Shown piece by piece: positions 1 through 64,000 of a DNA stretch of 64,000 nucleotides. The DNA comes from Aptenodytes patagonicus (Eukaryota; Chordata; Aves; Sphenisciformes; Spheniscidae), in NCBI RefSeq assembly GCF_965638725.1, contig NC_134952.1, positions 66,617,424 to 66,681,423 on the forward strand, in the 5' to 3' direction. Position numbers and translations under genes: made by a program. Every line of letters starts with the position of its first letter. Within the stretch, counting starts at the first letter, position 1. Under the pieces are notes generated by a model, which was given only the letters and a program-made list of their open reading frames with translations, had not been told where the DNA came from and ran no database searches.

Positions 1-3000
1 TTTGTTTCAGTCTCTTTGTTCGTAGTGCCTCTCTCTGCCTGTGGAGCACTAAGGATAAGTCTTGGTCCCATTTTGCTTAAAGCTTGACTTGAGAACTTGA
101 AAAGAGTTGGCTAGGAATGTTTAACAGGCTGTTAGAATCAAAGAAAGACCTTATTAAAGAAATACATGCCCTGGGAAGTACGGAGTCTTCTTAAGTAACT
201 GCCTTGCACAAAAGCAAGCACAGCTAGCCAACTGAAAATGCCCTTGGCCTCCAGCCCCACAGCTAAATAGCTCGATAGTTTTTCCAGTTACATACTGCAG
301 AGTTGAAAGCTGGACTCTCATGCTGCATGCCAAGTTCACCTCTATAGATGTGCATAATAATTCTAGGATTTCCTTTTTTCCTGAATACAACACAATTCTG
401 CTGAAAAGCAGGAAGGTGTTTTATAAATCCATGCTTATCTGAGAATGAGTGGCTGGAAGTTTACAGTTCCACACAACATGTACTATGTTTAGGAGGAGAT
501 GCACATTTATTTTGGAGTTTTTAAAGGCAAAAATGTCCAACTAAATAACACTGCTATTTGAGCTGACCTGTTTGAGAAAGAACCAGAACACTATCCATGT
601 GAAAATGGAAATAATCGTTATTATCTAAAATATAGCTATTTAATGGGTTTGGGTTGTTATTCCCCCTCCCTCACCCCCTGCCATGTATTTCATACAGGTC
701 AGAGGTGGTGAAAATTCAGTCACAAACAGCTGAAATGATTGCATGATGTGCTGAACTGCCCAGAGTGCACTAGTTGTGATCAATCCAAAACATTTTAGGT
801 TTTGCGTCAATACATCTCGGAAAATTCCAATTCGGCAATGCCTTAGTGGCTATTTTTCTGAATACAAAAAACCAAGTAATCCTCCCCAAATCCATCCATG
901 TGGTTAAAAGGTACTAACCTGTATGTATGTGGCAGAGACGCTGCTGGCCATGAGTAGTTTCCTGAAGGCTGTAATCGGACAAACTGACCCATACAGACAG
1001 ACCTCTTGGTCAGAGGGTTAAGAAGGGGGCTTCCCAGCAGGCCTCGGGAACCGCAGGCACACAGCCAGTGGTCTGATGGGAACAAGTTTGTCAGAGCTTT
1101 GTGTTTTGCAGTTTTCTCCTTGCCTTCTATTGTAGTGCACACTTTTATTCTTTATTGGCCTCATAGTTTCTACGTCGTATGTCCACAATGTCCAGCCTGG
1201 CAGCTGCTTTACTTCCCCAGATTGGTTCTCTTCAGGATGAAAGCCTGATACTTAAGAAGTTGTAGGAAACCTTACCTCCCAGCTTCCTGCAATGAGTGCC
1301 GCGGATTGGAACATGCTCGTCGCTCTGGTCTGTAAAAAGGTAGGAGGAATGAGTGGGCAGACTGCTATTCTAAATGAGAAACTAACGCCTTTGTGCTCTT
1401 ATTTCTGGTTTTGAGAGTTAGCGATACTGCTTGTAATGTATTGTGGCTCTCATCCAGCGCCCCTGGAAACCACCGAAAAGGCTCCCATTGACTTCAGTAA
1501 TAGTTTGATCAGGCCTTCAACCCACAAAGATGCCATTGTTTAGTTTTGCTGCCATTGGGGGTTTTGGCACAGTGCTCCCCTCCTGCCCTCAGATACATAT
1601 ATCTACTAAGTCCTTGCAAACAGTGATTTACATGCGTGATGTATAATCTCTGATGACAGAAGGAGGTTACCTTTTCCTGGACGTGGAGAGACATTGAGGC
1701 CGAAATCCTGGCGGTCCATTGTGACTGTTCTGGTAAATGCTTTTGCTCTGTTCTGTTAGTAAATATAAAATAACTTCTGTGATTGGGTTCTCTTAAAGAT
1801 TTGAGTTTAAAACTACACTGGCTCATTGGGTTAGCAATTGTAGAATCAGGAAATGTCTTCTAGAAAATGCAGTTAATATTTATAAAATTGCACTGCTAAG
1901 GAATTACATTTTAGGAAATGGAAATCTGATTAGTCTCCTAATGTATTTAAGTTTATTCAGCCATCTCATTAGCTCTGCAACAATAATTTAAGAACACAAA
2001 AGACTAGCCTGTGTATGCTATGCTGCACGATGCATATTAGTAGTGAAAGGGACCTCAGACTTCCAAGCATTGGACTGTATCTGAAGTTAGGCAATATAGA
2101 GCCTATGGAATTGGAAGTTTCGTAGCAGGATTAGTGATAATATAAAATAATCTACAACAAAAGAATAAAGCCTGGATGGTTGCTAAGCTTTGTTGGTTGG
2201 TTGGCTTTAAGGGATCTGTAAGACTTCGATACTTTATCTCCTTGCTGTAAAGGCTGACTTATTAAACTGAGAAATGCAACAAATTAAAACATAGATTCTT
2301 AAAACTATCCTTTATTGTCATGTATCTTTCTGCTGTCTATTTTTAATATGTCTTGTATCCAGGATTAATGTCAACAAACTAAGAAATAGTTTCCAACTGT
2401 GCCCAGTCAGGCAAGGGATAGAGACTTTTTATCAAGCAGGGATGCTTTGAGAACAGGAGTGCCCTCTGAAAAACTAATTTAAAAATATTGCTCTTCCCTG
2501 ATAGTAACAATTCTCAAAAAAAAAAGAGAGAGAGAGAAGCAGATATATGACTAAAGAGCCAACTGTGAAAGCTTAAATAGCTGATTTTTTTTTTTCCAGT
2601 GTTACTCTTCAGGGGGAAAAATGAAGTTCACTTGGTCCAAAAGAGAAATCATGACCTGACAGCTCAGAGACAGAACATAAGCTTGGGTGAAAAGGATCTT
2701 TGGGTGTTGAGTGACTGTGGCTTTGTGTGCTAAGCTCAACTAAATCAGTATGTGTCAGATATGCCTACAAGGTGAAATCCTGCAGGAGCATAAACACCTA
2801 CCTTGAGGAGGCTTCAGATAGGGACTGAATGCCAGGTAGTTTTGTCTCGCCAAGAAGGTGTCATGCACTGAGTATAGGTTTGCACTGTGTCACTTGGCAT
2901 CATCCACAGATCCTCGAGTTAGCTGCTGAATGCAGAACAATCCCTTTCCCAAACATGTTACTACAGAGCTGCACTAACACAGCTGTACCACTGCCAGGCT

Positions 3001-6000
3001 CCAAGGTAGCAGATAAGCACAGGGCTATCTATATATGCAAAACATCTCTTTCTCAGTGCCTTTGAGCTAGCGCTGAGGTAGCTCAGCGTTGCACAGCACA
3101 GACATTATCTAAAACTGCCTTTACAGTTTTGAGGATCATGCTTTAGGATTTGGTTGTCTGCGGCCCATATTATGTGTTTAAGAACTTGAGAGGATCTGTG
3201 CTTAATGTAACTGTGTACGGAGCATCCTAAGTTTCATGACTTCTGAGGCTGCAGATGTAAAGGTAGTGTTGTATGTGACAGGGCAAGATTGAAACAATCC
3301 ATGGCTTGAAAAATAACAGTCTGAAAAATCTGTGCTGCTGCTTTCTTATATATAGGCCTGGGGTATACATGGACTTACGTCATCCTGCTAAAGGAGAATA
3401 CACCTCTGTTTGGCACATGCTGCCATTCCTTCCTTTTTATCTGTTCCTTGCTCCTGAGGAGAGAGAGCATGACGTGAGCTACAGCCACTCTTGCCCCTAA
3501 ATTGGTTACTGATTAACTGTGTGGATTAGGAACAAAATAATCCTTGTGAGTCAGGAATTCTTTATCTAGAAAATGAACATATAAACAGTGAGTATAAACT
3601 ACGTTCATAATATGTTGCATTTTTGAATGATTCTCAGCTACTCATTCCTGATGTTGCATCCATTACAATTAACAGACATAAATGGAGTATTCTTTACAAA
3701 GTATTTCCATGGTCCTGTGCAGAGATACTCACTTGAATCTCAGGAGCAACATAGCTGTGTTAGCTGTAACTGTGCCTCTGTTAATTAGTGTGCTAATGTC
3801 AGATTGTTTTTGCTCATACATTCTTTGTCCTTGTGAGGAATAAAGTTTAGCTCATACTCAGTAGAATATTCTTACTGCACTTGTACTCTTTTGAACTTCC
3901 TAAAATGACAAACAGTTACCAAATGTGTCATTTTAAACTGGCACAGTGGGATCCTGATGTGTCCTGTGGCCGACATTAGCTGTGTGGCCCAAGTAGAGCT
4001 ACCTTAGCCAAACAGAGATCTGTCATATAACAACTAGCCTGTATGTATAAAATGCAGAGCCTTTGTGAAGCAGGATCTGCATCATCATGTCCCAGAGTAA
4101 ACATTTTCTTTTCCATATCAGAGCCATGGAAATCACATATTTTGTCTTGGTGACTTCATTTAAAAAAAAAAAAAAAGTTTGCATTTGTTTTTCCCTTGTA
4201 AAATTAAACTTAGCTCAATTTATCTTCCTCAAAATGTTTTACACTCTTTTTTGTCTGAAAGTATGCATTAAATTCACAGGAACTGACATGTAGCTCTGAG
4301 TGACCAAAAAGGGTACTTCTAAGGAAATAACCAATTAATCTAAAATGTTTTAGCTTTTTTTGTTCCATATTATTTTGCTTGCTGTAAATCATGGTGTAGC
4401 CTCCTCCCAGACAAGCTCATTAAAATCCCCTTGGAATTGTGCTTGTGTTTAAAAGGGCTCTTGATACCATTTTATGTCAAAGAGAAAGAGGAGGATGGAA
4501 GTGGAAATGTGCCACATGAACAAAGTGCTTAGCTGGGAAGAGAACACTGATGATTAGGCTGTGCAGCCAGAACTGGTCTTAACTGCATGTGTATGCTTTA
4601 AGGGCTTTGAGAACTGAGCTCCAGATAAATACTTTTTTCCCCCCTCGATGTTTTTCATACCAGAGAGACTTGAATTTTATCTTTTGCCAGTATAATTTCA
4701 GTGTAACTACACAGAAATCACTAGATGAGAGTAAATGCAGACCATCGCCTCTGCATAATAATAAAAACCGTTATTACATGATCTTCAATTTTTCACCTCT
4801 CTTAGAGTGCAGGTGTCAGTGCTATGAGGCTTAAAGAACTTCTTATGTACTATATTCCAGGTCAACTCTTGAAAAGAAAGCAGCAGCATTTCATCATCAA
4901 AGCTATGTGGTCATCAAAAGATTAGTGCAAGTTCCTGCTCAGTGTTTGTTTGGTTTTTTTTCCCATTAGAGATTACCTTGTGATTAGCAAGCTGGTAGGT
5001 ACTAGTGAACATGAATGTCTGGAATACCTTTATATAAAAACAAGTCACTATTGTCACTGGATTATTTTTGAGCAATGAGCATATCTTCCTGTTGCAACAT
5101 CTGTTTAACTAGAATGTTTCTTGAAAAACATTCTGATTGTGATGTTTTGGAAAATGATCAGCTACCAGCTATGAACATTAAAAGGCTGAGAACACAGAGA
5201 GGAAATAGTTTGCATGAGAGCATGTTTACTCCTAGCAACACCTGGCTTGTTGGATAAATGTAAGCTTATTCATACTCTAATAGAGGTTTTGCAGTAAAAC
5301 CGCGATCCTCTCAGTGGTGAGCTCCAACTGTAGCATAAGTACAGAAAGCAAGAGACCTGCTTGGAAAAAAGCAAAATGCATGGCCAGATACTAGATGCAG
5401 AATGAAAGAATCTGAAAGGTTTAGGGTACCAAAAATTTGTTTCAGAATGGAATTTTGCAGACAGTTTTGCAACGCTGTGAACAGCCAGTGATCTCAGATG
5501 CTTAATTTCAGTGGAGCAGTAGAAAAAACCCAAACCCAAAACCCCCTTTCATTGAACTGCTGGGTTCAGGAATTTCTGTGCATTTGAAATCCATGTTCTG
5601 AAATGCTGCCTAAAATTGCGTATTTTATTATGCATACTGGCATTACCTGCAAGCATTAAAATACTATGAGTATTGCCCCAGTCATGAGGTTGGCCTCAGT
5701 GCTAGCAGACAGTGGCAATAAGATGTACAGCCATGACTTTCACTTTTAAGTGGCCTAGGTTTGTGACAAGAAACACAATTTGGGATGATTCTCCTAACAT
5801 TCTGAGTAGAATTCAAGGACTTTGGAAAAATGCAGCAGAGCCAGTCTCCGAAGAAGTACTCTCAGACTTTGCTGAAGAGACAGATCAGGCTGCAGTGCTG
5901 TGGGGAGCTTTAATCCATGCTATTAGAAATTCAGTAAGACTCAATGTGACCGAGATGAGCTGAAGCCACTTAGACACTCTTGAAAATCTCACCTATCATG

Positions 6001-6666
6001 ATGAAGACAATAATTATGAATGTTAAATATTGTTATTAAATATTGTTGTTAAATGTTGTTCTTTCCTCTAATAATGAGCTTCCCAAATTTCAGACCAGTC
6101 AGGTCTGCATATATAGTGGAAAAGGGAAACTATCACGGCTGCTCCTTTGTTTTATTTACTGTTGATTTGGATAGTGTCCTCAGAAGGCTTCTGTGTCTGT
6201 AAACTTCCACTCCTCTTGCAAAGTAGATGGTCTCACCCACACTGCCTGCCCAGCAGCTCTGTACCCAGGGACGCACTCCCCCACACTATGCTAGTGCATG
6301 TGCCGCCAGACACGGTTATGGGCCAAAACTGTGCCAGGAAGCATGCTAACACTTCGACAGTATGGATGACTGCAAAACAGTGCATGAGCATGCTGCCTGG
6401 CCATGTAGCTTACGAACACAGTTATAGGGTTTGTGATACCATAGCTTCATGCCTCCCGTACTGGGGAACAGAGCCTCTGTCAGCTAGCAGGGCAGTCACG
6501 GCAGTGGCATCTGCATGCTGGGTGCAGCAGCTGAGGGAACACATAGTGCACCCGGTACATAAAATCCCTGTGGGGTCCTCACACTCATCTGCTTTCTGAA
6601 AGTGGAACAGCTGCAAGAGCTGAGGAAGGAGCTCCACAGACCTCTAGCCAATGTCCCACTGCTTTA
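1..6666. other. Intergenic, no gene recognised
   Basis: I find no conserved exon in this 6.7-kb stretch. Short open frames exist on both strands but none resembles a known protein or combines convincing splice sites with a domain. The stretch is AT-rich with several A or T runs (for example near 2516-2527, 2586-2595 and 4159-4174). It lies beyond the 3' end of HSD17B11 copy 1; in mammals the next genes on this side are HSD17B13 and KLHL8, and I see no exon of either. Confidence 0.6.
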
Positions 6667-7092
6667 GCTGCACCATTGCTCATCTTGTCTGCGGGAGACT
6701 GGGTTGACTCCAGCAGAGAGATTCAGTGCTAGACACTTCCTACTTTTCTCTTGGAACTTCGTTCTCTTCTTAATTAACGCATCGGCATTTGGGCCAGACC
6801 CTAATTGCACAGCTCAGCGGTGCTGTCATTTTCCTGGCACGGGGCTCCAGTCAGTGCTGTGGCCGAGACGGAGGAGGCAGGGAGGGCAGAGAAGCGCTGA
6901 CTCCAAGAGACACCTCAGAGGAAGGCAGAGCACGAGGCCAGAGTCACTAACCCGACTCATAAGGAGTCCGAAGTCAGGATGTGAGGTATTACGCTTCAAA
7001 TTTGGGACTTAGCTGTAGGCGCCTATATGAGGCTGGCTCACATAGGCTCCTGCTAGGCACCCACAAGGACCAGACTTTGGGATAAGCTTCAG

Positions 7093-7200
7093 TTGTCTGT
7101 TGTGGTCAGAAAGAGAACTGAGAGCCTAGGAGGCTTGATGGTTCAGTTCTGTCACTGGTGTTCAGGAGGTGCAGGTTTAAATCCTTCCTTTTGTGTCTGT
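7093..7200 (+). repeat. Possible tRNA-derived SINE fragment
   Basis: A tRNA-like stretch with a B-box-like GGTTTAAATCC at about 7171-7181 preceded by an A-box-like TGGTTCAGTTC. It recurs in duplicate copy 2 with one base changed. The match is by eye only and no family is assigned. Confidence 0.3.
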
Positions 7201-9228
7201 TTCTTTATGTCAAGCAGAAGACTTGCAGTCTCAGGCAACATGGAGAAGAGCAAGTGGCTCTCAGCTGTGACAGGCCTGTCCTCTTAGCAAGAGCTGAATA
7301 TGTAGCTCAAATAAAAGCAGAAGCAGCACAAAACAGAGAACTTCTTCCAGAGTAGACACAAGACATTAAATCACTGTTTTCAGATTTGGGGGATGCCTCT
7401 GAGGCAGGGAAAACAGACTTACAAAATAACCCACTGAACATGCACGCAAATTGGCCTCCTTTATCCTTCAGGACTCAAAGCATGCTTCTCTCAAAAGTTT
7501 TGGGGTTTGGAGGGTCTTGGTCAACCCGTGTCTGTTAACTTTTTTTTTTATTCCCTGAAATTTACAAATCCCTTCTTTCTTTTCCTTTCTTGGCTACAGA
7601 AATTTTGCACTGTGAAGCAGAAGTTCCCAAGCTGGGAACTTGTGCTTTGGCACACCCTGAACGTCCTGTAACATGAACGTTACATGAGCAAAAAGGAAAC
7701 CGTTTTCGTGTCACTTAGCACATTTAGCAACCATTTGTGCTGCTGGCAGCACAAACTTCTTCCTGTTGCCACCTAAGAGCAGGAGGAGCTGGATGACAAG
7801 GGCTCTCCCTTTTCTGAAGAACCTCAGTTTACAGAACAACATGAATGCTCAGGTGGGTGGGATGGCTGCTACCCATTTCCAGCTGTACTGAAGGTGGCAG
7901 CGTGTTCAGGCCTCCCTTGGATGTCTGTGAGCCAGCAAGTGCCTGGCGCAGTCGGGAGTTGCACAAGTAGGTGGAAAGATAATCTGTGCTCTGTAGAGGT
8001 CTTTGACCTGTGTTTCATCAGGTGCTGTTGTCTTGTACCACAGGCCAAAGACCTTTGGGGGTTTAACCTCCTGGTCAGGGTGGGTCCCGTCAGAGCAGGC
8101 CGCTAGCCTGTGATGAGGAGCTGTGAGAAGGCTCATCTGGAGCCTTCCCCCGTGCACCCTCTGCCCCCTGGCCTGGCACCTGCCTTTAAGCCCTGGCCTT
8201 GGCCCCGGCCCTTGCGTGGGCTGTGGTGTCGGTGTGCCATGCCTGGCCCTGTACCTCGCTGATCCTGATGTGGCTTCCTGGTGTGACCGGGGACCTGCCT
8301 CGTCCCTGCAGCCTGGCCTGGTGGTCGGCAGACTCTGGCTGACCCTTTCACCGTTGCAGCACCTGCTCTGCCATCCTTGCTCGGGAGCAGTGAGGCAGCG
8401 ACCTGTCGGTGTGATGCCTGCCTTGCCCCCACCTGTGGCACCTGGCGTGCCTCCTGCCAAGAATCCCCGCTCCAGTGCTCCCCTGCACCCAGAAGGGGCA
8501 GAGCAGGGTTGGGAAGGTAAAGCCCAGGATCACACAGGGATGTTCTTGCTGCAGCATCTTCTGCAGTCAGCGAGGCAGTGTTTCAGAGGAGTGGAATACA
8601 TAAACCCTCAGTCTGGTGCACGTGTGTTTCAAGAGGCAGAAGGAAAAGAGGTATGTGGAGGCACATGTGTTATCCGGTGTCTGTATGGGTGTAACTTTGT
8701 GCTGTGAATGTGTTAATTAGTCAAAATGAAGACGTATTCAGGAGTTTCCAGGAGTTCAGGCCTTCTCTTGCATTGTACACAGGTGCAGAAGCCCTGTGGA
8801 CTTCAACTTAGACTTGCCTGCTGCACGTGAAAGAAGGTTTTCCTGGCTTAGCATAATCTTGCTCTTTTCTTTAATACACAAGTCTGACTTATGAATACTG
8901 AAGCAGACAGAATGCAGAATTTTCATTAGGTTGGATTATTTGCCTTGTAATGCAAGGAGAAAAATAGTCCAACTCAGTCTGCGTTCTCATGTAATAAATC
9001 ATATTCTCTAGCATGCATGAAATGCAGGAGGGCACCCAGTGATTTGTAGAGAAATACTGCACTGTTTTCACAGGAAGGTGTTTTAAAGGTGTCTGAGAAT
9101 TGCAGATGAGCAGTGTGAGAAATGATATGGGGAAAGGGTGTATTACTTGATACCGTACTTTAAAAGCACCTCTGGGACCTGGTTATGACTTTCAGTGCCA
9201 ACAGGCACCTTTGTGTTAAAGAAATGTA

Positions 9229-9234
9229 TTTATT
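9229..9234 (-). terminator. Poly(A) signal AATAAA, HSD17B11 copy 1
   Basis: AATAAA on the minus strand 580 bases below the stop codon at 9814-9816. The same hexamer lies at an equivalent distance (about 590 bases) below the stop of copy 2, which supports a real 3' UTR end. Confidence 0.5.
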
Positions 9235-9813
9235 TGGAATAAGGCATGTTCATGGTGCTAATGCATAATTGATAATCGATGTAATTAGGTATTACATTAC
9301 ATATAAGCCTGTATTATTACAGGTAGTTGCTACAAAAGCACATGAAATTCAGTGTGCATTAGAGCGTTTTTTAAATTTAAAGAGAAAAATTGAGGTGAAA
9401 CAGGCCATCCACCTCCTCTATAAATTGCTTCTTGCAAGATACCTTTGCTCAGGGATGAGTCCAGATTAACATATTCTCAGGCAATCCCTTTGCACTCAAG
9501 TACGCAGCTGTGCTGTCCCAAAGATGGGCTTTGTGGGAATTCCTGTCTGCCTCAGCACTAGGAGATGGAGACGATGTGACATACAGCCAAAGCAGCCCTT
9601 TAGACTTCTAGAGCTGCATCTCTGCTTGTTAACATTCCATGTTATGTGGGTAAGTCCCTGCTGCAGGTGTGGGATAAGCCCTTAGGTGTGCTTGGAAATG
9701 GTGGCCTGGAAGCATCTGTCTTAGTTCTGCTCTGAATTGAACCAGCTGAACTATGCTCACACATGTTCTGTTTTCACTCGTGCCACTGGGAAATGAGAAT
9801 CAATTTTTGCTTT

Positions 9814-12800
9814 TCACTGGGTGCTTCTCTGCCCAACGACTGCATCAAACTTGACATCGGTCAGCTTTTTCAGAACATCCAAGGCACGTTCTGGAAACAA
9901 CCTGGAAGAGAGAACTTGAAATTAAATGTGGGATAAGAAACTTAAATTATGGGAAAGAGTGGCACTGCAGGTGAGGGAAGAGCTGGTCTGGGAGCAGAAT
10001 GTGTGCACACACACAGACTGAGACTAAGACTTAAACCAAGCAATATTTCCAAAGAATCCAGGAAGTTTTAATATTGAACATAGACGTGTGCATTTGCTTT
10101 CTCTCCGCTTTCAAAAGCTTATCTGGTTAGTTTGGGGAATTCTTGGGGGAAAAAAAACCCCAAACATCTTTACACCTCAAAAAGAAATTTGGGGTTAGAC
10201 CCAAGTTTTCTGGCTTTCACAAACAAGAAATTACCAGGTGTTTCATGAGATATTGTAGAAATTAACTGAAAACTTAATTTAGTTGTTCTGATGTTAATTT
10301 TAGGTTTGGAACCTGAGCTCTGATGAAAACACCTCCTCAGCAGAGCAGCTACGCTGTATATTAAAGACATGTGAGAGGACAAATCCTGCTTTATATGGCA
10401 GAGCTAAGCAATAGAGCCCTTTTAAAGCAATTTTCCCAGCCTCTGTGACCTCCATCTTTGGTGTTGACATGAAGAAACAAATACTAATAAGCGGTGGGTC
10501 CTCAGCTCTGTCTGGAACTTCTCTGAGGCTGCTGTTTCAGAGAAAGTGTTGTTTGCAGGCAAAAGGGAAATCGCAATCTGTGAAGAAAGTGTGTTTTTTT
10601 GTCTCCCCCTCCCTCCCTAGCAGCCTATAGAGCGGTCGAGTTCTCCACCGAGAACAGTTAGCTGCAGAAAGTGGGTCATAATGACCTATGAGAGGACTCA
10701 AGAAAATCTTTCTGTGTATGATGTCTGCTGTTGTCATTAGAAAGAATCACTGCACTATTTGGTTACCTTGTGATGTGTTCTAAAATAAAACTTAATTTTG
10801 AATCAGAAGTTACAAGTTTGAGGGTTCTACACTCAGCAAGTTATATTTGATACATGTAGGGTTTTTTTCGGTTTTGGGTTTTTTTTTCCTACTTACCTTT
10901 CAAGAAGTAAAGCAACACGTTGATTTGATGGAACAAAAATCATTTTCTGGTTGGTCAGTATTCCTTCCATCAGGGCCTCTACAACTTCTTCAATCTCCAA
11001 AATCTTTCCAAGCCTACACAGGAAAGTATACGTGTAAGAGCTGTGGTGGTAAAACAGGGGCGGTACTAGCTGATGTAGGATGCTTCACATGGGCACAAAC
11101 TCAGGTAATTCAAATGCAACCATAATGTGGGTTAAATGACACTGCAGATTTTCTGTAGCCAATGCTATATACCGATTTATCTCCGGTTTTATATAGTCAG
11201 TTGGAATACAAGGCCTAAAGGTGGGGCTAGTATGTAGTGCCTCGATGCAAAGAAGGGCGGGCAGGAAGGCAGAGTTCTGATAGTTACCTCGTACTGGGGT
11301 TTTTGACAAATCCAGTGTTTATAAAAACCGGACAAAGACACGTAGTTTTTATTCCGTCCTTTCCCAGGGTAGACAGCTCCTCTGTCAGAGCTTTGTGAAA
11401 TCCAACTGCAGCAAACTTGCTTGAACTGCGGGAGGGGGAAAAAGCACAAATGAGAAGAGAAGGCAGAAATACTATTTCTAGCTTTCTACAAAGGGAAATG
11501 GCCTAAAAGATCACACAGTACTGACTAGGAGGCAAAAAGAAAATGTAATCCAGCTGAGAAGAGAGGGCAGGGAATAATTCTAACCTTCCCTGTGCCAGAG
11601 TGTAGTGCTGGATTAGATATTGCTGCTTGGGGGAGTAATTGTGGCATGCAGAGTGGGTGTCTTTCAGAAAAAGTTGCCTTAGCTGCAAACAGACAGATGA
11701 ACGTCAGGAATTCTTAGAAAATGGTAACTAATGTGCCTCAATCGATGGACTTCCCGTTTTTCCCATGTGAGAAGAGTCTTAGAAGGAACGCAGCCTGAAT
11801 CTCTAAAATTAAGAAGGATGGGCAGGGTAGAAATGGAGAACAACCCTCTACTGTTTCTCGTGCCACACAGGAGCGTCTTGTGACACTCGCGTGTGAGTTT
11901 TGAAATAGAGGAGCATTATGCGTGCAAAAGTTGAGGAACTTACTGCCACAGAAATTGGTGCAGGCCAGGAGTATAAATCAACTTCAAAGAAAGTTGAACC
12001 AGAGAATCAGTTTACTGACTGCTGTTGATTTGAACAGTGTAATCCCAGTAAAATCCCTGGCTGGGGAGTTCTCACGTTGCCGACAGCGAGCGACTCTCTA
12101 AGAAGGAGCGTTCCCAGGGGAAGATTGCTCCGCCTGGAGCTGCTATTATAGAGGGCTAGATCTGACACAGAATGACAAAATGCAATCTAACAGCTTTTCT
12201 GTTCGTGCACCGTGACTCGAGTGCTTCTAGTAGAAATAGGCAATGCATCGACCTCTCAGTTGCATCAGTTAGGTTGCTCACAACACAGTAAGCATCGTCA
12301 TGTTTTTGCCTTCTGAAAGGTAATTTTGCAGTCAAAAAGCAATTTTATCTCACGATGGCAGAAGTATTTCTATACACTAGTCACTACCACAATGGTAGAA
12401 AGATCAAAAGCTACTCATTAGGGGTTTACTTGACAACACTACAACAACTCACAGGAGTGCTACTTTCTAAGAATGACAAGGGAAGAGGATACCTTTTTTG
12501 CCAAGCAAAAGTCTGGATCAGTGAGGGAGAGAAAAAAGAAGCTTGCATTAGCTGATGTGTCACATGACTATTCCTTCATACAAGCATTGCTCCTGATTCA
12601 GTCAGAGCTCATAAGCAAATCGGCAGGAACTTCCAGGCATCCTTAAGTGCTGGCGGTTGTGCTCTTTTCCTCCTTGGCATGGTCCTTTGGACGTACCGTA
12701 TTCAGCAGGAGGACTATTTCGGTTACTCTGTGCTTTCTGATGGAGAAGACGCAATTAAAAATAAAAAAAATGAAGAGAGCCGATTTTAAAATCACTTACC

Positions 12801-15800
12801 AGTAAGCCACCATGAAAGAAGTCACAAAATGACCTGCTGCCGAAGCCACCGTGACAACGTGACCGTGGTTGTTGTTCATCATGGTTGGTAGAAAAGCTCT
12901 TGTGGTCTTGAAAGTCATGGAAACCAAGAGGCAAACATGGGGGCGGGGGTAGAGGAGGAAAAGAACAATGTTTTCTTAGGCAGATTCAACACTGACCCTG
13001 AAGTCGACTATAAACAGGAGCCGATTCTCACATCCTTCCTGTGCCGCTTTTTAGGTTTCAGGTGTCAGCGGCAATGCTGCCAGTGTCTCACCCCAGCACG
13101 TACAATAAAACACTCGCTCAGCAATCTGTAGCATCTCTTTTCTTCTGCTGCAAACAACAAGTCCTTAACAGCTGAAACCCTCCCACTCTGTAACCCCTGC
13201 TGGCAGCTGCCCTACCCCAGGGGTCAGCTGCAGGCATGCCAAAGACCCAGGGCTCAGCTCTGATAGGGCCCAGCTGTGTCACCTTGACTCAGGCTGCTGG
13301 GAGAAAGTCCGCAGAGAGATGAGAGAGGTACAAAACACGAGGAGAGGCAGGGTTGATGATGGGAGACGGGCTCAGAAGTAGCTCAAGGAGACAGGAGGGA
13401 AGGTGGCGACACAGCGAGGTACAAACCGCGAGGGGAAGAGCACCCAGGGAGATCGGCTGGGCTGGTGGGTGCAGTCAGGGAGGGGCCAGGCCTCGCTGTG
13501 CCCTGCAGCTGGGCTGTGCTGGGAGCTGTGGGGCTGGCCCTCCCCTCCCCTGCTCTGCCCGACCCGCACCTGCCAGACCCTGCCTGGCCATTCGGGCCAC
13601 GTGCCGGCTGCCCTTTGTGCGGTTCAGCCGATAAAAACATTGCTTTGTATGTTTCAGCTGTGTATCTTCTACTTGCAGGGTCTCGGCGCTATGCTGCAGG
13701 TGCCGAAACTACCCGATGCAAAGAGAACCCTAATACACCTCTGACAGAGACCAACCCATGCTGCAGATGAGGCCGCCACCGGCTAGCTCACGCAGAGGAA
13801 AGAGAGAATGAAAAAACTGGGCCAGGCTCAGATCAGCAAGAGGATAATCAGGTTTCCCAGCAGTCAGTCTAGCTGGGTGCCCCTGTGCTATACATGTCCG
13901 AAAGACGCTTCTGTAATTCACTGGTTGCTGAAAATAATTGTTAGTCTAACTATGCCTCCTCAGCAACGCTCCCCAAAAAACGTAGGTATGAAGATGGTAG
14001 TGGCCCTTACCCAGATGTGAGCAAGAATGTTGACTTCAAACATTCTTTCAATCTGGTGGTCCTGAGTCGAGAGCAGGTCGGCAGCTGTAATCACGCCAGC
14101 GTTATTCACCAGGATGGAGACATCCCCAATGTCCTTTTTCACCTTTTGGACAGAAAAAAGCCCAGAAAGGTGCGTGTCATTAGTTATCAAAAAAATGCAA
14201 GGCTGTGGAAGATGAGCGACAATTTAATTCTTAACGTTGTTCCTTTTAGGGAGAGGAAGATGGCGCCACATTTCCAGATGTGGTAGGAACTGTGCAGTAG
14301 TACCATGAAAGCTGGTTTAGCTCTGATGCTTCTCCCTTAATTACTGCCAGTATTTATAGTCTTCCACACGTTGCCCACAGACACAGTATGCTCTGCGTAC
14401 TCACAGTTGAGACTATGGACGTACAGACTGTTTTGAGCCAGCTGGACCATATCCTTTACAATAAAATGTTTCAAATGTCCCCAGTGTTGTCTGTGTGCTG
14501 TTCAGGAAACTAAAAAGCAGAAGTTCCTTCAGGAGCTGGAAGCCTAAAGAGCAAACTTGGCAACAAGGCGCGATACGCCAGAGCCTCACAAAAGAGGATG
14601 AGACTGGCTGCGATCTCGGAAGTGCTACTTCACTCTCCGTACAGAAAGCAGCCAGAAGCGGGGAGAGTCCAAGGGCTGGCATGACTTGTGTACAGTACCT
14701 CTTCTCTTGTTTGCCTGACCTTTCTGAAAACCGAGCACGTTTGGGTAAGCCTTTGGACGTGCCCCTGCTCCCCTACCTTCTCTGCAGCGCTGTAGATTTC
14801 CTCCCTTTTGCTGCAGTCCACCACGAAGGCTTGAACAGTGGCTCCCAGCCTTTCGCATTCTGCTGCCGTGTCCTCGACGCCATGCTGTAAGAGGCAGAAA
14901 AGACAGACATGCATGCGCAGCTGTACCCTGCCCGCGTGTCGCTGCTCGGGCATGGCGGCAGACCAGTTAGAGGCTGAAGATTTGTCCTGATTGCATAAAC
15001 GCTGCCAAGCCCTGGAACGGTTCATGGCTACCCAGGGAAATTCAAGCTGTAGCCGGGGTCCGTGGGAGGACTAGTATTCCGACCTTAAATTTCAGACCTG
15101 CGTAGAGTGACCGCCACAAAGGGAATGTGGCAACAAGAGTGAGTTTGCCTTGGTAAAGCACACGTAGCTAGGCTGCAGAAAGGGGGCACTCGGTGACTTT
15201 CACAGCACGGCAGGCAGACACCGTGACTGTAAGCAGAGCTCTTGAAACACAGGCCCAGCTGACGCCCCCGAGATACGAAAAGTGGCCCTATGCGTTTCTG
15301 TATTCACAGACTGGATGTGAGAAGAGAAGTGTGCTCCAAAGTGCACAATGTAGAGAGACGCTTCTTGTGAGAACAGCGTTTGACACACACAGAAGCTCCC
15401 CTGTGTCATTATTATCAACCCACTAAGTGAGGGCAGAAGTGACTTTGCTGTAGCCTTGTCCCCAGGTGCCAGAAAGCCATGCCAACGGGGACCCGTGCAG
15501 TGAAAAGCCCCAGTTCACAAATGGCCTGGGACAGCTCAGCACTTGACAGAAGCTGTGCAGGTCCCTGGGGTGGGTGACCGGGCAGCTCCACGCAGCCCCA
15601 GCTGCTGCTTAAGGCTGATGGCCCCCAGGAATGAGGCCTTTGTCAAGGCAGTTGGATTGGGGAATCGTAGAATCATAGAATAGTTTGGGTTGGAAGGGAC
15701 CTCTGAAGGTCATCTAGTCTAACCCCCCCGCCGTGGGCAGGGACATCTTCAACTAGATCAGGTTGCTCAGAGCCCCGTCCAACCTGACCTGGAATGTTTC

Positions 15801-17350
15801 CAGGGATGGGGCATCCACCACCTCTCTGGGCAACCCGTGCCAGTGTTTCACCACCCTCAGCGTAAAAAATTTCTTCCTTAGATCTAGCCTAAATCTACCC
15901 CCCTTTAGTTTAAAGCCATCCCCCCCTTGTCCTGTCGCAACAGGCCCCGCTAAAAAGTTTGCTGCCATCTTGTTTATAAGCCCCCTTTAAGTACTGAAAG
16001 GCTGCACTAAGGTCTCCCCGAAGCCTTCTCTTCTCTAGGCTGAACTCTCTCAGCCTTTCTTCATAGGAGAGGTGTTCCATCCCCCCGATCTTTTTTGTGA
16101 CCCTCCTCTGGACCTGCTCCCAACAGGTCCGTGTCTTTCGAAGCATACTCCTAAAACCTTTGGCATCCTCCACCTCCTTTGGCACTGTGTTTCAGTGCCT
16201 GCTTACACCCACCCTTACAACATATTTCCCAGCACCAAAGCCAGGTCTCGCCCGCTACTAAGTTTATTCCTTTTTCCCCATTCCAGTGGACATGGACAAC
16301 ACTCGACTTGGCAGCAGCCCTTTACGCATCGGGAGGCTGGTGCCATGCCTCCTCCCACCCCTCCAGCGTCTGGCCTTAGCCGTAATGGGTAGCATGAACA
16401 GACACTGAAAACAGTCAACAATATCCTCCCTATTTATAAAACCCCTTATGCTAGGCTTGTCTCGGGGTTTTTTTTCTTTGTTTGTTTGTTTGTTTGTGGT
16501 GGGCTGCGGGTTTTTTGCAGCTTCAGGATGACATGATGAACTCCTCTGCGGTTTCTGGTCCACTGTGTCAGAAACCTTCCCCGTGCACTGCTGCCCAGCC
16601 ACTCACCCCCTCTGTACAGCCAATCGCTCCTATGCACAGCACTTTGCCTCGATCCCTACTGAACGACGTTCTGCGTGCTTGTATCTGTCCATCGTCCGCT
16701 TGCCAAGGTCTTTTTGCGTTCCAGTCAATTTAGCTGCAATAAAGAGTTTGGGCTAGCATAAACGTTTAGCCAGGCGCTGCCTACACGTGTTAACTGTGCC
16801 AGAGGGCAGCAGGGCTCACACACAGCTCAACGCAGTGATGCCCGTCAATATGAGTAGCGAGACATGCCTTCCAGCAGTGTACGCAAAATATGTGAGGCTA
16901 GAGAGACAGCGAGCAGAAGGTAAACCTGCTTCCCTGTAGAAGCAGGTTTCTGGCCTGCGCACGCCGCCTTCTGCCAGCCTAGGCAGCGGTTCCAACAGCA
17001 GCTTGCTGACCACTGCATTCCCTCTTGCAGGTACTCTTTGACGTGCTGTGCATGCCACCCCGCTGATTAGCACTGCGTAACTGTGGGACCCAGACACCTA
17101 CGTCCTCTGGTGCAAGTCAAGACATGAATTGTGCCATTACCTTATTGATGTCCCACAGAACCAGTCTGCTTTGACGCTTGGCGAACTCCAAGGCAGTCGC
17201 TCTCCCTACACCATGGCCAGCACCCGTGATGAGAACAAGCTCTCCGCTGACAGACTTTCTCTTCGCAGGGACAAAAAGCTTCACAAAAGCCTCTAAGTAG
17301 GAGTAGACGAGCGTACCCAAGAACAGGAGAAGATCCAGAAAGGGATTCAT
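9814..17350 (-). CDS. HSD17B11: 17-beta-hydroxysteroid dehydrogenase 11, copy 1
   Basis: Short-chain dehydrogenase/reductase of lipid droplets and ER that oxidises 17-beta-hydroxysteroids and related retinoid/lipid alcohols with NAD(P). Seven coding exons with canonical GT-AG introns and compatible phases: 17350-17141, 14884-14777, 14142-14011, 12906-12800, 11425-11288, 11013-10897 and 9901-9814. They total 900 nt, so 299 residues (human 300). Residues 1-20 form a hydrophobic N-terminal anchor starting [12 protein letters not shown], aligned with the human start MKFLLDILLL. Visible motifs are TGAGHGVGR (cofactor loop), NNAG, TVASAAG (catalytic Ser) and Y-C-S-S-K (YxxxK, split across exons 4 and 5). 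The C-terminus is GQRSTQ instead of the mammalian KMKAQ type. No break was seen. It differs from copy 2 only in the end of exon 6 and in exon 7. HSD17B13 is the main alternative name; the overall match is closer to HSD17B11. Confidence 0.88.
15663..16190 (-). mobile_element. CR1 LINE 3' fragment
   Basis: Truncated CR1 retrotransposon in intron 1 of HSD17B11 copy 1. The 3' terminus is the ATAGAATCATAGAAT-type tail read on the minus strand at about 15664-15682. Upstream the minus strand carries the end of ORF2, including the motifs [33 protein letters not shown] and [10 protein letters not shown]. It is 5'-truncated and decayed. An identical copy sits in HSD17B11 copy 2, so it predates the duplication or was spread by conversion. 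Confidence 0.9.
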
Positions 17351-17389
17351 TGTTTTTCTGGAAGTCCTTTGATTGCCGTACCGAGCTGG

Positions 17390-18092
17390 GCCCTGCAACG
17401 TCTGACGGCAGCACAGCGGGCCCGGGGCGGGGGCGGGAGCGGGGCGGGCCCGGGGCGGGCCCGTGTGTGCGGTGATGCACGGCTCAGCGCCGCTCCCGCG
17501 GGGGCCCGCCCGGGCGCGGTGGGGCTGCGCGGGGGGCGCTCCCCTCCATCGCCGCCAGGGGGCGCCCGCGGCCCGCCCGAGCACGCACCGCTCGTCCTGT
17601 CAGTCACAGGCCTCTGCCCCGGCAGCGACCACCCCCTCGCCGCCGCCCTCCCCGCGCCGCCCGGCCCGCCCCGGCCGGGCCCCGGGCTCCCCTCGCCGCG
17701 CGGGGCTCCGCGAAACGCGGGGACCGCGATCGCCGAGGCCGGGGCGCGGCCGGGGCGCGCCCGGGGCGCGAGGAGCGCCGGCCGCCCACGGTCCGACGGG
17801 CCGCGCGCCCGGCCACGCCTCCCAGGGCAGCAGCAACCAATCAGAGAGCGGCGCTTGGGGAGGGGCCTGCCCGTGGGCGGGGAAAAGCCTGTGGGCTGGA
17901 GGCGCTCGCGATTGGTGGCGCTCCGCCCAATGAGAGGCGAGCTTGTAAAGAGGGCGGCGGGGGTGGCGGCGGCGGCGGCGGCCGTTGGGCGGGAGGGGCA
18001 GCGCGGCGGAGGCGCGGTGCGGCCGGCGCTCGGGCGTCCCCGGCGGCTCCCTGCGCGGGGCGGGGGCGGTAGCTCGGAGCGGGCTGCCTCGC
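17390..18092. promoter_or_regulatory. CpG-island divergent promoter, copy 1 (orphaned on the plus side)
   Basis: Very GC- and CpG-rich stretch just upstream of HSD17B11 copy 1. It holds CCAAT boxes at 17837-17841 and 17927-17931 and an inverted one (ATTGG) at 17911-17915, plus many GC-box-like GGGCGG motifs. In the intact locus (copy 2) the same island lies between divergent HSD17B11 and NUDT9. Here the plus-strand side runs straight into NUDT9 intron-4 and SPARCL1 fragments instead of NUDT9 exon 1, so the promoter may drive a gene-less transcript. Confidence 0.75.
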
Positions 18093-18121
18093 TCAGCCCC
18101 GCCCTGAACTCGCTGCCTGGT

Positions 18122-18617
18122 GGCCTGGTGCTGGGTGAGCCGTTCGGAGGTGTTGCAGCCTGCATGTACATTCTGTTCTAGCAGAAGGCTTACTTATCCT
18201 CTCATTGTGGATAGGCACAAGTGCAGCTCAGTGAGCGTTGCAGCTGATGGGATGTGCTGGAGGTAGCTCTCAAAGGAGCTGCTGCTCTCAGCGTGGCTAC
18301 AGAAATGTGACTCTCGGGCGGTTTCTGCCCCCTTGGCTGAGGAAAACACAGTTGGTAGAGGTGTGCGAAAAACTCAAGTGTTTTGCCCTTGGTTGCGATC
18401 GATCTTGCCGGACGGCATCCGTCGGTCCCCCCGTGACTGTTCTTTCTCTGCTTTGTTTGCCCCCGCACAGGTGACAGCACAGGCGCCTTGCTGTTCCTCT
18501 CCCAGGCCCTTGTGTCAAGTAGCAGCAAAGCATGTTCTTGTTTGTTGTTTGCTGCAGGTGGAAGAGGGATGGAAGTGGCAATAAAGTTGCTCATCCAGTT
18601 ACTGGCAAAAACACCTT
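18122..18617 (+). pseudogene. NUDT9 fragment (end of intron 4 plus half of exon 5)
   Basis: Matches 36602-37110 with only a few base changes plus the absence of one 18-19-bp unit that is doubled in the intact gene (around 36795-36833). The exon-5 acceptor TTTGCTGCAG and the first 60 or so exon bases (18558-18617, reading [18 protein letters not shown]) are preserved. The match then stops abruptly inside the codons for the following residues and SPARCL1-type sequence takes over. No upstream NUDT9 exon is present, so it cannot encode the enzyme. The near-identity points to a recent copy or conversion. Confidence 0.85.
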
Positions 18618-19245
18618 GAGGGTCCCATAAACTCTGTATTGTAATTCTGTCTCGAATCCTGCTGTACGACTGCTCAATCTCATGAGGTTTGAGCAGTTTT
18701 CTTCATGGTGAGTCCAAGTTCTTCCTTCCTTTGAATACCTGTGCATTGTCAGCAGACTTTTTCCCCCACCTTCCTTTTCCAGGTCACTTAACAAAAGCTG
18801 AGTGGCACAAGTCTTTTCAACTTGTGGGGTTCCACAGGTGAGTTCTTGGCTGGCTGTTCCCTCTTATTCTGTCTTTTAATTAGTTATCCATAGCCAGACT
18901 TTCCATCTTATGCTATGGCTGCTTAGTTTTCTCAAGTCCTTTGGAAAATGGCATTGACTGCATGAACTGGGTCATCCTTATGTAACTGAGTCTAAATTAC
19001 ACAGCTCACACTTGGACTTGTTTGTGTGTAATGGAGTATCCAGAACCTTAATCGGAACAGGAATGCGAACAGGAATGCGTATAGGAAATGGGAGAACACC
19101 TGAAACTAATTGTTCATCTGGCTCTAACAATGTAACTTCATGGTCTTATTTGAAAAGGATTGCTGACCTTACTCCTTTGCTTTTCAGTTAGAAAGCTAGA
19201 TGTATCCAGGTCGTGTTCATAATTTTACTGGAGGATATTTTTGAG
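18618..19245 (-). pseudogene. SPARCL1 intron/exon fragment
   Basis: Diverged copy of 52474-53890 in the same orientation. About 18618-18760 matches sequence just left of the solo LTR at 52634-53194, and 18761 onward matches sequence just right of it, so the LTR is absent here. At about 19167-19245 the minus strand still resembles the SPARCL1 exon 53817-53953 (motifs [15 protein letters not shown] and LKNILQ), but the frame contains a stop and the exon is truncated at its 5' end. Divergence is clearly higher than for the neighbouring NUDT9 fragment, so this part is older. Confidence 0.8.
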
Positions 19246-19355
19246 CCGCTTGGGGAAGAATGAAGGTTGCATGAACATCTGTCCTCTGACCAAAATTGAT
19301 CTCCAGTTAAGACTAGAGTTGTTGAAAAGGATCTCTTTTTTGTCCTGGTGGTTTG
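19246..19355. other. Junction sequence before duplicate copy 2
   Basis: A short stretch beginning TTGGGGAAGAATGAAGG. It resembles 49298-49390 (downstream of SPARCL1) rather than the next part of the SPARCL1 exon. It ends where the copy-2 duplication starts at GCTGCACCATTGCTC. Confidence 0.5.
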
Positions 19356-19781
19356 GCTGCACCATTGCTCATCTTGTCTGCGGGAGACTGGGTTGACTCC
19401 AGCAGAGAGATTCAGTGCTAGACACTTCCTACTTTTCTCTTGGAACTTCGTTCTCTTCTTAATTAACGCATCGGCATTTGGGCCAGACCCTAATTGCACA
19501 GCTCAGCGGTGCTGTCATTTTCCTGGCACGGGGCTCCAGTCAGTGCTGTGGCCGAGACGGAGGAGGCAGGGAGGGCAGAGAAGCGCTGACTCCAAGAGAC
19601 ACCTCAGAGGAAGGCAGAGCACGAGGCCAGAGTCACTAACCCGACTCATAAGGAGTCCGAAGTCAGGATGTGAGGTATTACGCTTCAAATTTGGGACTTA
19701 GCTGTAGGCGCCTATATGAGGCTGGCTCACATAGGCTCCTGCTAGGCACCCACAAGGACCAGACTTTGGGATAAGCTTCAG

Positions 19782-19890
19782 TTGTCTGTTGTGGTCAGAA
19801 AGAGAACTGAGAGCCTAGGAGGCTTGATGGTTCAGTTCTGTCACTGGTGTTCAGGAGATGCAGGTTTAAATCCTTCCTTTTGTGTCTGTT
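19782..19890 (+). repeat. Possible tRNA-derived SINE fragment (copy 2)
   Basis: Same tRNA-like stretch as at 7093-7200, one base different just before the B-box-like GGTTTAAATCC. Carried by the segmental duplication. Family not assigned. Confidence 0.3.
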
Positions 19891-21664
19891 TCTTTATGCC
19901 AGGCAGAAGACTTGTAGCCATAGGAGACAGAGAGAGGAACTGTAGCCCCTTATGGATAGTGCACAAGTTGCGTTGCCTGGTAATTCCTCTGGGTTCTGAG
20001 AGATTGGACTAGATCTGGCAAAGCAGGAGTGAACACAGTCTCCCTTTCCTTAGGTGCAAGTGTGCTGAGAAACAGATTCTGCAGGAGAGTGCTGTCTATC
20101 ATTCCCTAGATGGATTTTTGTCTTCCAGTTTAATGCTGCCATCAGAATCTGAATGATGCGCAGGGCTAGTGGGGATAACGGGCCAGGAGAGGTCAAATGT
20201 CTTGTCTGATGTGTCCTATTGGAGCCAGTTCTTCCCCTGCCTGAGAAGAGACCCTACGCATCAGGATGTTGATTTGTCTATCTTGGGGGCTGTCTTTTTG
20301 AGCTTTTTCTTTGGAGTTATTGGACCATACTGTGCCCTTCCTTTGAGCAAGGATTCAAGCCATGAAATAACAGAAACATGAAAGGTGTGTACCAGGAGAG
20401 GCTAAGCTGGGTGGAAGGTTAAGAATGTTTACCAGCAGTACAAGAGACAACTGCCAAATACATACAAATAAGTACTGATTTAGCCTTTAGGTTCCAGTGT
20501 TAAGAATAAACATTTTGGCCAGTATGCTGCTCCCTCTGAAGGGCTTTTGAAGCATCTGTATTTTAGACCCTTTGACTCCTCACTAGGTAAGAATAGGTGG
20601 AAGTGAACATAATGAAAAAGCCAAACAGATGTTCTCTGGCTTCAAGTGTCTCATATATGTGACAGGACTGTCATCTTAGCAAGAGGGCAATATACAGCTC
20701 AAAAAAAAGCAGGGCCAGCACAAAACACAGAATTTGGCTTTGGTCTTAAATGGAAACCATGCCTAATTGTTCTTTAATTGGCTTTTAACTTTTTTTTGAT
20801 GCCCTGAATGTTGCAAACCCCTTCTTTTTTTCCTTTCTTGGCTACAGGAATTTTGCACTGTGAAGCGAAAGGTCACAAGCTGGGAACTTCTGTTTTGACA
20901 CACCCTGAATGTCCTGTAACATGAACGTTACATGAGCAAAAAGGAAACCGTTTTTGTGTCATTTAGGCTTCCAGCAGCACAAACTTCTTCCTGTTGCCAC
21001 CTAAGAGCAGGAGGAGCTGGATGACAAGGGCTCTCCCTTTTCTGAAGAACCTCAGTTTACAGAACAACATGAATGCTCAGGTTGGTGGGATGGCTGCTAC
21101 CCATTTCCAGCTGTACTGAAGGTGGCAGCGTGTTCAGGCCTCCCTTGGATGTCTGTGAGCCAGCAAGTGCCTGGCGCAGTCGGGAGTTGCACAAGTAGGT
21201 GGAAAGATAATCTGTGCTCTGTAGAGGTCTTTGACCTGTGTTTCATCAGGTGCTGTTGTCTTGTACCACAGGCCAAAGACCTTTGGGGGTTTAACCTCCT
21301 GGTCAGGGTGGGTCCCGTCAGAGCAGGCCGCTAGCCTGTGATGAGGAGCTGTGAGAAGGCTCATCTGGAGCCTTCCCCCGTGCACCCTCTGCCCCCTGGC
21401 CTGGCACCTGCCTTTAAGCCCTGGCCTTGGCCCCGGCCCTTGCATGGGCTGTGGTGTCGGTGTGCCATGCCTGGCCCTGTACCTCGCTGATCCTGATGTG
21501 GCTTCCTGGTGTGACCGGGGACCTGCCTCGTCCCTGCAGCCTGGCCTGGTGGTTGGCAGACTCTGGCTGACCCTTTCACCGTTGCGGCACCTGCTCCGCT
21601 GTCCTTGCTCAGACCTGGTTACCACTTTCATTGCTGAGAGACACCTTTGTGTTAAAGAACTGTA

Positions 21665-21670
21665 TTTATT
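21665..21670 (-). terminator. Poly(A) signal AATAAA, HSD17B11 copy 2
   Basis: AATAAA on the minus strand about 590 bases below the copy-2 stop, conserved in place with copy 1. Confidence 0.5.
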
Positions 21671-22256
21671 TGGAATAAGGAGTGTTGATGGTGCTAATGC
21701 ATAATTGATAATCGATGTAATTAGGTATTACATTACAAACAAGGCTGTATTATTTCAGGTACTCGCTACAAAAGCACACAAAACTGTGAGTGTTCATTAG
21801 AGCACTTTTTTTTTTAAATTTAAAGAGAAAAATTGAGGTGAAACAGGCCATCCACCTCCTCTATAAATTGCTTCTTGCAAGATACCTTTGCTCAGGGATG
21901 AGTCCAGATTAACATATTCTCAGGCAATCCCTTTGCACTCAAGTACGCAGCTGTGCTGTCCCAAAGATGGGCTTTGTGGGAATTCCTGTCTGCCTCAGCA
22001 CTAGGAGATGGAGACGATGTGACATACAGCCAAAGCAGCCCTTTAGACTTCTAGAGCTGCATCTCTGCTTGTTAACATTCCATGTTATGTGGGTAAGTCC
22101 CTGCTGCAGGTGTGGGATAAGCCCTTAGGTGTGCTTGGAAATGGTGGCCTGGAAGCATCTGTCTTAGTTCTGCTCTGAATTGAACCAGCTGAACTATGCT
22201 CACACATGTTCTGTTTTCACTCGTGCCACTGGGAAATGAGAATCAATTTTTGCTTT

Positions 22257-25200
22257 TCACTGGGTGCTTCTCTGCCCAACGACTGCATCAAACTTGGCAT
22301 TGGTCAGCTTTTTCAGAACAGCCACGGCACGTTCTGGAAACAACCTGAAAGAGAGAACTTGAAATTAAATGTGGGATAAGAAACTTAAATTATGGGAAAA
22401 AGTGGCACTGCAGGTGAGGGAAGAGCTGGTCTGGGAGTGGAAGCGTGCACACACAGACTGAGACCAAGGCTTAAACAGGGTTTTATTTCCAAAGAATACG
22501 TAGCCCTTATCGATCTCTGTCTCGTTTAACTCAAATCCCACCCATCTCCTTTTATGATAGTTCCAAGGCTGGGTATCTACTTGGCAGTATTTGGGTTGCA
22601 ATCTTGCTGCAGCATCCAAGAAGGTTCAGTATTGAACAGAGATAGGTGTGTATTGAGTGTTTCATGCTCTGAAAAGCAGCAGGCCTATGGAAGGATGAGA
22701 TGTTAAAACTGACGTGTTGTTTCCTCTCCTAGGATTTTTTCTCTTATGAGTCGTGTCTCTTTGTGTCTCCCTGCCCCAAATTAAGACAAAAAGGCAAAGT
22801 TATGCTAAGGGCTTTGGCAGCGCTATGTTTGACTTGTCTGTGCTTCTACAGACTTGTACCGTCAGCATGCAGCTCTTGGAGATGCAAAAAGACTTAAAAG
22901 CTTTTTACCACTGTCTGGTGTTGGGTTTTGCAAACAAGATATTACCAAGTGTTTAATGAAATACTGTAGAAGTTAACTGAAAAGTTAACTTAGTTGTCCT
23001 GATGTGAATTCCAGACTTGGAACCTGAGCTCTGGTAAAAACGCCTCCTCAGCAGAGCAACTACTCTGGACATTAAAGACATGTGAGAGAGCAAATCTTGC
23101 TTTACATGGCAGAGAGAAGCAGTAGAGCCCTTTTGAAGCAATTTTCCCAGCCTCTGTGACCTCAATCTTTGGTGTTGACATGAAGAAACAAACACTAATA
23201 AGCAGCAGGTCCTCAGCTCTGTCTGGAACTACGCTGGGGCTGGTGGTTCAGAGAAACTCTCATTTGCAAGCCCAAGGGAAATGGAGATCTGTGAAGAGAA
23301 AGTGTTCTCTTGTTCTCCCTCTCCTTCCCTATCAGCCTGTAAAGCAGTTGAGTTCTCCACTGAGAATAGTTAGCTGCAGAAGGTGGATCACAAGGACCTA
23401 TGAGAGGGCTCAAAAAAATCTGTGCATGATGTCTGCTGTTGTCATTAGAAAGAACTGCTGCTCTTTCATTACCTTGTGATGTGGTGTTCTTACACTAAAA
23501 TATTTCAGATGGGTGGTTGTTTAAAAAATAATACTCTCTCCTGCAGACAGTTACACATTATCTAGTTACTATAGGCATATTGATGTAAAATCTGGACTGA
23601 TAAATAACTGAGTATAGTGATGTCAAACACTGAAGATAATACAAAATAAATGAAACAGAGTTGAACAACAACATCTTCTGTTCTCCAACTGTCATTCCAG
23701 GGTTTCTCTATGCTGCCAAACCATATCTTTTACTACCATGAGTGCAAAATGCACTTCCTCATAAAATAAAACTTAAACTTGAATCAGATGTTACAAGTTT
23801 GATGCTTGTATACTCGGGTAGTTAGCATTGATATGTTTCCCCCCCTTTTTTTTTTCTTTTGCTACTTACATTTCAGAAAGTAAAGCAATGCTTAGATGTG
23901 ATGGAACAAAAATCATTTTCTGGTTGGTCAGTATTCCTTCCATCAGGGCCTCTACAACTTCTTCAATCTCCAAAATCTTTCCAAGCCTACACAGGAAAGT
24001 ATACGTGTAAGAGCTGTGGTGGTAAAACAGGGGCGGTACTAGCTGATGTAGGATGCTTCACATGGGCACAAACTCAGGTAATTCAAATGCAACCATAATG
24101 TGGGTTAAATGACACTGCAGATTTTCTGTAGCCAATGCTATATACCGATTTATCTCCGGTTTTATATAGTCAGTTGGAATACAAGGCCTAAAGGTGGGGC
24201 TAGTATGTAGTGCCTCGATGCAAAGAAGGGCGGGCAGGAAGGCAGAGTTCTGATAGTTACCTCGTACTGGGGTTTTTGACAAATCCAGTGTTTATAAAAA
24301 CCGGACAAAGACACGTAGTTTTTATTCCGTCCTTTCCCAGGGTAGACAGCTCCTCTGTCAGAGCTTTGTGAAATCCAACTGCAGCAAACTTGCTTGAACT
24401 GCGGGAGGGGGAAAAAGCACAAATGAGAAGAGAAGGCAGAAATACTATTTCTAGCTTTCTACAAAGGGAAATGGCCTAAAAGATCACACAGTACTGACTA
24501 GGAGGCAAAAAGAAAATGTAATCCAGCTGAGAAGAGAGGGCAGGGAATAATTCTAACCTTCCCTGTGCCAGAGTGTAGTGCTGGATTAGATATTGCTGCT
24601 TGGGGGAGTAATTGTGGCATGCAGAGTGGGTGTCTTTCAGAAAAAGTTGCCTTAGCTGCAAACAGACAGATGAACGTCAGGAATTCTTAGAAAATGGTAA
24701 CTAATGTGCCTCAATCGATGGACTTCCCGTTTTTCCCATGTGAGAAGAGTCTTAGAAGGAACGCAGCCTGAATCTCTAAAATTAAGAAGGATGGGCAGGG
24801 TAGAAATGGAGAACAACCCTCTACTGTTTCTCGTGCCACACAGGAGCGTCTTGTGACACTCGCGTGTGAGTTTTGAAATAGAGGAGCATTATGCGTGCAA
24901 AAGTTGAGGAACTTACTGCCACAGAAATTGGTGCAGGCCAGGAGTATAAATCAACTTCAAAGAAAGTTGAACCAGAGAATCAGTTTACTGACTGCTGTTG
25001 ATTTGAACAGTGTAATCCCAGTAAAATCCCTGGCTGGGGAGTTCTCACGTTGCCGACAGCGAGCGACTCTCTAAGAAGGAGCGTTCCCAGGGGAAGATTG
25101 CTCCGCCTGGAGCTGCTATTATAGAGGGCTAGATCTGACACAGAATGACAAAATGCAATCTAACAGCTTTTCTGTTCGTGCACCGTGACTCGAGTGCTTC

Positions 25201-28200
25201 TAGTAGAAATAGGCAATGCATCGACCTCTCAGTTGCATCAGTTAGGTTGCTCACAACACAGTAAGCATCGTCATGTTTTTGCCTTCTGAAAGGTAATTTT
25301 GCAGTCAAAAAGCAATTTTATCTCACGATGGCAGAAGTATTTCTATACACTAGTCACTACCACAATGGTAGAAAGATCAAAAGCTACTCATTAGGGGTTT
25401 ACTTGACAACACTACAACAACTCACAGGAGTGCTACTTTCTAAGAATGACAAGGGAAGAGGATACCTTTTTTGCCAAGCAAAAGTCTGGATCAGTGAGGG
25501 AGAGAAAAAAGAAGCTTGCATTAGCTGATGTGTCACATGACTATTCCTTCATACAAGCATTGCTCCTGATTCAGTCAGAGCTCATAAGCAAATCGGCAGG
25601 AACTTCCAGGCATCCTTAAGTGCTGGCGGTTGTGCTCTTTTCCTCCTTGGCATGGTCCTTTGGACGTACCGTATTCAGCAGGAGGACTATTTCGGTTACT
25701 CTGTGCTTTCTGATGGAGAAGACGCAATTAAAAATAAAAAAAATGAAGAGAGCCGATTTTAAAATCACTTACCAGTAAGCCACCATGAAAGAAGTCACAA
25801 AATGACCTGCTGCCGAAGCCACCGTGACAACGTGACCGTGGTTGTTGTTCATCATGGTTGGTAGAAAAGCTCTTGTGGTCTTGAAAGTCATGGAAACCAA
25901 GAGGCAAACATGGGGGCGGGGGTAGAGGAGGAAAAGAACAATGTTTTCTTAGGCAGATTCAACACTGACCCTGAAGTCGACTATAAACAGGAGCCGATTC
26001 TCACATCCTTCCTGTGCCGCTTTTTAGGTTTCAGGTGTCAGCGGCAATGCTGCCAGTGTCTCACCCCAGCACGTACAATAAAACACTCGCTCAGCAATCT
26101 GTAGCATCTCTTTTCTTCTGCTGCAAACAACAAGTCCTTAACAGCTGAAACCCTCCCACTCTGTAACCCCTGCTGGCAGCTGCCCTACCCCAGGGGTCAG
26201 CTGCAGGCATGCCAAAGACCCAGGGCTCAGCTCTGATAGGGCCCAGCTGTGTCACCTTGACTCAGGCTGCTGGGAGAAAGTCCGCAGAGAGATGAGAGAG
26301 GTACAAAACACGAGGAGAGGCAGGGTTGATGATGGGAGACGGGCTCAGAAGTAGCTCAAGGAGACAGGAGGGAAGGTGGCGACACAGCGAGGTACAAACC
26401 GCGAGGGGAAGAGCACCCAGGGAGATCGGCTGGGCTGGTGGGTGCAGTCAGGGAGGGGCCAGGCCTCGCTGTGCCCTGCAGCTGGGCTGTGCTGGGAGCT
26501 GTGGGGCTGGCCCTCCCCTCCCCTGCTCTGCCCGACCCGCACCTGCCAGACCCTGCCTGGCCATTCGGGCCACGTGCCGGCTGCCCTTTGTGCGGTTCAG
26601 CCGATAAAAACATTGCTTTGTATGTTTCAGCTGTGTATCTTCTACTTGCAGGGTCTCGGCGCTATGCTGCAGGTGCCGAAACTACCCGATGCAAAGAGAA
26701 CCCTAATACACCTCTGACAGAGACCAACCCATGCTGCAGATGAGGCCGCCACCGGCTAGCTCACGCAGAGGAAAGAGAGAATGAAAAAACTGGGCCAGGC
26801 TCAGATCAGCAAGAGGATAATCAGGTTTCCCAGCAGTCAGTCTAGCTGGGTGCCCCTGTGCTATACATGTCCGAAAGACGCTTCTGTAATTCACTGGTTG
26901 CTGAAAATAATTGTTAGTCTAACTATGCCTCCTCAGCAACGCTCCCCAAAAAACGTAGGTATGAAGATGGTAGTGGCCCTTACCCAGATGTGAGCAAGAA
27001 TGTTGACTTCAAACATTCTTTCAATCTGGTGGTCCTGAGTCGAGAGCAGGTCGGCAGCTGTAATCACGCCAGCGTTATTCACCAGGATGGAGACATCCCC
27101 AATGTCCTTTTTCACCTTTTGGACAGAAAAAAGCCCAGAAAGGTGCGTGTCATTAGTTATAAAAAAAATGCAAGGCTGTGGAAGATGAGCGACAATTTAA
27201 TTCTTAACGTTGTTCCTTTTAGGGAGAGGAAGATGGCGCCACATTTCCAGATGTGGTAGGAACTGTGCAGTAGTACCATGAAAGCTGGTTTAGCTCTGAT
27301 GCTTCTCCCTTAATTACTGCCAGTATTTATAGTCTTCCACACGTTGCCCACAGACACAGTATGCTCTGCGTACTCACAGTTGAGACTATGGACGTACAGA
27401 CTGTTTTGAGCCAGCTGGACCATATCCTTTACAATAAAATGTTTCAAATGTCCCCAGTGTTGTCTGTGTGCTGTTCAGGAAACTAAAAAGCAGAAGTTCC
27501 TTCAGGAGCTGGAAGCCTAAAGAGCAAACTTGGCAACAAGGCGCGATACGCCAGAGCCTCACAAAAGAGGATGAGACTGGCTGCGATCTCGGAAGTGCTA
27601 CTTCACTCTCCGTACAGAAAGCAGCCAGAAGCGGGGAGAGTCCAAGGGCTGGCATGACTTGTGTACAGTACCTCTTCTCTTGTTTGCCTGACCTTTCTGA
27701 AAACCGAGCACGTTTGGGTAAGCCTTTGGACGTGCCCCTGCTCCCCTACCTTCTCTGCAGCGCTGTAGATTTCCTCCCTTTTGCTGCAGTCCACCACGAA
27801 GGCTTGAACAGTGGCTCCCAGCCTTTCGCATTCTGCTGCCGTGTCCTCGACGCCATGCTGTAAGAGGCAGAAAAGACAGACATGCATGCGCAGCTGTACC
27901 CTGCCCGCGTGTCGCTGCTCGGGCATGGCGGCAGACCAGTTAGAGGCTGAAGATTTGTCCTGATTGCATAAACGCTGCCAAGCCCTGGAACGGTTCATGG
28001 CTACCCAGGGAAATTCAAGCTGTAGCCGGGGTCCGTGGGAGGACTAGTATTCCGACCTTAAATTTCAGACCTGCGTAGAGTGACCGCCACAAAGGGAATG
28101 TGGCAACAAGAGTGAGTTTGCCTTGGTAAAGCACACGTAGCTAGGCTGCAGAAAGGGGGCACTCGGTGACTTTCACAGCACGGCAGGCAGACACCGTGAC

Positions 28201-30323
28201 TGTAAGCAGAGCTCTTGAAACACAGGCCCAGCTGACGCCCCCGAGATACGAAAAGTGGCCCTATGCGTTTCTGTATTCACAGACTGGATGTGAGAAGAGA
28301 AGTGTGCTCCAAAGTGCACAATGTAGAGAGACGCTTCTTGTGAGAACAGCGTTTGACACACACAGAAGCTCCCCTGTGTCATTATTATCAACCCACTAAG
28401 TGAGGGCAGAAGTGACTTTGCTGTAGCCTTGTCCCCAGGTGCCAGAAAGCCATGCCAACGGGGACCCGTGCAGTGAAAAGCCCCAGTTCACAAATGGCCT
28501 GGGACAGCTCAGCACTTGACAGAAGCTGTGCAGGTCCCTGGGGTGGGTGACCGGGCAGCTCCACGCAGCCCCAGCTGCTGCTTAAGGCTGATGGCCCCCA
28601 GGAATGAGGCCTTTGTCAAGGCAGTTGGATTGGGGAATCGTAGAATCATAGAATAGTTTGGGTTGGAAGGGACCTCTGAAGGTCATCTAGTCTAACCCCC
28701 CCGCCGTGGGCAGGGACATCTTCAACTAGATCAGGTTGCTCAGAGCCCCGTCCAACCTGACCTGGAATGTTTCCAGGGATGGGGCATCCACCACCTCTCT
28801 GGGCAACCCGTGCCAGTGTTTCACCACCCTCAGCGTAAAAAATTTCTTCCTTAGATCTAGCCTAAATCTACCCCCCTTTAGTTTAAAGCCATCCCCCCCT
28901 TGTCCTGTCGCAACAGGCCCCGCTAAAAAGTTTGCTGCCATCTTGTTTATAAGCCCCCTTTAAGTACTGAAAGGCTGCACTAAGGTCTCCCCGAAGCCTT
29001 CTCTTCTCTAGGCTGAACTCTCTCAGCCTTTCTTCATAGGAGAGGTGTTCCATCCCCCCGATCTTTTTTGTGACCCTCCTCTGGACCTGCTCCCAACAGG
29101 TCCGTGTCTTTCGAAGCATACTCCTAAAACCTTTGGCATCCTCCACCTCCTTTGGCACTGTGTTTCAGTGCCTGCTTACACCCACCCTTACAACATATTT
29201 CCCAGCACCAAAGCCAGGTCTCGCCCGCTACTAAGTTTATTCCTTTTTCCCCATTCCAGTGGACATGGACAACACTCGACTTGGCAGCAGCCCTTTACGC
29301 ATCGGGAGGCTGGTGCCATGCCTCCTCCCACCCCTCCAGCGTCTGGCCTTAGCCGTAATGGGTAGCATGAACAGACACTGAAAACAGTCAACAATATCCT
29401 CCCTATTTATAAAACCCCTTATGCTAGGCTTGTCTCGGGGTTTTTTTTCTTTGTTTGTTTGTTTGTTTGTGGTGGGCTGCGGGTTTTTTGCAGCTTCAGG
29501 ATGACATGATGAACTCCTCTGCGGTTTCTGGTCCACTGTGTCAGAAACCTTCCCCGTGCACTGCTGCCCAGCCACTCACCCCCTCTGTACAGCCAATCGC
29601 TCCTATGCACAGCACTTTGCCTCGATCCCTACTGAACGACGTTCTGCGTGCTTGTATCTGTCCATCGTCCGCTTGCCAAGGTCTTTTTGCGTTCCAGTCA
29701 ATTTAGCTGCAATAAAGAGTTTGGGCTAGCATAAACGTTTAGCCAGGCGCTGCCTACACGTGTTAACTGTGCCAGAGGGCAGCAGGGCTCACACACAGCT
29801 CAACGCAGTGATGCCCGTCAATATGAGTAGCGAGACATGCCTTCCAGCAGTGTACGCAAAATATGTGAGGCTAGAGAGACAGCGAGCAGAAGGTAAACCT
29901 GCTTCCCTGTAGAAGCAGGTTTCTGGCCTGCGCACGCCGCCTTCTGCCAGCCTAGGCAGCGGTTCCAACAGCAGCTTGCTGACCACTGCATTCCCTCTTG
30001 CAGGTACTCTTTGACGTGCTGTGCATGCCACCCCGCTGATTAGCACTGCGTAACTGTGGGACCCAGACACCTACGTCCTCTGGTGCAAGTCAAGACATGA
30101 ATTGTGCCATTACCTTATTGATGTCCCACAGAACCAGTCTGCTTTGACGCTTGGCGAACTCCAAGGCAGTCGCTCTCCCTACACCATGGCCAGCACCCGT
30201 GATGAGAACAAGCTCTCCGCTGACAGACTTTCTCTTCGCAGGGACAAAAAGCTTCACAAAAGCCTCTAAGTAGGAGTAGACGAGCGTACCCAAGAACAGG
30301 AGAAGATCCAGAAAGGGATTCAT
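22257..30323 (-). CDS. HSD17B11: 17-beta-hydroxysteroid dehydrogenase 11, copy 2
   Basis: Second complete HSD17B11 frame, seven exons: 30323-30114, 27857-27750, 27115-26984, 25879-25773, 24398-24261, 23986-23870 and 22344-22257, totalling 900 nt (299 residues). Exons 1-5 read the same as copy 1: TGAGHGVGR cofactor loop, NNAG, TVASAAG and the YCSSK active site. Differences start within exon 6, where copy 2 has [12 protein letters not shown] and copy 1 has [12 protein letters not shown]. They continue in exon 7 ([17 protein letters not shown] against [17 protein letters not shown]). All splice sites are canonical and no stop interrupts the frame. Its CpG island lies back to back with NUDT9, as in other amniotes, so this copy sits in the ancestral position. 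Expected role: NAD(P)-dependent oxidation of steroid/retinoid alcohols at lipid droplets. Two functional paralogues, or a false assembly duplication, are both possible. Confidence 0.88.
28636..29163 (-). mobile_element. CR1 LINE 3' fragment (copy 2)
   Basis: Same truncated CR1 as at 15663-16190, at the constant 12973 offset and apparently unchanged, in intron 1 of HSD17B11 copy 2. It ends in the inverted ATTCTATGATTCTATG tail. Confidence 0.9.
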
Positions 30324-30362
30324 TGTTTTTCTGGAAGTCCTTTGATTGCCGTACCGAGCTGG

Positions 30363-31150
30363 GCCCTGCAACGTCTGACGGCAGCACAGCGGGCCCGGGG
30401 CGGGGGCGGGAGCGGGGCGGGCCCGGGGCGGGCCCGTGTGTGCGGTGATGCACGGCTCAGCGCCGCTCCCGCGGGGGCCCGCCCGGGCGCGGTGGGGCTG
30501 CGCGGGGGGCGCTCCCCTCCATCGCCGCCAGGGGGCGCCCGCGGCCCGCCCGAGCACGCACCGCTCGTCCTGTCAGTCACAGGCCTCTGCCCCGGCAGCG
30601 ACCACCCCCTCGCCGCCGCCCTCCCCGCGCCGCCCGGCCCGCCCCGGCCGGGCCCCGGGCTCCCCTCGCCGCGCGGGGCTCCGCGAAACGCGGGGACCGC
30701 GATCGCCGAGGCCGGGGCGCGCCCGCGGCGCGAGGAGCGCCGGCCGCCCACGGTCCGACGGGCCGCGCGCCCGGCCACGCCTCCCAGGGCAGCAGCAACC
30801 AATCAGAGAGCGGCGCTTGGGGAGGGGCCTGCCCGTGGGCGGGGAAAAGCCTGTGGGCTGGAGGCGCTCGCGATTGGTGGCGCTCCGCCCAATGAGAGGC
30901 GAGCTTGTAAAGAGGGCGGCGGGGGTGGCGGCGGCGGCCGTTGGGCGGGAGGGGCAGCGCGGCGGAGGCGCGGTGCGGCCGGCGCTCGGGCGTCCCCGGC
31001 GGCTCCCTGCGCGGGGCGGGGGCGGTAGCTCGGAGCGGGCTGCCTCGCCCAGCTGGTCCAGCGCCCGCATCTCTGTCCTGGGCCCCGTCCCAGCCCTGTG
31101 GAGCTGAGGCAGGGGTTGCTCCTGCCGAGGTGGGGTCGTTGGCGGCGTCG
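30363..31150. promoter_or_regulatory. CpG-island bidirectional promoter of HSD17B11 copy 2 and NUDT9
   Basis: CpG-rich island between the start codons of HSD17B11 (30323, minus) and NUDT9 (31151, plus), 827 bases apart. CCAAT boxes lie at 30799-30803 and 30889-30893 and an inverted one at 30873-30877, with several GGGCGG GC boxes and no clear TATA box. This fits a housekeeping divergent promoter. It is shorter than copy 1 by a deletion in a GC repeat near 30718 and by fewer GGC units near 30925-30937. Confidence 0.8.
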
Positions 31151-34100
31151 ATGCTTCTTCTCGCCGGCGCCCTGCGTGCGGCCACGGTGCCCGGTTTCCC
31201 TCCGGCAGTCGCCGTGTTTTCTTCCACTGTTGTGCTGTCCACCCAGCCTGCCCGGTGTGTTCTCCAGCGCCGCCCGCCCCTCAGGTACCGTGGCCTGTTG
31301 ATGGTGAAGCTGGGCGGTGTTCTGACCAGGCTGGGACCGCTGCTCCAGAGTCTCAGAGCCTGTCGGAGTCGGTGGCTCTGCTGGCGTTTGGCCCTGTTGA
31401 AGTAGGGCCCTGTTCTCGAGGGAGCAGCCACCTCATCGCTGGGCCAAGATCTCAGGGCTGCCTTGCCATCCCCTACCAGCTGAGGGGGAGCTTGGCACGG
31501 GATGTGCTGTGTAGCTGAGGGTGTCCTGTTTGGACATGGCAGGAACAAAAATTAGGCTGTCCTTTAAAATTGAACTGATGCAGCTATTGAAAAATACAAA
31601 AGTGATGAAACATTGACCTGTGTATGGAGGCTGGCACCCTATCAAGTATGCTCTTTTCGCCTTCTCTGTTAAAGATTTTATGATCCTCAAGTGGTTCATG
31701 AGTTGAATCGTGCCCTTGAGAACATCACCTCAGCAGTTAATGTGACAGCACATGCATGCTGTAACTGTGACCATTGAATTCTCAACTTCAGTGTGAAGCG
31801 GAACCTACTCTCCTAGATGCACCTGAAGTTTTCATAGCATGAGTGAGGAGTTTAGAATTGGAACTGCTGTTTTTGAAAAAGCCTGGCCTTTTCTGCTAGT
31901 TACAATCTAATATTCCTATCTGGTTTCAAATAGCAGGGTTAATACTTAATGTGTGAGCTGCTTTTTTTTTTTTATCTCAAACTCATTGGTCCTATCACCA
32001 CCTTGCTCAGGTGTTAAGTTGTTAAAACCTGGATGCATTTTTGCAGAGGACGTATATTTCCTTATATGCTGGAAGTGATTATTGATTTAAAAAAAAAAGC
32101 TTTTCACTAAGAACTTACAGATATCTTGCTTTTAGAGTACTCCTGTAGGTTATAGCCCCTTGCTAAGCTTTGAGCCTCTTATCTAGAATAATCCTCTTTA
32201 TTTTTGTAATAGTTAAAAAAACCCAATTGAGTACAGGAAGGCCCCTTTGTGTGTTGAAGGAAATCTGTGTAGAATTTTTAAGAGCTGGTGATCAGATGCT
32301 GTAACCCAATCTGCTGTTAAGTATTTTATTGTTGACTGGTCTTTCAGCTCCTGAAAACCCATGGCAAAATAAAATCACTAGAGGTCTCAAGTATTTTCTT
32401 CTTTTAACTTAACTAGTTTGATAGTTCTAGCCTTCTTTAAAATTGAAAAACAAGGTATGTGTTATCCTACTCAGTATTGCACAAAATTACATTTTGGTGG
32501 TCACAGCGACTTGTAGAGCTGTGTTGCTCAGGCTTTTGGATATTTCTTTCTTGCTCTTACCTAGTCTACCACTGGATGTGTGAGCAGGACTGTCGTAGGT
32601 TGGTTTGTTGATGAAATGCCAACATGGAGATTTAATGCTGAAGCAGGCCTTCCTGCTGCATTTATGGTAAATATCTTTGAGGTGTTCCTTGGATATGATT
32701 AACAACTGGTCGGTGTTCCACACAGTCTGGGATGGCATTTCTATTTCTCAGCTTCTCACTCATGCTATGAAATCTTCATATGTGTCTAGTAGAGTACTCT
32801 TCTGCTTCAAGAAGCTGGAGGTAAAATTCAGGATTTGTTGGTCCAGGCATACAGATGCATGATGTTTGAAAGAAGCAATAATATATTACTGAGAGCTGTT
32901 TTGTGGAAAAAGCGTAGTCTGTTCCACTTGCTATAATGTACTATGCAGGTCTGGGATTAAATAATAGGGTTAAAGCCTAATGAATGAGGTACTCTTTTTT
33001 TTCTTTCAGTAACTCATCTGCGAACTGTTGGTCCCATCTTCATCCTCTTAACATGTTCAACAGTTATAATGTTAAGTTCTACCACAGCAAAGCTCTCACC
33101 TCCCCGTATCCAGGATCATGTGTTGAGCGTAGCCAAGTTCCTGAAGATAAAGTGGACTGGCTGATTGAGTGGAAAGATTATAATCCTGTGGAGTACACTG
33201 CGATGTCTGTTTTGGCTGGACCTAATTGGGCAGATCCCCAAATCAAGTGAGTGGAAATTGTGGCTCTTTTTTCCTGTGAATGTGGAAGCAGAAAGTAGTG
33301 ATCAGCTGAGTTAATAAGATCATTAGCTTAGGGGATATGTGATTCTACAGTGATGTGTGAAAGTCAAGACCTAGAAAAATGGTGGTTAGAGAACTGAATG
33401 GTTTGGATTAGCTGTGAAGGTCTTTGACACGTGATTTTACTGAGCTGGTGATTGAGATAAGAGTAGTGTTAATTGGAATAATGGACAGCTGTGTCCGTTG
33501 TTGTGTAGTGCTTCTTCTCTGTTGTGAGCTAAGTAAAAATCTAATTCTCCATAGGAATTTGGGAGAACATTTTCATAATATACTTGTTTGTTTGTTCATG
33601 GATTGAATGCAAGATGAGAAAAGAATTAAAGTAGAGTTGTAGTTTGAGAGTTGAGTGCTCTGACTCAGGAAGTGTGACAGGTTGAATGCATGACTAACTT
33701 TTTTTGTGAATGTGTGTATTCATTTTTATTGATTCTGTGAATATATTTTCCTCTCAAGGAATGCTGTATGCTTCTTGGCTAGAAAGTTAGATGCATGCAT
33801 CTAATGCAACCTGTGATAATGTGGTGATTCCTGTGTGTGCACACCTGTGTAGAAAGATCAGAAGAAAATGGCACTTGAGGTTTCAGCCTTACCTTCCTTG
33901 TTTCCCATTGCTGTGTGAACATGTGCTTCTGTTTGCTCTTAATGGTTTAGTATTCTGCTGATTGCAAGGTACACTACTCTTCAGACTCCATAGGGCTGCT
34001 GATATTCTGCTAAGGCATAGTTGGGAAAGTGTCAAGTAATCTTTTATTAGGTGTTGGTAATAATTGAAAATGCGGAGTCATTTTTTAGGTATTACTGTAA

Positions 34101-37100
34101 CTTCCCAAATGAATTATGTGTGGAAGAAGCTAGTCAGTAGATTGAAACCTGTGATGGTTTGGGAGGAATTGCTTTTGGGAAAGGAAATACACTTCTGTAG
34201 ACAGATAGCTGCTTCTCTGCTGGTTTTTCAGAGGTGCACATAGGAGATTGGCATTAAGCTAATTTTGAAAGTAGGTGATTATTAGCTTGTAATTCTGATA
34301 AGTCATATCTAATAAAAATTTCTGCTCAATTTTTTTAATTAGCAAAATCTTTTTTAGTTTTATCATTTTTAGTTTTATCAATGGATAACATCCTTCTATG
34401 TTCTCTAACCTTAACAAGAACACTTTTGAAACACTTTGTCTAAATGAAAATCTAGAGAGATTCAATGTTAAATACTTTAGAGTGGCGCACTTATGTCTGC
34501 AGAACTAAATACAGGGAGACTGTCATCAGTAAAGGTTGAGACTTCATAGCAGCCTATAGAAAAGGGAGGGCCTGCAACTTAAGTTCTGGTAAAAACTGCT
34601 CATTGGTCAAATGGGTGTTGCCAATCTGGTGGTTGGCCTTCAAGCTTTTGTGGGGCAGAGGAGTGTGTTGCATTTTATAACTTATCTCTATTGAATTATT
34701 CTTTTCCACACAGTGATAAAGGTTTTTCTCCCAAATTCAATGAGAGAGATGGAGAAGTGGAGAGGAGGAGTCTGAATGGCTTGTATGTGGTTGAAAATGG
34801 GAGGCCCCGGTGAGTGTTTTTTTTTGTTTGCATATTCATTTCACTGTTGTAGTTTCAGAGCTCTTACAGGTCTATCAGTTTTGATACATGGTACCTGCTA
34901 GAACAAAATCAAGATAGTCTCCCCTAGAGACAGGAAAAATGATACCTCAGGGCCAGAGAGTTCTTTCTGAAAGAACGTTGTGGCAGAGAGGCACTAAAAG
35001 GTTAGCCACTACTAACACAACAGAGGGTTGTGGTGATGCTGGAGTTGGAGGAGGTCTAATGCTGTTAATAGTAGGGTCTGTTGAATTAATTGTTTCCACA
35101 GTTTGACCAGGTGTTGGGCTCTGAAGCTTTTGTACTGCTTGTGTGCTATGGCAGAGCGGAAGAGTATTTCCTTCCACTGACAAATCCTGACATAGCACAG
35201 ATGGGTAATCTCACCGAAAATTTTCTTTTCTTTCTGCTGTTTGTACATAATTGAATGCTCTGTGCAGCTATAGTCTTGGAAACTAGATTGCAGATTGCAA
35301 CCTTTCAGACAAGGTTGTGTGCACAATGAGAGTAACACTTGGTCAGGAGTATCTCAGGACACAAGATCTGGGAAATGACAAAGCCATTTTGTATATTTCC
35401 TTTCTCTGTACTATCAAACACAAAAAGAGGTTGATGAAGGAGGAAACCACGCTGTCTCTCTTGCTTTTTAAAGCATATGGTGGCACCGAATGTATGTTGC
35501 TATCCTTCCCTTTGTTGTTATTTAAGCTTCTTTAAAGCTACTTTTTAGATTAATTGGAGCATATTTGGCATGTGGGGAAGTAAATATGTTGAATGTACTG
35601 TTCCACTTCTTTCAGAAATCCATCGGGAAGGACTGGCCTCACAGGCAGAGGTTTGTTAGGGCGCTGGGGACCAAACCATGCTGCTGATCCTGTTGTAACT
35701 AGGTAAGGGACAGGTGACTGAAAGGTGCCCTGCAGTAGAGCAAAAGAACCATGCGTTTTGCTTTTTCTGTGCATCTCTGGACAGGCTATTACTTTTCATG
35801 GGCCTTTTGTGTGTGTTCCTGTATGTGTAAGCCCATTCAGATATGGGTATCTGAATGGAGAGATATATAGACATGTGGAACACTAATTTCGTAATTTTTT
35901 TAGTCTTCATCTCTGGAAAAGAGTAAGGACTCACTGCTAATGACAAGCAATCACTTCTGAAATGCTGAGGAAACAGATTTAAAAAAAAAAAAACAACCCA
36001 GGAAATATAATTCAGTAGAAATACATTATACAAATAATCTTCAGTAACTAATGTAAAAACTGAAAGGATTACATGATGCTTTGATACTGTATACATAATA
36101 TGCCAAAAGGCCTTAGATGAGGCATGTCAAATTGCAGGAATAGGCTTTTTTATCATAATGACTCAACTGCAAAAAAAAAAAGCAGTGTGCCTGCTTTTGC
36201 TCTGTAAGAAATACTGACTTGGCCTAGTATATTATAGGAGGAGGTGGGGTTAGGCTCCTCTTTTTTTTGTCAGTGTATGCTCTGTTTTAATGGTGTTTTT
36301 ACCAGCAGGATCTGTGTGTACATGCTATTTTACACAAATAAAGCATTCAGAAAAGATTGCATAGTTAACAAAGGTGCAGGCTAAGAAGTGCCATGCTGAA
36401 GATAGAACCATTGTGAAAATCATCCTAATGCATTTTACTTCTTCCCCTTTTCAGAAGGCTGCCAATGATACGGAGTTGTCCTTGAAAGTAAAAGAAATAC
36501 TGTTTTTATTTTGTCTTTGCTTAGATAGCTTTTGCTTTAACTATTGGTAGTTCTTCTTAATTCTCTACTGAAGGCAATGGTGGATGTTTGTGGCCTTGTG
36601 CTGGTGCTGGGTGAGCCGTTCGGAGGTGTTGCAGCCTGCATGTACATTCTGTTCTAGCAGAAGGCTTACTTATCCTCTCGTTGTGGATAGGCACAAGTGC
36701 AGCTCAGTGAGCGTTGCAGCTGATGGGATGTGCTGGAGGTAGCTCTCAAAGGAGCTGCTGCTCTCAGCGTGGCTACAGAAATGTGACTCTCGGGCGGTTT
36801 CTGCCCCCTTGGGCGGTTTCTGCCCCCTTGGCTGAGGAAAACACAGTTGGTAGAGGTGTGCGAAAAACTCAAGTGTTTTGCCCTTGGTTGCGATCGATCT
36901 TGCCGGACGGCATCCGTCGGTCCCCCCGTGACTGTTCTTTCTCTGCTTTGTTTGCCCCCGCACAGGTGACAGCACAGGCACCTTGCTGTTCCTCTCCCAG
37001 GCCCTTGTGTCAAGTAGCAGCAAAGCATGTTCTTGTTTGTTGTTTGCTGCAGGTGGAAGAGGGATGGAAGTGGCAATAAAGTTGCTCATCCAGTTACTGG

Positions 37101-39662
37101 CAAAAACATCTTACAGTTCGTAGCTATCAAGAGGAGAGACTGTGGGGAGTGGGCCATTCCAGGGGTAAGAACAAAGCTCCAGAGCCAGTAGACATTTCCC
37201 TGCTGGTAAGGCAACAATGCGATAACTGGCATGTGTGTGATAAAAGCATGTTTTTTTGATGAATGACCTCGTTTTGCAGAGGTGAGGAGAAATGTTCCTT
37301 AAACTAGCTTTGCCCAAGCATCGGCTGGTATGCCTTCTGCTGTTTCTGCATTGCTAGGCAGTATTCATATTTAATTCTGACCATGTCTTTTGCTTAATGC
37401 AGGCACAATTTAATCCATTGGAGGTTTTGAAGGATGTGTGTGCTTGCTCTTTACAACTAAGTGTAAAGTTCCTCCCATGTCCAGAGTATGATGCAGGTGG
37501 ATGTAATATACTAAGAACCAGTCAAAAGGGAGTAAAAACAAGTGGAATCTGAGGGATAGTCACTGTTTTTCTTTCCCCCTCCCCCCGCCTCTAAGGGGAT
37601 GGTGGACCCAGGAGAGAAGATTAGCACTACCCTGAAGCGAGAATTTGAGGAGGAGGCCTTGAACTCCTTGCAGAAATCGCCTGAGGAGAGAGCAGAATTG
37701 GAGAAGCAACTCCACAAGCTGTTCAGCCAGGAACACTTTGTGGTGAGCTCTGTGTCTCTTGTGATAGCCTCTTAAGCTATGCATGTAACTTGCAGCTGTA
37801 TGGAACTTGAAAAAGTGTAGCTGAAATGAAAATAAGCTGTGATGCTCAGGTTGTCATGGTGTAGGAAATGGAAGGGACTATTGAAAACTCTGTAAGGGCA
37901 AATGTATTGGAGGAAAAGAAAAAAATCTTCTTACTGATTTCACCTTGTTTGTTGTGACACTGAGCTTGTTTCAGTTTGTTTTGGGCCTTAGGTGTACAGA
38001 GGATATGTGGACGACCCTCGTAACACTGATAATGCCTGGATGGAGACGGAGGCTGTGAACTATCATGATGAAACTGGTGGGTATCTCCAAGTGTGCTTTT
38101 AGTTGCCTTTTACTCTATATGTTGGTTTGAACTTGGGATGTGTGTTGGGCTGAGATTGGCAATGAAATGGGGGAGCATGCAAGTCAGGTGTAAAATATTG
38201 GACTAAAACCAATGGGTGTGAGGGTCTCTTGTCTCCTAAGATATTCAGCCATGACAGGTAGTTGTCGTTCCCCTTTGGTTTCTGTCAGTCTTGAAATAAG
38301 GAACATACAGACTGCCTGAAGATTGATTATTCATTTGTCAGCTAGTTCTAAGCTATGGACCATGTGCCTTCGTATGGAGATTGAACATTGGACAAGGGTT
38401 CCTTCTTGTCACTGTATTTAACTTGAGTTGGTTTAATTTCCCTTTTTAATGAGTGTGGGGTAGAAGGATAGTCTGTTTCTTTTGTTATTTTTCCTTTAGT
38501 AGCTAGTGTGTGCTTCAGGAGCATTGCCTCTGGCTGCTGGCAGATTTTCACTGCGTTTATTGCTTTGGTGTTGTAATTGCTCTGAGACCTTTTATCCGTT
38601 ACTCTACCAGAGTAATTGTTGGACTTTATTTTACTTCTGTAAATCAGTAGGAATGGGCATACATTGCTAGTTCTTAGATCGATCTATTATCTTGGATTCT
38701 CATCTCTCACCTTTTAAGGTAAATCAGTCTAGTTAGGTGTCTGACTTGTTCAAGTCAGAGACTTCATATGGTGACATTTCCACTGTGTTTTGCGTGGTAG
38801 ATACCAGTGGTGAAGTTTCACATGTCCTTGATTTATCAGCCCCCAGAAACAGTGAAGATACTGTTCCTTTGGCCTCTGTTTCTAATACACTTTTTGTAAT
38901 ACTTTTAAAACCATTTCTTTGGTTGTTGTCTGTGAAGTCCTGGGATTCTTTTTGGAAACAGAGCAAGAAACTTTGGAGAGCAATTCAGAAGTCTTTCTGC
39001 ATCCCTCCTTAAGTACTATTTTTGATTTTGGGGCCTTTAGTAAAATTTTAATTATTCTGGTTTTCCATAAGCATATATAAGTTTCAGAACTCAGTTTGTC
39101 CTGTAGAATAGTACCTGAGAAAGGAAGCAGTCAAATGTTAGGCAAACAAACAAAAGTCAAGGCAGAGGATTGGCTAAACTTGAGGTAGTGAGTGCATGTT
39201 GTCATAATGATTTCTAGTAACTTGTCATGCTGCTGATGGTACCCTAGGAGTGGTGACAAGGAGTTAACAGCACCTCTGCCATGCAGATTTGCCTTAAAAT
39301 AGTCCAAGTATGAAAAAGGTTTCTGGCACAGAATTGATGAGCAACTTAACTGCTTCTCAGAGAAAAAACAATTGAAGGTTGCTGCCTGTGAAGGAGCCAT
39401 GTGGAAGGGCGGAACTGATCAGATGTGAGAAGAAAAAGCAGGAAAGAAGATGCAATAGCATGTCCTAACTCTTGTTTTGTGAACAGGTGAGACAATGGAT
39501 AATTTGCCTCTGGAAGCAGGTGATGATGCTGGAATAGTGAAGTGGGTTGACATCAGTGAGAAGCTCAAGCTGTATGCAAGTCATAGCTACTTCATTAAGC
39601 TTGTGACTGAGAAACGGGGAGCCCACTGGAGTGAGGATCCTGGTCCTGAGTGCTGTGAGTGA
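31151..39662 (+). CDS. NUDT9: ADP-ribose pyrophosphatase NUDT9
   Basis: Mitochondrial Nudix hydrolase splitting ADP-ribose into AMP and ribose 5-phosphate; close relative of the TRPM2 C-terminal domain. Eight exons: 31151-31284, 33010-33246, 34714-34809, 35616-35702, 37053-37164, 37596-37742, 37992-38076 and 39487-39662. These total 1074 nt (357 residues; human 350), and all phases fit across the junctions. The first exon encodes a leader rich in Ala, Arg and Pro ([16 protein letters not shown]), consistent with mitochondrial import. Later motifs are [50 protein letters not shown], the Nudix box around GMVDPGE then REFEEEAL (REF, as in active NUDT9), [19 protein letters not shown] and LEAGDDAG. 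The end is ECCE rather than the human CHAL. The exon-1 start is inferred from the phase-2 donor at 31285 and the lack of a better ATG. A partial copy of exon 5 lies at 18558-18617. Confidence 0.93.
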
Positions 39663-40094
39663 TGTAAACAAGGAACCGACAGACACCAAGGGGAGAATGT
39701 TTTCCAGCTTTGAAACAGATGACGTTGTCCTTTTCAGTGGAAATTCAGTGAAAATTCCATGAAATTCAGCTGGCAAAAACACTTGGCAGTGATAAATAGA
39801 GGCTTTTTCAGAGACTTCAGATTGCTTCTTTTGATTTCTTAGCTAGTGTGAAATGAGATAAATGTGGAGCTGTTACCTTGTTTTGCTTTCTTGTCTTCAT
39901 TATTTGCAGCCATTTCATAATATCTGCAGATTTGCATGTGTCACGACAGCATGGCAACGCTGGGATTCTGGTTGTAGTTCAGAGGCTGTTCGCTTTAGCT
40001 CTGTATTTTTGCACTGATTTCTTGTCAGGAGTATGAATCCTTAAGGGATGTGAGATTTGTAGGATGGTAACCTGAATAATTCTAAGTGCTACAT

Positions 40095-40100
40095 AATAAA
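40095..40100 (+). terminator. Poly(A) signal AATAAA for NUDT9
   Basis: First clear AATAAA downstream of the NUDT9 stop (39660-39662), giving a 3' UTR of about 450 bases. Confidence 0.5.
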
Positions 40101-42491
40101 GTGAAGTTTCTTTTCTGAGTCGTTTCACTTAACATGTCTTTTCAGTGATTTTTCTATTTTGAGAGACTAGTTTTCACATTTAATTGCTTTCTTGTTTACA
40201 GTATGGATGGTATTCACATCTGAATGTTTGACAGTGCCTCTATCTAAAAAGATAACTGTTGGAGGATGTAACTTGATGACTGATTTTTGGGAGCTGGATT
40301 TCGAGGTTCCTCTCTTCCTACTGCTTATGGCAGTACAGCTGTTGGGGAGACTGTGCCATAAATAAGATCATTGGAAAGAGCAGCCTTAAAGTGTAATCTT
40401 GTAAATTGTGGTGGTTTTTTACAGTTTAGGTAATGTGAGTAACTTGCAGTCAGGAGGCTGATGTGGGTCTTCTATGGCATTTATGCTGATAACAAGAGCT
40501 GCACAACAGTTGCTGACATTTCTCCCTGTGTTTTTAATCAAGGGGTAAATGCTGTTAATTGTGTAATAGTGTCAAGAGTTGGTGCCAGTAACGGCTAAAA
40601 GTTGTGGTTGAGACCTGGGGAGGGGATCTTAATGAATTTTGAGCCATGTGTTGAAGTAGGGTGGTGATATGGTCTGGAATTACCTTGTGTAACAGTACTG
40701 TGACATGCTCATGCATTGTTGAGACTGTCGGCCACATCCTACTTAAGTAACGAATGATTTTAGGGCTTGTTCCTTTTCAACACCACCCCTTCCTCCCAGT
40801 TAGCTAATGAAATCTGGAGGACTCATGTGCGTTTATGCGAGGAACCCTGGGAATCTTGTAGAGTTGTTCCTTTCAAAGAAAAAAGTAATGCTAAGCGTTA
40901 CTAATTTTTCCTTCAATCCTTGCTCACCTCCTCCTGCACATTTGATTTCTTCTGTGGTCTTACTAAAACAGCATGAATGCTTTCTGTTGCAGTAGAAGCT
41001 TCCATAGACTTGGTTTATGCAAAATCTTTCTTCAAACTGTAGGTAAGATCTAGTGGTTGCTTAGGCAGAAACAATTTTGATAAATCTGTCCTCAGCATAG
41101 TATGGAGACTGGGTAATATCTGGTAGGGCCAGATCAAGACCTGAGAGAACCTGTGAAACTCAGAATGGACAAAAGGCATAGCCAGCTTCAGGAGTTCCCT
41201 TCCCTTTCTACTCCTGGTTTTTGGAAACAGGATCACTGAAATGACCTGGGTATATTTTTTCTTAAGAAAAGATGAAGACAACTAAGAAATTCTATGCTTA
41301 GCATTTATTCAAGCTTAACAAGCAATCAGACAAGGTTTGAGAGCGCTGTGCACTATAACCCACACTGGCTTCAGAGGTGGGCATGTGACACAGGACTTGC
41401 TTGTTAGTTATCCTCAGTTTCCAGTGCACTGGTGAGACAAAGGGTGGGAATGAGCTGTAGAAAGTTGAAGATTATCTGGAAGTAACAGTAGGAGATGTAG
41501 GAGACATCCATAGTTTTCCAGGTATCTGCAGAGTAAGAAGAGAATGGCAGGTTAGAATTAATAGCAGTTAATTACTGTAATGTGCAATTAATACATTATG
41601 CAGAGCAGGCCCCTAGCAGTGTAGTTAGGTCTTGAAAGCATGACCACAAGAGCAGACCCTTTGCTCATTCAGAGCAGTTCATGGGAGGTGAATGTGCAGC
41701 TCATCATGGCTGAGAACAAGGGTGACTATACTGTGGCATGTCAAAATAGCATGGGGTTTTTTTCTTGGATGTTACTGTTTACATATGAAGCTCTTAACAT
41801 AATGTACAGTACTAAAGATGAAAACATAAGAAAATAATTTAAATTCTGAAAGTACCATACTCAATGAGATAGAAAAACTCCACTGTTTCGATAGCCAGTG
41901 TGTTATTCCTGGAAAGCAAAATTTCTGTAAAGAATCTTTTCAGTCCTCACTGGTCTTGTGTTAAAGTCTTTTTTTGACAGGCTAAGTGGACTTGGCTGTA
42001 TGTTTTTTTGATTGTCATGTTTCCAGGAAAGCTTTCTGGTTAGACAGTTTTCAGTTGGAGTGTGTGATCTTAGACGGTATGCTGTACAGAATGCAATTAC
42101 TTTATGCGTATCTCAGAACCTTACTAATTAGGTCTTGATGCATTCTTGTGTCCTGAAATTTATTGCATAATTACAATATTGAAAGTTTATAAGTAAGCAA
42201 ATGTAGTGGCATTTCTTTTCGTTTGGCAAATCTTCTGGAAAATGGACAACTTCTTTATATGGGTGATGTTAGCTTGTGTATTAATGCAAGTTAGATGTGT
42301 TGGCAAGCGTTATTTTTCAGTCCTATGTGTTGTGTCTCTAACTTATCCTAAACTACTTTTTAAAAATATCTAAGAGATCATCTATCCCCAAGGCTTGGCA
42401 TACCCAGACAAATACTCAAAGAATATCTAAGGAAGAGCAGCAGAATTTTGAGAAAGTTTGTAACCTCTTTTCAAGCTGAAGAAAGTGGTTT
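40101..42491. other. NUDT9 3' flank, no confirmed gene
   Basis: Mostly non-coding by inspection. One possible minus-strand exon at 41285-41525 is listed separately. A plus-strand Ser/Pro-rich open frame at 42548-42817, just beyond this stretch, has no supporting splice sites that I can defend. Confidence 0.5.
41285..41525 (-). other. Possible terminal exon of the Glu-Ser repeat gene
   Basis: On the minus strand a strong acceptor (TTCTTACTCTGCAG at 41526-41539) opens a stretch that runs 220 bases to an AATAAA at 41304-41309. In the phase produced by a weak donor (GTAAAT) near the end of the repeat exon it is open for about 36 codons. In phase 0 it stops after 17. It could be a 3' UTR exon, an alternative C-terminus, or chance. 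Confidence 0.25.
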
Positions 42492-42497
42492 TTTATT
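42492..42497 (-). terminator. Candidate poly(A) signal for the Glu-Ser repeat gene
   Basis: AATAAA on the minus strand about 390 bases below the predicted stop (42888-42890). It allows a simple terminal exon with no further splicing. The context is an A/T run, so chance occurrence is likely enough to keep confidence low. Confidence 0.3.
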
Positions 42498-42887
42498 AAA
42501 AAAAAAAGTTACCCCATAGAATGCATGTCTGCTAATAGGAAAGCAAAGTGGATTACTGTCCTCAAGCTTCAAAGATAAACCACAGTCCCTCCCCCGCTCC
42601 CTTCTATGGTAGTTTGTCATTCAGAAGCAGCTCTCTCAATATCCCTGATGAAGTGCTCCCTGGCCAGCTACAGCTTCCTGCAGTCTTATGTCCCATTGTA
42701 CTACCGGACAGTTCAATTACCTCAGACTTGAGCTTGATAAGCCTGCAGAGCAGCCTTCCAGCCTGGGCATCTAAAGAAGCAACTGACAGCGTTTATGAAC
42801 CTTTTTGGTTGCTGTGAAAAGAAAGTCATCTGTGTTAGTATCTTCCTGTTCAGTACCAAAATCCCCAGTTAAATACAAATGTTAGAA

Positions 42888-43748
42888 CTAGGGAGATTCT
42901 GTTAATTTACAAAGAAAAGACTTAATGTCCCCCATACTGTCCGAAAAGGAGCTTTCACTGCTGCTTTCACTGCTGCTTTCACTGCTGCTTTCACTGCTGC
43001 TTTCACTGCTGCTTTCACTGCTGCTTTCACTGCTGCTTTCACTGCTGCTTTCACTGCTGCTTTCACTGCTGCTTTCACTGCTGCTTTCACTGCTGCTTTC
43101 ACTGCTGCTTTCACTGCTGCTTTCACTGCTGCTTTCACTGCTGCTTTCACTGCTGCTTTCACTGCTGCTTTCACTGCTGCTTTCACTGCTGCTTTCACTG
43201 CTGCTTTCACTGCTGCTTTCACTGCTGCTTTCACTGCTGCTTTCACTGCTGCTTTCCTGTAGAAAAAGAATTAATTTTCTTTTAGATTAAGGTATAATTC
43301 CTCCTGCTTGTATTTCTTTAAAAAAAAAAATCAAGTACTTCATTTTGGTTTTGATTTTTTTTTCTTTTCGTGTTAGAAAGCAAAGATAGTTCTGCAAAGG
43401 GAACTTAATCTTCAATGTCTGTAATACTGTTAGCTGAAATAGCTAATGGAGAAAATATTGCCCCTGTTGTTGGGCTGGGTATAAACTTGTTACTAGTGCT
43501 TACAATTTATTTTTTGCTTTAAAGTTTGAGGGCTCAGTAATAACTTAAGAATGGTAATACATAAATAAGTTTAGGCCTGTAGCAAACAAGTATTTTTAAG
43601 GCTGCTGTATTAGTTTAAAAGCATGTGATTTCCAGTTTACAATGTTAACATTTCCCACATTGAATGCGTGTTTAGTTTCTTCAGTACTTACTGCGTTCGC
43701 AACAGCAAGAACCATGCTCAGAACGCAAGAAAGCAACAGGAATTGCAT
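42888..43748 (-). CDS. Candidate secreted Glu-Ser-Ser-Ser repeat phosphoprotein (SCPP-like)
   Basis: Two coding exons on the minus strand. Exon A (43762-43692) has a pyrimidine-rich acceptor (CAATCTGCTTCACAG), 14 bases of 5' UTR, and 19 codons reading MQFLLLSCVLSMVLAVANA, a textbook signal peptide ending in a cleavable ANA. It then has a strong phase-0 donor, GTAAGT. Exon B (43256-42888) follows a strong acceptor (TTCTTTTTCTACAG). Its first codon, in the required phase 0, is Glu, and 25.5 perfect Glu-Ser-Ser-Ser units follow. A 20-residue unique tail (SFSDSMGDIK then SFLCKLTESP) and a TAG stop end the frame. The precursor is 141 residues and the mature protein 122, very acidic once phosphorylated. 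Each unit offers an S-x-E site for a Golgi FAM20C-type kinase. A signal exon with short 5' UTR and phase-0 intron, position beside SPARCL1 and Ser/acidic content are SCPP hallmarks. The non-coding first exon and promoter are not located. The alternative is a minisatellite with splice-like sites by chance. I recognise no named orthologue. Confidence 0.6.
42951..43256 (-). repeat. Perfect 12-bp tandem repeat, about 25.5 units
   Basis: Unit GAAAGCAGCAGT on the minus strand (CTGCTTTCACTG on plus), 306 bases without an imperfection that I can see. Because 12 is a multiple of three and the unit has no stop, all frames stay open (Ala-Ala-Val-Lys and Leu-Leu-Leu-Ser in others), so openness alone proves nothing. 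The flanking acceptor at 43257-43259 begins the array exactly at a unit start. Perfect units imply recent expansion and probable length polymorphism. Confidence 0.97.
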
Positions 43749-44199
43749 TTTGAGAGAGAGTCCTGTGAAGCAGATTGAAAACAAAGAGTTATAATGTCCT
43801 GGTTTTGGCAAAAGGAAAAACCTGGGGGGAGTATGGCTCTCCTCCGTGTAGAGAGAAAGGAAAATCAGACAGCAGGAGCTTCTTCCTAGTTGAGTATGGC
43901 TTGTGGTGTGACCTTAAGTGACATCTCTGTATCTTACTTGCTCATGTACATGGTCAGGATAAGTCATTATGGAATAAAGCTTGCTATGCTTCTGCTTCCT
44001 GCTGCCTTGTCTGTGCTTTGAGATCTTGTCAGCATTTTACTTCTCCTTGTTTTTTGTCTTTGATTTTACCTCTCCCTAACTTTACTCTTTCTTAACAATG
44101 CTTATGGAAGCCTTTTGCAATTTTTTGTTTTAAGCAACAGGCATAGCAGCAGAGCATTGGTATTCCTCTGAGTAGTTCTTGTCACATGCTCTTTTTTCA

Positions 44200-44415
44200 G
44201 ACTCTCAGAATGGTTGAGGTTGGCAGGGACCTCTGGAGATTTAGTCCATTCCCCAGACACTCTCAAACAAGGTCAGCTAGAGCAAGTTGTCCAGGACTGT
44301 CCAGTCAGGTTTTGAGCATCTCCCAGGATGGAGAATACACAACCTCTCTGGGCAACTTACATCAGTGCTTGACCACTCTCACTGTGGAAGAAAGTTTTTC
44401 CTTCCCATTCACAGT
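44200..44415 (-). mobile_element. Old CR1 LINE 3' fragment
   Basis: Diverged CR1 end read on the minus strand. The plus strand shows TTGGCAGGGACCTCTGGAGA, ACCTCTCTGGGCAAC and a degenerate block corresponding to the ORF2 end. It is more decayed than the CR1 in HSD17B11 intron 1. Confidence 0.75.
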
Positions 44416-46014
44416 CATGCAGTCTACAGCCATACTGCAAATGATTTTTGTTATGAAATTTAGTCCAGGTAACATTAAAGCATCTGTATTACCTTTGGAT
44501 TGCATGTTGAACAGCTGGTCAGTGGATCAGATGAAGTTGGCTGGCTCCAGTGATAGTGTTGTGTGAATGGCTGGTGTCTATATATACAGTTTTGAGTACT
44601 ATGGCTTACGTCAGAAAACTACAAGACATCATGAATCATACCTTCTTAAGACCTTTTGGATGTTTAGTTTACTTCTCAGCTGATAAAGAAGCCATTTTTT
44701 TATGACCCCTACTAATCCTTGGAGGATTGACAGGTTTGGCAATGGAAGTGTGTATGTATTATAAAAGGAATATTTGTTGTGTGTTTTTTCAATATAGATA
44801 TTTTGACTGTAGGGTTCTGCACTTTAGTGATGCTGGAGGAATACTTGGGTGATAATACCTAGAGTACTGAAGTTGCTAACTGAGAGGGAGTGTTACAAAT
44901 TCAAAAATTACCTCCTTTTTCCTGAAGAAATGGGAACTTGTGAATTAAAGTCACTGCTACCTTTTGAGACCAGCTGTATACCGGCAGCATACTTGCAGTT
45001 TGAGAACTGTGCTTTCTGACATCTGACTACGTGCAGGTTAAGCAAAAAGCTATTGAAAGACAAGTCTCTAAGTTTTCAATTACGGTGCTTGCTTGGTCCT
45101 TCTGTTTGGTGATTATTTTAGTAGAAAAGTCTGAACTGGTAAATAAGTTTAAATTAATATATGTATCTGGGGAAAGTCTTGCAGGATGCAATTCAGAAGA
45201 AGTTGGCATTGTGTTGGAACTGTTTGAGACCACTGACATCAACAGCTCATCTCCGTGCTCTCTTCTGGGGACATGTCTGAAGGTGTAAAGCATAATACAT
45301 ACTTGTTGGATCACACATGCAGTTTAGTAAGGATGCGAGGTGAACTGTAAATTTGTTACAAAGCATCCTATTTGCCTGTTGTGGAGGCAGGACTGTTGAG
45401 CCAGAACCCATGGGTGAGGTGGTGGCCACCTGCATTTCCTTCTTTTTGGAGTCTTCCATGTGGCCATGCAGGAGGACTGAAAATGAAACGTAATGCAAAC
45501 ACATCTAGTATCAGTACAGCACTGATAAGGAGATTGATCTCCTTTGAAAAGGAGATTCAGATGGCCAAGTCAGTGAAAAGAGATAAGCCAGCTTGCCTTT
45601 GGCAGCTATATCTTTCTGGTTTGTTAATGTTGGATTAGATCCTTGCTCCTCTTCACGCAGAGGAGGCCCACTTAACTGAGCAATTTCACTAAATTTTGGA
45701 GGAAAGGTTTTGTGAGTTAACTGCTGTTTGGTGCCAGTTGGTGGAAACTAGACAGAGGTGGTGTTGCTCATTTGTGCTATTGACAACATTCTGTCTGTTC
45801 TTAAGCCTAAACTAACAAAATATATCTAAACTCTTTTCTGTTTTTAAGCCTATTTGTGTTGTCTTGAAAGCTCTACTCACAGTGACTCAAAGCCACATTT
45901 AATGGAGGAGGAGCTCATGCTTGCCTTGAGCTGAATGTCCTGCCTCATAGCAGGTGAGACCTAAATGGATGAGAGCAGGCCATTTCTGTTGAATTTATGG
46001 TCACAAGGATTAGT

Positions 46015-46097
46015 GATGTCCCTGCTCAATGCAGGGGGGTTGGACTAGATGACCTTTAAAGGTCCCTTCCAACCCAAACTATTCTATGATTCTATGT
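46015..46097 (+). mobile_element. CR1 LINE 3' terminus
   Basis: About 80 bases of a CR1 3' end: TTGGACTAGATGACCTTTAA, CCCTTCCAACCCAAACTATT and the terminal ATTCTATGATTCTATG. Severely 5'-truncated, well preserved. Confidence 0.9.
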
Positions 46098-48621
46098 AGC
46101 TGATGAGGACACTTGCCCTGACATGTACAGTTCTAGGTCCTGAGGACAGACTTGATCTACAGAGCACTTAGCAGTGGTTGTCCTGGATCAGAGGGAAGGA
46201 TTGTCTGGTCAGGTGTGATGTCTGTAGCAGTGGGTGCTTTGGCTTAGAATATGAGGAGAGAGGAAGTGCAGGTTGATGTTTCTCCTGGAATATTCTGCGT
46301 GTTGTCAGTCTTCCATTAGGGTTGGAAGTTATGGCTGCATCCTGGACTTTGATATCTGTTAATGGACCTATCTAAAAACATCTATCCCCATCTGCTTTTC
46401 TTCTCACTTAACATTGACCTGCTGTTTTAGCTGAAATAGAGGGAAAGTCAGTAAGTCAGATAATTTTAGTCCCATTCATGTTATAACCAGCTGCACGCAG
46501 TAGATAAGGTTGTGCCATGGTTTAAGTGTGAGCAATGGGTGCATTTGTGAGTGTACTCTCTATATGTGCGTATGTATGTGAATATGTGTGTATGTCTGTG
46601 TGCCTCAAAGGGTGCCTGAGTCTTGGTAGGAATATGATTCACCATTTTCTCCCTTGTAGAGAGGGAAAATACTTATGACTAAACAGATGTTTAATTTAGG
46701 TTCATTAAAACTAAATGGAAACAATCAAGTCTACAGAAGGTCAATAAAATCACTAACTTTGTTACCTACTTCACAAAATGAAGAAATAATAAAGATTAAA
46801 ATATTTTAAGCTAGAATATTAACAATATAGTTAAAGTACTGATGGGGAAACTAGCTTTCATTTATCATCCTTACTCTTAATGTTCTTATAATTTGTAGAT
46901 TAAATATTGGTGGTGCTTGCCCCCTCGCGGACTACAAGAGCTCAGGTGAAAATTTTTTTCATACTGTGACTGTAGCATCTACCTATGCATACATTAGCAA
47001 ATGCTCCTTTTCTGTGTCTTGCAGTGGAAAAGTGTAAGTGGCAGCATCACTCAGAATTTCAAAACAGGTGGGATGCTGATCTGCTTCTTAATACATTAGG
47101 TGCTTCATACATCCATGGCTGTAATCATCTTGGAGATGGTCATTGTTTGCCCTGCAGAACTTGGTCTGTTTAAAGGAAGATCTTCCCCATTTGCCCTGAT
47201 AAATTCAATTTCATTGTATCTTTTTCTAGTACTTGGTTTGAGCAGAGCAATGGTGAGTATTAGCCTCAGTAAAGAATAGGTCAATCCCTTGTGAGTTGTC
47301 CTTGTGTGAACTATATTTGTTTTAAGGTGGTTGACTCTTGGCTGTAGAAAGAGCAAATAAGCAATAGGCTGCAGTCAGGCAGAAAAAAATGCTGTCACAA
47401 TTACTTTTTCCCTGAGACATTTGAAGTCCCAGAGAAAGGGTCTTTTTCAAATGGAATTAGCACATAGAATGCTTTTGTACATGCAGTCCAGGTTGATTTA
47501 TATATACGGCTGTGTGATGTTGTAGAATGTGAAGTGGGTGACAAGTCAGGCTTATGGGAGAAACTGTCAGTGAAACTGGTTTTGGTGGGAAATAATCTTT
47601 TGTGTAAGAAGTTCCTGTGTTGAAAATAATCATAGCTTGATTCATTGTCTCTCAGGGCATCAGGCTGGAGTTGGACTAGGATAGCAGCCCTTGCTGTTTC
47701 AAGAGCAAATTATTAAGGGGCAAGTGGACTTCCGCTATATGAGCTACCAAAACAGCATTTCTGAATCCCATTTTCTTTTCATTGGAAAGGTGACATGGTT
47801 CAGGTGAAAGGTGTTTTCTGATCTTCCTTTGTAGGAACAGCATTTGGGGCTGCTTGCTTACAGCAGAGCATGCCTGGAGCGTTTTCAGTGAAGTGCTTGG
47901 CTTAAAATCACAAAGTTAATGGGATTCAGGAATAGTCTCATTCTGTCGTGTTTTTTATGCCTACATTGTGCCTGTCTTCAGGCAAGCAAAAGTTGGGAGA
48001 TGAAAGAAAGTTAGCATTTCTTTCTCAGGAAAAATGGTAGCAGTAATTGGTGCTTCTGTGGGAGGAAGGAAGAATGTGCCTGCTAAGGAGAATAAGGAGG
48101 TGTTGGAGCTGTGATATCCTCTGCTCCTTGTGATGGTGGACCTGTTGCTAATCAGTCTTTTGACATGCATCCACACTTGCCATGCTTATACAATTAGCTC
48201 GTTACACAGTTTGTCAGAAGGAATTCTGCTGTGTGGCATTGGTACTATTACTGTTGCATTTCAAGAGGTGGGGGAAGAAGTATCTGAAAAGCGCTGATTT
48301 TTTCACGTATTTTAGGAATTGTGGTTTAAGGACTGGTGTATATGATCTACAGTCTAGTTTCTTCTCCTCCCTTAAATCTAAAATGAAATTTTCATTGAAC
48401 CATTGCCTTGATACCTTTTCTTTGACGAAGTTCTGGCAAAACCCATATCTCTTGGTAGACTTATTTTATTTGAGGCTTCTATGCAGAATGTTAAACTGAC
48501 AATACAGTAAATAAAGGAAACAAGTCCTATTTCAAGGTAATTTTCTTCAGTCTATGGTAAAATCCACATCTTAATTCTGCTGAAGAGTTTTGTGAACAGC
48601 TCAGTCATCAGGTTAGTACTA

Positions 48622-48627
48622 TTTATT
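48622..48627 (-). terminator. Candidate SPARCL1 poly(A) signal
   Basis: AATAAA on the minus strand about 250 bases below the SPARCL1 stop. A second AATAAA lies at 48465-48470, so alternative ends are possible. Confidence 0.4.
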
Positions 48628-48876
48628 GGTTCAAAGAGATCATGGATACATGCAGGGGAAAACACTGGTTGTTTAGCTAAGAACCACTTGGAGTAGTTAA
48701 ATTTTTCTGCTGTTAATGAATGTAGAACTTTTCTGCACTTGTGTTATTTGATAAGAATGCAGTGAACCTTATGCCACCTTTGTCTTGAAAACTATGAAGC
48801 TGTTAATTACAGAAATAAATGGGATTCACATATTTCACCAGTTTTAGTGCAGCACTGGGATTCTGTTCAGCCAGGC

Positions 48877-51800
48877 TCAGACCAGGAGATTTTCATTTGT
48901 GTCTTCTGCAACAAAGTAGAAAATGTTATTAACGTTTGATGCCAAAGAGACATTTTTATGCTGTATCACTATCAAGAAAGTGGTACACTAAAGTTTCAGA
49001 GGGCTCATGTAGGGGAACACTATCCCTAACAAAAACCAAGTATGGTTGCTGATTCATATTCAGGAGCCATTCATTTAGACCTTTCTCGATAGGTGCTTTC
49101 TTGTTTCTAGTGTTAGGTCTCCTTGATCTATTTGTGAGTCAAGAATCCCTTCCACTCCCCTCTTCACAAATGACTGACCCTAAACCCCTCTTTGGATGAA
49201 CAATCATTGGCAGCAGTACATGTGTATTACGAAAACTACTTGCAGCTTACTTCCACACGTGGTTTGTGACTGGTAAATTGTCATCAGAAGAGCTGGAAAA
49301 ATTTGGGGAAGAGTGAAGGCTCTGCATGTCTGACCTCTGACCAGGAGCAGCATCCACTTAAAATTAGGGAGTTGCTAGTAGGATTTTGAACATGTTCTTC
49401 AGTCCGCATGTTTAGCCAAATGCCTTCTGTCACATAAGGGTTCTGGGATTAACCTGTGCTACTGCTACCCTTGCTTAATGACTGGCAGTATTGTTCAGCT
49501 GTGACTCAGGGCTAGATCAGAAGGTAGATTGCAAAGGAATGCCTTAGGTTGAATGTAGTCGTGTAAATCTCAAATTGCTATCATGACAGCTTCTGTTCAG
49601 CTGCTGCCTAATTCTGGAGACATCAGCACAGTAGTACCTAGCTTTTCACTTTCCTAGAGAAGTCTCGATGTGGATTGAGCTGAACCAAACATATGGCTAG
49701 TCCATTTAGGATTCAGAAACTGTCCCTGCCTCTACCTAAGTCTCTTGATGCATGCAGTCTGGTGGGCACCATCTGAGCATGTGTTGTATCTGACAGATTA
49801 GGTAAAATAGATGGTTTGGCCTGCAACTACAGTGTGATGACAGCATTTGTGTTGTATATAGTAATCTAGAGGTGAGCACAGTTACTTGATCAGTGAGAGA
49901 TCTGTTTTCCCTACTTGGCTTGAGATCTTTAAATGCATTTTCAATCAATATGCTTTGACCACTGATTTAAAAGTACAAGTGTGCTTTACCTTTCCTTTGG
50001 CCCTGAAGAGTAAAATAGTGTTTCTTGAGAGGCAGACATGCAGAACATACAGGTTCAGACACTACACAGGAATGACTTGATATTTAGTACAAACTACCTT
50101 CCAAATTTTTCCTCATGGAAAAGATAACTTTTTCCTATTTTTATGAAACAATTGAGAACCTTGCACCTTTTGCAGTCATCTTGTTACTGTTCCATTTGCC
50201 TCCATGCACAGTAGCCATGAGCTTCTGGCTCCAATTTCTTTCCTGTATGTTGTGGTCTGAGAATGTGCCTAGTCTTGATGGGAACATTTTGTCCTGTACA
50301 TCTGCCTGTTCTTTTAGGTTTACCTTCCTTAATCCCAAAGCAGTGGCACCATTCCTTCAAAGCAATGAGTTTGTCTTGGTCTCCATCGCACTCTTGGAAG
50401 AAACGGGTTATGCAGTGTTCCATGGGAACAAGGGAGGCTCTCAAAGGCGCGAGCTCTGAGTGTGTTAATAATCTGAAAGAAAGAGGAGGTATGTAGAGCT
50501 GTATTTCATTAATAAATCATCAGGATCATCAAAGATGATCTAAGCTGCTAGAAGATGGCAATGGTGGCTTTGACATGCCCCGGTGGATTCTGTTGTGGTG
50601 CTTCTGTAGTGAATCTGTCCCAGGTCATTACAGTGATGTATAATACCTGATAAACTAAAATGTTTTAACTGCTATTTGTTCGCTAACATTTTTTTCTAGA
50701 ACAAGTATTACTGTGACTTGTTCACAACTCATCAGTTGTGGAGTTTTGCCGTTAATCTTCAGGAGATCAAGCTTGCAAAGGTGCTTAGCTATGTTAACTG
50801 AGGGCCTGCAGCCTTGAAACATGGATCTCGCCACCAAGCGTCATGACCAAAAGCCTGAAATTTGAGTCACATTCTCAGAAGCTGGGGGCTTCCTCTGAAC
50901 TGTGACACTGGTGCTGTCTTACTATATCTGCTCCTTAAACTAAGAGACTTCTGTAGTATTAGTTGAAAACTATGGGTGCCTCACTAGTGAATTATTGCTG
51001 ACAGGCCTCTGCCCTTTGTACTTAGCCTGTTGCTCTTAGCTTCAGTAATAACAGGATCTCATGAGCCTTGTTTTCTTCCAGGATCAGGGCATTCGTAGCT
51101 ATTAAGACACTTTAGAGCTTAAGGTGTAATACATGATGATTATGAAAGGCAAGAGGATAGCAGGTTCTGACCCAAGACATGGCTCCAGCAAAACAGTGAG
51201 AGAAGTTCTGCGTTAGAGATGAATGCCTCCTTAGAGGGGAATACTGGCTTCTGTCAGCTGAGGGACTGGTCCTGTATGTAGAGAATCCTTCAAGTGGTTT
51301 AGAAAAGTAAAACAGCCTGAGTTTAAACAGCAAATTGGAACTGAATCTGCAAAGATTTTTCTTTTTACCTGTCAACAGGGTGCTGATCGAGCTGATGAAA
51401 TTGCCAGTGCACAGGATACACATAGATGTGATAATTTTTCTCAAAGTCATGCAGGAGCAGCTCAACTGCATGGTTGCCAGCCACGAGGCGCTTGTTGTTC
51501 TGGTAGATTTTTTTGACCTGAATACAACAGAAATTGATATTTTTTGTTTAGGGATGAAGATCTGTCCTGAAGAGAACTATCCTGCAAGGAGGTGGTTTGG
51601 AGAAATGAAACGATAAAATACTAGCGGGGAAATGGGTTTTAGTGTTTGTGACCATACACAGCATGAAAAGCTTGCCTCAAGTAGTCCAGATGATTTTTGT
51701 TGCTGTCGATGTCGACTTTGGTAGTAACTAGAAAGGAAGTGAAATTCCTGTGGCCTAATCATCAGACTTGGCTAAGCAGGGCAGTAGCCTCAGGTTGGTA

Positions 51801-54800
51801 GAAGATGAAACCAATCACATTTAATGAGCTTCTGTCCTGAGGCAAGCAACTCAGCTTTTGGTATGAAATAAGCCATCTCAGAAATTAGCTAATTCGTACC
51901 ATTTAGTATGAGATGTTCCGGGTAGGTCAATGTCCCTCTTGGTAACTGTGTAAGTAGTCTTTGATGTTGCTCAAGTATATTTTGTATAAACCTGCTGTGA
52001 CCTACTGCATGCATCTCCTACTCCAGAGTTAGAGCAGCCCAGGTCTGGTTTAACTTAAACTATTTTCTAACAGTTATGGCTTTTTAGGCAGTTATGGCAT
52101 CTATATCTTCAAAAACAAACTACTGTCACCAATTCACTTGACATAAATCCTTCTCTAAAAAAAAAAAGGCCTAATGGTAATAAATGCTGACTCCATTTTA
52201 AGCCAATGAAGTGTGATGCTGCAGGTCTACTGGATGGTAGAAAGCAGCTCTTTTCTCTTAAAACTGAGCATCAGACTTGTGTAATTTTATAGCCCTATCA
52301 TCATGGTATAGATGGACAGTGTATGTGGCCGGATTAAAAAGTGCAAATGATGCCCTTAACTGTTGAGTCCATTTTCAGGTACTTCTGTATTGATGGCCAA
52401 GTACAAGGTGTGTCTCAAGAACAGAAGAGGAGCTACTTTTGGTCGGTCCAAGGCAGGGATCCCCTGCCCCCATGAGGGTCCCCTAAACTCTCTGTTGTAA
52501 TTCTGTCTCGAATCCTGCTGTGTGACTGCCTGGTTGCTCAGTCTCATGAGGTTTGAGCGGTTTTCTTCATGGTGATTCCAAGTCCTTCCTTCCTTCCTTT
52601 GAATATCTGTGCATTGTCACCAGACTTTGTCCCTGTCCTGGTTTCGGCAGGGATAGAGTTAATTTCCTTCCTAGTAGCTGGTACAGTGCTGTGTTTTGGA
52701 TTTAGGGTGAGAACAATGTTGATAACACACCAATGTCTTAGTTGCTAGGTAGTGTTTACACTAGTCAAGGACTTTTCAGCTTGGTGCACAAGAAGCTGGG
52801 AGGGGGCACAGCCAGGACAGCTGACCCAAACTGGCCAAAGGGATATTCCATACCATGGGACGTCATGCTCAGTATATAAAGCTGGGGGAAGAAGGAGGAA
52901 GGGGGGGACGTTTGGAGTGATGGCGTTTGTCTTCCCAAGTAACCGTTATGCGTGATGGAGCCCTGCTTTCCTGGAGATGGCTGAACACCTGCCTGCCGAT
53001 GGGAAGTAGTGAATGAATTCCTTGTTTTGCTTTGCTTGCGTGCACGGCTTTTGCTTTACCTATTACATTGTCTTCATCTCAACCCATGAGTTTTTCTCAC
53101 TTTTACCCTTCCGATTCTCTCCCCCATCCCACTGGGGGGGAGTGAGCGAGCGGCTGCATGGTGCTTAGTTGCCGACTGAGATTAAACCACGACAGTCCCC
53201 TACCTTCCTCTTCCAGGTCACTTAACGAAAGCTGAATGGCACAAGTCCTTTCAACTTGTGGGACTCCACAGGTGAGTTCTTGGCTGGCTGTTCCCTCTTA
53301 TTCTGTCTTTTAATTAGTTATCCATATCCAGACCTTCCGTCTTATGCTATGGCTGCTTAGTTTTCTCAAGTCCTTTGGAAAATGGCATTGACTGCATGAA
53401 CTGGGTCATCCTTATCTACGTATTAGTTGATCTTTCCAAGAGATTTGTCACAAAGCAGTTCCTTCAAAGCTCTTTTGTGTCTTCTCAAGCAAACGATGTT
53501 TATCTAGGTGTGTACTAATTCTGACTTTTCTGCCTCTTGCCTGTAGACACTGACTTCAAAGTAATATACTTGGCTTACATTTGCTTGGACAAAAGGAATA
53601 CTCATAGCAGAAATGTCTCAGCTTAAATGAGTGCGAGGGGACATGTAAGTGTATTTTGCAACTTGTGAATCTAACTGAGTCTAAATTGCCTTAACCAAAA
53701 AGGGAATGCTCATAGGAAATGGGAGAACTTGTAAGATGTGAATCACTTTTTTTTCACATGGTTAGTCTGGCTCTAACAATGTGACTGTATGGTCTTACTT
53801 GAAAAGAATTGCTGACCTTACTCCTTTGCTTTTCAGTTAGAAATCCAGAAGTATCCAGATCACGTTCGTAATATTGCATAAGGATGTTTTTGAGCCAGTC
53901 TCGCATCCGGAGGGGGAACTGATCCACTTCATAATCAGTACAGTGGGGAATGTCTGTGCCAAACAGGAAAGCTTTTGTTAACAAGTTATCTGTTAAGTCC
54001 CCATTCGAGCATTTCTGAGCCAAGTTAGATTTGATTCTCACTAGCAAACTTCCAGTTAGGCTTAAAATTGATGGAACTGTTAATATATAAAATTAGGAGT
54101 GCAACTAATGGGTTCAATTATAAATCTACCATTCTTTGGTGCACGTTTAACCAGTTGTGCAAGACACAACCTTTATCTGTGCAGCTTCTGAGCACAGTTG
54201 TGCAGTGAAACTGTTACCACTCAGTTGCATGAAAACAGAGTTCTCGGCAGCAAAGGAATATTCTGGCTAAGAGTGCACTTTCCTCCCAGGGTATGCAGCA
54301 ATTGAAGGGCTTGGAAATCAGTTCTGGCTTTTAGATCCTGACTTCTGCATTTGGCATCAAAGTAGTTTTTTATGGTGGTTTTTTTTTGGACTTGACATTT
54401 TCATTTATTAACTGGCTGTAAATACTGGTTTTCTGGTCAAGGTGTTAAAAAAATCTTCAGATGCTATAGCAATGGGAGCATGTAAGACAGTGCAGGGGGA
54501 AGACAGGGTTGACAACAAATTGGTGTAAGCACAGGAGGGATGTCTTTAGGATTCAGATGCTTAATACCTTTAATTATAGAAAAAGTGACTTTTTAGACAT
54601 GCTTAGGGTTTGAAGGTCTTAATTAGCAGATAATTGATGCAGAAGGGGGAGAGCACAGCATGAAAGCAGATAACTTAAGGCTAGCTGGTGGTTAAGGCTA
54701 CTGGCTCTTTATACCTAGGTGAATTCTTCATAGAAAAACAAGCCTTACATTTGCAGGAGCCCATATAGTCTAGGTGCAGCTGGCGTCCCATTTTTGTCCC

Positions 54801-57800
54801 TTCAAGTTGACATTTGGTGCCAAAGAGTTGACATGTGCCATCATAAGTCTTATTATCTGTACCACAAACCTAGAGGAGGAGTGAAAAACAAAACCACCCC
54901 CGCCACTGTGTTGAGAAAAATTCTGGTCACTCATATAGGCATTACAATAATAAAAGTATTGTTAACATATGGTGTAGCAGTTGTGAATACCCACAGGGAA
55001 TACACGTGATCAGAAGTACTGAAAATTGTAGTTGTTATATGCCTACATAAGGATTAGTTGTTTGTACTTACACACCCAGTTTAGAGACACTTGAATTTAT
55101 TTTTGTGTGGCAGTAGTATAGTTTCTGAGATGGTACAGGATTATCACACTAGATATGTACTAGTATTCAGTCTATGCTCCAAAACATCAAATGGATCAAT
55201 AGAACTTTTAGTGATGGGGAAAAGTTATGATCCCTGAGAGACTAAGTGAAGCAAATCACTTTAGGTACTACATAGCTACATGTGTTCATACTATTCTCAA
55301 GCTATAGTCACTGAGTTTAGGTACTTTATACTTACTTTTACAATTACTGGAATCACCCAAACCCACTTGCATGCTTTTTAGGGTAGAATTACTCTAAATA
55401 ATAGCAGGGGAATGTGTTCTCTTGTAAACATTTTAGTTGGCTTTCCCCCATGCTGTGCACTGAATGAAATACTTACATGCTCATAGTCTTTGGTGGAAGG
55501 GCAAGCAGCAGGATCTTGGCAGATACAGCTGGGTTTCCCTTGTTTGTCCACACGGCAGACTTTACCTCTTTTGCAGTGGAAGTTCCTACATGGGTCTAGC
55601 AGTCATAGCAAGGAGGGACTGTTAGAGGGGATAGGACGAAGCTAGGTGTTTCTGTCAGGTACTACTGACAGTCAAAGTAAAATACAGCCCAATATTCACC
55701 AAGAAGTCAAGTGCTTTTTGTAAGTTTGTTAAAATGCAGCTGGATCTTGTATTGAATAAAGCAAGCCAAACTTTAAATGAGGATTTTTGAGAGACTTCTA
55801 ACAGTCAAGTTTGACTTGGATAGGGAAATAAATTTCTCAGAAAAAGCTATTTCTTCTATAAGGACTGACATTCACTTCCAGCTTCCTTTGGTGAAACATA
55901 CCCCATCTGTCCTTGCTGAATCCAGCACTGGCACTTGTCCCACTCCTAGTTGAATACAAGCTACTGTTCTGAAACTGAATGGTTTCAATGCAAGGTAATT
56001 CCCATTCCTGTATAACTGACACAAAAATTTGTGCACTGTCTACAAATGTTTTTCACAAACAAATGAGTAAATCCAAGGGAAGGGATTCTCTGGGAACATA
56101 ATTGTGATGCAGGATTATGCACAAGTGCAGTTCAGTCATGTGAAATCGTGTGCTGCCAAAGGCAGAAAAGAACTGCAGGCCAGCAGATTCCCCAGCTGCA
56201 GAGAGTTAGCAGTTACATGATAGCTTTGCTTGTGGCTTACCCAGGAGAGCCTTCTCACTCCTGTTGCTTGCACTTTCCATCTCACCATAGGAACTGCCTA
56301 TAGTCTTAACCTGTACAGTCACAGAGACATAAGTGGAAGTTGTGGTAAATCTTGGCAAGAAAAAAATACTTGGACAAAATTTTGTCAGGTATAAATATAG
56401 AGCTGACTGAGGCACAGTGTGCTCTGCTTGCAGCAGAAAGAAGTTGCTATGCAAAATGCATGAGAAGTGCATAAAGCCTCTGGTAGTATTAAGGTGCTCT
56501 GTTATTCAGAAAAAAAAAAAAGTAGGAGGTGGAGAGAGAGAAACAGGGGCTCAGTAAGGCCTGAGCACCTGGAGGTTCTGCAGTACTTGACATACAGCAG
56601 TCTAGTGCCTTGAGGTTGGCAGAATTGGTGCTTTAAGTCTTAGTTTGCACTGGGGCCCTCCAGGTCAGCAAGCATGAACTGCCTCTCAATAGTGCCTCAG
56701 AGCAGCAGCGCCGTGAGCTGCCAGGCCAGACACATGGAGCAGAAGAAGGGAAAGATGTCTTCAGTTCTGACCCTTCTTTGGTGCTGTGGGGAGGTGCCTG
56801 CCCTCTTTCTAGTGGATGCCTCCTATAATTTTTTTTAATATTACAGATCCTTATTTAACAGCCATAGGAACACTCCTTTCTTTTGAAGAACACCCCTGAT
56901 AGTCCACTGGTTATCCAGTGGCTGACTGCGGTACGGGAGATCTGGGTGCAACATCCTCCTTTGTCTGAAGGCACAAAGCCCACATCCTTCATCTTGTGTG
57001 AAAGTGCCCTAGCCACTAGGATGGTAATTATTCCAGGGATTGCCTTTCCAAGCTGTTCACTTTTGTATGGTAGTGTTTAAAATCTTCAGGAGAAAGGAGT
57101 GAACAGGCTTTCCTAGTTGGCTTGAGACTGGGTTCCAGGTTTTGTATCTGTATATCCATATTTATTTGTATGTTTCATTACACAGCCCATTGGGGCTGGA
57201 GCTCTTACATGAGTTGTGCTCACTTCCTTTCTGGTACCATTCATCTAAATGTTATATGTGAAGTGACACAGCATGAACCAGATGAATAGTGAATAAAAGG
57301 GGAGATGAGACTTCTGCATATTAATAAATCATTAAACCTGTTTTTCTCCAAAATGTCCTTTCAATTATCAGGAACTTAAATTTGGGACTGGTGTCCCCCC
57401 CCCCTTTTCTATTATTCCAACTTTATTTTAAAGAGAATTTACCTTATCTTCACTTTCCATTGAATTCATGCTCTGAACAGAGCTACTCGTTTCCAGTTGT
57501 TGCTTGCTGTCAGAATTAGGTGGCTCATGATTGTAATAATCTTGTTCAGAGTGAATAAGGTCTTTAATCTTGACATCTTGGTAATCCTCAGTCGCTCTGG
57601 GACCTGCAGTGTCATCTTTGGTTGTTCCTTCCCCTTCGTGCTCAGTACTGGTGCTGTCCTGGTCATTACTCTGGATTCTCTCCTCTTCCTCGTAGGCTGA
57701 TTCTTTCCAGGTATTGCTGAGATCTTCCTTGCCATCAACACTGTCATGACCATCATCAACACTACTGTCCTCCATATCTTGTCTTTTCACCACTGTGTCA

Positions 57801-60800
57801 TGGTCACTCTGATAGTTTACTTGAATATTGTCTTTCCTCTCTTGGCTTTGCCATTTGTCATCCTGATCTTCATTATGGGTTTTCTGAGAGGGGGGGATTT
57901 CTTCTTTATAGGGCTTCTTCTGGCTGTTTTCCCTCTCTTCTTCCTCTAGGTCAAATTTCTCACCATGTCTCTTGGTTAACCGGATTGGTTGACTGGAATC
58001 TCTCAGGATTTCATCAGGTTGCGTACTGTTTTCATTTTGCTGTTTTTTGTATTGGTTACCTTGATTTGTCTGGTGGCCATTGTGCTTCATATATCTGTAA
58101 TCAGTTTCTTCACCCCATTCCTCATCCTCTTCTTCCACACCTTCTTCTTCACCACTTTCACTGTTTTTTTCAGATAGGCCAACTGTATTTTTATTATATT
58201 TCCACATGTTATGCTCATGATCAAGACTGAGAGCATCCACTGGATTTTCTGCATTGCCCAGAACATGTCGATTGGCCGTATTGCTGTGTTTCTCATGCCT
58301 CCTGAACTGGTAATGCTCAGAGCTGGACTGTTCTCTGCCGCTGCTTCCAGAGTCACTGTCCTGATTATCAGAAGCCAAACCTGGTTTATTGTGCAGCGCG
58401 AGGAAATTGATGCTTTTTAGGCTATTCTTCACTTGATGCTCGCTACCAGTTCTTCCTTGTTTTCTAGTGGTCTGGGGCTCATCCTGGTGTTCAGCGTCTG
58501 GTACCGATACCTCTGGTTTTAAGTTTTTGTGACTGGGCAGCAAATCACCCTTGTCTACATAACCTGCGTTCTCTTTCTTTGGGGCTTCAGGATTAATATA
58601 TTCAGTCTTAAAAAAAAATAAACAAGTAGATTAATAAATCTTAGAATTTATTTGAAGTCAATGTTATTTTTGCCTTGTATTGCAAAGCATGACACTGACT
58701 TTATTTGTTTTCTTTGTAAATGCTCCTCTTAAGCTAGCCCAGAGCATGAAATTCACAGCTGATGTAATTTCCATTTCTCAGCAAATTTTTTTCTGTCCCT
58801 TCTTTTATTGCTGGAGTTTCTGAAGAAGTCTGTGCAACTCTGTTTAAGATCTTACAGGAGATAGATACATATGGGTGTCTTGTGAAATCTCAAAATGCTT
58901 AATTAGTAATTTAGTGTCATAACTTCATGTACTTGTAGGCTGCAGTAATTATCACTTACCTCAGAGAAGTGGGATGTGATACTCATCTTCCTACACAGAT
59001 AAATGGGTCGCCTGGGAAAAGAGGGCCGGGGGCGAGAAAGCACCTTTCACAAGCTGTTGTGGTAGTAATTCCTGAGGAGCACACTGCATCTTAACTATTT
59101 CATAATCAATGAAATTGATTCATCTACTTTGAGTCTGATACATCTGATACATCATTGCTTCCTAGCTGAATTCATCAGGAACTATTGTATTTGGTGGCAA
59201 CTACTGTATCATAAGCTCACTAGCAGGAGTCGTAGGTGTTTGAGTGGCTTTTTTTTTTTGCATGCTGTCAAGCCAATAGCAAAACTAGTAACTTCAGTAG
59301 AAAAGGTTCAAATGCTTGAGGAGAAAGCAGGTACTAAAATGACTGTTAGCTCTTGCTGCAGCAATTGCCTTTCTGCTGCTGTTAGCATCACAGCAGCTGC
59401 TGGGTGAGTACAGGCACTTCCAATAGCAGCAACATCTGATGTATTTCTGAATGCCTATGGATGTTCAGTGTTGCTTATTGCTTACTACAATATAGCACCT
59501 GATGCTGATTTTCCTTAAAGCTTTTGGGTGGCTTACTTATGAAGTTGAGACCTTCTCAGTGCCTGAGTTGTTGGAATAGCATTTCCCTTAGTGTGGGCAG
59601 AGTCATGACTGCTTGGAAACAAACACTCCACTAACAAATACTTATACAAATTTTAAAAAAAAAGGTAGGATTAGAAATATTTGGCTTTTGGCAGATCAGC
59701 TATATCCTATTTCGTAATGTCAAGGTGGTATCTGAATGTTTTACAAGTTTATCTTTTGCTTAGTGTACTTGCTGATGCAGGAAAAGTACTAGGCAACATA
59801 TTCACTATGTCATTTCCAACTCAACTTTTTCAGGGGAAGATTGTATGTTTGCTCAAATCCAACAGAAATTCAGTGAAGAGCCTTTCCAGATTAAATGCGC
59901 ATTTCTTGAAGACCTTATAAAAAGTGATCTATGTGTTACCAAGCATCTCAAGCTGATATTAAAACATTTGAAAATTAAGTTTCAAGAACAGAGGTTTTTC
60001 ATATGTGTTTGGGCACTGCTGTGCACAACATATAATATGTCTTTAAGTTTAAGCAAAAAGCAGTCTTCTGTTCTTCAGGCTTCCAGTTCTATAGAGTTAG
60101 AAAATATAAGGCCAAACAGTCATTAAGATTGTCTATTATGGGTGCCTGTATTTGAAGCAGTAGTTTGAGAAAGATGTGGCTCATGTCTTGACAGGAAGCC
60201 TTGTTATGTGCCGTCACCTCAATGCAGAAATGTGCCCGAATGTGGCTTTCAGCTGCTGCTTTTTGTTATACCTTTGTCCCCAGAATAAGAAACTTTTAGA
60301 ACTCGGTTGCTTGTGAAGATACTTGGGTCTCTTAATATGATGGCAAATTTCAGTCAATATAGCTTTAATTAGCTACTGTTAGGGGACAACTGGCCTTTGA
60401 TAGATGCTGCATATTCACTTGGAACTGATGATTCGCTGGGTATTGCAATGTTTTGTTTCGATGCAAGTGTCTTCTGTATGAGTTGTTTTCTGGGAGACAG
60501 CTGTAGGCTGTTGTGCCTACATAATGATGTTAGCATGTTATGTTATGCTAACATAATGATGTTAGCATAAAAAAGGTTAGCATAAGAGTTGGGATTTTGC
60601 ATTTCTTACTACAGAGCATGCTCTGAATTTACTTGTTCCAAAACATTCATTGGCTTGGAGCTACATTCAATGTGTCTGAACCACAAATGCTCACCAGAAT
60701 GGTGCAACAAAAAGGAATTTTAATTTGGGTCAACCATGAATGCAAAATTGTGAGCTTTGTCATTAGCATACATATATGGCATAGGGCTGCTGAAGTCACC

Positions 60801-61543
60801 TGTCTCATTACCATCAGGGCTGTGTATTTGGCTTGTCAGCCACAGTGTACTTTTCCAAGATGAGCTGTATCTGATGCTCTGTATTGTGAATAATGAAACA
60901 TGGTGGCTAAAATTCTTACATGTTTGAGACTCCATATGATTGCTTGGTGTGGTAAATTGAAGATTGCATCCTCCTTGTTTACTGGAGCAGCAATAATCAC
61001 AAGTTTGACTGTCAGTGGAGCTTATTGTTTGAACGAATATGGGTGTAATATGTGGGGATTCATTTAAGGTAATTTTTTCAAATAAGTGAAAATTCTGCTG
61101 TGAGCTTTAGATTTTGTCCTGTTCTGTTTCTAGCTATGTAATATGTGAGGCATGAGATGCTTGGTACTAATTCTTGGGGTGGGGGGGGGGCTACATTTTT
61201 TTAACCTAAATCAATTTGCCAACCACTACATATGTGCTAATGTATTTTATATATTTGGGATGAATAATATAGGTTGCCTCTTAATGCTTAAAGAACAAGA
61301 AGAGTACCTTTTCTGGAGTTTTATGTCCATCGGTTCCGAGTTTGTAGTTTAAGGGATGGGTCTAGAATAGACAAATATATTCAATATCAGCACGTAAATA
61401 AAAATCTTGTATAGGTCAATGGGATAACATAGAGTATTCACAGAATGGGAAATTAAGTGCCCAGTAATAATAGCATGATGAGAACTTACTGGAATAGCAA
61501 AAGCTGATCCTACAAGACAAATGAAGAGAGCTACAGCCTTCAT
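48877..61543 (-). CDS. SPARCL1: SPARC-like protein 1 (hevin)
   Basis: Secreted matricellular glycoprotein and the ancestor-type neighbour of the SCPP genes. Coding exons on the minus strand: 61543-61490 (signal peptide [18 protein letters not shown]), possibly a 27-nt exon near 58985-58959, 58606-57443 (388-codon acidic domain rich in Glu, Asp, Ser and Gln), 56310-56241, 55595-55477 (follistatin-like, [20 protein letters not shown]), 54869-54749 (VCGTDNKTY Kazal part), 53953-53817 ([17 protein letters not shown]), 51517-51369 ([14 protein letters not shown]), 50472-50324 ([14 protein letters not shown] and EF-hand loop [12 protein letters not shown]) and 48905-48877 (ending NENLLV). Phases agree throughout. 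The total is about 672 residues with the small exon, 663 without (human 664). The 5' UTR of the signal exon extends to 61607. The donor of exon 53817 is an unusual GTCAGC. A solo LTR lies in the intron between the 53817 and 51517 exons. The acidic domain is expected to evolve fast and the EF-hand domain slowly. Confidence 0.93.
52634..53194 (+). mobile_element. Solo LTR of an endogenous retrovirus (ERVL-like)
   Basis: A 561-bp fossil LTR with TG...CA ends (TGTCCTGG at the start, CCACGACA at the end), flanked by a 5-bp target-site duplication GTCCC (52629-52633 and 53195-53199). A TATATAAAG lies at about 52873. No internal retroviral region is present, as expected after LTR-LTR recombination. 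The 5-bp duplication suggests the ERVL class. The type is one I associate with neoavian genomes. The paralogous SPARCL1 fragment has an empty site near 18761. It lies in a SPARCL1 intron, antisense to the gene. Confidence 0.85.
56893..57045. repeat. Ancient tRNA-like inverted SINE fragment
   Basis: Plus strand has a tRNA-like half (AGTCCACTGGTTATCCAGTG, then GGGAGATCTGGGTGCAACATC). It is followed by its reverse-complement-like half (CACATCCTTCATCTTG, GCCCTAGCCACTAGGATGG). This hairpin layout recalls an old amniote tRNA-derived element. It lies in a SPARCL1 intron. Family name not assigned. Confidence 0.45.
60519..60568. repeat. Short direct and inverted repeat
   Basis: The 18-mer ACATAATGATGTTAGCAT occurs at 60519-60536 and 60551-60568. 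Between them ATGTTAGCAT (60527-60536) and ATGCTAACAT (60545-60554) form a perfect 10-bp inverted repeat with an 8-base loop. In SPARCL1 intronic sequence; no function evident. Confidence 0.8.
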
Positions 61544-61607
61544 GCTTTTCAGATCTCGTAGAGGACAATAGTTAATGGTACAGTGGTAGAGTTTAGAGGT
61601 TTCTTTT

Positions 61608-64000
61608 CTGCAAGCAACATGAAGAGAAATAAAGTCAGGATTTGGGTATAATGGTCTAGAAATGACTGATGGAAGCAATGTAGTGGCTGCTGTAACTTGC
61701 TTAGTCTGAAGACCCACAAAATTTCCACGCAGTGTCCAGTTGTATGTAAATTCAGGTGTTAGACCAGCTTATCTAGAGGACACTTTGGTCTTAGTTCTTT
61801 TACAGGACTTAAGCTGTACACTGTGTTCACAAACTCTAGTGGTGTTACTGAAAGGCAGAGTTATGAATGTACATAGGTTCAGCCCTGTAAATCTTTATCC
61901 GCTCTTCTGAGATACTACTTTGTGAAAAATGTCCCTTTTTATTTAGTTCTGAGACAATGCCTGTTTGTGGCATCTCTACAGCCAAGGTGTCTCCTGGCTG
62001 CTCTCCTTTGTGGCTGTAGTAGGAAGAATTAAGTGGTGAAGTTCTGCTCAGCAGGCCTCAAAGCCCAAAAATACTGTCTGGGCTGCTTTGGACAGACGGG
62101 TGCAGTCCTGCCTTGGAAGCAACAAACCCAACTCTGCTGTGCAGTAGTGTGCGAGATGGATGGCTGGAAGAACACACAATGCATTAGGAATTTCTTCAGT
62201 CGATGCTAATATCCTCATGTGAGTGAAAGGCAACTCATTTTTACCTTGGATGTCACCAGCAAATTTTCTCACTTTTGCAGTGCACGTGAACTGGAAGTTT
62301 CTATGGCTGTAGCTGTATCACTGGGAGAAGCAAAAATAAACAAGTCATTGTTTCTGTTTCCCCTTTTTTTTTACTGTGTTTCTTTCTTATTCTTTTTAAT
62401 TTCCTCCTGTTCTTTTTTCTGTATTCATACAGAATCAGTAGGACTTTCATTCTGCTTCTGTTTCTGCTCTCATTCTACTGGCTGTTCTTCCTTGGAAATT
62501 GTCTTCTCGGACTTCACACCCCCTTGCCCTTTAAAATATTTTCACTTTCCACCTAACATATGTCCTTTTTCATTGCTTCCCCCTTTCCTAATGAAACACT
62601 TATCGCCATGTCCTTAGTTGAAGAACAGTGTGTCTTTTGCTGGTTGAGCTCCCTGGCATATGAAGAAAGTGGCAGTGATTTCAGCCAGTTAAATCAATTG
62701 TATTCAATCACATGAGGCTCAATGTATGGTTTTAAAATGTTGTTCACCCAGATGTTTTTTCTTGGGGAGGGGAAGAACCCAAAACCCCAAAAGGAGAATT
62801 CCAGGGGAGCTTGTGTTTATGGGAGCCAGAATGGTGAAGCAAGAAGCAAGGACTTTGAGCATTACATTGATTTTTTGGTGTAGAAGCTTGCAAAAGTATC
62901 CTGGCTACTGCTGTGCTTGGATCTGAAGTGTACACTTTGGAAGATCCCTGTGTTACACATTATTTAATGTCAATATCTTTTAGTTAATGAAGAGCAAAAG
63001 ACTTCATTACTGGGGCATATCTAGTATGCAAACCATCTTTCTTGCAGTTAACTGATTTAGCCCCCAAATTATCTCTTATCTAATTATCTATTATCTCTCT
63101 GGCATCCAGAGTTAGTTGTTTAAGACGTTTTCAGAGGGAGAGACAGAATACAACAAAAGCCATTAATGAGCATCTGCAAAATGCCTCACTGGACTGTGTA
63201 TGGGCAGTCACTTCAGATCAAGGCAAGTTTTGTTAGACTGAGGGTCATGCAGGCGACTTGCCAGAAACACAGGGGCGTAATCCAATTTCATGTATAGCCC
63301 TAAAAACTGTATACTGTGCTTTTGAAGGCCTGGCAAGTGACTGAGGAAAGAAGTATTTGAATTAGTCAGGTAGTCTTGATTTCTGTTTCTCTCTGCTCCT
63401 GGTGAGCAGCACAGCTCTGGGCATGTCACTTGACTGAGTTTCTTTTTCTAAAAAATCTCATTTGTCACATTTGTTTTGGTAAACTAGTTTGAGAGCTATA
63501 AATGAAAAGCTCTGCATGTTGTATTTTATTTATAATTACAATTTTCGAATTTGGTTCTGTCACTGGCTCTAAAAGTTGCTTCTGCCACCTTTGTCCAAAT
63601 AATGAAAAAGTGGTTGGAATGAATCTGAGTTAAGCTGGCAGGACAGGGCTTTTGTATTTTTCTCTTAGTAACTAGCCCACAGGGAGCATAAGTCTTTAGG
63701 TAAGTCTGACCACCTTGAATGGAGTATAGGAACATAGTCGAGTTGAGGGGGTTTTTTTCTAGTCACGATAGTCCAAATGAGTTGCAAGGGTTTGTTTCCT
63801 CCAGTAGGATAATCTGCCCCAAACATTAAGTAGCATTGCAAAACACACTCTTAAACTGTAACGCATGTGCAAGTATTGCCGGTGTTAATTCCTGGTTTTT
63901 GCCTTTCTGAGTATGGCAGCAATACCAATTGCTGTGCAATAAGTATCTCCTCCCACTGTTTTCAGAGCAAGGAGTTTTGGGGTTTAGCTGGTGCGTCGTA
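61608..64000. other. Upstream region of SPARCL1, no gene recognised
   Basis: Sequence above the SPARCL1 signal-peptide exon. A non-coding first exon and the promoter should lie here or beyond the window, but I cannot place them. No conserved coding exon or repeat family recognised. Confidence 0.5.

Follow-up and report, generated by a model that had tools for sequence, protein, structure and literature searches.

Does the tandem array that lies between NUDT9 and SPARCL1 in the penguin Aptenodytes patagonicus belong to a gene, or is it a minisatellite beside chance look-alikes of splice sites? Our analysis of the 64-kb stretch of DNA around it (64,000 nucleotides, hereafter the window) leads us to favor, with reasonable if incomplete confidence, an unannotated gene between these two neighbors, with two coding exons and probably an extra first exon, that would encode a secreted phosphoprotein. 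This judgment covers descent from SPARCL1 as well as the case of a secreted Ser/Glu-repeat gene of other origin. The anatomy of this predicted gene, here called the ESSS gene after its repeat unit, is well supported as a prediction and is laid out below in the direction of transcription.

44581..44586, minus strand: predicted promoter TATA box (TATATA), the sole TATA[AT]A match on the minus strand of the searched stretch 45000-43700
44493..44555, minus strand: tentative exon 1, donor CCAAAG/GTAATA, with one ATG at 44505-44503; its start (44555) is assumed to lie ~30 nt past the TATA box
43763..44492, minus strand: predicted intron 1, 730 nt
43692..43762, minus strand: exon 2, 14 nt followed by the ATG at 43748 and a predicted 19-codon signal peptide, MQFLLLSCVLSMVLAVANA; phase-0 donor GCA/GTAAGT
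43257..43691, minus strand: intron 2, 435 nt, GTAAGT...TTTTCTACAG
42888..43256, minus strand: coding part of exon 3, (ESSS)25-ES, unique tail and TAG, with the stop codon at 42890-42888
42951..43256, minus strand: array, 25.5 perfect copies of GAAAGCAGCAGT, read as Glu-Ser-Ser-Ser
42891..42950, minus strand: unique C-terminal tail, 20 residues, SFSDSMGDIKSFLCKLTESP
42492..42497, minus strand: candidate poly(A) signal, the first AATAAA downstream of the stop and ~390 nt past it

A preliminary description of this DNA had proposed a hidden two-exon gene at this place, and every element that it named, including the signal exon, the phase-0 GTAAGT, the 435-nt intron, the 25.5 units, the tail and the stop, was recovered to the exact base. 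The acceptor of exon 3 reads TTCTACAG/GAAAGC at 43256 (minus strand), and a second AATAAA past the stop begins at 42164 (minus strand). The predicted mature chain has 122 residues, comprising 81 Ser, 27 Glu, 2 Asp, 2 Lys and others, with 25 S-x-E sites along its length. Intron 1 contains, at about 44420-44160, what we take to be an old CR1 3' end.

The neighbors and their strands also agree with that description, with NUDT9 recognized by one NUDIX match together with exons placed by eye and SPARCL1 by tblastn. NUDT9, on the plus strand, carries its NUDIX match at 37560-37772 (22.3 bits vs. a cut-off of 21.1), two other exons placed by eye, the last among them, being without one, and ends near 39.66 kb. 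SPARCL1 shares the minus strand with the ESSS gene; a tblastn search with the Aptenodytes forsteri protein puts its first residues at 61543. Good matches go on as far as 50516-50325, and the 3' end lies near 48.9 kb, where the last 16 residues match weakly (48927-48880, E 2.1). Among 98 matches, the large SPARCL1 exon comes closest to that of A. forsteri (97% identity), with other named birds reaching at most 87% and one further fragment 92%, which points to a penguin, though probably not A. forsteri itself. In Pfam, three exons of SPARCL1 have matches, to the FOLN, Kazal and SPARC calcium-binding domains.

Elsewhere in the window, short-chain dehydrogenase matches at 13963-14223 (37.2 bits) and 17120-17599 (21.2 bits, under the cut-off) mark a gene that is presumably HSD17B11. 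The region of this gene is duplicated in tandem (6660-18097 and 19349-31053), with 7.3 kb at 99.2% identity and other blocks at 81.1-99.1%, a mixture suggestive of an old duplication that later underwent gene conversion. Between the two copies, 18115-19247 holds a remnant of the NUDT9 region (matching 36593-37112, 95%) as well as remnants of the 3' part of SPARCL1 (matching 52470-52633, 53196-53415 and 53766-53896, 86-95%). It may be that the ancestral duplication extended into SPARCL1 and so took in the ESSS locus, which would later have been lost from that copy. An 80-bp repeat, which we presume to be a CR1-type interspersed element, occurs at 15668-15747, 28641-28720 and 46015-46094, with the third copy in inverted orientation at 91% identity.

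How easily could such an arrangement arise by chance? Splice sites were scored with position weights. On this scale the acceptors of exon 2 (43762, score 6.73) and exon 3 (43256, score 6.78) are the top two among six scoring above 4 on the minus strand between 45000 and 42000, and a score of at least 6.73 is found at 0.0005 per base on the minus strand of the whole window. The array starts exactly at one of these two best acceptors, in the frame that gives ESSS. The donors of exon 1 and exon 2 are modest. That of exon 2 scores 1.97, is good on the intron side only and is outscored by six of the 10 other donors listed between 45000 and 42000; this score is reached by 4.8% of minus-strand GTs, and a full-consensus donor would score about 8.6 by our own arithmetic on these weights.

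We then consider the signal exon, here taken as an acceptor followed at most 80 nt later by an ATG, with 15-30 codons that include a hydrophobic stretch and run up to a phase-0 donor. When the 64-kb window was scanned for it on either strand, two sites came up, the SPARCL1 signal exon (61607) and exon 2 of the ESSS gene (43762), with one extra site when any phase was allowed (44415-44468, plus strand, phase 1), these being post hoc figures in that donor thresholds of 4 and 5 gave zero sites and the threshold was cut to 1.9 to admit the candidate. Second-order random sequence of local composition gave 30 phase-0 signal exons per 250 x 64 kb on a single strand, i.e. 0.0019 per kb. Sixty first-order random windows, taken on both strands and with any phase allowed, gave 0.28 signal exons per window; none of the phase-0 sites reached an acceptor of 6.5 together with a hydrophobicity of 2.9. 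It is hard to see signal exon, strand, phase and array edge falling together by accident. If the locus were a non-coding minisatellite and the splice sites and hydrophobic ORF next to it were spurious, a phase-0 signal-like exon would have had to fall within 1 kb (~0.002) and an acceptor this good at the edge of the array (~0.0005 per base), for joint odds on the order of 1e-6 to 1e-5 by our arithmetic, with a few bases' slack and independence assumed. We regard this explanation as quite improbable, even though short-unit tandem arrays are commonplace, the array unit is without a stop in five of six frames, the scan thresholds were chosen once the candidate was known and both donors have modest scores.

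If the locus is a gene, to which family might it belong? SPARCL1 is regarded as the evolutionary source of bone and tooth mineralization proteins. From its sequence, the ESSS gene is plausibly a new, acidic SCPP gene on the NUDT9 side of SPARCL1, as exemplified by three features: 1) its position in the SCPP cluster, with SPARCL1 running from 61543 to about 48880 and exon 1 of the ESSS gene lying at 44.5 kb, both on the minus strand; 2) a predicted signal peptide on an exon of its own, followed by a phase-0 intron; 3) an acidic predicted chain with S-x-E motifs. In the literature, here drawn on in excerpt for all papers cited by PMC number, nearly all SCPP introns are given as phase 0, ODAPH being excluded from the family because its introns are phase 1 (PMC6732285; PMC7807025); ancestral SCPP clusters are placed around sparcl1 (PMC13367325); and a figure legend in a review of the avian eggshell draws NUDT9 and SPARCL1 as genes flanking the SIBLING genes (PMC8144736). 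The proposal of an SCPP-type phosphoprotein in the preliminary description is partly upheld, at the level of sequence prediction, by the SPARCL1 neighborhood, the phase-0 signal exon and the S-x-E content. The resemblance of exon 2 to the SPARCL1 signal exon does not rise above background, since its score of 19 is reached by 120 out of 1000 pieces drawn at random from the minus strand.

With respect to the 5' end, the signal peptide that begins at the exon-2 ATG contains no basic residue. When exon 1 is spliced to exon 2, the exon-1 ATG is open and in frame, yielding a predicted precursor of 150 residues, MQSKGLSLK-MQFLLLSCVLSMVLAVANA..., in which MQSKGLSLK adds a basic n-region to the signal peptide. 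This ATG lends the gene model mild support, since an in-frame open ATG is expected in 15% of random 63-nt exons. Among the donors listed on the minus strand between 45000 and 42000, five others located 5' of exon 2 score higher than that of exon 1 (1.74); the choice of this donor therefore rests on the TATA box, and the assignment of exon 1 from these signals is uncertain. Intron 1 would be phase 1 with the exon-1 ATG and would lie in the UTR with the exon-2 ATG, while intron 2 is phase 0; because SCPP introns are usually phase 0, a phase-1 intron 1 is the cost of the exon-1 start. Of the gene model described earlier, both coding exons are present, and exon 1 is a proposal that we add to it. 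We also weighed a relation to AMBN by way of two in-frame starts and gave it up, because the exon-1 start of AMBN is stated to have arisen in the placental ancestor (PMC6732285).

Searches for relatives returned little. With the full predicted protein as the query, two matches had an E below 0.001 among 7984 scored candidates, a capped set, both of low complexity, one to a fish osteocalcin-like protein in which SSSE/SSSD runs occur and one to another protein. After masking of most of the repeat, zero proteins of 78-247 residues had three 5-residue words in common with the query. The protein collection searched is the one that yielded the 98 SPARCL1 matches, of which the named ones come from birds of many orders. 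An annotated relative was thus undetected, and orthologues that evolve fast or have another length would be missed. A Pfam search of the predicted protein gave only Presenilin over the repeat (E 0.074, 12.2 bits vs. a cut-off of 34.3), which we took as noise. The titles and abstract openings listed report no SCPP gene in the NUDT9-SPARCL1 interval, a scope that takes in few subscription papers, so that a description could exist; likewise, where they treat SCPP genes, the excerpts of PMC8144736, PMC2803795 and PMC2542379 mention none on the NUDT9 side. The suggestion that the gene is possibly undescribed fits with the zero relatives in the full and repeat-masked searches.

Within our preferred explanation, these results also touch on the origin of the gene. 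It is possible, if rather doubtful, that a secreted Ser/Glu-repeat gene arose de novo beside SPARCL1 and came to resemble dentin phosphoprotein by convergence; the signal exon is without sequence similarity to that of SPARCL1, homologues are absent from the protein searches and similar Ser/Glu-Asp stretches occur in another family, that of the fish osteocalcin-like protein. On the other hand, adjacency to SPARCL1, the shared strand and a phase-0 signal exon are what SCPP descent predicts, and the missing similarity is weak evidence given that signal exons probably diverge fast.

As for the array, 306 of its 306 bases are identical to the GAAAGCAGCAGT repeat, with zero mismatches, and its TRF score of 612 stands against 80 for the runner-up among 13 entries for the whole window. 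Two of the three minus-strand frames are open across it, and the third has a stop in each unit. On the plus strand, each of the three frames is likewise open across the array (LLLS, TAAF, CCFH; 42951-43256), resulting in long spurious ORFs in ORF lists; coding ORFs on this strand were rejected, being open merely because the unit has no stop in those frames. A structural RNA was also considered: the array RNA folds worse than 100 of 100 shuffles (z +4.7), and a hairpin role is unlikely by this modeling. An Rfam search of 39600-49000 found zero families at gathering score.

Because the repeats are perfect, the array must be recent or homogenized, and selection at the level of codons or protein is unreadable from it. 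Its copy number is probably polymorphic, or may even be an assembly estimate; the number of repeats would change by slippage with composition retained. Such perfection, as a sign of recent expansion or homogenization, would also suit a decaying or very young gene, in which a once-working SCPP-type signal exon and last exon, the latter overrun by a minisatellite, had lost selection. This reading agrees with the zero relatives in the protein searches, and SCPP relics are to be expected in birds, considering that chicken is reported to be without working AMEL, AMBN, ENAM and DSPP (PMC2542379; for DSPP, also PMC2803795), the last in surveys of the SPARCL1-PKD2 side, as far as the excerpts go. We nevertheless deem it unlikely, as the frame of the ESSS locus is unbroken through the signal peptide, the splice-site dinucleotides, the array, the tail and the exon-1 ATG.

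Returning to a working gene, what might its product do? FAM20C phosphorylates serine in S-x-E. From its predicted sequence the ESSS chain would be secreted, and in each unit FAM20C would act on the middle Ser first and on the adjacent serines next, via S-x-pS. The product may be a disordered, very highly charged polyanion that binds many calcium ions. Such a polyanion could control mineral in bone, cartilage or eggshell by steering or inhibiting its growth, as dentin phosphoprotein does; alternatively, it might hold calcium phosphate soluble in the manner of the same protein. More tentatively still, and with less conviction than for the gene itself, we postulate that toothless birds, which lost DSPP, have a separate SCPP gene across SPARCL1 from the place of DSPP, the mature product of which is a near-pure (ESSS)n polyphosphoprotein that stands in for dentin phosphoprotein in bone or eggshell. 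With a repeat exon that lacks a start codon and looks like a minisatellite, this gene would have gone unnoticed. If expressed, the gene would be an acidic SCPP gene where the literature found describes none, would provide a natural, near-pure FAM20C substrate polymer for mineralization work and would test whether birds replaced the lost dentin phosphoprotein. The locus also illustrates how genes with a repeat exon can escape annotation.

Compared with known systems, the Lampris incognitus osteocalcin-like protein shares with the predicted ESSS protein long SSSE/SSSD runs and an N-terminal signal-like stretch, under a name that is bone Gla-protein-like, but it belongs to another family (Pfam PF25890, precomputed) and the similarity looks compositional only. 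SPARCL1, in the same window, has a signal exon of the same type and phase 0; unlike SPARCL1, the predicted ESSS protein is without the follistatin-like, Kazal and calcium-binding domains encoded by the SPARCL1 exons. Dentin phosphoprotein, the repeat domain of DSPP, is similar in its long one-exon Ser/acidic tandem repeat, unique C-terminal end and slippage-prone copy number (PMC2803795), and differs in having SSD with Asp in place of ESSS with Glu. The BMP1 cleavage motif MQGDD of DSPP is absent from the ESSS protein by eye, and the locus lies on the other side of SPARCL1 rather than between SPARCL1 and the other SIBLING genes, features that set it apart from DSPP. In contrast to the SIBLING genes, the ESSS gene is found on the NUDT9 side and not on the DMP1-PKD2 side of SPARCL1, has the direction of SPARCL1 and would encode its mature chain on a single exon; the integrin-binding RGD, a SIBLING hallmark, is absent by eye from the predicted protein, and it has also been lost in many DSPP sequences (PMC2803795). 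What the predicted gene does have in common with the acidic SCPP or SIBLING genes (DSPP, DMP1, IBSP, MEPE/OC116 and SPP1) is a place near SPARCL1, a phase-0 signal exon and a Ser/acidic chain with S-x-E.
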